Shown here: positions 1 to 64,000 of the stretch, piece by piece | Numbering within the stretch: position 1 is the stretch's first letter | Layout of the letters: each line of letters begins with the position of its first letter | Origin: Tetracentron sinense | Taxonomy: Eukaryota; Streptophyta; Magnoliopsida; Trochodendrales; Trochodendraceae | Direction of reading: 5' to 3' | Assembly (NCBI GenBank): GCA_015143295.1 | Contig: CM026566.1 | Span: 7,241,072 to 7,305,071, forward strand | DNA length: 64,000 nucleotides | Translations under genes and position numbers: made by a program | The notes under the pieces: model-generated | Seen by the model: the letters and a program-made list of their open reading frames with translations, nothing else | The model's database searches: none | Told to the model about the DNA's origin: nothing

Positions 1-139
1 GAAATCGAGTTCCTCGTGGAGCTTTTTTTTTTCTTTCGATCTCGGATGTTGGGTTGTTTTGTTTGATAATGGAACTTGTGTTCTCATGCCCGGAACCCTT
101 GCCATTGAATTTGGGTTAGTGAGCCATTATCATTTTGTT

Positions 140-360
140 GAGGAGCAATGCTAGGTCTACTTTCCTTCCCATCAACTTTTTCGTTTTGAGTGGTAGCCTA
201 CTCTCAAGGTCATTCCTACTCACATGAACCAACCACTTATCCAATATCACTTTTAAAGTAAACGCTTTTTCAGTGATCGAAGACTTTAACACAGAATTTG
301 GATAGGTGGTTGGTTCGTGTTGAGAGTAGTAATGGCATGAGAGTAGGGCTAGCACTCTTT
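140..360. mobile_element. Mutator-like MITE, degenerate copy
   Basis: The left end (GAGGAGCAATGCTAGG) and the reverse complement of the right end (AAAGAGTGCTAGCCC) match each other imperfectly. The interior contains inverted copies of an 'accaaccac..atcc' block, also found in the element at 1098-1256, so both belong to one family. The flanks cattttgtt and cgttttacg are only a weak 9-bp target-duplication match, which fits an old insertion. There is no coding capacity. Confidence 0.5.
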
Positions 361-1088
361 CGTTTTACGAACAAGAAAACAAAAAAAAAAAAAAAAAAAA
401 ACCAGCTTCTTGTGGAGCCTACCAAATTTTTTTTTTGTCCATAAAAATGGAAAATGGACTTAGCATTGCTCAAATTTTTATACTTTATATTGGAAGATTG
501 CAATTATAGAAATGGTATATCTCCAACCCGTTCTATAAAGGAGTGGAAAAGAAAATCACGAACCCAACACGGTAAGGACTGTTCAACCTGAAGTTGCTAA
601 CATATTTAAAATAAGTGATATTTAAATAAATAAATTATTATTTAAATTGTAACACATTTAAATGAAAAATTATTCTTACCTAACTAGTGGAACTAACTTG
701 CGGGTGTGAAAGGTTTGAGCTTTGTGTGTCTGTGGGAGAGAGAGGGAGGGAGAGAGAGAATTAGAAATTCGCACGTGAAAGGTTCGAACTTTGTGTGTGA
801 GAGAGAGAGGGAGATAGAGAATTGGAAAGGAGAGAGAAAGTGAGGACATGGGAAGGAGGGATAGGACAGTGGAAAAAGAGAGGGATTTAGGAAAATGACA
901 TATTTAAACTAAAAATAGAATTAAATCATTTTTAATTTTAAGGGTATTTTTGTCATTCTAAAAATATCAATCAACACCATCTACCCCTCATTCTCTCATT
1001 ATAATAAATGCATGTAGGGGGAGAGAGAGAGAAGAGAAGAGAAGAGGGACCCTAGTGAGGGCATTTCGAAAAGAAAAAAAAAAGGATT
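361..1088. repeat. Gene-free AT-rich stretch with poly-A and GA-rich repeats
   Basis: No gene is seen. It holds an A run near 380-400, a direct duplication of about 75-80 bp around 700-830 (each copy has a 'tgaaaggtt..gctttgtgtgt' type core followed by GAGAGAGAGGGAG), and a GA-rich microsatellite at about 1018-1048. The rest is AT-rich, without recognisable protein-coding content. Confidence 0.6.
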
Positions 1089-1097
1089 ATTTTGGAT

Positions 1098-1256
1098 GAG
1101 GAGTGCTAGCCCAACTCTCAGTCAACCTTTACTCTCACCCTCTACCAACCACCTATACACTTTGTAATGATTAAAGTATTCTCACCAAAAAAAGTGGATA
1201 GGTGGTTGGTAAAGGGTGAGAGTATGGCTTGATTGAGAGTAGGGCTAGCATTCCTC
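1098..1256. mobile_element. Mutator-like MITE with perfect 9-bp target duplication
   Basis: This 159-bp element has terminal inverted repeats GAGGAGTGCTAGCCC and GGGCTAGCATTCCTC, continuing inward through 'aactctca' and 'tgagagta'. It is flanked by the exact 9-bp direct repeat ATTTTGGAT (1089-1097 and 1257-1265). A 9-bp target duplication is the hallmark of Mutator superfamily transposition. The element is non-coding and would need a transposase in trans. It is the better preserved relative of the copy at 140-360. Confidence 0.85.
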
Positions 1257-1448
1257 ATTTTGGATATACAACTTGAGGGATATTTTGATTAAAAAAATCG
1301 TGAGGGACACGTTGCTTATAGAAATATGACGTAGGGACATTTTAAGAACTAAAAAGCTTTAGAGACATTTTGAGCATAGTAAAGAAAGAGGGCGAGCGAG
1401 GCCTTGGCGAGACATTCTTCTTTCAAAGGATTTTGCCAAGAGAGAGAG

Positions 1449-2616
1449 GAGTCCGGTTACGTCACTGAGGTCACCATGTGTCCCTTTTAACACTCCTTAA
1501 CTGTGATTAAGATTCACCCACCCCTAGGGTTTACCCACTTATTCTTAGTTTTTAGAAAAATAAAATAAGGGGAAAATACCTTTACACCCCTTGAGGTTTG
1601 ACGAAAATACACAGACCCCTCAGTTTTCAAAAAATACATTAACTTTACTTTTCAAAATAATGACACTTACACCCCTTCCGTCAGTCAACTGACAGACTTG
1701 CTGATGTCATGTAATAAACTCTATAAAATTCTAAAATTACCCCTTGAATCATTTTGGGAAACATACATTTACATCCCCTGAGGTTTGACGAAAATACACA
1801 TAGACCCCCTGAGGTTTGATGAAAATATACATAGACCCCTCGAGGTTTGATAAAAATACACATAGACCTCCTCAATTTTGAGAAAATACATTAAGAACCC
1901 TTACTTTGCAAATCCAACAATTACAATGAATTAGAAGTATTATTGGTGGCTAGTGGTGAAAAATCTAGGACTCAGGTTCTCAATTAAGTAAGAGATCTAT
2001 GAACAGTGGCCTAATTACAATGAATTAGAAGTTTCTCTAATTCATTGTAATTAGGCCACTGTTCATTGTAATTAGGCCTTTTAATTCATTGTAATTAGGC
2101 ATCTGTTCATAGATCCTGTACTTAATTGAGAATCTAAATCCTAGATTTTTTCACAACAAGCCACTAATAATACTTCTAATTCATTGTAATTGTTGGATTT
2201 GCAAAGGGTGCCTACTGTATTTTATGAAAATTGAGGGGGTCTATGTGTATTTTCGTCAAACCTCAGGGGTCTATGTGTATTTTCGTCAAACCTCAGGGAG
2301 TTTATGTGTATTTTATAGTTTATTGCATGACATCAGCAAATCTGTCAGTTGACTGACGGTCAACTGACGGAAGGGGTGTAAGTGTCATTATTTTAAAAAG
2401 TAAGGGTACCTAGTGTATTTTTTGAAAACTGAGGGGGGCTATGTGTTTTTTTGTCAAACCTCAGGGGGTGTAAATGAATTTTCCCCTAAAAAATGAAAAC
2501 AAATTTAACCATAGGAGTTAGTGAATTTTAACCAAGGCTTAAAAAAATAATATTAAAAAAAAAACCAAGAATAAGTGGGTGAACCCTAGGGATGGGTGAA
2601 TCTTAACCACAGTTCG
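1449..2616. mobile_element. Foldback element I, split by a Harbinger-like insertion
   Basis: The left arm (about 1449-1565) starts GAGTCCGGTTAC and runs through 'gggtttacccacttattc'. Its reverse complement is found at about 2560-2612 ('aataagtgggtgaaccctaggg'), which makes a long inverted repeat. Arm sequences matching element II (2617-2894) show they are one family. The outermost part of the right arm is missing. The element is non-coding and is interrupted at 1569-2486. Confidence 0.6.
1569..2486. mobile_element. Harbinger/Tourist-like long-hairpin MITE, 918 bp, TAA target duplication
   Basis: The termini are GGGGAAAATACCTTTACACC and, inverted, GGGGAAAATTCATTTACACC, flanked by TAA on both sides (1566-1568, 2487-2489). 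Most of the element is one inverted repeat: the left arm runs to about 2030 and the right arm starts at about 2035, with only a short loop rich in 'attcattgtaattaggc' repeats. The arms include repeated 'cctcaggggtctatgtgtattttcg' type units of about 30 bp. A TAA/TTA duplication is typical of PIF/Harbinger MITEs. A transcript would fold into a hairpin of about 450 bp. Confidence 0.72.
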
Positions 2617-2894
2617 AGTCTAGTTACACCCTCGAGGTTGCCAGCTGTCTCTTTTGATACCCCTTAACTATGGTAAGATTCATCTACCCCTAGAGTTCAC
2701 CCACCTATCCTTGGTTTTTAGAAAAAAATATTAATTTTTCAAAACCCTAATTAAAATCCACTAATTCCTAAGGTTAATTTTTTTTTTCTGAAGTCCAAGG
2801 ATAAGTGGGTGAACCCTAATAGTGAGTGAATCTTAACTGGAGTTAAAGAGTGTTAAAAGGGACACATGGCGACCTCAATGGTGTAACCGACTCC
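2617..2894. mobile_element. Foldback element II, same family as element I
   Basis: The left part (2617-2725: gttacaccctcgaggttgcc, then 'gattcatctacccctagag') is the inverse of the right part (2790-2894: 'aagtgggtgaacccta' to gtgtaaccgactcc). A loop of about 70 bp is AT-rich. It adjoins element I and shares its arm sequence. It is non-coding. Confidence 0.6.
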
Positions 2895-4260
2895 AAGGAG
2901 TTCAGATATAACCGTAGAGAATTTCAAGCTTAATAGATAGATAAGTGAGGGTAGTATGGGAATCAAGCGAACACTCAGTCCAGATATACAAGAAGATGAG
3001 ATAAGAGCAAAGGGTAGTTTTGGAATTACAAAAAGATTCAATCAACGTTTGAACAAGGGCATCCACTTTATATTACTAAAGATAGTAGATAGTTACAGGG
3101 TACTACTACAACCACACCAACATTTTCTACTTATACATCAAACTTAAAATTAATGCTACTCTTCTAATCTTCTCATCTCCGGCTAAAGACCTGGCAACCT
3201 CTCTTGTTTTCATGGCAAAAAAAGAGAGGATTTGTTTTCAGTAAATGATCCATGATGTTTCTGTGGGCAGTGAAATCTCATTGCCCGCAAGGCGGGTGTA
3301 TGGTACACCTGCTCGCACCAAATCACCACCCAGGAGTGGGCGGTTGGGCTATGCACGTGCCAAAGGCACGTACACTAGGGCAATGATGCCCCACAAACAC
3401 TCTTCATGTCAGTCCTCATAGACTGACACGTGGTTAGGGTTTGCCCTTACGGACAAACCCCATTTTAAGCCCCTACGGATAGACTCCATAAGTCCATCCG
3501 CGGGCTAGTCAATGGCTAGCCTGGTCTGCGGCTATAAATGACCACGGACATGACCCAGATCACGGGCAGGACCTATGGTGTCATCCTTTCTTTGTCCACA
3601 GACTAACCAAGGTCAGTCCTTGGTCCGCTTCCCAAATAGATTCTGGACCTGGGTTATATTTACCCCTAGCTGGTAGTTAGTATTTGACTGCCACATGGTA
3701 CAGAATCCCTGATAAAAAAGGACACTCTACCAGCTTTAGGGATCCTAAGATAGAGATCCGATTTTCTTCCCCAATAAAAGAGTGCCATATGGCACCGCAT
3801 CCGAAAGGAGGAGTAATCTCTCCCCTTTTCTTGGAAGATAAGATTCTTCCTCTTTTTAGGAGGAAGGTCTTATCCTCCTAGGTTCCCTAAAAAGGAAAAC
3901 TAACTTAGATTCCTTTAAGAAAAAAGATTTCTAATCGTACTAGGTTTCCCCAAGATAAGGGAAACCAACTGTCAAAAGATAGATGTCTCTCTAAAGGGAG
4001 ACAATCTTTTTGACCCCTAAAAATAGAGAGTCAAAGGGGAGTCCGAAAAGGAGTCTCCAAAAGCTATAAAAAGGGAATTTCTCACAAGAAACTCCCACGA
4101 AGAAGAGAACCCACGAATTACATAGCAATAATTCGGGGAGAGAGAAGAAAAACTTTAATTTTCTTTTTCCAAGAAAACAACAATCAAAGAGGAAGAAGAA
4201 TTGGACAAATAAAAGCGAGAAATTCATACAAGGTTTTTGGGCTCTGGAGGTGCAAGTTAG
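2895..4260. other. No gene; unassigned GC-richer block, possible LTR remnant
   Basis: About 2895-3230 shows nothing recognisable. From about 3240 the sequence is GC-richer, with self-complementary patches ('cccgcaaggcggg', 'gcacgtgccaaaggcacgt'). A TATA-like gctataaaaagg lies at about 4063-4074, followed by an A-rich leader-like stretch. The style resembles the block at 12966-13886 on the other side of the LINE. The two could be halves of one old LTR element opened by the LINE, but I could not find a target duplication to prove it. Confidence 0.3.
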
Positions 4261-4320
4261 CATAAGTTTTTTTTAGGTGCATGTTAGCAAACAACCTTGC
4301 ATTCATTTTGCTAGGGTTTC

Positions 4321-5030
4321 ATGGAAAACCCTAAGGCTGCCGGCGGTGGGGAGGGAGGCTCCTCTTTCCGGCTGCCAATCCCTCCCCTCTCATTTGCGGA
4401 AATTGTTGGAAAGCCTCCTTCTAGGTCTTCTTCCTCTACACCTCTAAAGAATCCATCTTCTTACAAGGGAGAACCTGCTATTTTCTTCTCCGAGGAAAAA
4501 AACTCTTTGTTAGCCGAGCCACATGCCTTAGCTTTAGTGGCAAAGTGCTCTTATGGCCGTCCCTCTCTTGATGATATCAGGATTCACATGAAGAAATCCG
4601 AGAGTCTTCCAATGGTTTTTTCAGTTGATATATTAGATTCGAGACATCTCCTGTTTCATTTTAGTTCGGAAGCTGATTTTCTAATGATTTGGATCAAGGA
4701 GGACGTGTATATCAAGGGCTTCTTATTTTGATTCTTTAAATGGACACCCTCATTCATTTCAGGGGCGGAATCCTCCATAGTTCTGAGCTAGTTGTGTTTT
4801 CCAAATCTCCCATTGCATTTATTTAATGAATCAGCTTTAGTCTCCATTGGAAATTTATTCGGAAAAGTCTTGAAAATAGATGGAGCCACAAAAAATCTCT
4901 CCAGGCCCAGCGTTGCAAGGATGTGCATTGAGACTGATCTTCTAAAGAAAAATCCGGATAGATTTTGGCTGGGACTGGGGAACCATGGGCGTTGGCAAGC
5001 GGTGGAATATGAAAAAAAGTTCTTATATTG
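4321..5030 (+). pseudogene. LINE ORF1, 5' part (nucleic-acid-binding protein)
   Basis: The ATG at 4321 opens a protein starting MENPKAAGG, with the plant L1 ORF1 signatures SFAEIVGKP, LVAKCSYGRPSLDDIR and LLFHFSSEADFL (DUF4283-type RNA-binding region). Translation stops at 4731. The family-typical continuation (LPLHLFNESAL, LSRPSVARMC, DLLKKNPDRFW) resumes in another frame from about 4795, so at least one indel and a stop separate them. The reading is then cut at 5030 by the solo LTR, inside the zinc knuckle. The product would coat LINE RNA in the RNP. It is clearly non-functional. Confidence 0.82.
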
Positions 5031-5334
5031 TGTAGAGCCCCAGACTTTTTCATGCTTAATACATGACACTTTCGTTGTCATTTTGCCTTTTTAAGAGGTA
5101 CAATTAATAAATAAGGAAGAATTTGGAAATTTCGAAATGTTCCTTTTCGAAGTACGAACACAACGCAAGTTGAATCGTCAAAATCGGATGAACGAGTCAA
5201 AAGATATGGCCAAAACAGTCTGAACCTGTAGGAAATCGTAGCTCGGTTATGCACTGAGGACGTAGCTCGGAAGGCACTAAGGACGTGCTCTGATGTCGTA
5301 CTCTGATAACGTATACTGTGTGCATCCGTTGTAC

Positions 5335-5450
5335 AGCTCACAATGGGTACGTTGTACAGCTCACAACGGGTACGTTGTATAGCTCACAACGGGTACGTTG
5401 TACAGCACAACGGGCACGTTGTACATAAGACAACGGACAACGGGTTCGGC
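5335..5450. repeat. Tandem repeat, about 25-bp units in solo LTR
   Basis: About four units of the form 'gttgtacagctcacaacgg' plus 'gtac' follow each other, decaying at the 3' side into 'gttgtacataagacaacgg'. They lie in the U3-like part of the solo LTR, directly before the second array. Confidence 0.75.
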
Positions 5451-5454
5451 ACCT

Positions 5455-5745
5455 TTCACAGTACAACGAGTTGGCACTGTTCACCGTACAACGAGTTGGT
5501 ACTGTTCACAGCATAACGAGTGGGCACTATTCACAGCACAACGAGTTGGTACTGTTCACAGCACAACGAGTGGGCACTATTCACAGCACAACGAGTGGGC
5601 ACTATTCACAGCACAACGAGTTGGCACTGTTCACCGTACAACGAGTGGGCACTATTCACAGCACAACGTGTTCAGCACTGTTCACAGCACAATGTGTTCG
5701 GCACTATTCACAGCACAATGTGTTCAACACTATTCACGGTCCTCG
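5455..5745. repeat. Tandem array, about 11 units of 25-26 bp, in solo LTR
   Basis: The unit is approximately CACAGCACAACGAG followed by TGGGCACTATT, with variants (TTGGTACTGTT, TGTTCAGCACTGTT). The 25-bp period is not a multiple of three, so all three frames read repeats such as QHNEWALFTAQR. Those open frames are a by-product of the array and not genes. The array replaces the palindromic box block present in the related complete element. Confidence 0.85.
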
Positions 5746-6654
5746 CGTCATTGCAAGAAATTCTAGTAAGGGTATTATGGTCTTTTGGTCGGTTCACTCT
5801 TACCTTAAGAGTTTAACCCGAGTCTTTAGGGCATCATTCGACACTTAGAGAGATTGGGAGATAAGAAGAGAGGAGAAGGCGATTCCTAAACCTAGGGTTT
5901 CCAGTTTGGAGAGAAATCAAAGGGTTTTGAGACCCTAGATCACCCCCAGTCCGGTTTTTCTTCAAGATCTCGGCTCAAGCACTTGTGGAGAGCGTTCTCC
6001 AAGCTAGGGCAGCAGCTACACAGTCGTTTGGAAGAGGGATTTCTTCCTCATCTCTTCAAGGTCGGTACTTTTTACTACCCTCCTAGTTATAGTTCTTCTT
6101 TCCCCTTCTTTTCTTTTGATTTGCTTTCATTTACACATGTGCTATGAGATGGATGAATGGTGAATGGTGAATGGTGAATGGAGATGGAATGGGCGATTGG
6201 ATGCCGATGGTTGTGTGTGATGAACAAATGGGGAAGGGCATTGTTCCAAATAATGAACATACATCTATGATTTGAGTAATCCCATCTAGAAAAGCTTGTT
6301 GTAGGGTAAATCCATAATGAACACACCATGTTTGATGAAATGCCAAGGTGAATAAAGTGAGCTGTAATTTAGTAAATGCATGCCTAATAAATTCTGAATA
6401 TTGCTAGGGTCTATGACAGTGTGTTTCCGGCTTTCCCTAAACGATATGAATATTACATTGCTCAATCATTGATGCTATATGTGTTGTGAAATTACCCAAA
6501 TGTCATCTTTAAATTTAAATGCAAGTATGTACACGGTTTCCATGAGCACGGCATGCATGACATGATTTATCGAGGTTTCCAAGAAGATGGATAGAGGTGG
6601 GGCATATCCTACGATATGTTTTACCTCGCTTTTCACAAGAAGACAAGAACCAAC

Positions 6655-6860
6655 ATTCCACGAGGGGTCTCCCCTCACTCACAAGTACATACATATCATG
6701 AAGAAGGGCCTCCCTTCCCTCGCAAGTACATCCATATCATGAAGAAGGGTCTCCCTTCCCTCGCAAGTGCATTGCATAAAGAAGGGTCTCCCTTCCCTCT
6801 CAAGGCATCTCTCAAGGCATCTCACAAGCGCATCTCACAAGTGTATCTCACAAGTTACAT
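6655..6860. repeat. Tandem repeats, about 38-bp units, in solo LTR
   Basis: Units containing 'gaagggtctcccttccctcg' plus 'caagtacatccatatcat' recur about four times, then shorten into 'aaggcatctca' repeats. The corresponding place in the complete chromovirus LTR holds a different, 53-bp repeat. This LTR segment is therefore a turnover hotspot in the family. Confidence 0.7.
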
Positions 6861-7171
6861 GATCACAAGCAAGCATGCATGACATGACACGAGATACAAG
6901 AACCAAGCAAGATAGACAAGACTAGTTTTCAAGCTCGAAAAGGGTACTTTAAGTCAAGTCAAGCGCACAATGTTTTCAAGGGTTTATCGGCTTTTATGAA
7001 TGTAGCATGATGAATTATATTGCTTTAATTCCTTGTATGATATGAATTGTTTCCGTCTGACATATATGAATTGCTCCTAACTATGTATTGCCATTTTTAT
7101 GCTATAATTGTGGGTTAGTATTTAGTACCCGCTGAGTATTCCATGCTCAGCCGTACTTCTTATGTCGGCAG

Positions 7172-7281
7172 GTTTTGAGGGAGCCGCTGCTCCATTTGAT
7201 GTTTGTGCTCCTGGTCCATGGGTGGAAGAGGAGTACGTCGAGGAGCCTTTGGAGGAACCTCCCGTAGAGGGTTATCTGTAG
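7172..7281 (+). other. Conserved micro-ORF in solo LTR (acidic peptide)
   Basis: The sequence after a possible 3' splice site ('cttatgtcggcag') reads GAAAPFDVCAPGPWVEEEY and continues acidic to a TAG at 7279-7281. The homologous LTR segment of the complete chromovirus (47949-48062, minus) encodes nearly the same peptide with no indel. A hairpin, GCTGAG..CTCAGC, lies about 25 bp upstream in both. There is no ATG directly before it, so it may be an exon, a regulatory RNA or chance. Confidence 0.35.
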
Positions 7282-7569
7282 GTGGTGTTAGATTCGGAGT
7301 GGATTAGCTGTGGGTGAGATGAGAGATATACATTCATGTATTTTGGCGGGTCTGTCCGCACTTTCTTTTGGTTTCCTTTGTATAAACTTGGATTTGTATA
7401 TACATAGAGGTTTGTTTAGACTTCCGCTGTGCTATGTTAGAGTATGTTTCCGCTGTTTATATCCTCTATTGTATATGCTCTATGGGTTTTGCAGGTTAGT
7501 TATCAAGTAAGTCATGATTAGTCGTCCAAAGTTCACTCTAACTCCTAGGGTGGGTTTTGGGTCGCGACA

Positions 7570-8586
7570 TATTGTCTTCACTGTAAGAAACTTGGTCACA
7601 ATGAAAGTTCCTGTATAGCGGGTTTCAAAGGAAGATCTAATCCTAAAGAGAATGAAGAGTGTCTAAAACTTAAGGATAACGATGTGGGAGCATCAAAGCA
7701 AATAAATAAACACTGGGTCGTGAAGCAGAATGCTCAAAAGCCAACTAATGAAGATTTTACAGATTTGGAAGGGCAAGTTCAGATCACCCAGAATGATATC
7801 TCGAATGCTAAAGCCCCAGATCTTATTAACAGATCAGAAAAACCAATTGGATCTCCAGTCTTAGTGCCTGCAGGTGATCCAGGTTATGATAATTTTCCAG
7901 TTTATGCTGGCGAGGCAGCAGTCCATACTTCTCCTTCAAGTATGTCTCCCTTATTGGATTCTAATGATTTAACGACAATGACAATGAACAATAGTTCTAA
8001 AGAGGACCATATAATTTCTGCTAACAAAAGTTTAGAGGTTAGAATGTTAGATTTGGTTTTGATTGAGGATAGGAATGATCCTTCTTCATCTAGTATTGAA
8101 GGTTTAAGGAATTCTTCTAATTCTATTAACTACTCATTGGCTGAGTCTTTCAAGAATGGAAATAATACGAAAACCAGTAATATTCTATCTAACTCTGAAA
8201 TTAAAGGATTGTGGTCTAATGCAAATAGACAGTCTAGATATAATTTTCATCAAACTCCCCATTATCGTATGTGGAAAAATTTGATTAATCATTTAGAAGG
8301 ACCCGAGATTAGTAATAGTTCGTACTTTAGCAATATTCTTTGGGAACATTCTCAATCTTGTGAATATCACTCTAATATAGTTCCATGCTTTTAAAGAAAT
8401 ATAGATTTTTTTAAGGAGGAAGGGAAAAAATTCTCTCAAAGGTTGCTAAGGTTTGAAATATTTTCTTCTTATAAAGGAGTTTGTAAGAATAATTCTAAAG
8501 GTAGAAAAAGTATGCTTTCTTCTGATAGAATTACTCGATCTAGATCTGTGATCCTTTCTTTGGCTTCCAATTCCATTAATGAATAA
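7570..8586 (+). pseudogene. LINE ORF1, 3' part
   Basis: After the LTR insertion the reading resumes as YCLHCKKLGHNESSC, a CX2CX4HX4C zinc knuckle of LINE ORF1 proteins. It continues as a low-complexity Ser/Asn-rich tail. A stop at 8392-8394 interrupts it. The same frame then runs to a TAA at 8584-8586 that overlaps the ORF2 start codon (8579-8581), a typical plant L1 arrangement. Together with 4321-5030 this is one broken gene. Confidence 0.78.
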
Positions 8587-11500
8587 CTTTTTTATTTAGA
8601 ATATTCGTGGTATTGGTAATTTAGCCTCTAAATCTAGATTAAAACAACTGATTTATACTAACAATATTATGCTTTTGGCTATTATGGAACCTAAAAAGAA
8701 TTTGAATACTCTTCATGAAATTGCACTTTTATCGGTATGGATAAGCATATGGATGCCCAATTTTTTCATCCTAAAATATGGTTGTTTTGGAAGAGTAATC
8801 TCCAAGTTAACTATGTTTCATCTACTGATCAAATGATTGTTGTTGATGTTTCCTCGATAGAAATTACACCAATAAGATGTGCTTTCATTTATGCTAAATG
8901 TACGAGTAGAGAGTGTATTTCTCTCTGGTCGGATCTTTGTGGTGTTTTCTCCTCTTTTACAAGTCCTTTTTCATTGGGGGAGATTTCAATGCTATCTCTA
9001 GTGTTGATGAAAAATTGGGAGGAAGAGATGTTAATATTGAATCCCTCAAAAATTTCAATAATATGATCAATGATTTGGGCATACTGGATGCTGGATTTAA
9101 TGATAATAAATTCACGTGGTGTAACAACCTAGAAGGATTGCATCGTATCTATGCTCGTTTAGATCGTATTCTTTTAAATGCTGAATGGAGTCTAAATTTC
9201 CCTCTTACCTCAATTACTCATCTCAACAGGTTAGCTTCCGACCATTCTCCTCTTCTTCTTGCTTTTGGTAAAGATAATAACAGAATTCCTTCTTATTTTA
9301 AATTTCAACAAATGTGGATTCATCACTCTTGACTTTCACCTAGTGGTTTTTGAATCCTGGGGTATTCCAGTTTATGCAAATCCTCTTATGTCCTTTTTAA
9401 AGCTTAAAAGACTTAAAATTTCCCTAAAAATTTGGAATAAGAATGTTTTTGGTAATATGTTTCAAAAAATTAAAGATTTTGATTCTCAAATTAGTTGCCT
9501 TGAGGTTGATCTTCAAAATTCTTGGGATATTGGGAAAGCTGCTCAATTAAATAATCTAAAAGATGAGATGCAATCTGTTCTCTTATACGAAGAAATATTT
9601 TGGCATCAAAAGTCCAGAATTAAATGGCTTCAAGAAGGGGGATAATAATACCAAATTTTTCCATATGGTCACTAATTCTAGGAGGGGAAAGAATTGCATA
9701 TCTCGGATTCAGGATTCTCAGGGTAACTGGTTAGAATCTAGGGAAGATATTGGTAATGCTGCGGTTAATTTTTTTCAAAAAGATATTAACCTCTTTTGAT
9801 TGTATAGTGGATCAAAATATCATTAATCATATTCCTTGTCTTATTTTAGATGCTGACAATAATTCTATCTCTATTCCTCCTTCTCTTGATGATATAAAAA
9901 ATGTTGTGTTTACTATGTCTGCAGATAGTGCTCCAGGTCCGGATGGTTTCTCAGGTCATTTTTATCAATCCTATTAGGACATTATTAAAAATGATCTATT
10001 TAGTGCTATATCTTACTTTTTTGCTCATGCAATTATTCCCAAAGCTATTAATGCCACTACTATAGCACCGATTCCTAAATATAGCTCTCCCTTGTCTTTT
10101 TCTGATTTCAGACCTATTAGTTTATGTAAATTTCTTTACAAGATCATATCTAGAATTCTGTCTGATCGGATTAGTATTTTACTTCCTAATATTATTTTTG
10201 AAGAGCAAAGCGGATTTGTTAAGGGTAGAAATATTACTGATAATATTAACCTTGCTCAAGAGATGGTGCAGGATATTGATAGGGCTATTCTAGGGGATAA
10301 TATCATATTCAAATTAGATATGTCCAAAGCTTATGATCGTATGGAATGAAATTTTATTATTGTTGTTCATAAGATGAGATTTAATAATGATGTTACCAGA
10401 TTGATTCAAGGTTGTCTTTATAACCAATCATTTTCTATTAATATTAATGGTAGTCTTCAAGGTTTTTTTCAGAGCTCTCGAGGTCTTCATCAAGGTGATC
10501 CCCTTTCCCCTGCTCTATTTATTTTAGCTGAGGAAGTTTTTAGCAAGGGCTTGAAAGCTATCTCTGAAAGACTAACTTTTAACTATAAGCTGGGGAGGTA
10601 TGGTTTTCCGATATCTCACCTTCTTTTTGCAGATGATACTTTAATATTTTGTAATGGTAGAACGCAAAATATTAAAAAAAATATTGAGTTTATTTCTTCT
10701 TATGAACTGTCTTTTGGTCAGTTGATTAACCGTGAGAAAAGTGCTTTTTATTGTTCTTCCAATCTTTCTAGAAAGAGAATTGGTGATATTTTTAATTGGG
10801 TTGGGATCCCAAAAAAAAATTTCCTTTTACTTATCTAGGAGTTCCCCTCTACAAAGGTCGTTTAAAAAATAGTTATTTTAATCGTTTAGTAGAAAAAGTC
10901 CTTAATAAGATTGAGGGATGGAAAGGTAGGTTCTTATCTTTAGGAGATAGACTTATTCTCATTAAGCATGTTCTATCTTCTATTCCTACACATTTGTTAG
11001 AAGGAATTTATGTCCCTAAAGCCATTACTGGTCTCATTGATTGATCCTTGGTTAATTTTTTTTGGACTAATAGAAGCGATTCTAAAAGGCATCATTGGAT
11101 TAATTGGAAGTCCTGTTCTCTCCCCACTTTTGAAGGTGGGTTGGGAATTAGAAAAATGCATGAATTTTCTTTAGCCTTTAGAATGCAACAAGCTTGGAAT
11201 TTATATCAACAAGATAATATTTGGTCAAAATTTTTAAATCTAAATTCCAATTCAAACACATTTGGTTTGCTTCCTCGAATCTGGGTTCTTCTGAATCTTG
11301 GAGAAATATTAGCAAAATCTATAAAGATGTGATTTATAAATCGAAGGCTTTAATTGGAAATGGTTCCAAAATTAATTTTTGGCTTGATTGTTGGTTTGGA
11401 GATTTTCCTCCTATTGATATTATTTCTAGTCCTCCTCATAATTTTCCTCTAATTTCGGATATTCTTGATGGTAATGGTTTGTGGGATTTTAGTTTGGTTT

Positions 11501-12682
11501 CTGAATATCTTCCTGAAGATAGATGTTGGTTTTTTCACTTCTGAAACAGATGATTCTTTCATTTGGAAGCCTTGTTTGAAAGGTAAATTTTCTATTAAAT
11601 CAGCTTGGGAGTCTATTAGGTATTCCATCTCTCAAAAAGATTGGACAATGTATGTTTGGAATAATATTGTTCCAAAAAAAATTCAATTTTTTGGATGGAA
11701 GGTTATGTAAGGTTCTGTTCCCACTGATTATTTGATTAAATCTGTTGGAATTCCCTTAGCTAGTTATTGCTCTTGTTGTTCTCAAGGTCATATTGAAACT
11801 CTTTCTCATTTATTATTTTAGAGTGATATTGCTGGTGTGATTTGGCGGTTTTTTGGTAATCTTTGCTCTATTTTTCCTTATCGTAGTGACACCATTCAAT
11901 GCTTTCTTATGTGATGGTTTCGAGCGTCTGAAAGGCGACATAATCAAATTCTTTTTTTACTCCCTCTTATAATTATTTGGGAGATTTGGAAGGAAAGATG
12001 CAACAAAAGATTTAAAGATGTGAGTAAGACGGCTGAAGTTATCAAAATAAGAATTAAGAAATAGATGATTGATTTGGGCTCTCTCCCAAGCAGTAAACCA
12101 TTGGATCTTTCTATTCTTAATATGGTGGTTCCTTCTACTCAGAAAATAACCAACATTACTTATGTTAAATGGAATAGGCCTTCTCAGGGAAGAGTCAAGC
12201 TGAATGTGGATGGAGCATCTAAAGGTAATTCGGGACTAGCTGGAGGAGGTGGTATTATCCGGGATCATTCTGGAGAGTTGATAGCCTGTTTCTATGCTTA
12301 TTATGGTCATTGCTCTAATTATGTTGCTGAAACTAAAGCTCTTCTTGATGGTCTTATACTTCGTCAAAGTCTTGGCTTTCGTTTTGTAGAGGTTGAATCA
12401 GATGCTCAATCTCTTGTTCAAGCTTTGAAGGGATTTTATATTCATCCGTGGAATGTTTGGTATTGGAATAAGAAGATAAACCAGGTGATAAATATTTGAT
12501 CCTCTATTACTCATATCTTAAGGGAAGCTAACATGGTTGCGGACTTTTTAGCTAATCATGGTTGTAGCACTCAGCTTTCTGGCGTTCTGTTCCCTAATCA
12601 GGATATTCTTTCTAGAGTCATATCTCTTATTTTGAATGATCAAGCAGGCTTGGGGAATGTTAGACTGGTTATTAGTGATTGA
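8579..12682 (+). pseudogene. LINE ORF2: endonuclease, reverse transcriptase, RNase H
   Basis: The start M-N-N-F-F-I is followed at once by TAG where family members have Trp before NIRGIGN. The endonuclease shows EPK, GGDFNAI (about 8977) and SDHSPL (about 9240). The RT shows APGPDGFSG (9930), DFRPISLCK (10105), a GLHQGDPLSPALF block (10485) and the catalytic FADDT (10627). A zinc-binding RT-associated part is at 11570-11820. RNase H has VDGASKGNSG (12210), AETKAL, ESDAQSL and REANMVADFLA up to the TGA at 12680. At least eight stops or frameshifts lie between the pieces, so it is inactive. Its job was target-primed reverse transcription of LINE RNA in the nucleus. Confidence 0.88.
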
Positions 12683-12712
12683 AGTTTTCTTGTGTTATGG
12701 TATTTTGTTGTA

Positions 12713-12895
12713 TAGGGGTAAGGTTTATATCCCCCCCTTTTTATTGCTTTCCTTTAGGTGTTATTGTTGGGGTAAGGTTTTATGTCCCCACTTTATTTTT
12801 TCTTTTTCTTTGGGTCTTTGTAGGGGTAAGGTTTTATGTCGCCCCCTTATTTATTCTTTTAGTTTGGGTCTTTGTAGGGCTCCCCCCCAGTTTTT
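12713..12895 (+). repeat. Minisatellite in LINE 3' UTR
   Basis: A unit of about 60-65 bp, 'ggggtaaggttttatgtccc' followed by a T-rich part and 'tttgggtctttgta', occurs three times with a partial fourth. It lies between the ORF2 stop and the poly-A tail. Such repeats in LINE 3' UTRs vary between copies. Confidence 0.7.
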
Positions 12896-12965
12896 ATTAT
12901 TAATAAATCGGTAGGGGTCTGCTAAACCCCCCACTCCTTTTGAGTGGCTTTAAAAAAAAAAAAAA

Positions 12966-13425
12966 GGGGATCTCCCACCAATGGAGAATATCAGGTGAAC
13001 CCCTCAACATGGCCACCTCTCTTTCTTTTCTCTTTTCTTGACACAAAGACCTCTACGAGGCATCCTATAACGCCTACATGGGATTTGGGCAATCCCTTTG
13101 GATGAATAAAATATTTTATTTAAATCTTTGTTTTTCTTTTGTTCTTCTTCTTAATCAGAGGTTCTTCCCCAAATCGGGAAGGTAATTAACAATCTGGATT
13201 TTCGGATTGGAAGGATAGTCCCCCACATAAAATAATAAACTCCATACAAAAATGGAGGTAACCTGACCACAAGATTCAAGATGTCAACTATTAAAAGACG
13301 CTTGAAATTTGCATGTACAAATTTCTGGCATGCCCGATGAGACTTTTTTCACCTCTCATCTTTGAAGAAGAATAAAAAAAAGGAAGAACAAAAAGCGAAA
13401 GATGAAGTGATATTTTCTTACTGTT
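12966..13425. other. No gene; leader-like sequence of unassigned old element
   Basis: It directly follows the LINE poly-A tail. It contains 'gaataaaatattttatttaaa', which resembles a plant polyadenylation region, and a pyrimidine-rich stretch. It may continue the LTR or leader suggested for 2895-4260. Confidence 0.3.
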
Positions 13426-13860
13426 TTGTGCAGGATAATTGAGATCGTATGCGTGCATCGGGCCTACATCCTGACGATCAATCCGCGGGTGTACATACTC
13501 CCGATGCCGATTCCGGCGACTCAGCCACTCACATTGGCTGAATTAGCAGCAGCCCTAGCTAGGAAGGTTCAACCAACTGGGCAGATCCCTGCCAAGAGGC
13601 CGTGGTCACCAAACTAGGTCTCAATTGAGGATGCCCCTGCCCGTCGCAGGAGAAGGACCCACCACATCAACTCAGGGGTGGAAAGGCTGGCTGGCTGCCC
13701 ACATCAGGTCGCTAGCCTACGGGCATCCCAACGGATGCCATCTAGCCCACAGGCACCCCAGAGGACATATGCCAATCCGCGGACATCTCTGTTTGTGGAG
13801 ACTAAGGAGGGTGCACCCAACCGGGTGCACACAAAGCAAAGTGGCTCAACCACTTTGTGA
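13426..13860 (+). pseudogene. Gag-like remnant, one internal stop, unassigned family
   Basis: One frame reads PLTLAELAAALARKVQP, then a TAG at 13615-13617, then SIEDAPARRRRRTHH and a Pro/Arg-rich continuation to a TGA at 13858-13860. The leucine/alanine helix followed by an arginine-rich segment resembles the N-terminus of some Ty3/gypsy Gag proteins, but no diagnostic domain is present. The piece ends just before the Copia-2 insertion at 13887, which would have truncated it. The assignment is weak. Confidence 0.3.
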
Positions 13861-13886
13861 CAGGTCAGCCCAAAATGCTTACCTAT

Positions 13887-16111
13887 TGAAGGGATTCTAA
13901 ATAAAAAAATATGCGAAAAACTGGATCCTAAGATCTTTACACCATAGAAAACATTTAATATTAACTACATGATAGAAGAATATTACCTCGGTGAATGATG
14001 TTCACTGGTGAAACACAAAAATGATAAATCGTCAGAACTCTTTGTAGAGATTTCTCAAAGAAATCCTCTAAGCTCGATCCTTGCTCTTCGCTATCTCCAC
14101 GAAGCTTTCAAATCCTTCCTTGGCTTTTGAAGAACAAAGAGATGAAGGAGATTATAGAGTAGACTGTCTAGCTCACAAAAATCCTTAGGGTTCCAAATCC
14201 TAGATCACAAAAATCCTTAGGCTCCACTATGTAGCTCATGAAAATCCCTTGAGGGTGCTCCCCCTTTTCTCACGAAAATCCCTTGGGGATGCTCTTTTGT
14301 TGCTCACGAAATTCCTTTGGTGATGATTAATAATCCTTAACCTCCCACACGGTTTGGGCTTGGGGAATATATAGATCTGGATCTTATCCACATCTTGATC
14401 ATTATCCTATAATGATAGTTATCCTTAAGAGTTTCTAATTAATGATAATTCTTATCATTAATAAATTCCTAATTTATTCGTAAGAAGTTAGTTACGACAA
14501 ACCTTCTAATTTAAGATTCCTTTTCCTAAAAGGACTCCTTAATTAATGGGGTGTAACTAACTCCCTAATTAATAGGGATATAACTAACTCCCTAAAAACT
14601 AGGGATACATTGAATCTAGACAATCTAGATTCTCCAAGGGTGGGCGTGAGCAAGAGGGAGGGCATGAGCTACTTTGTACGGGATAAGGGATAATGTTTAT
14701 CCTTATCTTTTTGCTTCTTCACTTCCAAGTCAAGTATCTAATCTCATTAGATAAGGTGTAATTAATTAACAATTATCAACTAACCAATAAATCCCATAAG
14801 CATAGGGAATATGAAGTGGGCGCCCACTTTGGTATGTCAATCCATGGGCTTGGGCCCACCAATAAGGTCCATCTTAATGGTTTTATTGATATGGGTCAAA
14901 CCCATATCCCCTTATATTTGGTTGATTAAATAATTATTATTATTACCCTTTAAATTAGATTAACATTCAATCTAAATTATAGATTAACATTTAATCTATT
15001 TAATTATAGATTAACATTTAAACTATTTATTGCGAGCTTGTATTTCTTTATGAGCACCTCCACAGATTGCTCTAGGATATTCTAACCCTAGCTTACCCGG
15101 TGTTATCCCATTGACCCTGTAATAGGAAGGACATCGGAATTGCAAGTGACGTGAGATATCCATGTTGCAATTGCATCCCAGTGTAAGAATATAAATCAAA
15201 AAAGGATCCCGCCACATGAACTATTGAATTCGATTGATCCTTCCAACAACATTATCCCTAATAGGCCTTTCAGATTAATATACTATCTAACCCATAGCCT
15301 ATTGTACATCATCCAGGTTTCCAAGACATTTGATTAAGCCACGAGAAACTATTTCTCATGTTTAAAACATTTTGAAAAAATCTTTTATTAAATATAATAT
15401 ATTTTATTAAAAATATATTTCAAACATATTTGATATCAAAATCACCTGCGCAAGCTTTAAAGCTTAATGGACTGTCTTACCTGGAACTTGGATAATCTCT
15501 CAATTTAATGAGCATGGATTTCTTGTTTGAAATTCATCATGACTCGAATAGCTTTCTGATTATCCAACTGTCACTGTATCGTAGTCCCTCAGGTAGAGAG
15601 TACTTAGGTGGAATCAAAACAGTCAGATCACTACTCAGTTATAAATGAACTCATCAGATCTAAGAATCATCAAAACTATTCAATGTGAATGAGAGACCAA
15701 CTATCTGATAGTATGTTTATGCAAGAGGTCTCTCATTGAATGCAATCAGTCAATGTACATTTAAGCACCCATATGCTGATGTGTAGTCTTCACTACAATA
15801 GTTCGAGATAAAACTACATCTCAACCATTGAGAATATCTAAGCATTGTGGCAGCCATATAAGTGAAGTGCCCAGCTTCACCCATAACTATGACATATAAG
15901 GTATAAGGAACTGGAAAGCTATATCTACTTGTGTTTGTCCATAACCAATCACATAGCTTTCCTACAATATATCCTTGAGACTTTGTTCGATCATCTCATG
16001 ATCTTGGTCAATTACTCATAATGAATTCAAAATAGATAAATAAGATATCTTTATTAATCTAATCGATAAGAATCTTACAATCTAAATGACTTTTCAGGGG
16101 AATAATGTCCA
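13887..16111 (-). repeat. Copia-2 3' LTR, 2225 bp
   Basis: On the plus strand it reads TGAAGGGATTC... to ...AATGTCCA, bounded on the right by the polypurine tract. Its first 1 kb or so matches 32781-33804 and 47116 onward. Compared with those it has an extra segment near 14850 ('cccaccaataaggtccatc') and three 'tagattaacattyaa' repeats near 14960-15030. No coding content. Confidence 0.85.
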
Positions 16112-16130
16112 ATAATCTTCCACTTTCCCT
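16112..16130 (-). other. Copia-2 polypurine tract
   Basis: Minus strand AGGGAAAGTGGAAGATTAT lies directly before the LTR start TGGACATTATTCC. This is the expected plus-strand priming site. Confidence 0.7.
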
Positions 16131-16135
16131 AAAAG

Positions 16136-19100
16136 TCAAAGTGACATAGATTTCAATCCCATACTATCCAAATGTGTTACAAATACTTTATCTGATAAAG
16201 CTTTTATCATCGGGTCAACAACATTAAGTTGAGACCTGATTTTTGTAACAATAATGTCTTGCTTCTCAATTATCTCATGAATGAGATGATACTTCCGCTC
16301 CACATGTTTCATTTTCTTGTGGCTCCTAGGTTCTTTGCTATGCGCTACTGCACCATTACTATCACAAAAGAGAGTAGGTTTAAGTGCTGAAGGAACATTT
16401 CCTAGCTCTTGCAAAAACCTTCTGAACTAGATTGCTTCTTTTGATGCTTCAAAAGCTGCAATATATTTTGCTTTTATGCTGGAGTCTGCAATACTCTTCT
16501 GTTTTATGCTGCGCCAACTCACAGCAGTACCACCCAGTGTGAACACATACCCTGATGTGGAAGCTCTATTGTCTAGATCAGATTGGAAATTGGAATCAGT
16601 ATAACCCAATCCAACGAGATCTTTAGATTGAAAAGTAAGCACATAATCCCTAGTCCTTTTAAGGTATTTCATGATGTGCTTCACAGCAGTCCAATGATTG
16701 ACTCTTAGATTTCTTTGGAACTGACTAACAAGTCCCACTGCATGACAGATATCCGGTCTAGTACATAGCATGATATACATGAGGTTCTCAACTGCCAAAG
16801 CATATGGGCACCTCTTCATCTGCTCGTTCTCATCAACTGACAAAGGAACCATCTTTTTTGACAAAGTAACACCATATCTAAAAGGAATGAGAGTTGTCCT
16901 ACAATCACTCATACTGTACCTTGACAAGATCTTGTCAATGTAGGAAGTTTGGCTCAATCCCAACATCCGACATTTTCTATCACTCAGAATCTTTATTCCA
17001 AGAATATAGGATGCCTCTCCCAAGTCTTTCATTGAGAAATGTTGAGAAAGCCAAATCTTGACTGATGACAACATCCTTATATCATTCTCAATGAGTAGGA
17101 TGTCATCTACATATAGAATAAGGTATACTACTACTCTCTCACTATCCTTCTTGTTAATACAAGATTCTTCTAAATTCTTTTGGAATAAAAATTCTTTGAA
17201 CGAAAGATCAAATCTTTGGTTCCAACTTCTAGAAGTTTATTTCAAACTATATATAGACTTGTTAAGCTTGCATACCATGTTCTCCTGGTTAGGAGCAATG
17301 AAGCCCTCAGGTTGCTTCATATAGATGTCTTCTTCTAACATTCCATTTAGTAAAACAATTTTGACATCCATTTTCCATATCTCATAGTCATGGTGTGCAG
17401 CTATAGCTAGCAATATCCTGATGGATTTGAGTATAACTATTGGTGGAAAGGTATTCTCATAATCAACTTCTTGAATTTGAGTGTAACCTTTTGCAACAAG
17501 TCTTGCTTTATAGGTCTCCACGTTTCCATCAGCACCCTTCTTCCTTTTGTAAATCCATTTGCATTCAATGGGCCTTATACCATCTGGTGGATCTACTCAA
17601 GTCCAGACGCCATTGTCATACATGAAATCTATTTAAGCATTCATAGCTTTATTCCATTGAGATGCATCTACATCTAATGTAGCTTCCTGATAAGTATTAG
17701 GATATGTATCCTCGTTATCAGGGGTAACTAGATAAATCTCATTATTGTAATATTGAAGTCTATCTGGTGGTCTAGAAACTCTTTCAGACCTTCTCACTGG
17801 AATAGAATTAAAAGAGTCTGTAGTGGAAGGATTAGGTTCATTTGGAATACTGGCTGTGTTGTCTTTCATCTCATGAAATTCAACCTTTTTAAAAAGATCC
17901 ATTTCTTCCTCCAAGAAGGTGGCATAATTCCTAACAACAATTGTTTGGTATGTCTTGGAGTAGAAATAGAAACCTATAGTTTCCTTTGGATACCTTCGAA
18001 AATTCCATTTTTCTGTTCTAGATTCCAACTTAGTAGGTTCGAGCTTGCGAACATGTGCAGGACAACCCCATACCCTTAGATGTTGTAAACTAGGTTTTCG
18101 CCCAGTCCACAATTCATAGGGTGTAACCGGTATTGATTTAGAAGGAACCCAGTTCAAAATATAAATGGCCATTTGTAAATCATACCCCCAAAGATAGGAA
18201 GGTACATCGGCATGGCTCATCATAGATCGAACCATATCTAATAAGGTCCAGTTTTTTCATTCAGAAACACCATTTTGTTGAGGTGAGGTAGGACTTGACC
18301 ATTGTGAGATAATCCCATTATCTTTTAAGTAATCTATAAAATCGTTGGTGAGGTATTCACCACCTTGATCTGGTCGATGTGTCTTTATGGATTTTTCTGT
18401 TTGATTCTCAACTTCTAATCTGAATTCCTTGAACTTTTTAAAAGTGTTACATTTGTGTTGCATCAAATAGACATATCCATATCTAGAATAGTCATCGGTA
18501 AATGTAACAAAATACTGGTATTGGCCTTGTGCAACAATGTTAAATGGACCACATACTATGTATGAGTCTCAACTTCTCTTCAGCTCTTCCTACCTTTTTA
18601 GGGTAAGGCTTCTTGGTCATCTTCCCTTCGAGACATGACTTGCAAGTAAGGAGTGGTTCTACCTTGAGAAATTCAAGGGGACCATCTTTTACCAACCTCT
18701 TGATCCTATCAAGATTAATGTGACCAAGTCTCTTATGCTAAAGATAAGTTGACTCTATGCAATGTCTCTTCATTCCAGACATTCTAGATGATGAGGTATT
18801 GTCACTTAGCAGACTTACATTATTTATCAAAGAAAATATTAAATAGAGACCGTTAATAAGATTACTAGTAATTAAGACCATTCCATCTTTCTTAATCTCA
18901 ACTATTGAATTAAAAATGACAGAGTAATCACAATGTATAGGTCTTGATACTGAAATCAAATTCCTGTGTGCACTAGGCACATAAAAATAGTCTTCTAAAA
19001 TTAAAGTTTTTCCTTGAGGTAAATAAAGAGTAAAAACGCCTATTGACTTGACTGGAACATTTGCACCCGAGCCAACTTTAAGCTTCTACTCCTATTTTGT

Positions 19101-19975
19101 CGGTTTTTTGGTTTCCCTAAATCCCTGTAAACATGTATTGTAGATCCAGAATCCACGCACCATGAATTAGGGGGACCATCCAGAAAATTTGACTCAACAG
19201 TAAGTATCTCATACCTTGAGTACCGGTGCCACCCTTCTTAAGAGTTGCGAGGTAAGTCCTACAATTCCTCTTCCAGTGGCCTATCTTGCCACAGTGGAAA
19301 CATTTTCCATTGCCTTTGTTATCCTTGCCAGCATCTCTTGAAGAACCTTTTGCAACTTTTGACTTACCCCTGTAGTCTTTAAACTTCCCTTTACCCTTGT
19401 TCCATTTTCTATTCTTTTTGTTTCGCTTGGAGGTATCAGGTTTATCAACAATTAATATCTCACCATTTGTTGACTTTTTGATCAAATCTTCTGCAGCCAC
19501 CAGTGAGTTCATAAGCTCACTTAGTGACATTTCACTCTTGTTCATGTTATAATTTAACACGAACGCATTAAAAGACGAAGGGAGTGACTGCAGAACTGTA
19601 TCAACTTGAGTGATGGCATCCATTTCTCTATTAATAATTTCCAGTTCATTCAATAAGCTCCTCATCTTTAAGATGTGCTCTCTGACTGGAGTTCCCTCAT
19701 CCATCTTGGTGTTAACTAGGGTTTTTAACTTTATTTGTCGAGATGACTTATTTTGCTCACCAAACATCTCATGCAGGTTTTGCAAAATGTCATAAGCTTT
19801 ATCCATGTGATCATGCTGGCTTTGCAAAATGTTAGACATTGAAGCCAGAATGTAACACTTGGTCATCTGATTGGACCTCTTCCAATGCTCCAACTTAGCC
19901 TTTTGAGCCGGTGATGCATCATCGAGAATCTCGGGTTTAGGTGTCTTAAGACACAAGTCAAGGTTGTCTGCGACA
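16136..19975 (-). pseudogene. Copia-2 gag-pol, broken (most of the polyprotein)
   Basis: From high to low coordinates: the Gag body (UBN2-like: YILASMSNIL, HEMFGEQNK) with zinc knuckle CFHCGKIGHWKRNC (about 19300-19260). The protease site has DSG in a shifted frame after a small deletion at about 19150. Integrase pieces follow (PTSPQQNGVSE at 18260-18290, PYELWTGRKPS). RT comes next (WKMDVKIVLLNGML, GIKILSDRKCRMLGLSQTSYI). RNase H is last (CTRPDICHAVGLVSQ, STSGYVFTLGG, KHVERKYHLIHE), ending at 16136. At least six stops or frameshifts split it. The RT motifs and the LTR of over 2 kb suggest the Angela/Tork group. Confidence 0.85.
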
Positions 19976-19980
19976 AATAC

Positions 19981-21211
19981 TGAAATTTATCCAAATCAAA
20001 GATCTCTAAGACCTAGAGGGGGGGGGGGGGTGAATAGGTCTATCTAATAATTTCTAACCAATTTTAATTTTTCAATTAATATGTTTAGAAATCAATAAAC
20101 AATTCACTCAGACAATCCACACAAATCAAACACAGAAGATTTTTACGTGGAAAACCCTAAAGGGAAAAACCACGGGACCTCGTCCAGCAATAAACTTCAC
20201 TATGAAAAGATTTTAAGTACAAGACAAGACCTTACCAAAACAGAAACGACGTTCCTAGGTATAGACACTTACTCTTGATTTTCACGAACCAGCAGGTTCG
20301 ATCTCCGCCGTAGCAGCTTCGGTTCCACACCGACCAAATCTTCTCAAGCTACTTCAAATTAAACCACGATCACACACGATCGATCTCCTTCCACGAAGGC
20401 TCCGGATCAAACACCGGACACACACACAAGGTGTAGGATTGTGAATCAATTTGGAAGTTTCAAACCCTAGAGGGATCTCATATAGATCTGAGATCACACA
20501 ATGCAAGATCAAAGGTTTAGATCTATACTTGCATTCTCTAGGATCAAAGAAAGAGGAGGGATCAACAAAGATCTAATAAGAACAATAGGAAAAACCCTAG
20601 AAGAGTTTCTCAGACCTCTACTCTTTCAAAAAAAAAAAAAAGATACGAATTAGGTCTCCAAAAATTTGTTTATATAGGGTTTAAAAAAAGGAATCCAGAA
20701 AAATAAAAATTCTTTTTACGGGGACCGATCGATCGGTGCACATTACCGATCGCTCGGTCAAAACGGATCGATCGGTGCTCATAACCGATCGAGCGGTTGA
20801 AAATCAACTCTCTGGAAAAATACCCCATACAAATTATTTGTCCAGTCGATAGCCACCGATCGCTCGGTAGGCCACCGATTGATCGGTCTCAACACCGAGC
20901 GATCGGTTGAGACAGAATTTGTTTCAAACCATACTTCATTTTAAGTTTACTTGATTCAACTAAGATCAAACAACTTTATTAGGTTTAAAACTATCCTCCT
21001 AGGTATGTTTAGAGTTATCTAAGTCAAATCCAACCTAGGTAGGGGTCTCTAAGTCCATTACCTTTCTAGATCCAGAGTAGGAGCTTTTTCTTCACTTTCT
21101 TCAATCTTCTTGATGCTTTAGCTCTTCTCTTCTGACAAGTTGAACACGACTCGACTCACATGACCTATCTAATGATCATGGAATTCGCCAACACCTACTT
21201 AGGGATTTACA
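19981..21211 (-). repeat. Copia-1 copy A 3' LTR, 1231 bp
   Basis: It differs from the 5' LTR at scattered bases and small indels, for example a 12-13-G run near 20020 versus 6 G, and 'caaattaaacc' versus 'caaaacc'. That indicates low but non-zero divergence, so the insertion is not brand new. It contains the ACCGATCG box block (20724-20907) and a TATA box read on minus near 20672-20682. Confidence 0.92.
20724..20907 (-). promoter_or_regulatory. U3 box module (ACCGATCG boxes), copy A 3' LTR
   Basis: Four boxes of 14 bp type ACCGATCGATCGGT lie on one side and four (one degenerate, CAGTCGATAGCC) on the other side of a spacer holding 'ctctggaaaaatacccc' and 'atacaaat'. On the sense (minus) strand the TATA box follows about 45 bp after the block. 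An enhancer or upstream promoter role is inferred from position. Confidence 0.75.
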
Positions 21212-21225
21212 ATCTCCCCCTTTGG
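21212..21225 (-). other. Copia-1 copy A polypurine tract
   Basis: Minus strand CCAAAGGGGGAGAT directly precedes the LTR start TGTAAATCCC. Confidence 0.8.
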
Positions 21226-21833
21226 AAATTCCGGGACAAAACAAGACTAACTCATATACTAGGTTCAAATTTTCCCAAATGATTCAAAAATGGAAAATTG
21301 ACCTTTACATGACTCAAAAATAATTACATGACATTTGACATTTTAACTTGTCATGATTCACCAAACTTAGAACCTGTTTGCCTGCACATGCTAAATCAAA
21401 AACCTGTGAAGCATGGGAAATAAAATATGGGAAGAAATAAAACATGTATAACATCCACAATTCCACAATACTATATCCATAACAGGTTAATCATGTTTCC
21501 ATAACATCATCCACAAAATCATCATCCACATATCCATATCCATGTGTTATCATGCACTCTCCCCCTTTTTGGCTCGAAATGCCAAAGGCGGACTATTAAC
21601 AATAAAAGTAACGCATAAACACAAATGAGATGAGATATAAGAGAATGAGTATAAACCATCAAACCATCCAAATGCATACATCTATGACCAAGTCAATAAT
21701 ATCCAAAAGGTTGTACTAAGTACAACCAAGACAAAATACATCTAAATGTCAAACTAATACTAGGACTAAGATAAACTCCAAAATATACACATGAACCAGA
21801 AGGAGTTTCTATCCTAGTACATCAATCTAACTA
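21226..21833 (-). other. Copia-1 copy A 3' spacer, no gene
   Basis: This is non-coding sequence between the third ORF and the 3' LTR. A second purine tract, minus strand AAAAAGGGGGAGAG at about 21557-21571, looks like an alternative plus-strand primer and is conserved in copy C (about 43349-43363). Confidence 0.55.
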
Positions 21834-23123
21834 TTACTCCTGCTCATCATCAGAAGTGAGCTGGGACTCATAATAAGTTCGAAATTCACGAACATCTCTC
21901 TGTACGCCCAGCACTGCTGCATCCAGTGATCCAAGTCTGCCACGGATCTCTCTGGTGAACTCCTGGTGAGATGAAATATGCGTTGAGAGATCCATCTGCA
22001 TCTCTCTCATCATTCTGGCTAGATCATCAATCGTGGCCGGAGGTGCATGAGAGGATCCGGTACCAAAATCAGCTTCCTCCTCAATATCTCGAACTGAAGC
22101 ATGAGAGAAACTCTGAGCGATGGTCTTTTTGTTGATTGGACCTTTCGGAGTACGGGTAGGAACTCCAGGAGGAGCAATAATTCCTTGAGAACCAAGGAGT
22201 TTAGTAATCAGGGATCCAAAGGGAAGAGCTCCAACCACAGTTTGAGTTTGATGGGCTTGAATCATCAAATCAATTATGTGGGCTGCAAGGTCAATATCAT
22301 GTCCACGAAGGAGACTGAATAAAAATCGAGCTCTATCTTCCCTAAGGTCTGCAGTATGAACCTTTGGGTGGATATTTGCACTCATTACTAGGTTTACAAG
22401 TCTGGCATCCCTAGTGAGTTTTGTGACTTCGATTAAGGAACCAACCCAAAATGTAGGAGCACCACAAAGAAATGTGACAACATTGTTCATAGATTCTTTA
22501 TCCTCATCTTTCTTGTATTTATAAGGATAATAGGCATCTGGAACTCGAGGACAACCAAGAAATTTTGCAATGACATTTGGATTTATCAAAACTGATTGTT
22601 CTAAAGATCGAGATTTAAAAGACCATGTTTTGAAATTTATTTCAGAAAAATTTGAGTAAAATTCCTGGACTAACTGAATAGGAGCAGGACCGGATAAATT
22701 GAGAAGACCTTCCCAGTGACGATCAGTAATGATTTTAGAAAGGTAGTAATCACCAAAATCTGAAATTCTAATGTTCCTTTCAACCATTATACCCTTTTTA
22801 CTAAAATACTCACTATAAAGTTGAGCAGCATTAGGGCTAATGAAAGGACCCAATAGAACAGTGGAAGATGAACTGGCTTTTCCCTTTTGTTTCCGGGTTT
22901 TATCTGCCAAAGCCTTTTGGCGATTTTCAGTAGTAGAATCCACCATTCTACGAATTGGTCGATCCCCTATTGAAATCCCATGACCTATAGGAGTGAAGGA
23001 AAAGGGCTCTTGGATTTGCTCATCTTCAGGAGGGTCCTCTTGGTTGTTGAGGACCAACTTTCGGCATTTGGGAATGCCAGACATGAGATAGGCTAGAAGG
23101 ATTAAGGATAAAATGAAAGCCAT
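21834..23123 (-). CDS. Copia-1 third ORF, 429 aa, plant-transposon-protein-like (env-position ORF)
   Basis: A single uninterrupted frame starts at ATG 23123. The N-terminus has a hydrophobic stretch, AFILSLILLAYLM (residues 2-14), that could be a signal or membrane segment; the next Met (residue 14) would give a soluble protein. The middle (about 95-310) has LVQEFYSNF, VIAKFLGCPRVPDAYYP, a TFLCGAPTFWVGS segment and RARFLFSLLRGHDIDLAAHIID. It resembles the family usually annotated as putative plant transposon protein. The C-terminus (about 365-425) is predicted helical or coiled coil (MMREMQMDLSTHIS, GRLGSLDAAVLGVQRDVREF). It occupies the place of the env-like ORF in SIRE elements. It is intact although gag-pol of the same copy is not. 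Its function is unknown. Confidence 0.8.
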   Translation of the reverse strand: MAFILSLILLAYLMSGIPKCRKLVLNNQEDPPEDEQIQEPFSFTPIGHGISIGDRPIRRMVDSTTENRQKALADKTRKQKGKASSSSTVLLGPFISPNAAQLYSEYFSKKGIMVERNIRISDFGDYYLSKIITDRHWEGLLNLSGPAPIQLVQEFYSNFSEINFKTWSFKSRSLEQSVLINPNVIAKFLGCPRVPDAYYPYKYKKDEDKESMNNVVTFLCGAPTFWVGSLIEVTKLTRDARLVNLVMSANIHPKVHTADLREDRARFLFSLLRGHDIDLAAHIIDLMIQAHQTQTVVGALPFGSLITKLLGSQGIIAPPGVPTRTPKGPINKKTIAQSFSHASVRDIEEEADFGTGSSHAPPATIDDLARMMREMQMDLSTHISSHQEFTREIRGRLGSLDAAVLGVQRDVREFRTYYESQLTSDDEQE

Positions 23124-23314
23124 GGATGAACAACGATGCCCTAGATGAGAAATTCAACCTATACGCAAGAAAACGTACAAGGCTTACCTTTTTGATGCTT
23201 GGGAAACCCTTAGAGTTGAATGGAATGACCGTAGGAAGGATTTGGAGGAGAGGTAACCGAGAGATCGCTCTGGAGTTCGGAGAAGAAGTGAACAAAAAAA
23301 AATAGAAATGAGGG

Positions 23315-23372
23315 TTTTATAACTCTGTTCACGAAAGACCGATCGATCTGTCTTTAACACCAAGCGATCGGT
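23315..23372 (-). promoter_or_regulatory. Putative internal promoter of the third ORF (two boxes plus TATA)
   Basis: Reading minus: ACCGATCGCTTGGT (23372-23359), ACAGATCGATCGGT (23351-23338), 16 bp, then TATAAAA (23321-23315), about 190 bp before the third-ORF ATG. The boxes are the same type as in the LTR U3 module. Copy C has the same layout (41587-41645). A promoter role is inferred from this arrangement. Confidence 0.5.
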
Positions 23373-24473
23373 GGTCTGAAAAATTTTCAAAAATTTTACA
23401 TTTCAACCATTTCTCCCCCTCAACCAATGGTACAATAAAAACTCATTTCACCTCAAAATAACCAATTCACCAAAAAATTTGCAATAATTGATTTCATTAA
23501 AATCATAAAGAATAATCACCCAAGAATTTATATATCAAGTATCGTCATAAATAAGGATTATGTAAACAATAATTGATTTTCAAAGGTGATTAATTTTAGT
23601 ATTTGCATCAAATTCACAATCAGAGTCAAGAAACAACTAGAGTAATGTTAGTGTGAAATCAAAATTCATTACCTGACTCTTTGAATTGGTTTCCTTCCTT
23701 AAGCTAGATTTTGACATTATAGCTCAAATGGGACTCTAAAATTTTCAAAAACTAGTTTTAAAACCAATAAACATCCATACTTATATGATGAGCAATTTTT
23801 ACCCCAAATTTGACTAACAAATTTATTTCATTTCTTTTTCAGTCAAATTGTACTCATTGTGAAAATTCTTTTTGGAGTACACATATATAGTTTTTAGCAC
23901 ATTGGTGACTTTCACACAAGTGAGAAGGTAGCTCTTTCTAATGACAGTAGGGGCTTTCACACTAGCAATCCATATAGATACCTATTGTTTGTCTAGGTAG
24001 CCATTACTCACTGTTTGCATTCACTAGTAGCTATCACACAAACTCACAGGTAGTCCTCTCCATGTCAATAATTTTTATAACTAGGGGGCTCACCTTATAG
24101 AATTTTTTATTACATTGGTTATACTAGATTTGATTAATCTAGGGAACCATATGGTATAATATTAGAACCTTTAAATAGGAACTAATACCATCTAAAGAAT
24201 CAGTCAGAGTGCATGTGCAACATATAACATCTTTGTTTACTCAACTCTAACTGAGATTAGTTAGCATGACCAAATTCAATCACAAGATCAAACCAACAGT
24301 TGACTTATCCTAATTTATCCAATCCTATGAAATATTTATCCTTGTATTATATGTTCAAATATGATTTCAAGGAAATAACTTTAAGCAAAATGATTGGAAA
24401 GTAGGTCATACAAACACATTATTTTTTGCAATATTTTTCAAATTTTTTTTTTTTGAATGTTTTTGGATTTTTA
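23373..24473 (-). other. Copia-1 copy A spacer between pol and third ORF, no gene
   Basis: About 1.1 kb without coding capacity, AT-rich and well conserved with 40500-41586 of copy C. Preservation in two independent insertions suggests it belongs to the family structure. Confidence 0.6.
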
Positions 24474-27400
24474 TTAATTAAAGAAAAAAATAGCTCTATG
24501 ACACAAATAGAACATGAAGAACACATAGGCTATGAAACAAGTATATCTGTACTCAACTCCGCACAAACCTATGGATTTCCTAAGGAGTTCAAACCTAAGG
24601 GAATCTAAGGGTTTTGTAAGAATGCCCGCATATTGATTCTCTGTTTGGACATACTCTATAGACACAATCTTTTGCTCAACAAGATCACGGATGAAGTGAT
24701 GTCTAATGTCTATGTGCTTTGTGCGAGAATGTTGAACGGGATTTTTGGAAATATTGATAGCACTTGAATTATCACAATACACAGTCATAGTGCTTTGTTC
24801 AATCCCGTAATCATTCAACATCTGCTTCATCCACAGAAGTTGAGTGCAACAACTGCCAGCTGCTATGTACTCAGCTTCTGCAGTGGACAAAGAAATTGAA
24901 TTATGCTTTTTGCTAAGCCAAGCAACTAAGCAGTTTCCAATATAGAAACATCCTCCAGAGGTGCTCTTCCTATCATCAGCATTTCCGGCCCAATCGGCAT
25001 CGGAATATCCAACTATCGTGGCATTTGTATCAAAAGAATACAAGAGGCCAAATGATAGAGTTCCACTCACATATCGAATGATACGCTTAACTGCAAGCAA
25101 GTGAGACTCTTTTGGGCTCGCTTGATAGCGGGCATAGGCACCAACACTAAAGGCTATGTCAGGTCTAGTAGCAGTTAGGTAGAGTAAACTACCAATCATG
25201 CTTCTATAAGAAGTTTGATCAACATCTTTACCTGAAGCATCTTTACTAAGTTTTGTAGTAGAACTCATAGGAGTCCTTACATGCTTAGCAGAGCTCATGC
25301 CAAATTTCTTCACTAGATTTTTAGCATATTTGATTTGAGATACTGAGATCCCAGAATCCAATTGCTTGATCTGAAGACCAAGGAAGAAACTTAGCTCACC
25401 AACCATGCTCATTTCAAATTCATTTTTCATTTGTTCAGCAAATGAAAGAGCATGTAAGTCTAATGTGGAACCAAACACTATGTCATCAACATATATCTGG
25501 GCGATGACAATATCACCTATCACCTTTCACATTCTTTATGAAAAGGGTTCTGTCTACTCCCCCTCTCGAAAATCCGTTTTCCAAGAGATAAGTAGTCAGC
25601 CTCTCATACCAAGCTCTTGGAGCTTGCTTTAAACCATAGAGGGCCCTTTTTAGCCGATAGACTTGATCAAGGTGATGTGGATCTTCAAACCCTTTTGGTT
25701 GTTCCACATAGACTTCCTCCTGTAGAATGCCATTCAGAAAGGCACTCTTAACATCCATTTGAAAAAGTTTGAATTTCATATGGCAAGCCACAGCTAGAAG
25801 AATTCTTATTGATTCTAGCCTGGCTACAGGAGCAAAGGTTTCATCGAAGTCAATACCTTCAATTTGGGTGTATCCTTGTGCAACTAACCTAGCCTTATTT
25901 CTTATGATAGTACCTTTTTCATCAGATTTGTTCTTGAAAATCCATTTGGTACCAATCACATTTGTATTGTTAGGCCTAGGTACTAAATACCAAACATCAT
26001 TCCTAGTAAACTGAAATAACTCTTCTTGCATTGCATTTATCCAATTATCATCTGCAAGAGCTTCAGCTACATTCTTGGGTTCAAAAGATGAAGTATAGCA
26101 AATGTAGCTAACTTCATTTTCAATTTGTTTCCTCGTTCTCACTCCACTTTCAAGATCACCAATTATGTCAGTGGGGGTGTGAGGACTCATGAGCCTAGAA
26201 TGTGTAGGTTTTGATGGAGATGATTGCTTATTTATAGGTGGAGTTGAAACAATTTCAACATTTTCATTTTCAGCACTTTCATCATCCTCAAGTTGCACAT
26301 TTTCAACACCGGAGTCATCCACAACTACATTTATGGACTCCATAATCGTAGAGGTTCTCAAGTTATACACTCGATAAGCTCTACTGTTGGTGGAATATCC
26401 AAGAAATATCCCTTCATCACTCCGGGATTCAAATTTCCTCAGTTGCTCTCTATCCTTAAGGATATAGCATTTACTTCCGAATTCTCGAAAGTACTTGACA
26501 CTGGGTTTCTTGTTATTCCACAACTCATATGGGGTTTTCCTTGTTCCAGGTCTTACAAAAACTCTATTAACTATATAGCAAGCAGTGTTAACTGCCTCAG
26601 CCCAGAAATGAGAAGCTAGATTGTTGCTATGAAGCATAACTCTAGCCATCTCTTGGAGAACCCTGTTCTTCCTCTCTACTACACCATTCTGCTGAGGTGT
26701 AATAGGTGCAGAAAATTCATGTTTGATACCCGACTCATCACAAAAGTCGTTGTACTTAGAGTTTTCAAACTCCTTTCCATGATCACTTCGAATTCGAGTG
26801 ATTGGGCATCTTTTCTCATTTTGAATTTTCAGGCAAATACTTTTGAAATTGTCAAAAGCATCGGATTTCTCTCTTATAAATGCCACCCATGACATTCTTG
26901 AGAAATCATCAACCATGACTAGGATGTATCGCTTTCCACCTAGACTTTCAATTCTTGTAGGACCCATTAGATCCATATGAATTAATTCCAGTGGATATGA
27001 AGTAGCAATACTTGAAGTCTTCTTATGTGGGGTTCTAATTTGTTTACCAATTTGGCATGGCCCACACACAGCAGTAGAAGGCTTTCCTAGTTTGAGAACA
27101 CCTCTTACAAGCTCTTGCTTAGAGATTTTACATAGGTCTTTGAAGTTCATGTGACCTAGTCTTCGGTGCCACAAATGAACCTCCTCAATTTTAGTCTTAT
27201 AACAGATATTTGAGGGATTAGGACTGGGAATTAAGTCGTAGCAATTGTCAGTGGTTCTCAACCCTTCTAGAACACACTTACCTTTACCATTAATGACTAA
27301 GCATTTATTTTGGGTAAAGTGCACAGCATGGTTATCATCACATAGTTGACTTATGCTAATTAAATTAGCTTTCAGTCCTTCAACAAACAAGCCATCTTTC

Positions 27401-27834
27401 AATTTTGGTATGCCTGGTGAATTGATGATACCCTTCCCCTTTACTAAAGACTTGCTTCCATCACCAAAAGTAACAGTCCCATCTGGACAGTCCTCAAATT
27501 GAGTAAATAAGGACTTGTTACCTGTCATATGCCGAGAACACCCACTATCGAAGTACCACATTTCTATGTTTTGGGCTTTCAAGGCAGTGTGAATGCCGAA
27601 GCACTTAAGGTCATCCTTTCTTACATACACAGTCTTTAAACCTTCTTTAGATCTTTGATCATTAAATTGTGTCTTGGAAACCTTTTTCCTTTTTGTCCTC
27701 CTTAACCTTTTCCTATTTTGTTCAGTTCTAGCTTTTTGAATAGTCAAATTCTTTCCTCTTGAATAATCATTTGGAATAAATTGACCAGTTCTTGTCATAG
27801 AGATTTGAGCAATTCTATTAACATCTTCGCTCAA
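24474..27834 (-). pseudogene. Copia-1 copy A pol: protease, integrase, RT, RNase H
   Basis: Protease has [13 protein letters not shown] (about 27560-27525). The pre-integrase zinc region is [18 protein letters not shown]. Integrase D-D-E lies in [18 protein letters not shown] and [10 protein letters not shown] has [11 protein letters not shown] and catalytic YVDDIVF (about 25500-25480). RNase H has YSDADWAG, TAEAEYIAAGS, YCDNSSAI and KHIDIRHHFI. One frame runs from 27834 (continuing from Gag, no ATG) to 25513. There a 7-bp direct duplication (ggtgata) shifts the frame, and the rest continues to 24474. The normal terminal TAA (as in copy C at 40406-40408) is TAC here, adding 22 codons. One repair-sized lesion separates it from an open pol. 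Confidence 0.9.
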
Positions 27835-28303
27835 TATTCTAGACTTTTCAGCCAGAACTTGAATCTGCCTTTGAAGAATCCCTTGACTTTGATTTTAGTT
27901 CCATGAACCATTTTGGGGAGCTCTCCTAAAAGCATTACAATTTGGTAGAATGTGACCTCTTACACCACAAAAGTGACATGTGGGTATGAATCTTTGGAGA
28001 GGAGGATTTCTTCTAAAAGGAATTTGATTCCTCATAGCATTCACTCTAGGAGCTGTATTTCTAGGCTTTACAAAATTTGTATAAGCCTTAGTACTTGATG
28101 TAGAAGGTAGATTCACTTTAGGATCAGAATGTATTGGCTCAAACACTGCACTAGCCATTGTACCAACAGCTAAAGGACCAGCTGGTGTGTCAGCATTGTC
28201 CTATCCCAGATCTACTCGAATTTGACCCATACTTTCTAACTAATTCATCTAGGCAGCTAGTGTTACCAAACATTCTTACTTCTTTTTCAAGAGTATTGAC
28301 CTT
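27835..28303 (-). pseudogene. Copia-1 copy A gag-pol linker with second zinc knuckle
   Basis: Continues Gag: VYTLEKEV-like segment, FGNTSCLDELVRKYGS, ASAVFEPIHSDPK, then CHFCGVRGHILPNC (about 27990-27950), a second CCHC knuckle. Lesions: a stop at 28304-28306 (Gln codon in copies C and E), a +1 insertion near 28202, and TAA at 27895-27897 (Gln in C and E). Confidence 0.82.
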
Positions 28304-29869
28304 CTAAATCAAGTCAGTCTTGTCTTTAAGGGTAATTTGATGTTCTTTTTCAAGAAATTTCACCTTATCAACAAGAGAGTCTTTAAAAGTTTCCAGCTCC
28401 ATTTGCAGAGTTCTTAACTCTTCAATTTCTTTCATGGAAGTGTCTCTTTCAACTTCTAATTTTCTGACCACATTAGTCAATGAGACATTCTCTTCCAAAA
28501 GACATTGAACTTTCACAACAAATGCTTCTTTTTCATTTTCCAACTGACTAACTAGAGCACTCTTCTCTTCTGCTACTAGTTTACAAGTATCTCTTTCATT
28601 TTGAATGATTTTGAGTTTTTTGCTCAAGGAGATTTTTGTTTTAGTCAGCTTCAAACTTTCAGCATATAACTTATCATAAGTTGTTTTCAAATCTTCATCA
28701 CTTTCAGAGTCAGTTTGACTCTTCTGTATGTCATCACTAGACTCAGTATGAACACTCTCATCACTTCTATCCTTTTCATCAACCGCAGAGGTAGTCTCAA
28801 GAATCCCAGAAAGGGAAACAGTGAAAGCCGTATGATTTCCAGTATCTTCACTTGAAGAGGAACTGTCCGATTCTTCATTCTCGGAATCACTGTCATCCCA
28901 ACAGGTATTCATCACTTTGCCCTTACTCTTCTTCTTGTTGGGGCAGTTAGGTGAAATATGACCGAAGCCATGACATTCATAACATTGAACACCTTGGGAT
29001 TTCTTGTCGCCACTTTTGGAATTTTTCTTGTTTTCACAGGGCTTAGACTTTGACTTCTCAAAATATTTTCCTCCCTGTTTGGGATTGAACCTCTTTTTCG
29101 TTCTAAAAATTTTTTGAAATTTTTTAACGAAGAGAGCCATTTCTTCCTCATTCATATCTCCATCACTGTCATCCTCATCCAAAGATTCCTTGATGGATTT
29201 CAAGGCTAAAGATTTGTTCTTCTTGGATGGACGGAGATTGAGTTCATAGGTTTGGAGTGAACCAACCAATTCCTCAATCTTTAGAGAGTCAACATTTTGA
29301 CTCTCTTCGATTGTAGTGACTTTGGGTTGAAATCTCTCAGGGAGAGATCTAAGGACTTTTCTAACTATTTTGGACTCAGATATTTTCTCACCAAAATTGA
29401 AACTAGCGTTGACAATGTCACTAAGTTTTGCATAGAATTCATCAAAAGTGTCATTGTCATCCATGTTTAAATGTTCAAATTTGGTGGTTAACATTTGGAG
29501 TTTTGAGATTTTAACAGTGGTAGTACCCTCATGGGTAATTTCAAGAATGTCCCAAGCCTCCTTTGCTGTTTCACATGAAGAAATTCGTCTGAATTCCTCA
29601 GCAGTGACTGCAGTAAAGATAGCATTGAGACCTTTAGTGTTCCATCCACTTGACTCAAGCTCTTCTCTGGTCCATTCATCATAATATTTGACGACAGTCA
29701 AATCACCTACAGTTTTTATGGGCGTAGTCCACCCATTCTGTATAGACATCCAGATTCTCTCGTCAATAGATTTGAGAAAGGCTCTCATTCTAGCTTTCCA
29801 GTATGCATAATTATTCCCATCAAAATGTGGGGGACGAGAGACGGATCCACATTCTCTTAGAGTACTCAT
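28304..29869 (-). CDS. Copia-1 copy A Gag, N-terminal 521 residues
   Basis: ATG at 29869 (M-S-T-L-R-E) was chosen because copies C and E start there; two codons upstream another ATG (29875) is in frame. Gag_pre/UBN2-type core: FDGNNYAYWKARMRAFL, ETAKEAWDILE, KISKLQMLTTKFEHL, RSLPERFQPKV. First zinc knuckle CYECHGFGHISPNC is at about 28985-28940. It is followed by an acidic Ser-rich stretch (DSDSENEESDSSSSSED) and about 150 residues of coiled coil (LYAESLKLTKTKISLSKK, EEKSALVSQLENEKEAF). The long coiled-coil extension is typical of SIRE Gag. The frame ends at a premature stop, so this is a truncated Gag. Confidence 0.85.
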   Translation of the reverse strand: MSTLRECGSVSRPPHFDGNNYAYWKARMRAFLKSIDERIWMSIQNGWTTPIKTVGDLTVVKYYDEWTREELESSGWNTKGLNAIFTAVTAEEFRRISSCETAKEAWDILEITHEGTTTVKISKLQMLTTKFEHLNMDDNDTFDEFYAKLSDIVNASFNFGEKISESKIVRKVLRSLPERFQPKVTTIEESQNVDSLKIEELVGSLQTYELNLRPSKKNKSLALKSIKESLDEDDSDGDMNEEEMALFVKKFQKIFRTKKRFNPKQGGKYFEKSKSKPCENKKNSKSGDKKSQGVQCYECHGFGHISPNCPNKKKSKGKVMNTCWDDSDSENEESDSSSSSEDTGNHTAFTVSLSGILETTSAVDEKDRSDESVHTESSDDIQKSQTDSESDEDLKTTYDKLYAESLKLTKTKISLSKKLKIIQNERDTCKLVAEEKSALVSQLENEKEAFVVKVQCLLEENVSLTNVVRKLEVERDTSMKEIEELRTLQMELETFKDSLVDKVKFLEKEHQITLKDKTDLI

Positions 29870-29922
29870 GATCATGGATAATACATGATCACACTTAAGG
29901 GATTAGCCTTATCAGTGAACAA

Positions 29923-29934
29923 GCTTTGATACCA
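29923..29934 (-). other. Copia-1 copy A primer binding site (tRNA-iMet type)
   Basis: Minus strand TGGTATCAAAGC lies two bases after the 5' LTR end. The usual form TGGTATCAGAGC is present in copies C, D and E, so copy A has one substitution. Confidence 0.85.
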
Positions 29935-29936
29935 AT

Positions 29937-31157
29937 TGAAATTTATCCAGATCAATGATCTCTAAGACCTAGATGGGGGGTGAATAGGTCTATGTAATAA
30001 TTTCTAACCAATTTTAATTTTTCAATTAATATGTTTAGAAATCAATGAACAATTCACTCAGACAATCCACACAAATCAAACACAGAAGATTTTTACGTGG
30101 AAAACCCTAACGGGAAAAACCACGGGACCTCGTCCAGCAATAAACTTCACTATGAAAAGATTTTAAGTACAAGACAAGACCTTACCAAAACAGAAACGAC
30201 GTTCCTAGGTATAGACTCTTACTCTTGATTTCCACGAACCAGCAGGTTCGATCTCCGCCGTAGCAGCTTCGGTTCCACACCGACCAAATCTTCTCAAGCT
30301 ACTTCAAAACCACGATCACACACAATCGATCTCCTTCCACGAAGGCTCCGGATCAAACACCGGACACACACACAAGGTGTAGGATTGTGAATCAATTTGG
30401 AAGTTTCAAACCCTAGAGGGATCTCATATAGATCTGAGATCACACAATGCAAGATCAAAGGTTTAGATCTATACTTGCATTCTCTAGGATCAAAGAAAGA
30501 GGAGGGATCAACAAAGATCTAATAAGAACAATAGGAAAAACCTTAGAAGAGTTTCTCAGACCTCTACTCTTTCAAAAATAAAACAAAGATACGAATTAGG
30601 TCTCCAAAAAGTTGTTTATATAGGGTTTAAAAAAGGAATCCAGAAAAATAAAAATTCTTTTTACGGGGACCGATCGATCGGTGCACATTACCGATCGCTC
30701 GGTCCAAAACGGATCGATCGGTGCTCATAACCGATCGAGCGGTTGAAAATCATCTCTCTGGAAAAATACCCCATACAAATTATTTGTCCAGTCGATAGCC
30801 ACCGATCGCTCGGTAGGCCACCGATCAATCGGTCTCAACACCGAGCGATCGGTTGAGACAGAATTTGTTTCAAACCATACTTCATTTTAAGTTTACTTGA
30901 TTCAACTAAGATCAAACAACTTTATTAGGTTTAAAACTATCCTCCTAGGTATGTTTAGAGTTATCTAAGTCAAATCCAACCTAGGTAGGGGTCTCTAAGT
31001 CCATTACCTTTCTAGATCCAGAGTAGGAGCTTTTTCTTCACTTTCTTCAATCTTCTTGATGCTTTAGCTCTTCTCTTCTGACAAGTTGAACACGACTCGA
31101 CTCACATGACCTATCTAATGATCACAGAATTCGCCAACACCTACTTAGGGACTTACA
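29937..31157 (-). repeat. Copia-1 copy A 5' LTR, 1221 bp
   Basis: Plus strand TGAAATTTATCC to AGGGACTTACA, followed by the target duplication AATAC. A TATA box is read on minus at 30622-30615, downstream of the U3 box module. Confidence 0.92.
30669..30853 (-). promoter_or_regulatory. U3 box module, copy A 5' LTR (185 bp)
   Basis: Same eight-box layout as in the 3' LTR, for example ACCGATCGATCGGT (30669), ACCGATCGCTCGGT, ACCGATCGAGCGGT, spacer, then ACCGATCGCTCGGT, ACCGATCAATCGGT and ACCGAGCGATCGGT. The TATA box lies about 46 bp beyond it in the sense direction. Confidence 0.78.
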
Positions 31158-31252
31158 AATACAATTCTAATTTTTCTTTTCTAGTCAACATAGTTAGTTC
31201 CAACTAACTTCTCATCCCTTAAAATTTCAGTTAGAGAGTGAAGGCCTGTCAT
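31158..31252 (-). pseudogene. Copia-2 gag N-terminus, separated by copy A
   Basis: ATG at 31252-31250 opens MTGLHSLTEILRDEKLVGTN, continuing YVD, then TAG where Trp is expected (TGG to TAG), then KRKIRIVF. The frame continues across the insertion as VADNLDLCLKTPKPEIL at 19975-19930. This is the start of the Copia-2 Gag, cut by Copia-1 copy A. Confidence 0.75.
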
Positions 31253-32766
31253 GATCTAATCAAATGACAAAATTAAAGACAATATTAGGGATCTATTAAA
31301 TTCATTTAATACTATTAGATTATGGGTCTGTTTCTAATAGTATTTCCAATACAGGGAGAATTAATTGGAATCGAATACCTAGTAACTGGCTTAATGTAAT
31401 CCCACCTTTGGGCGCAATATCACAGCACCTTTAATAGGTAGATAGAATCTATCTTCTCCACTTTCACAGATCTTATCATGTGAATCTTGGAGCATTCGAT
31501 CTACTATCTGATCTATAAGGGATGTTATACTCACGCTTTGGAGTTATTGTATGACATCTCTTATTCATGTGCCCACTCACCATGAACCTAATAAACATCT
31601 AGTGAAAGCTCACGCTTTGGCGTTATTGCTCCCATTATTTGCTTATAAAGTTTTGACCATGCTTTCACACAGGTGAGAGGGATTGGGCCTGGCTTTGGCC
31701 TGTCAGCTTACTCACACTCCCCACTATAAGAGTACATAGTGTATGATAGAAGATCATAATACTTAGGGACTTATCCCCAGTCTTATATACACATGATATT
31801 TAGGCAATTATTTCAACAAAATAAAACATGAATAATTAGTAGTTTATATCATCTCATGATAAACTAAACAAGTATCATCTCAAGACATTAAACAACAATG
31901 ATTATATGAGATTAATTGGTATGGGTCAAATAAAATAAAATGCATGAATGCAAAAGAATGAGGTAAGAATCAAGATCCTTCTCACAGCATCCTTCTCGCA
32001 TTAAGGGGAACTTAGAGACTGCTTCTCTTGACCAAAAATAGCTCACCCTTGGCCAATGCATGATACTAAATAAATGGCATTTGGGAAACCAGATTTCCAT
32101 TCACCTTTTATCAGGGAAACCGAATGAATCTGTCCTTTACAAATTACCAAAAAACTACTACATATTTTCCTCTAATGTGAATGCATGATAAACAATTTAT
32201 CACAGTTATAAAATTGACCCATAACTATAATCTCATACAATTAAATGCAACATGGTGATTGAGTATTTTTTATGATATTTTAAAAGATTAAAATAATGAT
32301 AACAATTATCATTGAGCTCGAAAAATCTAGATCTCATATATATCAAACCAGAAAATAATAAAACATTATATTTTCCAACAAACAATTTTAATAAAATTAT
32401 TATTTTTAAAATCCGGATAGGATTTTCTTAACTTCCAATTCAAACTCTATGATCTTTTATTCTTTTCTTGAATGCAAGATCCTTTTATAAAGATTGGTTA
32501 TGATATTATTCAACATTGGTTCTGATATTATTCAAGATTAGAACGAAATCCAAGAGAATGAATGGGAGGAAAATTCTAAACCTGATCTCATCATATTATT
32601 TTATCAAGACTCATTGGATAAAAATAATTATTTATTTATTTATTCCTCTCATGAACAAATAAAAGAAAAGCTATGAGCTTAAATAAAGAAATAAAATTCA
32701 TCTCATGAATTCTTTTATTTATTTAATTAACCTTTTAAAAAATGAAAAATAACTCCTTAACCATGA
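31253..32766 (-). other. Copia-2 leader (5' UTR), no gene
   Basis: About 1.5 kb between primer site and gag start, with no coding content recognised. It contains paired 'ctcacgctttgg.gttattg' repeats (about 31531 and 31610). It is repeated almost exactly at 45588-47101. Confidence 0.65.
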
Positions 32767-32778
32767 GCTCTGATACCA
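32767..32778 (-). other. Copia-2 primer binding site
   Basis: Minus strand TGGTATCAGAGC, complementary to the 3' end of plant initiator tRNA-Met, two bases inside the LTR boundary at 32781. Confidence 0.85.
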
Positions 32779-32780
32779 CT

Positions 32781-33804
32781 TAAAGGGAATCCAAATAAAA
32801 AAATATGTGGAAAACTGGATCCCTAGGATCTTTACATCATAGAAAACATTTAATATTAACTACATGATAGAAAAATATTACCTCGGTGAATGATGTTCAT
32901 TGGTGAAGCACAAAAACGATAAATCGTCAGAACTCTTTGTAGAGATTTCTCGAAGAAATACTCCAAACTCAATCCTCGCTCTTCGCTATCTCCGCGAAGC
33001 TTTCGAATATTTCCTTGGCTTTTGAAGAACAAAGAGATGAACGAGATTATAGAGTAGACTCTCTAGCTCACAAAAATCCTTAGGGTTCCAAACCCTAGAT
33101 CACAAAAATCCTTATGCTCCACTATGTAGCTCACGAATATCCCTAGAGGGTGCTCCCCTTTTTCTCACGAAAATCCCGTGGGGATGCTCTCTTGTTGCTC
33201 CCGAAATTCCTTTGGTGATGATTAATAATCCTCAACCTCCCACACAGTTTGGCTTGGGGAATATATAGATGTGGATCTTATCCACATCTTGATCATTATC
33301 CTATAATGATAGTTATCCCTAAGAGTTTCTAATTAATGATAACTCTTATCATTAATAAACTCCTAGTTTATCCATAAGAAATTAGTTACAAAAAATCTTC
33401 TAATTTAAGATTCATTTTCCTAAAAGGACTCCTTAATTAATGGGGTGTAACTAACTCCCTAATTAATAGGGATATAACTAACTCCCTAAAAACCAGGGAT
33501 ACATTGAATCTAGACAATCTAGATTCTCCAAGGGTGGGCATGAGCAAGAGGGAGGGCATGAGCTACTTTGGAGGGGATAAGGGAGTATGTTTATCCTTAT
33601 CTTTTTGTTTCTTCACTTCCAAGTTAAGTATCTAATCGCATTAGATAAGGTGTAATTAATTAACAATTATCTACTAACCAATAAATCCCATAAACATAGG
33701 GAACATGAAGTGGGCGCCCACTTTGGGATGTCAATCCATAGGCTTGGGCCATATCCCCTTATATTTGTTTGATTAAATAATAATAATTATTACCCTTTAA
33801 ATTA
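32781..33804 (-). repeat. Copia-2 5' LTR, truncated by copy C
   Basis: Matches 13887 to about 14950 of the 3' LTR with a deletion of about 47 bp near 33750. The LTR stops at 33804, where the plus-strand Copia-1 copy C begins. The missing half would lie beyond copy C and is not in the window. Confidence 0.82.
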
Positions 33805-35033
33805 TGTAAATCCCTAAATAGGTGTTGGCAAATTCCGTGATCATTAGATAGGTCATGTGAGTCGAGTCGTCGAGTTATGTTCAACTTGTCAGAAGAGAAG
33901 AGCTAAAGCTTAAAGAAGATTGAAGAAAGAGAAGAAAAAGCTTCTACTCTGGATCTAGACAGGTAATGGACTTAGAGACCCCTACCTAGGTTGGTTTTGG
34001 CTTAGATAACTCTAAACATACCTAGGAGGATAGTTTTAAACCTAACAAAGTTGTTTGATCTTAATTGAATCAAATAAACATGAAAAGACATATGGTTTGA
34101 ACAAAATTCTGTCTCAACCGATCACTCGGTATTGGGACCAATTGATCGGTGGCCTACCGAGCGATCGGTGGCTATCGACTGGACAAAAAGTTTGTATGGG
34201 ATATTTTTCCAGAGAGATGATTTATAACCGAGCGATCGGTCATTTGGACCGAGCGATCCGTTTTGGACCGAGCGATCGCTAGTGAGCACCGATCGCTCGG
34301 TCCCCGTAAAAAGAATTTTTCTTTTTCTGGATTCTTTTTTTTAAACCCTATATAAACAACTTTTTGGAGACCTAATTCGTGTCTTTGATATTTTTGAATG
34401 AGTAGAGGTCTGAGAAACTCTTCTAGGGTTTTTCTTATTGCTTTTATTAGATCTTTGTTGATCCCTCCTCTTTCTTTGATTCTAGAGAATGCAAGTATAG
34501 ATCTAAACCTTTGATCTTGCATTGTGTGATCTCAAATCTGTATGAGATCCCTCTAGGGTTTGAAATTTCTAAATTGATTCACAACCCTACACCTTGTGTG
34601 TGTGTCCGGTGTTTGATCCGGAGCCTTCGTGGAAGGAGATCGATCGTGTGTGATCGTGGTTTTGAAGTAGCTTGAAAAGATTTGGTCGGTGTGGAACCGA
34701 ATCTGCTACGGCGGAGATCGAACCTGCTGGTTCGTGAAAATCAAGAGTAAGAGTCTATACCTAGGAACGTCGTTTCTGTTTTGGTAAGGTCTTGTCTTGT
34801 ACTTGATATCTTTTCATAGTGAAGTTTATTGCTGGACAAGGTCCCGTGGTTTTTTCCCGTTAGGGTTTTCCACGTAAAAATCTTCTGTGTTTGATTTGTG
34901 TGGATTTTCTTATTGAATTGTTCATTGATTTCTAAACATATTAATTGAAAAATTAAAATTGGTTAGAAATTATTAGATAGACCTATTCACCCCCCCTCTA
35001 GGTCTTAGAGATCATTGATCTGGATAAATTTCA
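33805..35033 (+). repeat. Copia-1 copy C 5' LTR, 1229 bp
   Basis: TGTAAATCCC to GGATAAATTTCA. TATATAAA at 34349-34356 lies 48 bp after the U3 box module. Confidence 0.9.
34117..34301 (+). promoter_or_regulatory. U3 box module, copy C 5' LTR (185 bp)
   Basis: Boxes in order: ACCGATCACTCGGT, ACCAATTGATCGGT, ACCGAGCGATCGGT, degenerate GGCTATCGACTGG, spacer 'aaagtttgtatggga' plus 'ttttccagagag', ACCGAGCGATCGGT, ACCGAGCGATCCGT, ACCGAGCGATCGCT, ACCGATCGCTCGGT. Length and box order match the chromovirus LTR block exactly. Confidence 0.8.
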
Positions 35034-35035
35034 AT

Positions 35036-35047
35036 TGGTATCAGAGC
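35036..35047 (+). other. Copia-1 copy C primer binding site
   Basis: TGGTATCAGAGC, two bases after the LTR end, complementary to initiator tRNA-Met. Confidence 0.88.
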
Positions 35048-35100
35048 AAGTTCACTGATAAGGCTAATCCCTTAAGTGTGATCCTGTATTATCCGTGATC

Positions 35101-37122
35101 ATGAGTACTCTAAGAGAAGGAGGATCCGTCTCTCGTCCCCCACTTTTTGATGGAAATAATTATGCATAATGGAAAGTTAGAATGAGAGCCTTTCTCAAAT
35201 CTATTGACGAGAGAATTTGGATGTCTATACAGAATGGGTGGACTACGCCCATAAAAACTGTAGGTGATTTGACTGTCGTCAAATATTCTGATGAATGGAC
35301 CAGAGAAGAGCTTGAGTCAAGTGGATGGAACACTAAAGGTCTCAATGCTATCTTTACTGCAGTCACTGCTAGGAATTCAGACGAATTTCTTCATGTGAAA
35401 CAGCAAAGGAGGCTTGGGACATTCTTGAAATTACCCATGAGGGTACTACCACTGTTAAAATCTCAAAACTCCAAATGTTAACCACCAAATTTGAACATTT
35501 AAACATGGAAGACAATGACACTTTTGATGAATTCTATGCAAAACTTAGTGACATTGTCAACGCTAGTTTCAATTTAGGTGAGAAAATATCTGAGTCCAAA
35601 ATAGTTAGAAAAGTCCTTAGATCTCTCCCAGAGAGATTTCAACCCAAAGTCACTGCAATCGAAGAGAGTAAAAATGTTGACTCTCTGAAGATTGAGGAAT
35701 TGGTTGGTTCACTCCAAACCTATGAAGTCAATCTCCGTCCATCCAAGAAGAACAAATCTTTAGCCTTGAAATCCATCAAGGAAACTTTGGATGAGGATGA
35801 CAGTGATGGAGATATGAATGAGGAAGAAATGGCTCTCTTCGTTAAAAAATTTCAAAAATTTTTTAGAACGAAAAAGAGGTTTAATCCCAAACAGGGAGGA
35901 AAATCTTTTGAGAAGTCAAAGTTTAAGCCCTGGGAAAACAAGAAAAATTCCAAGAGTGGCGCCAAGAAATCCCAAGGTGTTCAATGTTATGAATGCCATG
36001 GCTTCGGTCATATTTCACCTAACTGTCCTAACAAGAAGAAGAGTAAGGGCAAGGTGATGAATGCTTGTTGGGATGACAATGATTCCGAGAATGAAGAATC
36101 GGACAGTTCCTCTTCAAGTGAAGATACTGGAAATCATACGGCTTTCACTGTTTCCCTTTCTGGGATTCTTGAGACTACCTCTGCGGTTGATGAAAAGGAT
36201 AGAAGTGATGAGAGTATTCATACTGAGTCTAGTGATGACTTACAGAAGAGTCAAACTGACTCTGAAAGTGATGAAGATTTGAAAACAACTTATGATAAGT
36301 TGTATGCTGAAAGTTTGAAACTGACTAAAACAGAAATCTCTTTGAGCAAAAAACTCAAACTCATTCAAAATGAAAGAGATATTTGTAAACTAGTAGCAGA
36401 AGAGAAGAGTGCACTAGTTAGTCAGTTGGAAAATGAAAAAGAAGCATTTGTTATAAAAGTTCAATGTCTTTTGGAAGAGAATGTCTCATTGACTAATGTG
36501 GTCAGAAAATTAGAAGTTGAGAGAGACACTTCCATGAAAGAAATTGAAGAGTTAAGAACTCTCCAAATGGAGCTAGAAACTTTAAAGACTCTCTTGTTGA
36601 TAAGGTGAAATTTCTTGAAAAAGAGCATCAAATTACCCTTAAAGACAAGACTGACTTGATTCAGAAGGTCTATACTCTTGAAAAAGAAGTAAGAATGTTT
36701 GGTAACACTAGCTGCCTAGATGAATTAGTTAGAAAGTATGGATCAAATTCGAGTAGATCTGGGATAGGACATGTTGACACACCAGCTGGTCCTTTAGCTG
36801 TTGGTACAATGGCTAGTGCAGTGTTTGAGCCAATACATTCTGATCCTAAAGAAAATTACCTTCTACATCAAGTACTAAGGCTTATACAAATTTTCTAAAG
36901 CCTAGAAATATAGCTCCTAGAGTGAATGCTTTGAGGAATCAAATTCCTATTAGAAGAAATCCTCCTCCTCTCCCAAGATTCATACCCACATGTCACTTTT
37001 GTGGTGTGAGAGGTCACATTCGACCTAATTGTAATGCTTTTAGGAGAGCTCCCCGAAATGGTTCATGGAACCAAAATCAAAGTCAAGGGACTCTTCAAAG
37101 GCAGATTCAGGTTCTAGGCTGA
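35101..37122 (+). pseudogene. Copia-1 copy C gag and linker, broken
   Basis: ATG 35101 starts MSTLREGGSVSRPP. Codon 23 is TAA (Tyr in copy A), and a 1-bp deletion near 35372 shifts the frame. From 35475 the Gag core, knuckle CYECHGFGHISPNC (about 35986-36027), acidic Ser stretch and coiled coil are open to about 36606. Further shifts follow before the second knuckle CHFCGVRGHIRPNC (about 36988-37029). The first two lesions are shared with copy E, so they are inherited. Confidence 0.82.
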
Positions 37123-37135
37123 AAAGTCTAGAATA

Positions 37136-40100
37136 TTGAGCGATGATGTTAATAGAATTGCTCAAATCTCTAGGACAAGAACTGGTCAATTTATTCCAAA
37201 TGATTATTCAAGAGGAAAGAATTTGACTAATCAAAAAGCTAGAACTGAACAAAATAGAAAAGGTCAAGGAGGACAAAAAGGAAAAAGGTCTCTACTACAC
37301 AGATTAATGATCAAAGATCTAAACAAGTTTAAAGACTGTGTATGTAAGAAAGGATGACCTTAAGTGCTTTCGTCATTCACACTGCCTTGAAAGCCCAAAA
37401 CACAGAAATGTGGTACTTCGACAGTGGGTGTTCTCGGCATATGACAGGTAACAAGTCCTTATTTACTCAATTTGAGGACTGTCCAGATGGGACTGTTACT
37501 TTTGGTGATGGAAGCAAGTCTTTAGTCAAGGGAAGGGTATCATCGATTCACCAGGCATACCTAAATTGAAAGATGCCTTGTTTGTTGAAGGACTGAAAGC
37601 TAATTTAATTAGCATAAGTCAACTATGTGATGATAATCATGTTGTGCACTTTACCCAAAATAAATGCTTAGTCATCAATGGTAAAGGTAAGTGTGTTCTA
37701 GAAGGAATGAGAACCACTGACAATTGCTACGACTTAATCCCAGTCCTAATCCCTCAATTGTCTGTCATAAGACTAAAATTGAGGAGGTTGATTTGTGGCA
37801 CCGAAGACTAGGTCACATGAACTTCAAAGACCTATGTAAAATCTCTAAGCAAGAGCTTGTAGAGGTGTTCCCAAACTAGGAAAGCCTTCTACTGCTGTGT
37901 GTGGGCCATGCCAAATTGGTAAACAAATTAGAACCCCACATAAGAAGACTTCAAGTATTGCTACTTCATATCCACTGGAATTAATTCATATGGATCTATG
38001 GGTCCTACAAGAACTGAAAGTCTAGGTGGAAAGCGATACATCCTAGTTATGGTTGATGATTTCTCAAGAATGTCATGGGTGGACATTTATAAGAGAGAAA
38101 TCCGATGCTTTTGACAATTTCAAAAGTATTTGCTTGAAAATTCAAAATGAGAAAAGATGCCCAATCACTCGAATTCGAAGTGATCATGGAAAGGAGTTTG
38201 AAAACTCTAAGTACAACGACTTTTGTGATGAGTCGGGTATCAAACATGAATTTTCTGCACCTATTACACCTCAGCAGAATGGTGTAGTAGAGAGGAAGAA
38301 CAGGTTCTCCAAGAGATGGCTAGAGTTATGCTTCATAGCAACAATCTAGCTTCTCATTTCTGGGCTGAGGCAGTTAACACTGCTTGCTATATAGTTAATA
38401 GAGTTTTTGTAAGACCTGGAACAAGGAAAACCCCATATGAGTTGTGGAATAACAAGAAACCTAGTGTCAAGTACTTTCGAGAAGTTCGGAAGTAAATGCT
38501 ATATCCTTAAGGATAGAGAGCAACTGGGCAAATTTGAATCCCGGAGTGATGAAGGGATATTTCTTGGATATTCCACCAACAGTAGAGCTTATCGAGTGTA
38601 TAACTTGAGAACCTCTACGATTATGGAGTCCATAAATGTAGTTGTGGATGACTCCGGTGTTGAAATGTGCAACTTGAGGATGATGAAAGTGCTGAAAATG
38701 AAAATGTTGAAACTGTTTCAACTCCACTCTATTAATAAGCAATCATCTCCATCAAAACCTACACATTCTAGGGTCATGAGTCCTCACACCCCCACTGATA
38801 TAATTGGTGATGTTGAAAGTGGAGTGAGAACGAGGAAACAAATTGAAAATGAAGTTAGCTACATTTGCTATACTTCATCTTTTGAACCCAAGAATGTAGC
38901 TGAAGCTCTTGCAGATGATAATTGGATAAATGCAATGCAAGAAGAGTTACTTCAGTTTACTAGGAATGATGTTTGGTATTTAGTACCTAGGCCTAACAAT
39001 ACAAATGTGATAGGTACCAAATGGATTTTCAAGAACAAATCTGATGAAAAAGGTACTATCATAAGAATAAGGCTAGGTTAGTTGCACAAGGATACACCCA
39101 AATTGAAGGTATTGACTTCGATGAAACGTTTGCTCCTGTAGCCAGGCTAGAATCAATAAGAATTCTTCTAGCTGTGGCTTGCCATATGAAATTCAAACTT
39201 TTTCAAATGGATGTTAAGAGTGCCTTTCTGAATGGCATTCTACAGGAGGAAGTCTATGTGGAACAACCAAAAGGGTTTGAAGATCCACATCACCTTGATC
39301 AAGTCTATCGGCTAAAAAGGGCTCTCTATGGTTTAAAGCAAGCTCCAAGAGCTTGGTATGAGAGGCTGACTACTTATCTCTTGGAAAACGGATTTTCGAG
39401 AGGGGGAGTAGACAGAACCCTTTTCATAAAGAATGTGAAAGGTGATATTGTCATCGCCCAGATATATGTTGATGACATAGTGTTTGGTTCCACATTAGAC
39501 TTACATGCTCTTTCATTTGCTGAACAAATGAAAAATGAATTTGAAATGAGCATGGTTGGTGAGCTAAGTTTCTTCCTTGGTCTTCAGATCAAGCAATTGG
39601 ATTCTGGGATCTCAGTATCTCAAATCAAATATGCTAAAAATCTAGTGAAGAAATTTGGCATGAGCTCTGCTAAGCATGTAAGGACTCCTATGAGTTCTAC
39701 TACAAAACTTAGTAAAGATGCTCAGGCAAAGATGTTGATCAAACTTCTTATAGAAGCATGATTGGTAGTTTACTCTACCTAACTGCTACTAGACCTGACA
39801 TAGCCTTTAGTGTTGGTGCATGTGCCCGCTATCAAGCGAGCCCAAAAGAGTCTCACTTGCTTGCAGTTAAGCGTATCATTCGATATGTGAGTGGAACTCT
39901 ATCATTTGGCCTCTTGTATTCTTTTGATACAAATGCCACGATAGTTGGATATTCCGATGCCGATTGGGCCGGAAATGCTGATGATAGGAAGAGCACCTCT
40001 GGAGGATGTTTCTATATTGGAAACTGCTTAGTTGCTTGGCTTAGCAAAAAGCAGAATTCAATTTCATTGTCCACTGCAGAAGCTGAGTACATAGCAGCTG

Positions 40101-40408
40101 GCAGTTGTTGCACTCAACTTCTGTGGATGAAGCAGATGTTGAATGATTACGGGATTGAACAGAGCACTATGACTGTGTATTGTGATAATTCAAGTGCTAT
40201 CAATATTTCCAAAAATCCCGTTCAACATTCTCGCACAAAACACATAGACATAAGACATCACTTCATCCATGATCTTGTTGAGCAAAAGATTGTGTCTATA
40301 GAGTATGTCCAAACAGAGAATCAATTTGCGGACATTCTTACAAAACCCTTAGATTCCCTTAGGTTTGAACTCCTTAGGAAATCAATAGGTTTGTGCGGAG
40401 TTGAGTAA
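37136..40408 (+). pseudogene. Copia-1 copy C pol, many frameshifts
   Basis: All Copia domains are present in order: protease (FDSGCSRHM near 37420), integrase (IRSDHGKEF near 38175, NGVVERKN), RT ([11 protein letters not shown] near 39207, YVDDIVF near 39466), RNase H (YSDADWAG near 39950, DIRHHFIHD near 40246), with TAA at 40406-40408. At least eight single-base indels break the frame, for example near 37530, 37860, 38000, 38080, 38480, 38665, 39066 and 39722. Copy E is open at several of these places, so part of the damage may be sequencing error. Confidence 0.85.
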
Positions 40409-41586
40409 AGATGTACTTGTTTCATAGCCTATGTGTTCTTCATGTTCTATTTGAGTCATAGAGCTATTTTTTGTCTTTAATTAATAAAAATCCAAAAACA
40501 TTCAAAAAATTGAAAAATATTGCAAAAAAAAAAATAATGTGTATGTATGACCTTCTTTCCAATCATTTTGCTTAAAGTTATTTCCTTGAAATCATATTTG
40601 AACATATAATACAAGGATAAATATTTCATAGGATTGGATAAATTAGGATAGGTCAACTGTTGGTTTGATCTTGTGATTGAATTTGGTCATGCTAACTAAT
40701 CTCAGTTAGAGTTGAGTAAACAAAGATGTTATATGTTGCACATGCACTCTGACTGATTCTTTAGATGGTATTAGTTCCTATTTAAAGGTTCTGATATTAT
40801 ACCATATGGTTCCCTAGATTAATCAAATCTAGTATAACCAATGTCATAAAAAATTCCATAAGGTGAGCCCCCTAGTTATAAAAATTATTGACATGGAGAG
40901 GACTACCTGTGAGTTTGTGTGATAGCTACTAGTGAATGCAAACAGTGAGTAATGGCTACCTAGACAAACAGTACGTATCTATATGGATTGCTAGTGTGAA
41001 AGCCCCACTGTCATTAGAAAGAGCTACCTTCTGACTTGTGTGAAAGTCACCAATGTGCTAAAAACTATATATGTGTACTACAAAAAGAATTTTCACAATG
41101 AGTACAATTTGATTGAAAAAGAAATGAAATAAATTTGTTAGTCAAATTTGGGATAAAAATTGCTCATCATATAAGTATGGATGTTTATTGGTTTTAAAAC
41201 TAGTTTTTGAAAATTTTAGAGTCCCATTTGATCTATAATGTCAAAATCTAGCTTAAGGAAGGAAACCAATTCAAAGAGTCAGGTAATGAATTTTGATTTC
41301 ACACTAACATTACTTCTAATTGTTTCTTGACTCTGATTATGAATTTGATGCAAATACCATAATTAATCACCTGCGAAAATCAATTATTGTTAACATAATC
41401 CTTATTTATGACTGTACTTGATATATCAATTCTTGGGTGATTATTCTTTATGATTTTAATGAAATCAATTATTGCAAATTTTTTGGTGAATTGGTTATTT
41501 TGAGGTGAAAATGAGTTTTTAATGTACCATTGGTTGAGGGGGAGAAATGGTTTTAAATGTAAAATTTTTGAAAATTTTTTCAGACC
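40409..41586 (+). other. Copia-1 copy C spacer between pol and third ORF, no gene
   Basis: Non-coding, collinear with 23373-24598 of copy A in reverse orientation. Confidence 0.6.
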
Positions 41587-41645
41587 ACCGATCGCTCGGT
41601 GTTAAAGACCGATCGATTCGGTCTTTCGTGAACAGAGTTATAAAA
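41587..41645 (+). promoter_or_regulatory. Putative internal promoter of third ORF, copy C
   Basis: ACCGATCGCTCGGT (41587-41600), a second box with one extra base (41608-41622), then TATAAAA at 41639-41645, about 190 bp before the third-ORF ATG (41834). Same layout as copy A. Confidence 0.5.
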
Positions 41646-41833
41646 CCCTCATTTCTATTTTTTCTGTTCACTTCTTCTCCGACTCCAGAGCGATCTCTCG
41701 GTTACCTCTCCTCCAAATCCTTCCTACGGTCATTCCATTCGACTCTAAGGGGTTTCCCAAGCATCAAAAAGGTAAGCCTTGTCGTTTTCGTGCGTATAGT
41801 TGAATTCTCATCTAGGGCATCGTCTAGTAATCC

Positions 41834-43105
41834 ATGGCTTGCATTTTGTCCTTAATCCTTCTAGCCTATCTCATGTCTGCGTTCCCAAACGCGAAAAGTT
41901 GTTCCTCAACAACCAAGAGGACCCTCCTGAAGATGACAAAACCAAGAGCCCTTTCCTTCACTCCTATAGGCATGGGATTTCAATAGGGGATCGACCATTC
42001 GTAGAATGGTGATTCTACTACTGAAAATCGCCAAAAAGTCTTTGGCAGATAAAACCCGGAAACAAAAGGGAAAAAGCTAGTTCATCTTCACTTTCTATTG
42101 GGTCCTTTCATAGCCCTAATGCTGCTCAACTTTAGAGTGAGTATTTAGTAAAAAGGGTATTATGGTTGAAGGAGCATTAGAATTTCAGATTTTGGTGATT
42201 ATTACCTTTCTAAACTCATTACCGATCGTCACTGGGAAGGTCTTCTCACTTTATCCGGTCCTGCTCCTATTCAGTTAGTCCAGGAATTTTACTCAAATTT
42301 CTCTGAAATAATTTCAAAACCTGGTCTTTTAATCTCGTCTTCTAGAACAATCAGTTTTGATAAATCCAAAGTCATTGCAAAATTCTTGGTTGTCCTCGAG
42401 TTCCAGATGCCTATTACCTTATAAATACAAGAAAGATGAGGATAAGAATCTATGAACAATGTAGTCACATTTCTTTGTGGTGCTCCTACACTTTGGGTTG
42501 GTTCCTTAATCGAAGTCACAAAACTCACTAGGGATGCAAGACTTGTAAACCTAGTAATGAGTGCCAATATCCACCCAAAGGTTCATACTGCAGACCTTAG
42601 GGAAGATAGAGCTCGATTTTTATTCAGTCTCCTTCGTGGACATGATATTGACCTTGCAGCACACATAATTGATTTGATGATTCAAGCCCATCAAACTCAA
42701 ACTGTGGTTGGAGCTCTTCCGTTTGGATCCCTGATTACTAAACTCCTTGGTTCTCAAGGGATTATTGCTCCTCCTGGAGTTCCTACCCGTACTCCGAAAG
42801 GTCCAATCAACAAAAGACCATTCGCTCAGAGTTTCTCTCATGCTTCAGTTCGAGATATTGAGGAAGAAGCTGATTTGGTACAGGATCCTCTCATCCACCT
42901 CCGGCCACGATTGATGATCTAGCCAGAATGATGAGAGAGATGCAGATGGATCTCTCAACGCATATTTCATCCACCAGAGTTCAACACAGAGATCCTGGTA
43001 GACTTGAAGCCTGGATCAGCAGTGCTGGGCGTACAGCGAGATGTTCGTGATTTTTCCGAGCTGTATTATGAGCCCAGCTCCCTTCTGATGCATGATCAAG
43101 AGTGA
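41834..43105 (+). pseudogene. Copia-1 copy C third ORF, frameshifted
   Basis: Collinear with the intact 429-codon ORF of copy A, but with numerous small indels. Only the middle reads openly (42452-42922: MNNVVTFLCGAPTLWVGS, RARFLFSLLRGHDIDLA, KLLGSQGIIAPPGVP). It lies close to the N gap, so errors are likely. Confidence 0.75.
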
Positions 43106-43484
43106 TAGTTAGATTTGCTGTATTACTGAAACTCCTTCTGATTCTGTGTATATTTTGGAGTTTATCTTATCCTGATTATTTGACATTTAGATGCTTTTGT
43201 CTGGTGTACTTTTAGTACAAACTTTTGGAATGTTATTGACTTGGTTAATCGATTATCATTTGGATGGTTTTAACTCATCTCCTCTATATCTCATCTCATT
43301 TGTGTTATGCGTTACTTTTTTATTGTTAATAGTCCGCCTTTGGCATTCGCCAAAAGGGGGAGAGTGCATGCTATGTGCATAACACATGGATATGACATTG
43401 TGGATGATCTTTTGTGGATGTGGCTTATTAGTTTGTGGTGATGTTTAGGAAACATATTAACCGGTGTAGGATATAGTATTGTGG
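43106..43484 (+). other. Copia-1 copy C 3' spacer, ends at gap
   Basis: Non-coding, collinear with 21480-21833 of copy A, containing the purine tract CAAAAGGGGGAGAG at about 43350. The proximal polypurine tract and 3' LTR would follow but are lost. Confidence 0.6.
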
Positions 43485-43537
43485 NNNNNNNNNNNNNNNN
43501 NNNNNNNNNNNNNNNNNNNNNNNNNNNNNNNNNNNNN
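43485..43537. other. Assembly gap (53 N)
   Basis: Run of N. Left and right sides belong to different Copia-1 copies in opposite orientations, so unknown sequence is missing or two contigs were joined here. Confidence 0.99.
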
Positions 43538-43559
43538 GCACCGTATGGGGGCTCTACAA

Positions 43560-44204
43560 TAGGTTTGGAGGGGACAACCAATTCCTCAATCTTCAGGAGA
43601 TCAACATTTTGGACTCTCTTCGATTGCAGTGACTTTGGGTTTGAAATCTCTCAGGGAGAGATCTAAGGACTTTTTCTAACATTTTGGATGAGCGATTTTC
43701 TCTACAAAATTGAAACTAGCGTTGGACAATGTCACTAAGTTTTGCATAGAATCATCAAAGTCATTGTTCATCCATGTTTAAAAGTTCAAATTGGTGGTTA
43801 ACATTGGAGTTTTGCGATTGGTAACAGTGGTATACCATCATGGGTAATTTTCAAGAATGTCCAAGCCGCCTTTGCTGTTTCACATGAAGAAATTATCTGA
43901 ATGCCTCAGCAGTTGACTGCAGTAAAGAAGCATGAGACCTGTAGTGTTCCATCCCTTGACGCAAGCTTTCTCTGGTCCATCATCATTAAATGTGACGACA
44001 GTCAAATCAACTACAGTTTTTATGGGGCGTATGTAGGTCCACCAATCAACCCCTCATGTTTTTTTTGGCCTTCTGTATAGACATCCAGATTCTCTCGTCA
44101 ATAGATTTGAGAAAGGCTCTCATTCTAGCTTTCCAGTATGCATAATTATTCCCATCAAAATGTGGGGGACGAGAGACGGATCCACATTCTCTTAGAGTAC
44201 TCAT
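43560..44204 (-). pseudogene. Copia-1 copy D gag fragment
   Basis: Starts at minus-strand ATG 44204 and is collinear with the first 215 or so Gag codons of copy A. The frame is readable near the start (RMRAFLKSIDERIWMSIQN) and broken by many indels toward the gap. These probably include assembly errors. Confidence 0.7.
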
Positions 44205-44257
44205 GATCATGGATAATACAGGATCACACTTAAGGGATTAGCCTTATCAGTGAACAA

Positions 44258-44269
44258 GCTCTGATACCA
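44258..44269 (-). other. Copia-1 copy D primer binding site
   Basis: Minus strand TGGTATCAGAGC, the consensus form, where copy A has one substitution. Confidence 0.85.
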
Positions 44270-44271
44270 AT

Positions 44272-45492
44272 TGAAATTTATCCAGATCAATGATCTCTAA
44301 GACCTAGATGGGGGGTGAATAGGTCTATCTAATAATTTCTAACCAATTTTAATTTTTCAATTAATATGTTTAGAAATCAATGAACAATTCACTCAGACAA
44401 TCCACACAAATCAAACACAGAAGATTTTTACGTGGAAAACCCTAACGGGAAAAACCACGGGACCTCGTCCAGCAATAAACTTCACTATGAAAAGATTTTA
44501 AGTACAAGACAAGACCTTACCAAAACAGAAACGACGTTCCTAGGTATAGACTTTTACTCTTGATTTCCACGAACCAGTAGGTTCGATCTCCGCCGTAGCA
44601 GCTTCGGTTCCACACCGACCAAATCTTCTCAAGCTACTTCAAAACCACGATCACACACAATCGATCTCCTTCCACGAAGGCTCCGGATCAAACACCGGAC
44701 ACACACACAAGGTGTAGGATTGTGAATCAATTTGAAAGTTTCAAACCCTAGAGGGATCTCATATAGATCTGAGATCACACAATGCAAGATCAAAGGTTTA
44801 GATCTATACTTGCATTCTCTAGGATCAAAGAAAGAGGAGGGATCAACAAAGATCTAATAAGAACAATAGGAAAAACCCTAGAAGAGTTTCTCAGACCTCT
44901 ACTCTTTCAAAAATAAAACAAAGATACGAATTAGGTCTCCAAAAAGCTGTTTATATAGGGTTTAAAAAAGGAATCCAGAAAAATAAAAATTCTTTTTACG
45001 GGGACCGATCGATCAGTGCACATTACCGATCGCTCGGTCCAAAACGGATCGATCGGTGCTCATAACCGATCAAGCGGTTGAAAATCATCTCTCTGGAAAA
45101 ATACCCCATACAAATTATTTGTCCAGTCGATAGCCACCGATCGCTCGGTAGGCCACCGATCAATCGGTCTCAACACCGAGCGATCGGTTGAGACAGAATT
45201 TGTTTCAAACCATACTTCATTTTAAGTTTACTTGATTCAACTAAGATCAAACAACTTTATTAGGTTTAAAACTATCCTCCTAGGTATGTTTAGAGTTATC
45301 TAAGTCAAATCCAACCTAGGTAGGGGTCTCTAAGTCCATTACCTTTCTAGATCCAGAGTAGGAGCTTTTTCTTCACTTTCTTCAATCTTCTTGATGCTTT
45401 AGCTCTTCTCTTCTGACAAGTTGAACACGACTCGACTCACATGACCTATCTAATGATCACAGAATTCGCCAACACCTACTTAGGGATTTACA
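44272..45492 (-). repeat. Copia-1 copy D 5' LTR, 1221 bp
   Basis: Almost identical to the copy A 5' LTR (29937-31157) and of equal length, with a few substitutions such as 'gatcagtgc' for 'gatcggtgc' in the first box. Confidence 0.9.
45004..45188 (-). promoter_or_regulatory. U3 box module, copy D LTR (185 bp)
   Basis: Same eight-box block as copy A, with single-base changes in two boxes (ACCGATCGATCAGT, ACCGATCAAGCGGT). Confidence 0.75.
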
Positions 45493-47650
45493 AATACAAT
45501 TCTAATTTTTCTTTTCTAGTCAACATAGTTAGTTCCAACTAACTTCTCATCCCTTAAAATTTCAGTTAGAGAGTGAAGGCCTGTCATGATCTAATCAAAT
45601 GACAAAATTAAAGACAATATTAGGGATCTATTAAATTCATTTAATACTATTAGATTATGAGTCTGTTTCTAATAGTATTTCCAATACAGGGAGAATTAAT
45701 TGGAATCGAATACCTAGTAACTGGCTTAATGTAATCCCACCTTTGGGCGCAATATCACAGCACCTTTAATAGGCAGATAGAATCTATCTTCTCCACTTTC
45801 ACAGATCTTATCATGTGAATCTTGGAGCATTCGATCTACTATCTGATCTATAAGGGATGTTATACTCACGCTTTGGAGTTATTGTATGACATCTCTTATT
45901 CATGTGCCCACCCACCATGAACCTAATAAACATCTAGTGAAAGCTCACGCTTTGGCGTTATTGCTCCCATTATTTGCTTATAAAGTTTTGACCATGCTTT
46001 CACACAGGTGAGAGGGATTGGGCCTGGCTTTGGCCTGTCAGCTTACTCACACTCCCCACTATAAGAGTACATAGTGTATGATAGAAGATCATAATACTTA
46101 GGGACTTATCCCCAGTCTTATATACACATGATATTTAGGCAATTATTTCAACAAAATAAAACATGAATAATTAGTAGTTTATATCATCTCATGATAAACT
46201 AAACAAGTATCATCTCAAGACATTAAACAACAATGATTATATGAGATTAATTGGTATGGGTCAAATAAAATAAAATGCATGAATGCAAGAGAATGAGGTA
46301 AGAATCAAGATCCTTCTCACAGCATCCTTCTCGCATTAAGGGGAACTTAGAGACTGCTTCTCTTGACCAAAAATAGCTCACCCTTGGCCAATGCATGATA
46401 CTAAATAAATGGCATTTGGGAAACCAGATTTCCATTCACCTTTTATCAGGGAAACCGAATGAATCTGTCCTTTACAAATTACCAAAAAACTACTACATAT
46501 TTTCCTCTAATGTGAATGCATGATAAACAATTTATCACAGTTATAAAATTGACCCATAACTATAATCTCATACAATTAAATGCAACATGGTGATTGAGTA
46601 TTTTTTATGATATTTTAAAAGATTAAAATAATGATAACAATTATCATTGAGCTCGAAAAATCTAGATCTCATATATATCAAACCAGAAAATAATAAAACA
46701 TTATATTTTCCAACAAACAATTTTAATAAAATTATTATTTTTAAAATCCGGATAGGATTTTCTTAACTTCCAATTCAAACTCTATGATCTTTTATTCTTT
46801 TCTTGAATGCAAGATCCTTTTATAAAGATTGGTTCTGATATTATTCAACATTGGTTCTGATATTATTCAAGATTAGAACGAAATCCAAGAGAATGAATGG
46901 GAGGAAAATTCTAAACCTGATCTCATCATATTATTTTATCAAGTCTCATTGGATAAAAATAATTATTTATTTATTTATTCATCTCATGAACAAATAAAAG
47001 AAAAGCTATGAGCTTAAATAAAGAAATAAAATTCATCTCATGAATTCTTTTATTTATTTAATTAACCTTTAAAAAAATGAAAAATAACTCCTTAACCATG
47101 AGCTCTGATACCACTTAAAGGGAATCCAAATAAAAAAATATGTGGAAAACTGGATCCCTAGGATCTTTACATCATAGAAAACATTTAATATTAACTACAT
47201 GATAGAAAAATATTACCTCGGTGATTGATGTTCTTTGGTGAAGCACAAAAACGATAAATCGTCAGAACTCTTTGTAGAGATTTCTTGAAGAAATACTCCA
47301 AACTCAATCCTCGCTCTTCGCTATCTCCGCGAAGCTTTCGAATATTTCCTTGGCTTTTGAAGAACAAAGAGATGAACGAGATTATAGAGTAGACTCTCTA
47401 GCTCACAAAAATCCTTAGGGTTCCAAACCCTAGATCACAAAAATCCTTATGCTCCACTATGTAGCTCACGAATATCCCTTGAGGGTGCTCCCCTTTTTCT
47501 CACGAAAATCCCGTGGGGATGCTCTCTTGTTGCTCACGAAATTCCTTTGGTGATGATTAATAATCCTCAACCTCCCACACAGTTTGGCTTGGGGAATATA
47601 TAGATGTGGATCTTATCCACATCTTGATCATTATCCTATAATGATAGTTA
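45493..47650 (-). repeat. Second version of Copia-2 gag start, leader, primer site and LTR (first part)
   Basis: Collinear with 31158-33315, offset 14,335: gag ATG at 45587, leader, primer site TGGTATCAGAGC (47102-47113), LTR from 47116. It is interrupted at 47650 by the chromovirus and resumes at 57578. Confidence 0.88.
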
Positions 47651-47948
47651 TGTCGCGACCCAAAACCCACCCTAGGAGTTAGAGTGAATCTTGGACGACT
47701 CAATCATGACTTACATGACTTGCTTGACAAACCAACCTGCAAAAACCACAGAGCATATACAATAGAAGACATTATAGCGGAAACATAACTATAAGACACA
47801 GCGGAAGTCTAACAAACCTCTAAGTATATACATATGGTCCAAGTTTATACAAAAAGTAACCAGAAGAAAGTGCGGACAGACCCGCCAAAATACATGGATA
47901 TAATCTCTCATCTCACCCACAGCTAATCCACTCAGAATCTACAACCAC

Positions 47949-48062
47949 CTAATGGTAACTCTCTACTGGAGGTTCCTCAAAAGGCTCCTCGACGTACTCC
48001 TCCTCCACCCATGGACTCGGAGCACAGATATCAAATGGAGCAGCTGCTCCGCCGTCACCTGC
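47949..48062 (-). other. Conserved micro-ORF in chromovirus LTR
   Basis: Minus strand after a possible 3' splice site (gtcggcag) reads AAAPFDICAPSPWVEEEY and continues acidic to TAG at 47951-47949. The solo LTR encodes the same peptide with about five amino-acid changes and about five silent changes, no indels. A hairpin GCTGAG..CTCAGC lies just upstream. The second LTR has the same at 55496-55609. Confidence 0.35.
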
Positions 48063-48407
48063 CGACATAAGAAGTACGGCTGAGCATGGAATACTCAGCG
48101 GGTACTAAGCACTAACCAGTAGTCATAGCATACAGATAGCATACATAAAGGAGGAAGCAAGTTGCATATATAGAACATGAACAATTCATATCATACAAGG
48201 AAGCAAAACAATTTATAATCATGCTTGTATTTCGTAGAAAGCCGATGAAACCTCTTGAAAACATCGTGCACTTGACTTGACTTGAAAATACCATTTCCGT
48301 GCTTGAAACTTGTTATGTTGTCTTATCTTGTCATATCATGCGTGTCATGTCATGTCATGCGTGTCATGCGAGTATCATGCTTGCTTGTTCATAATTTAAA
48401 CATGTTC

Positions 48408-48622
48408 ACATGCCTAGTTGCCGTTCATAGTCCGTCACAACTAGTACCCTATATGCAGATGGGTATGCCTAGTTGCCGTTCATAGCCCGTCGCAACTAGC
48501 ATCCATGCAGAATGTGAATGCCTAGTTGCCGTTCATAGCCCGTCGCAACTAGCATCCATGCAGAATGTGAATGCCTAGTTGCCGTTCATAGCCCGTCGCA
48601 ACTAGCATCCATGCAGAATGTG
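48408..48622. repeat. Tandem repeat, four 53-bp units, chromovirus 3' LTR
   Basis: Unit begins ATGCCTAGTTGCCGTTCATA and ends with 'catgcagaatgtga'. Three units are nearly identical and the first is divergent. Short 'tgctatgcgtgtca' repeats follow. The same array is in the other LTR at 55955-56169. Confidence 0.85.
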
Positions 48623-49628
48623 TGATGCTATGTTATGCGTGTCATGCCATGCTATGCTATGCGTGTCATGCGATGCTATGCATGTCATGCGAGGGGATGG
48701 GAGACCTTTTCCTATGCAATGCATGATTGTCTTGCCCTTGTCAAAAGCGAAGTGAAACATATCTTAGGATATGCCCCACCTCTACATCCCATACTCAAAA
48801 CATCGGTAAATCACGTCATTTCATGCGTGCTCGTGAGATCGTGTGCATACTTGCATTTGGAATTAAATATGGCAATTTGGGGTAATTCACAAAGCATAGC
48901 ATATAACAATTTAAGTGAGTAATAATCTACGCATTTTAAGAAATGTAAGAAACACACTATCATGAACCCTAACAAATTTCAAGAGCAATTAAGCATGAGT
49001 TCCCTTAATTTATCATTTATTTTGTTCACCTTGGCATTTCATCAAACATGAGGTGTGTTCATTATTCACTTAAACTTAGATCATGATTTCCTAGGTGGGT
49101 TATGCTCACATCACACTTGTATGTTCATTATTAATACAATGCCCTTTCCCATTCATTCATCATATCATCCACACGGCATCCATTCGCCAACATCCATCTT
49201 CATTCACCATTCATACCACCAATCTCATAACACATATATAAATGAAGGAAAACAAGAAGAAATAAAGGAAAAGGGAAGCTATAACTAGGAGGGTAGTAAG
49301 AAGTACCGACCTTGATCAAGTGAGGAAGAAATCCCCCTTTTCAAAAGGACCGTGAGTTGTTGCCCTAGCTTGAGGAGAGTGCCCCACACGAGCTTGAGCC
49401 GAGACTTGGAGAAAATAGACTTGAGGATGATCTAGGGTCTCAAACCCCTTTGATTTCTCTTCAAAATGGAAACCCTAGGTTTAGGAAAACCTTCTCCTTT
49501 CTCTCTATCTCTCAAAAGACTCTAAGGGTTGAGAATGAGCCCTAAAGGCTCGGGCAATCCTATATAAGAAAGGGTGTAACACCCGAATGCCGAAAATGCC
49601 CTTAGTGAAAATTCTGTAAAACGCGCGG

Positions 49629-49813
49629 ACCGAGCGATCGGTGGTCATGACCGATCGATCGGTTGCCTACCGAGCGATCGGTGTTTATGACCGATCGACC
49701 GGTCAAAAACTCACTCTCTGGAAAATTTCCCCATACAAACTTTCTGACCGCGCGATAGCTACCGATCGATCGGTTATGGACCGATCGATCGCTGACTGGA
49801 CCGAGCGATCGGT
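49629..49813 (-). promoter_or_regulatory. U3 box module, chromovirus 3' LTR (185 bp)
   Basis: Plus-strand boxes: ACCGAGCGATCGGT, ACCGATCGATCGGT, ACCGAGCGATCGGT, ACCGATCGACCGGT, spacer with 'ctctggaaaatttcccc' and 'atacaaact', degenerate ACCGCGCGATAGCT, ACCGATCGATCGGT, ACCGATCGATCGCT, ACCGAGCGATCGGT. In sense direction it lies about 60 bp upstream of the TATA box. Same length, box number, spacer and orientation as in Copia-1 LTRs. Confidence 0.8.
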
Positions 49814-50025
49814 TCTCTGTATGTCTGGACTGTTTTGACCATATCTTTTGACTCGCTTGTCGGATTTCGACGATTCAACTTGCGTTGGGTTCGTCTTTCG
49901 AAAACGCACATTTCTGACGTTTCGGAATTTTCGATTTCTCCCTTATTTATCAATTAGACTACAAAAATGGCCAATTAGCTACGAAGGTGCTATTCATTAA
50001 GGATGAAAAAGTCCGGGGTGCTACA

Positions 50026-50039
50026 TTCTCCCCCCCTTA
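50026..50039 (-). other. Chromovirus polypurine tract
   Basis: Minus strand TAAGGGGGGGAGAA immediately precedes the LTR start TGTAGCACCCC. Confidence 0.85.
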
Positions 50040-50117
50040 CAAAAATTTCGTCCCCGAAATTTGGACGATACATACATGCACAAAATCAAAACAAAATTAC
50101 AAGCCATATGCACAAGT

Positions 50118-53100
50118 CTATTCAAACAACTCGGGATACTTTGCTTTGACTTCGGCTTCACGCTCCCACGTGGCTTCTTCTCGGGCATGATGTTGCCATT
50201 GCACGAGAACCAAAGGGATTGTCTTGTTGCGAAGCACTTGATCTCTCCGATCCAATATGTGAATCGGCTTCTCAACCAACGTGAGATCTTCTCGAATTTC
50301 CAACGGCTCCAATTCTAGTACATGCGAAGGGTCCGCAATGTACTTCCGAAGCATAGACACGTGGAAAACGTTGTGAACCGCGGCCATGTGAGGTGGAAGA
50401 GCTACTCGATAAGCAACTTCACCAACCCGCGTGATAATCTCAAACGGTCCAACATAGCGAGGACTAAGCTTGCCTCTTTTGCCGAATCTCATAATCCCTT
50501 TGCTAGGAGATACTTTCACAAAGACTCGATCCCCTACTTGAAATTCCAAGTCCCTGCGGCGCGTGTCTGCATAGCTCTTTTGGCGATCTTGAGCGGCTTT
50601 CAACCGATCCCGGATGATCTTGACTATACTAGTAGTTTGCTCAATCAACTCCGGACCAAGTACTTTTCTTTCTCCTACCTCATCCCAATAGAGAGGAGAC
50701 CTACAACTTCGCCCATACAAGGCCTCAAATGGTGCCATTTGGATACTTGCCTGATAGCTGTTATTGTAGGCGAATTCAACCAAAGGCAAATGCTCTTCCC
50801 AACTGCCTCTGAAATCCATCATACAAGCCCGAAGCATGTCTTCAATGACTTGGTTCACTCTCTCGGTTTGTCCATCTGTCTGTGGATGAAAAGCGGTGCT
50901 GAAATCGAGTCGGGAACCCATAGCTTCCTGAAAGCTTTTCCAGAATCGTGATGTGAATCTTGGATCCCGATCCGACACAATACTGACAGGCACTCCGTGC
51001 AACCTCACCACTTCCTTGATGTACAAAGCAGCTAACTGACTAGAGTTGAAAGTAGTTCGGTAAGGCAAGAAGTGAGCGGACTTTGTCAAACGATCCACTA
51101 CTACCCATATCGCATCTGAACCCCTTGCCGTCTTTGGCAAGCCAACTATGAAATCCATGGATATGTTCTCCCATTTCCACTCGGGAATCGGAAGGGACTG
51201 TAATAGACCTGCGGGCCGCATGTGTTCTGCTTTCACCTGTTGGCACACCAAGCACCGTGCTACATATTCCGCAACCTCCCTCTTCATATTCCGCCACCAA
51301 AAGTGACTCTTGAGGTTCCGGTACATCTTCGTACCCCCTGGATGCACTGTGTACTTCGAACGGTGTGCTTCATCCAAAATCTCTCTTCGAAGGTCTGCAT
51401 TGGCTGGGACGCACAACCTTCCCTTGAATGTGATAGCACCCCGACTAGTGAGAGAAAAGTCTTCACTGCCCTTGGCAACTTCCTTGTCCCGGAAAGCCAA
51501 CAATTCCGCATCCATGGCTTGATACTCTTGGATCAAATCTATAATGTACGGCCGAACCGTAACATTTGCCAAGGTAGGACCACGGACAGAGTTATTCACA
51601 CTGATGTCCAGATTTGCCAAATCTTCTAGCAGCTTCCATTCTTGAACCAACATGTGTGCTAACAACCCCTGAGGTCTTCTACTCAAAGCATCAGCCACTA
51701 CATTTGCTTTACCCGGGTGGTATTGAATGGTACAATCATAGTCCTTCAGGAATTCCATCCAACGCCGTTGCCTTAGATTCAATTCCTTTTGGGAAAAGAG
51801 GTATTTGAGACTCTTGCGATCCGTATACACATAGAATTCCACCCCGTATAAGTAATGTCGCCAGATCTTGAGCGCAAACACGACAGCGGCAAGCTCTAAG
51901 TCGTGCGTGGGGTAATTCTTCTCATGCTCCTTCAATTGCCTCGATGCATAGGCAATGACCTTCTTGTGTTGCATAAGCACACATCCAAGTCCAACGTGTG
52001 AGGCATCACTGTACACCTCATACCCAAGAGGTCCAGATGGTACTGTAAGGACAGGAGCTGTAGTAAGCCTCTTCTTCAGTTCCGTGAAACTGATCTCACA
52101 CTTGTCGCTCCAAACAAACTTCGCATTCTTCCTTGTCAGGTGAGTAAGTGGTGCTGCAAGGCTAGAGAAACCCTCTACGAATCTCCTGTAGTAGCCTGCC
52201 AGCCCAAGAAAGCTGCGTATCTCAGTAACACTCTTGGGCCTCGCCCAACTCATAACAGCTTCTATCTTCTTCGGATCAACAGAGATGCCTTCCGCAGAAA
52301 CAACGTGGCCTAGGAATGCCACTTCTTCCAACCAAAACTCACACTTGCTAATTTTGGCGTATAGCTTGTGCTCTCTTAACATTTCCAATGCAAGGCGAAG
52401 GTCGCGTATGTGATCTTCCCGGTTCTGGGAATAGACCAAAATGTCATCAACAAATACAATCACGCACCGATCTAGGTATGGTCTGAACACCCGGTTCATC
52501 AAATCCATAAAGGCTGCCGGCGCGTTCGTGAGACCAAAAGGCATCACTAAGAACTCATAGTGCCCATATCGAGTCCTGAAAGCAGTTTTGGAAACATCTT
52601 CCACCTTAATCTTCAATTGGTGATAACCCGATCGAAGATCTATCTTTGAGAAAAATCTTGCTCCCTTCAACTGATCGAACAAGTCGTCAATCCTAGGCAA
52701 TGGATACCTATTCTTTATAGTGACTTTGTTCAGTTGCCGGTAATCGACACACATCCGCATCGAGCCATCTTTCTTCTTAACAAACAACACTGGGGCACCC
52801 CACGGTGAGACACTTGGTCGAATGAAGCCAAGGCTTTGTAATTCTTCCAACTGAGTCTTTAACTCTTTGAGTTCAATAGGGGCCATTCTATACGGAGCCC
52901 TGCAAACAGGAGCTGTGCCTGGTGCAAGCTCGATCATAAACTCAATCTCCCTGTCTGGAGGCAATCCCGGCAACTCCTCTGGAAATACATCCAGGAACTC
53001 ACTCACAACCGGAATAGTTGATGAGTCCTTTGCCTCGGGGTTAGCTACGCCCAACGTCGCAAAACGAGCAATGGATCTGCTTTTCAACCCGCGAAAGTGG

Positions 53101-53443
53101 AATGGTTTTCCTTCTACTGGCTTGAAGAGTACCATTTTCTCAAAGCAAGCTACATGCCCATGATGTGCTGCTAACCAATCCATTCCCAAAATAACATCAA
53201 AGTCTTGGAATCCAAGGACGATGAGATCAACCGCCAACTCGTGGCTTCCAACTTGGACCACACCATTTCTATACACTTTATCTGCCAATACTGTTTTGCC
53301 AAGAGGAGTCGAAATGGATAACTCCGGTTCCAGCTGACTTGGCTCCCCAGAAAAGCCTTCTGAAAAAATCGGCGAGACAAACGAATGAGTAGACCCGGTA
53401 TCAATCAACACTCGAGCCAAATACTCATTGACTAGTAGGGTTC
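50118..53443 (-). CDS. Chromovirus Pol: protease, RT, RNase H, integrase, chromodomain
   Basis: An open frame of about 1,107 codons to 50118 with no ATG near its start: 53443 is the inferred exon start (GAACCC, giving [11 protein letters not shown]). Protease [10 protein letters not shown] follows at once. RT has [10 protein letters not shown] and FVDDILVYS (about 52455-52429). RNase H has [21 protein letters not shown] and YTDRKSL. The integrase zinc region is [14 protein letters not shown]; its D-D-E lies in SMDFIVG (about 51160), SDRDPRF (50970) and GQTERVN (50863). A GPF-type module (YVGPFEII) follows. The last 60 residues ([36 protein letters not shown]) form a chromodomain-like tail as in the Tekay/Del clade, used to target chromatin. 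Probably expressed only after splicing to gag. Confidence 0.93.
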
Positions 53444-53587
53444 CTGAAATTTTAGCTAGTTACGTCAATTCAAGCCTCAACAGTGTATACACGTAAGTAA
53501 ATATATATATAGCATACCAACTACGTACACGAGGAATAAAACATAACACAACAATCACGAATAAGGAAAATAACTCCTAACGCGTAC
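53444..53587 (-). other. Putative 144-bp intron between gag and pol
   Basis: Donor CAAG|GTACGC at 53588/53587, acceptor TTTCAG|GAACCC at 53444/53443 (minus). Interior is AT-rich with a branch-like 'gctaaaat'. Removal joins codons to read [20 protein letters not shown], the uninterrupted sequence expected for this family. Unspliced RNA gives Gag-G-T-R-stop. The length is a multiple of three, but the in-frame TAG prevents read-through translation. Confidence 0.78.
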
Positions 53588-54836
53588 CTTGCACCACATC
53601 GTCAGATGCAAGTGCATCACCCTCTGTCAAGGCAAAAACTCGCCCCTGGTTCACCTGGCGAGACTGAGGTGTAGACCGGGTAGTCTGAGATGACGCCTGA
53701 TATGATCCTGCTGGGCGTGCTGGTGGCCTAATCCCCTGAGACTGGCCTGGTAAATGCCGGGTAGGGCAATCCCTGATCACGTGGCCCTGGCGACCACAGT
53801 GAAAACATCCACCCGATGCTCTTAGGCAATCCCCAGCTGGGTGCCGTCGGCCGCATGAAGGGCAGGCCTCGTGTGTGCGGGTAGGAGGGGCCTGAGGTGG
53901 AGCATATCTCGCCACCTGAGGTGCAACTGGCCATGGGGCCGGGAGAGCCTGAGGTCGAGGTGCCTGTGGCACGTACTGCCGTGGTGCTGGGGCCGTATAA
54001 GTCGGCCTCATCGGTGGTGCTGGCCATGTATACTGATAAGGGCCGGTACGATTCCGCCTCTCTGGAGGTGCTGAACTACTGGCTTGGCCTCTCGCCAACT
54101 CTCTCTTCTTAGACACTGCTTCAGAATTGGCCTCAACCAATAAGGCCTTATCCACTACTTCGGCGTAAGTGGCGTGCCTGAAAACTGACACTTTCTCCAT
54201 GATGACATCCTTGAGCCCTTGCTCAAACCTCCTCGCCTTCATTGCCTCGGTGGCAATCATGTGTGTCGCGAAGCGTGATAGCTCCGAGAACTTGGCCTCA
54301 TAAGCGGCCACAGACATCGAACCTTGCTCAAGGTTGATGAATTCTCTCTCTTTCTTTTCCCGAGCTCCAACCGGGAAATACTTCTTATAGAACGTGTCCT
54401 TAAACTCCTCCCAAGTCCAAGGTTGACCCTGCATGGTCAAGTCTCGTGTCCTCAATGCGGACAACCACCAATGGTGGGCTTCACCCTCTAGCATGAAAAC
54501 TGCCCATGCTACCCTATCCTCCTCAGTAGGCGAGAGGACCGCAAAAATCTTCTCCATCTGGAGGATCCACGCCTCTGCTGCGAGAGGGTCCACACTCCCA
54601 TGGAAGGATGGAGGCCTCAATCTCCTGAATGCCTCAACTCCAGCTGTACGATGTACTGGAGCTGCGGGCGGTGGAGTAGGTGCCGCTGATGCCGGTATAG
54701 TTTGCCGAGCCGCCAGGATGGCGAGTGTCTCAGCAATAGAGCCTAAGACCTGGGAGAGGTCCGGCTGCTCATCCTCATCTCTGGAAGAAGATGAAGCTCT
54801 GGTGTGTGGTCCACGACCCCGTGTGCCCCGCCTCAT
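53577..54836 (-). CDS. Chromovirus Gag, 419 aa (unspliced form)
   Basis: ATG at 54836, preceded by a short leader. The N-terminus is basic and Ser-rich (MRRGTRGRGPHTRASSSS). A retrotransposon Gag domain covers about residues 85-215 (RRLRPPSFHGSVDPLAAEAW, WWLSALRTRD, FKDTFYKKYFP, YEAKFSELSRFA). A Pro-rich linker follows, then zinc knuckle CFHCGRQGHVIRDC near residue 345, and the tail FALTEGDALASDDVVQG. The last three codons lie inside the intron. It makes the capsid of the intracellular particle and packages RNA. Confidence 0.92.
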   Translation of the reverse strand: MRRGTRGRGPHTRASSSSRDEDEQPDLSQVLGSIAETLAILAARQTIPASAAPTPPPAAPVHRTAGVEAFRRLRPPSFHGSVDPLAAEAWILQMEKIFAVLSPTEEDRVAWAVFMLEGEAHHWWLSALRTRDLTMQGQPWTWEEFKDTFYKKYFPVGAREKKEREFINLEQGSMSVAAYEAKFSELSRFATHMIATEAMKARRFEQGLKDVIMEKVSVFRHATYAEVVDKALLVEANSEAVSKKRELARGQASSSAPPERRNRTGPYQYTWPAPPMRPTYTAPAPRQYVPQAPRPQALPAPWPVAPQVARYAPPQAPPTRTHEACPSCGRRHPAGDCLRASGGCFHCGRQGHVIRDCPTRHLPGQSQGIRPPARPAGSYQASSQTTRSTPQSRQVNQGRVFALTEGDALASDDVVQGTR

Positions 54837-55181
54837 GACTAAAGTCCTGAGAACAATAGCACCACATGAGTCTCACTCGAAACTACAGTTTATTTCCATG
54901 TCATTTCACAATAATTCAATTTGTATTAGTTGTATAATACTAATATACATCACATCAAGTCATCAGAGTATTCTTCACATTATACTTATACTTTAGTGTT
55001 CTAGCGTACCTAGAACCCGTACTTGGTTAAAGCAACCATTTTAGACTAAGACTAAAGTTTAGTCTTAAACTTGGAACCAGACTCGTTCCCGACTCACTTC
55101 CTTCCTAACTTGTTTCCTAACATATGCTCTTGTCAAGCCGTGGTATAAGATTCTAAGTGACCCTAGAGACCTAAAGCCTAA
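54837..55181 (-). other. Chromovirus leader, no gene
   Basis: 345 bp between primer site and gag ATG, AT-rich, without coding content. Presumably holds packaging signals. Confidence 0.6.
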
Positions 55182-55193
55182 GCTTTGATACCA
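55182..55193 (-). other. Chromovirus primer binding site
   Basis: Minus strand TGGTATCAAAGC, four bases after the 5' LTR end, close to the initiator tRNA-Met complement. Confidence 0.8.
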
Positions 55194-55197
55194 CTTC

Positions 55198-57572
55198 TGT
55201 CGCGACCCAAAACCCACCCTAGGAGTTAGAGTGAATCTTGGACGACTCAATCATGACTTACATGACTTGCTTGACAAACCAACCTGCAAAAACCACAGAG
55301 CATATACAATAGAAGACATTATAGCGGAAACATAACTATAAGACACAGCGGAAGTCTAACAAACCTCTAAGTATATACATATGGTCCAAGTTTATACAAA
55401 AAGTAACCAGAAGAAAGTGCGGACAGACCCGCCAAAATACATGGATATAATCTCTCATCTCACCCACAGCTAATCCACTCAGAATCTACAACCACCTAAT
55501 GGTAACTCTCTACTGGAGGTTCCTCAAAAGGCTCCTCGACGTACTCCTCCTCCACCCATGGACTCGGAGCACAGATATCAAATGGAGCAGCTGCTCCGCC
55601 GTCACCTGCCGACATAAGAAGTACGGCTGAGCATGGAATACTCAGCGGGTACTAAGCACTAACCAGTAGTCATAGCATACAGATAGCATACATAAAGGAG
55701 GAAGCAAGTTGCATATATAGAACATGAACAATTCATATCATACAAGGAAGCAAAACAATTTATAATCATGCTTGTATTTCGTAGAAAGCCGATGAAACCT
55801 CTTGAAAACATCGTGCACTTGACTTGACTTGAAAATACCATTTCCGTGCTTGAAACTTGTTATGTTGTCTTATCTTGTCATATCATGCGTGTCATGTCAT
55901 GTCATGCGTGTCATGCGAGTATCATGCTTGCTTGTTCATAATTTAAACATGTTCACATGCCTAGTTGCCGTTCATAGTCCGTCACAACTAGTACCCTATA
56001 TGCAGATGGGTATGCCTAGTTGCCGTTCATAGCCCGTCGCAACTAGCATCCATGCAGAATGTGAATGCCTAGTTGCCGTTCATAGCCCGTCGCAACTAGC
56101 ATCCATGCAGAATGTGAATGCCTAGTTGCCGTTCATAGCCCGTCGCAACTAGCATCCATGCAGAATGTGTGATGCTATGTTATGCGTGTCATGCCATGCT
56201 ATGCTATGCGTGTCATGCGATGCTATGCATGTCATGCGAGGGGATGGGAGACCTTTTCCTATGCAATGCATGATTGTCTTGCCCTTGTCAAAAGCGAAGT
56301 GAAACATATCTTAGGATATGCCCCACCTCTACATCCCATACTCAAAACATCGGTAAATCACGTCATTTCATGCGTGCTCGTGAGATCGTGTGCATACTTG
56401 CATTTGGAATTAAATATGGCAATTTGGGGTAATTCACAAAGCATAGCATATAACAATTTAAGTGAGTAATAATCTACGCATTTTAAGAAATGTAAGAAAC
56501 ACACTATCATGAACCCTAACAAATTTCAAGAGCAATTAAGCATGAGTTCCCTTAATTTATCATTTATTTTGTTCACCTTGGCATTTCATCAAACATGAGG
56601 TGTGTTCATTATTCACTTAAACTTAGATCATGATTTCCTAGGTGGGTTATGCTCACATCACACTTGTATGTTCATTATTAATACAATGCCCTTTCCCATT
56701 CATTCATCATATCATCCACACGGCATCCATTCGCCAACATCCATCTTCATTCACCATTCATACCACCAATCTCATAACACATATATAAATGAAGGAAAAC
56801 AAGAAGAAATAAAGGAAAAGGGAAGCTATAACTAGGAGGGTAGTAAGAAGTACCGACCTTGATCAAGTGAGGAAGAAATCCCCCTTTTCAAAAGGACCGT
56901 GAGTTGTTGCCCTAGCTTGAGGAGAGTGCCCCACACGAGCTTGAGCCGAGACTTGGAGAAAATAGACTTGAGGATGATCTAGGGTCTCAAACCCCTTTGA
57001 TTTCTCTTCAAAATGGAAACCCTAGGTTTAGGAAAACCTTCTCCTTTCTCTCTATCTCTCAAAAGACTCTAAGGGTTGAGAATGAGCCCTAAAGGCTCGG
57101 GCAATCCTATATAAGAAAGGGTGTAACACCCGAATGCCGAAAATGCCCTTAGTGAAAATTCTGTAAAACGCGCGGACCGAGCGATCGGTGGTCATGACCG
57201 ATCGATCGGTTGCCTACCGAGCGATCGGTGTTTATGACCGATCGACCGGTCAAAAACTCACTCTCTGGAAAATTTCCCCATACAAACTTTCTGACCGCGC
57301 GATAGCTACCGATCGATCGGTTATGGACCGATCGATCGCTGACTGGACCGAGCGATCGGTTCTCTGTATGTCTGGACTGTTTTGACCATATCTTTTGACT
57401 CGCTTGTCGGATTTCGACGATTCAACTTGCGTTGGGTTCGTCTTTCGAAAACGCACATTTCTGACGTTTCGGAATTTTCGATTTCTCCCTTATTTATCAA
57501 TTAGACTACAAAAATGGCCAATTAGCTACGAAGGTGCTATTCATTAAGGATGAAAAAGTCCGGGGTGCTACA
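55198..57572 (-). repeat. Chromovirus 5' LTR, 2375 bp
   Basis: Constant offset of 7,547 bp from the 3' LTR along its full length, with the same sequence wherever compared. Sense transcription would start downstream of a TATA box at 57115-57108 (minus). Confidence 0.95.
57176..57360 (-). promoter_or_regulatory. U3 box module, chromovirus 5' LTR (185 bp)
   Basis: Identical to 49629-49813. This is the copy that would drive the element. Confidence 0.8.
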
Positions 57573-57577
57573 AGTTA

Positions 57578-58066
57578 TCCCTAAGAGTTTCTAATTAATG
57601 ATAACTCTTATTATTAATAAACTCCTAGTTTATCCATAAGAAATTAGTTACAAAAAATCTTCTAATTTAAGATTCATTTTCCTAAAAGGACTCCTTAATT
57701 AATGGGGTGTAACTAACTCCCTAATTAATAGGGATATAACTAACTCCCTAAAAACCAGGGATACATTGAATCTAGACAATCTAGATTCTCCAAGGGCGGG
57801 CATGAGCAAGAGGGAGGGCATGAGCTACTTTGGAGGGGATAAGGGAGTATGTTTATCCTTATCTTTTTGTTTCTTCACTTCCAAGTTAAGTATCTAATCT
57901 CATTAGATAAGGTGTAATTAATTAACAATTATCTACTAACCAATAAATCCCATAAACATAGGGAACATGAAGTGGGCGCCCACTTTGGGATGTCAATCCA
58001 TAGGCTTGGGCCATATCCCCTTATATTTGTTTGATTAAATAATAATAATTATTACCCTTTAAATTA
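57578..58066 (-). repeat. Second version of Copia-2 LTR (remainder)
   Basis: Continues 47650 after the chromovirus, collinear with 33316-33804. It ends where copy E begins, exactly as 33804 ends at copy C. Confidence 0.88.
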
Positions 58067-59276
58067 TGTAAATCCCTAAATAGGTGTTGGCAAATTCCGT
58101 GATCATTAGATAGGTCATGTGAGTCGAGTCGTCGAGTTATGTTCAACTTGTCAGAAGAGAAGAGCTAAAGCTTAAAGAAGATTGAAGAAAGAGAAGAAAA
58201 AGCTTCTACTCTGGATCTAGACAGGTAATGGACTTAGAGACCCCTACCTAGGTTGGTTTTGGCTTAGATAACTCTAAACATACCTAGGAGGATAGTTTTA
58301 AACCTAACAAAGTTGTTTGATCTTAATTGAATCAAATAAACATGAAAAGACATATGGTTTGAACAAAATTCTGTCTCAACCGATCACTCGGTATTGGGAC
58401 CAATCGATCGGTGGCTATCGACTGGACAAAAAGTTTGTATGGGATATTTTTCCAGAGAGATGATTTATAACCGAGCGATCGGTCATTTGGACCGAGCGAT
58501 CCGTTTTGGACCGAGCGATCGCTAGTGAGCACCGATCGCTCGGTCCCCGTAAAAAGAATTTTTCTTTTTCTGGATTCTTTTTTTTAAACCCTATATAAAC
58601 AACTTTTTGGAGACCTAATTCGTGTCTTTGATATTTTTGAATGAGTAGAGGTCTGAGAAATTCTTCTAGGGTTTTTCTTATTGCTTTTATTAGATCTTTG
58701 TTGATCCCTCCTCTTTCTTTGATTCTAGAGAATGCAAGTATAGATCTAAACCTTTGATCTTGCATTGTATGATCTCAAATCTGTATGAGATCCCTCTAGG
58801 GTTTGAAATTTCTAAATTGATTCACAACCCTACACCTTGTGTGTGTGTCCGGTGTTTGATCCGGAGCCTTCGTGGAAGGAGATCGATCGTGTGTGATCGT
58901 GGTTTTGAAGTAGCTTGAAAAGATTTGGTCGGTGTGGAACCGAAGCTGCTACGGCGGAGATCGAACCTGCTGGTTCGTGGAAATCAAGAGTAAGAGTCTA
59001 TACCTAGGAACGTCGTTTCTGTTTTGGTAAGTTCTTGTCTTGTACTTGATATCTTTTCATAGTGAAGTTTATTGCTGGACAAGGTCCCGTGGTTTTTTCC
59101 CGTTAGGGTTTTCCACGTAAAAATCTTCTGTGTTTGATTTGTGTGGATTTTCTGATTGAATTGTTCATTGATTTCTAAACATATTAATTGAAAAATTAAA
59201 ATTGGTTAGAAATTATTAGATAGACCTATTCACCCCCCCTCTAGGTCTTAGAGATCATTGATCTGGATAAATTTCA
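58067..59276 (+). repeat. Copia-1 copy E 5' LTR, 1210 bp
   Basis: TGTAAATCCC to AAATTTCA. 19 bp shorter than copy C because one U3 box with its linker is missing. Confidence 0.92.
58379..58544 (+). promoter_or_regulatory. U3 box module, copy E LTR, one box deleted (166 bp)
   Basis: As copy C, but 19 bp containing one box (GCCTACCGAGCGATCGGTG) are lost, leaving three boxes before the spacer (one degenerate) and four after it. Confidence 0.78.
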
Positions 59277-59278
59277 AT

Positions 59279-59290
59279 TGGTATCAGAGC
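59279..59290 (+). other. Copia-1 copy E primer binding site
   Basis: TGGTATCAGAGC, two bases after the LTR end. Confidence 0.88.
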
Positions 59291-59343
59291 AAGTTCACTG
59301 ATAAGGCTAATCCCTTAAGTGTGATCCTGTATTATCCGTGATC

Positions 59344-61369
59344 ATGAGTACTCTAAGAGAAGGAGGATCCATCTCTCGTCCCCCACTTTTTGATGGAAAT
59401 AATTATGCATAATGGAAAGTTAGAATGAGAGCCTTTCTCAAATCTATTGGCGAGAGAATTTGGATGTCTATACAGAATGGGTGGACTACGCCCATAAAAA
59501 CTGTAGGTGATTTGACTGTCGTCAAATATTCTGATGAATGGACCAGAGAAGAGCTTGAGTCAAGTGGATGGAACACTAAAGGTCTCAATGCTATCTTTAC
59601 TGCAGTCACTGCTAGGAATTCAGACGAATTTCTTCATGTGAAACAGCAAAGGAGGCTTGGGACATTCTTGAAATTACCCATGAGGGTACTACCACTGTTA
59701 AAATCTCAAAACTCCAAATGTTAACCACCAAATTTGAACATTTAAACATGGAAGACAATGACACTTTTGATGAATTCTATGCAAAACTTAGTGACATTGT
59801 CAACGCTAGTTTCAATTTAGGTGAGAAAATATCTGAGTCCAAAATAGTTAGAAAAGTCCTTAGATCTCTCCTAGAGAGATTTAAACCCAAAGTCACTGCA
59901 ATCGAAGAGAGTAAAAATGTTGACTCTCTGAAGATTGAGGAATTGGTTGGTTCACTCCGAACCTATGAACTCAATCTCCGTCCATCCAAGAAGAACAAAT
60001 CTTTAGCCTTGAAATCCATCAAGGAAACTTTGGATGAGGATGACAGTGATGGAGATATGAATGAGGAAGAAATGACTCTCTTCGTTAAAAAATTTCAAAA
60101 ATTTTTTAGAACGAAAAAGAGGTTTAATCCCAAACAGGGAGGAAAATCTTTTGAGAAGTCAAAGTTTAAGCCCTGGGAAAACAAGAAAAATTCCAAGAGT
60201 GGCGACAAGAAATCCCAAGGTGTTCAATGTTATGAATGCCATGGCTTCGGTCATATTTCACCTAACTGTCCTAACAAGAAGAAGAGTAAGGGCAAGGTGC
60301 CTGTTGGGATGACAGTGATTCCGAGAATGAAGAATCGGACAGTTCCTCTTCAAGTGAAGATACTGGAAATCATACGGCTTTCACTGTTTCCCTTTCTGGG
60401 ATTCTTGAGACTACCTCTGCGGTTGATGAAAAGGATAGAAATGATGAGAGTATTCATACTGAGTCTAGTGATGACTTACAGAAGAGTCAAACTGACTCTG
60501 AAAGTGATGAAGATTTGAAAACAACTTATGATAAGTTGTATGCTGAAAGTTTGAAACTGACTAAAACAGAAATCTCTTTGAGCAAAAAACTCAAACTCAT
60601 TCAAAATGAAAGAGATATTTGTAAACTAGTAGCAGAAGAGAAGAGTGCACTAGTTAGTCAGTTGGAAAATGAAAAAGAAGCATTTGTTATAAAAGTTCAA
60701 TGTCTTTTGGAAGAGAATGTCTCATTGACTAATGTGGTCAGAAAATTAGAAGTTGAGAGAGACACTTCCATGAAAGAAATTGAAGAGTTAAGAACTCTGC
60801 AAATGGAGCTAGAAACTTTTAAAGACTCTCTTGTTGATAAGGTGAAATTTCTTGAAAAAGAGCATCAAATTACCCTTAAAGACAAGACTGACTTGATTCA
60901 GAAGGTCTATACTCTTGAAAAAGAAGTAAGAATGTTTGGTAACACTAGCTGCCTAGATGAATTAGTTAGAAAGTATGGATCAAATTCGAGTAGATCTGGG
61001 ATAGGACATGTTGACACACCAGCTGGTCCTTTAGCTGTTGGTACAATGGCTAGTGCAGTGTTTGAGCCAATACATTCTGATCCTAAAGAAAATTTACCTT
61101 CTACATCAAGTACTAAGGCTTATACAAATTTTCTAAAGCCTAGAAATATAGCTCCTAGGGTGAATGCTTTGAGGAATCAAATTCCTATTAGAAGAAATCC
61201 TCCTCCTCTCCCAAGATTCATACCCACATGTCACTTTTGTGGTGTGAGAGGTCACATTCGACCTAATTGTAATGCTTTTAGGAGAGCTCCCCGAAATGGT
61301 TCATGGAACCAAAATCAAAGTCAAGGGACTCTTCAAATGCAGATTCAGGTTCTAGCTGAAAAGTCTTGA
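59344..61369 (+). pseudogene. Copia-1 copy E gag and linker, broken
   Basis: ATG 59344. Shares with copy C the stop at codon 23 and the 1-bp deletion before 'RNSDEFLH'. The core and knuckle CYECHGFGHISPNC are open from 59718. A 7-bp deletion at about 60299 shifts the frame. The coiled coil and second knuckle CHFCGVRGHIRPNC are open again in 60515-61369, to a TGA where copy A has Arg. Confidence 0.82.
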
Positions 61370-64000
61370 ATGTTGAGCGATGATGTTAATAGAATTGCTC
61401 AAATCTCTAGGACAAGAACTGGTCAATTTATTCCAAATGATTATTCAAGAGGAAACAATTTGACTTATCAAAAAGCTAGAACTGAACAAAACAGAAAAAG
61501 GTCAAGGAGGACAAAAAGGAAAAAGGTCTCTACTACACAGATTAATGATCAAAGATCTAAACAAAGTTTAAAGACTGTGTATGTAAGAAAGGATGACCTT
61601 AAGTGCTTTGTCATTCATACTGCCTTGAAAGCCCAAAACACAGAAATGTGGTACTTCGACAGTGGGTGTTCTCGGCATATGACAGGTAACAAGTCCTTAT
61701 TTATTCAATTTGAGGACTGTCCAGATGGGACTATTACTTTTGGTGATGGAAGCAAGTCTTTAGTCAAAGGAAAGGGTATCATCGATTCACCAGGCATACC
61801 TAAATTGAAAGATGCCTTGTTTGTTGAAGGACTGAAAGCTAATTTAATTAGCATAAGTCAACTATGTGATGATAATCATGCTGTGCACTTTACCCAAAAT
61901 AAATGCTTAGTCATCAATGGTAAAGGTAAGTGTGTTCTAGAAGGAATGAGAACCACTGACAATTGCTACGACTTAACTCCCAGTCCAAATCCCTCAATTG
62001 TCTGTCATAAGACTAAAATTGAGGAGGTTGATTTGTGGCACCGAAGACTAGGTCATATGAACTTCAAAGACCTATGTAAAATCTCTAAGCAAGAGCTTGT
62101 GAGAGGTGTTCCCAAACTAGGAAAGCCTTCTACTGCTGTGTGTGGGCCATGCCAAATTGGTAAACAAATTAGAACCCCACATAAGAAGACTTCAAGTATT
62201 GCTACTTCATATCCACTGGAATTAATTCATATGGATCTTATGGGTCCTACAAGAACTGAAAGTCTAGGTGGAAAGCGTTACATCCTAGTTATGGTTGATG
62301 ATTTCTCAAGAATGTCATGGGTGACATTTATAAGGGAGAAATCCGATGCTTTTGACAATTTCAAAAGTATTTGCCTGAAAATTCAAAATGAGAAAAGATG
62401 CCCAATCACTCGAATTCGAAGTGATCATGGAAAGGAGTTTGAAAACTCTAAGTACAACGACTTTTGTGATGAGTCGGGTATCAAACATGAATTTTCTGCA
62501 CCTATTACACCTCAGCAGAATGGTGTAGTAGAGAGGAAGAACATAGTTCTCCAAGAGATGGCTAGAGTTATGCTTCATAGCAACAATCTAGCTTCTCATT
62601 TCTGGGCTGAGGCAGTTAACACTGCTTGCTATATAGTTAATAGAGTTTTTGTAAGACCTGGAACAAGGAAAACCCCATATGAGTTGTGGAATAACAAGAA
62701 ACCTAGTGTCAAGTACTTTCGAGAATTCGGAAGTAAATGCTATATCCTTAAGGATAGAGAGCAACTGGGCAAATTTGAATCCCGGAGTGATGAAGGGATA
62801 TTTCTGGGATATTCCACCAACAGTAGAGCTTATCGAGTTTATAACTAGAGATCCTCTACAATTATGGAGTCCATAAATGTAGTTGTGGATGACTCCGGTG
62901 TTGAATATGTGCAACTTGAGGATGATGAAAGTGCTGAAAATGAAAATGTTGAAACTGTTTCAACTCCTCTTATTGATAAGCAAACATCTCCATCAAAACC
63001 TACACATCCTAGGGTAATGAGTCCTCACACCCCCACTGATATAATTGGTGATGTTGAAAGTGGAGTGAGAACGAGGAAACAAATTGAAAATGAAGTTAGC
63101 TACATTTGCTATACTTCATCTTTTGAACCCAAGAATGTAGCTGAAGCTCTTGCAGATGATAATTGGATAAATGCAATGCTAGAAGAGTTACTTCAGTTTA
63201 CTAGGAATGATGTTTGGTATTTAGTACCTAGGCCTAACAATACAAATGTGATAGGAACCAAATGGATTTTCAAGAACAAATCTGATGAAAAAGGTAGTAT
63301 CATAAGAAATAAGGCTAGGTTAGTTGCACAAGGATACACCCAAATTGAAGGTATTGACTTCGATGAAACGTTTGCTCCTAGCTAGGCTAGAATCAGTAAG
63401 AATTCTTCTAGCTGTGGCTTCCCATATGAAATTCAAACTTTTTCAAATGGATGTTAAGAGTGCCTTTCTGAATGGCATTCTACATGAAGAAGTCTATGTG
63501 GAACAACCAAAAGGGTTTGAAGATCCACATCACCTTGATCAAGTCTATCGACTAAAAAGGGCTCTCTATGGTTTAAAACAAGCTCCAAGAGCTTGGTATG
63601 AGAGGCTGACTACTTATCTCTTAGAAAACGAATTTTCGAGAGGGGGAGTAGACAGAACCCCTTTCATAAAGAATGTGAAAGGTGATATTGTCATCGCCCA
63701 GATATATGTTGATGACATAGTGTTTGGTTCCATATTAGACTTACATGCTCGTTCATTTGCTGAACAAATAAAAAATGAATTTGAAATGAGCATGGTTGGT
63801 GAGCTAAGTTTCTTCCTTGGTCTTCAGATCAAGCAATTGGATTCTGGGATCTCAGTATCTCAAATCAAATATGCTAAAAATCTAGTGAAGAAATTTGGCA
63901 TGAGCTCTGCTAAGCATGTAAGGACTCCTATGAGTTCTACTACAAAACTTAGTAAAGATGCTACAGGCAAAGGTGTTGATCAAACTTCTTATAGAAGCAT
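61370..64000 (+). pseudogene. Copia-1 copy E pol, partial at window end
   Basis: A long open part, 61370-62848, covers protease (FDSGCSRHM), zinc region and full integrase core ([26 protein letters not shown]). TAG at 62846-62848 replaces a Leu codon. The frame goes on to 63385, where a 2-bp deletion shifts it. RT follows ([20 protein letters not shown] near 63706) and runs past 64000. It has far fewer indels than copy C. Confidence 0.87.

Follow-up and report, generated by a model that had tools for sequence, protein, structure and literature searches.

The locus described here raises the question of how two LTR retrotransposons of different superfamilies, a Ty3/gypsy chromovirus and a Ty1/copia element, came to carry the same 185-bp module of short palindromic boxes in their LTRs. 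The window, i.e., the whole stretch of 64,000 nucleotides that was analyzed, is rich in LTR retrotransposons and appears plant-like, judged by the elements it contains. The chromovirus (47651..57572, minus strand) is complete and Tekay/Del-like, with the target site duplication (TSD) AGTTA and LTRs at 47651-50025 and 55198-57572. It comprises gag and pol ORFs with the order protease, RT, RNase H and integrase, a sub-threshold chromodomain (Chromo match of 21.0 bits, Pfam cut-off 25.1) and an LTR start, TGTAGCACCC, with one mismatch to the Tekay/Del U3 end TGTAACACCC. Both LTRs are identical at 2375/2375 bases and, judged by this identity, the element is a very young, recently active carrier. 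Each of its LTRs also harbors a 53-bp repeat in four copies (48410-48622 and 55957-56169). The Ty1/copia element A (19981..31157, minus strand; TSD AATAC) is complete as well, with gag and pol domains and LTRs at 19981-21211 and 29937-31157 that are 97.5% identical. Copia B, on the plus strand, begins with its 5' LTR at 33805-35033, and the LTRs of A and B share 93.5% identity. A solo LTR of a related chromovirus (5031..7569, plus strand; TSD TATTG) lacks the module. Elsewhere, the window contains a near-palindrome of 163 bp (1096-1258, 82% self-inverse) and, at 1568-2487, a fold-back element that is about 0.9 kb long and has repeats of 31 bp.

Part of the window is present twice. The stretch 29246-39759 recurs at 43559-64000 as a direct copy with an offset of 14.3 kb, with identities of 97.4% and 98.3% over two blocks and of 99.4% over a part of 2111 bases. 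The chromovirus interrupts the second copy and is found in only this one of the two, the first copy representing its empty insertion site. A run of 53 N (43485-43537) lies just ahead of the second copy, near the duplication join. This arrangement may have arisen by a recent tandem duplication, or the assembler may have placed two haplotypes one after the other.

When the whole window was scanned for ACCGATCGATCGGT with up to three mismatches, 54 matches were obtained, compared to 0.78 +/- 0.99 in shuffled sequence, and 54/54 sit in nine clusters, namely seven LTR modules and two internal ones. The first-pass annotation, made from the letters of this stretch, had claimed modules at five places, and they are present at all five: in the 3' LTR of the chromovirus (49629..49813, minus strand; LTR position 213-397, next TATATA at 460) and, as an identical copy, in its 5' LTR (57176..57360, minus strand), in the 5' LTRs of copia A (30669..30853, minus strand; LTR position 305-489, TATATA at 536) and copia B (34117..34301, plus strand), and in the duplicate of the copia A 5' LTR (45004..45188, minus strand). 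Its list was incomplete, however, in that it missed two of the seven LTR clusters, those in the 3' LTR of copia A (20724..20907, minus strand, 184 bp) and in the duplicate of the copia B LTR (58379..58544, plus strand), the second of which lacks 19 bp between the interior of box 2 and that of box 3. Both internal clusters were missed as well. In copia A (23256..23372, minus strand), two boxes 21 bp apart are followed by TATAAA (23316-23321) and by one box with three mismatches, all upstream of an extra ORF, while in copia B (41587..41702, plus strand) the boxes precede an ORF fragment of the PF20167 type (42446-42922). The copies are not all independent, because the modules at 45004 and 58379 duplicate those at 30669 and 34117, and the chromovirus contributes two LTRs of a single insertion; the independent lineages are one copia family (A and B) and one chromovirus.

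The gap between two near-identical copies might suggest that the module owes its distribution to mis-assembly or to a chimeric copy. We regard such an artefact as extremely improbable, since the module occurs in both LTRs of the chromovirus as well as in separate copia LTRs, in each case within an uninterrupted LTR and at a distance from the gap; a mis-assembly of the module itself is ruled out by these contiguous LTRs, by the TSDs of the chromovirus and by its empty site.

Each box is 14 bp long and of the type ACCGA-N4-TCGGT. Eight boxes in a 4 + spacer + 4 layout had been proposed. We find seven clear boxes per module (at most two mismatches) in a 3 + spacer + 4 layout, while the degenerate box noted beside the spacer does exist, with four mismatches to the consensus in the chromovirus and six in copia. 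The seven boxes start at the same module positions in the chromovirus, copia A and copia B (0, 20, 39, 110, 131, 150, and 171), with identical intervals of 20, 19, 71, 21, 19, and 21 bp. The module has the same orientation relative to transcription in both elements, and its end lies 62 bp (chromovirus) or 46 bp (copia A) from the next TATATA. That this orientation agrees had been claimed before and is borne out by alignment: a palindromic module aligns in reverse as well, but more weakly (141 vs. 84 bits for copia A and 123 vs. 72.5 bits for copia B, forward vs. reverse).

Chromovirus and copia modules align free of gaps, with 140/185 identical positions for A and 136/185 for B. In blastn, the chromovirus LTR matches the copia LTRs with E-values of 5e-37 (A) and 1e-31 (B), and outside the module no blastn match between them was better than E 0.36, in agreement with the earlier impression that the LTRs have nothing else in common. 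Identity is unevenly distributed within the module. The boxes agree at 90/98 positions (chromovirus vs. copia A) and the 57-bp centre at 41/57 (A) and 42/57 (B), the latter far beyond anything obtained in 100,000 shuffles each (means 15.5 +/- 3.3 for A and 15.6 for B, maxima 30 and 29). In contrast, the linkers between the boxes agree at the level of shuffles, with 9/30 (A) and 8/30 (B); at least nine matches arose in 12,834/100,000 trials with shuffled linkers, so that the linkers do not add support for homology. Centre and linkers differ with Fisher p-values of 2.4e-4 (A) and 3.4e-5 (B). The spacer word TTTGTATGGGNNANTTTTCCAGAGAG, whose presence on both sides had been noted, is found seven times, with one occurrence in each LTR module (0 expected in the window). 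When the chromovirus centre was compared without gaps to the entire window, the five copia centres scored best apart from the chromovirus itself, and all of them align in register. Similarity limited to simple GATCG repeats with unrelated spacers, named beforehand in the first-pass annotation as the outcome that would speak against its reading, is ruled out by this match of the centre. Judged from these alignments, the module in the chromovirus and in copia is homologous by shared ancestry.

Could selection for one host factor have produced the same box arrays independently, without any transfer? The concentration of identity in the boxes next to unrelated linkers would fit such a convergence, and near-identical boxes are found in Sirevirus families with very divergent LTRs according to the available part of PMC2829016. 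However, neither six identical box intervals nor a non-repetitive 57-bp centre matching at 41-42/57 would be expected, which makes convergence very unlikely. Thus, the proposal that homology of the spacer favors transfer holds, and transfer is better supported than convergence. Selection for the same host factor had been offered as an alternative to transfer, which it is not: both probably apply, because the boxes and the centre have been kept and the linkers have not.

A comparison with the solo LTR reveals the extent of the exchanged segment. The chromovirus LTR aligns with it at chromovirus positions 1-198, 394-1299, and 1647-2375, with identities of 76%, 75%, and 82% in these three main blocks. 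Positions 199-393, which coincide almost exactly with the module at 213-397, stand where the solo LTR has 516 bp that comprise 23-bp and 25-bp tandem arrays (5327-5425 and 5437-5737). The boundaries are sharp, as similarity to the solo LTR reaches box 1 and picks up directly after the last box. Since the related solo LTR possesses different arrays at this place, the module looks like a swapped cassette in the chromovirus LTR. No match better than E 0.38 was obtained between the solo LTR and copia A or B. At the 5' junction, GCTCGGT is common to the solo LTR, the chromovirus and box 1 of copia A, and so is GGTCC after the last box. These words hint at recombination at microhomology, or possibly at chance, since the solo LTR is not the ancestor. 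As a diverged relative (75-82%), it might instead have lost the module that the chromovirus would then not have gained, and GCTCGGT at its 5' junction might be an old box of the chromovirus's own. The 23-bp units of the solo LTR contain the inverted words CGTTGT...ACAACG and form palindrome arrays of another kind.

Copia A, on the other side of the comparison, looks like a Sirevirus, a group for which PMC2829016 describes a polypurine tract with an AT/TG junction, repeats of this tract in the linker, a box cluster ahead of the LTR TATA and boxes ahead of the extra ORF. Upstream of its LTR start TG it carries the polypurine tract AGGGGGAG (21214-21221, minus strand) followed by AT; this word occurs 10 times in the window (1.72 expected), with three strand-matched occurrences in the copia A linker (21214, 21559, and 23413) and a fourth on the same strand inside pol (25557). 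Copia A has the seven LTR boxes, the TATATA 46 bp downstream of them and three internal boxes with a TATAAA. Its coding part comprises a copia gag, an integrase ahead of RT and an ORF after pol. The extra ORF (21834..23123, minus strand; 429 aa) lies downstream of pol and matches PF20167 'Transposase_32' (Pfam E 1.2e-27), while no other Pfam family was found for it at E-values up to 10. Two boxes, the TATAAA and a possible splice donor (AAAAAG/GTAAGCC) ahead of this ORF make it look like a transcription unit of its own. Furthermore, the linker of the internal boxes, GTTAAAG, resembles the linker between LTR boxes 1 and 2 of copia A (GTTGAG), unlike the chromovirus linker CCAGTC, which suggests that the boxes have long been resident in copia. 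No ORF of the PF20167 type was detected among the chromovirus ORFs scanned. Two of these points go beyond the first-pass annotation: boxes like those of copia have been described in the LTRs of Sireviruses, and the related solo LTR marks the exchanged segment.

The direction of transfer, for which we argue by parsimony, would thus be from a Sirevirus to the chromovirus, because the copia boxes are found both in the LTRs and ahead of the extra ORF, and a relative of the chromovirus lacks the module. The reverse, from chromovirus to copia, or an origin of both from a third source such as a host promoter or another transposon, is unlikely but deserves consideration. Only two families were seen; over seven boxes, mismatches to the symmetric consensus number 5 in the chromovirus, 6 in copia A and 11 in copia B; and the related chromovirus represented by the solo LTR has repeat arrays at the same place. 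These points are set against the relative without the module and against the copia boxes at the promoter of the extra ORF, which correspond to the Sirevirus layout (available part of PMC2829016).

The linkers also bear on the age of the event. As they match at chance (9/30), the exchange would be old or would involve a Sirevirus family that is not represented here. Of the earlier idea that one family captured the promoter module of another, the transfer stands, while this chance-level identity disfavors a simple and recent capture with the copia elements seen here as the source. Between copia A and B (30669-30853 and 34117-34301), the inter-box linkers differ at 8/30 positions, compared to about 6.5% over the LTRs on average (binomial p 5e-4); either the evolution of linkers may be rapid, or the boxes may have been shuffled. 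With evidence from one recipient family in one window, we consider it the best and, on balance, a probable explanation that the module is a cis-regulatory cassette of the Sirevirus kind, which an ancestor of the chromovirus would have gained through recombination with a Sirevirus LTR and which would be bound by a dimeric factor acting on the TATA. This recombination would have placed the cassette where the related chromovirus has its own tandem arrays, and its source would probably be a relative of copia A and B, but a separate Sirevirus family.

What the cassette might do can be approached through variation among 35 boxes from five modules, which are not independent of each other. Positions 1, 10, 11, and 14 are invariant in 35/35 boxes and the letters of the half-sites are nearly fixed. 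At position 6 only T and G occur and at position 9 only A and C, but never were both changed in one box: the dyad pair 6-9 is kept in 17/35 boxes and broken in 18/35, always on one side and without a compensating change. The linkers in turn are fixed in length in the chromovirus, the copia A 5' LTR and copia B, while their sequence is free. The module is furthermore rich in CpG. Observed/expected values are 1.78 in the chromovirus module (1.53 in the 207 bp upstream and 0.63 in the 1973 bp downstream), 1.75 vs. 0.62 in copia A, 1.59 vs. 0.66 in copia B and 0.99 vs. 0.60 for the array of the solo LTR, at 0.52 for the window.

Palindromes might also act as RNA or as cruciforms, with hairpins in 3' LTR transcripts that give rise to small RNAs or control the RNA itself. 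In fact, the two modules tested are predicted to fold much more stably than shuffled sequence (z -7.46 and -5.74). In maize, small RNAs are reported to be drawn to the palindrome clusters of Sireviruses (Bousios et al., 2016, as cited in PMC10760457). However, the two modules are predicted to take different shapes. The observations fit a dimer on ACCGA half-sites better than RNA hairpins, because the pair 6-9 is broken without compensation, and because a fixed linker length combined with free sequence suits spacing along DNA; we therefore rate an RNA-based or cruciform function as unlikely. Likeliest is that the module provides, upstream of a TATA, phased predicted sites for a factor that binds DNA as a dimer. 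Such a factor would recognize the inverted half-sites ACCGA...TCGGT of each box, neighboring boxes, spaced 19-21 bp or about two helical turns apart, might be bound cooperatively, and the centre might be bound by a further factor. The bound factors would drive transcription from the TATA 46-62 bp downstream, or keep it open, and in the Sirevirus the same boxes would also stand on the internal promoter of the extra ORF. The core site of CBF/DREB factors is RCCGAC. They are disfavored as binders, as ACCGAC is found in 0/70 half-sites (ACCGAT 40, ACCGAG 18, others 12).

One might speculate that the boxes are putative sites of the Sirevirus's own PF20167 protein, which, as a counterpart of VANC, would activate or de-silence box-bearing DNA including its own promoter; the chromovirus with its acquired module would then ride in trans, as a parasite of a parasite. 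We consider this idea unlikely, and it is opposed by 4 of the 13 Sireviruses with repeated motifs (RMs) in PMC2829016, which have LTR boxes but no extra ORF. The PF20167 domain has also been reported in an extra ORF of Athila, with a predicted nuclear location (PMC11728184). A search for relatives of the ORF gave 5101 candidates in the protein collection, none of them at E 0.001, and 0 matches at E 1 among PDB sequences; its single-sequence AlphaFold model was unusable (pLDDT 38.5). In IMG/VR, the box pattern gave 41 stretches with one site each on both strands, which we take as chance, and the spacer pattern 0; for relatives of the copia pol and chromovirus pol ORFs, 8 and 5 pattern stretches were obtained, none of which was confirmed.

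If it is true that a complete promoter module passes between families and serves a recently active element, the evolution of transposon promoters would be partly modular and would cross lineages. In that case, elements sharing the module may have tissue, stress response and silencing fate in common. The function of the Sirevirus boxes would become more testable too, as any explanation would have to account for both of two unrelated LTR contexts. Our comparison suggests that genomic parasites of distant families can acquire control switches from one another.

How does this fit to known systems? In the open-access literature, mostly titles and beginnings of abstracts, we saw no report of an LTR module common to Ty1/copia and Ty3/gypsy, and the letters of the box gave 0 hits. 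The copia side corresponds to a known kind, the RMs of Sireviruses, which form LTR box clusters and stand ahead of the extra ORF as well (Bousios et al., 2010; PMC2829016, as far as available, also for the following). Likewise, the boxes described here are palindromic with CGG/CCG triplets, form a CpG-rich cluster upstream of the LTR TATA and recur just upstream of the extra ('ENV') ORF. Unlike in the RMs, the triplets run CCG...CGG and CGG...CCG arises only across linkers, while the published signature is CGG-CCG, a core present in 12/13 listed RMs (Tnd-1 lacks it). Consequently, we file the copia boxes as RM-like, outside the CGG-CCG class; our box matches none of the 13 RMs in the list of PMC2829016. 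The second difference is that the whole module together with its spacer is also found in a Ty3/gypsy LTR. RMs were called Sirevirus-specific by comparison with classic Ty1/copia elements, and the three passages on gypsy found in PMC2829016 contain no survey of gypsy LTRs. On the chromovirus side, the plastic 5' CpG islands of Del/Tekay elements (Cruz et al., 2014; PMC4029996) resemble the module as a CpG-rich and fast-changing segment in the 5' half of the LTR. They are variable and absent from eudicots among the genomes studied there, and the text contains neither 'palindrom' nor 'tandem repeat' and mentions Sirevirus once.

Likenesses extend to transposons of other kinds, of which VANDALs, being DNA transposons, are one example. 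They carry the VANC anti-silencing system, a type defined by an element-encoded protein that binds the motif and removes methylation. In these, short motifs cluster in the non-coding DNA of a transposon with an extra gene, and VANC6 motifs are also found in AT9TSD1, which is unrelated to VANDAL and responds in trans (PMC5735166 and PMC10398659, accessible parts). This is a likeness of arrangement, and we do not claim a relation of motif or protein. The maize palindrome CACCGGACNNNGTCCGGTG is common to structured regions of Copia and Helitron elements, i.e., unrelated kinds of transposons (PMC10760457). There, a single motif is reported as shared, compared to an entire module including layout and spacer in the present case. 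Within these sources, this palindrome and the variable Del CpG islands (PMC4029996) are the nearest precedents we saw. The boxes of copia are thus of a known, RM-like kind; the surprise is the complete module in the LTR of a chromovirus.
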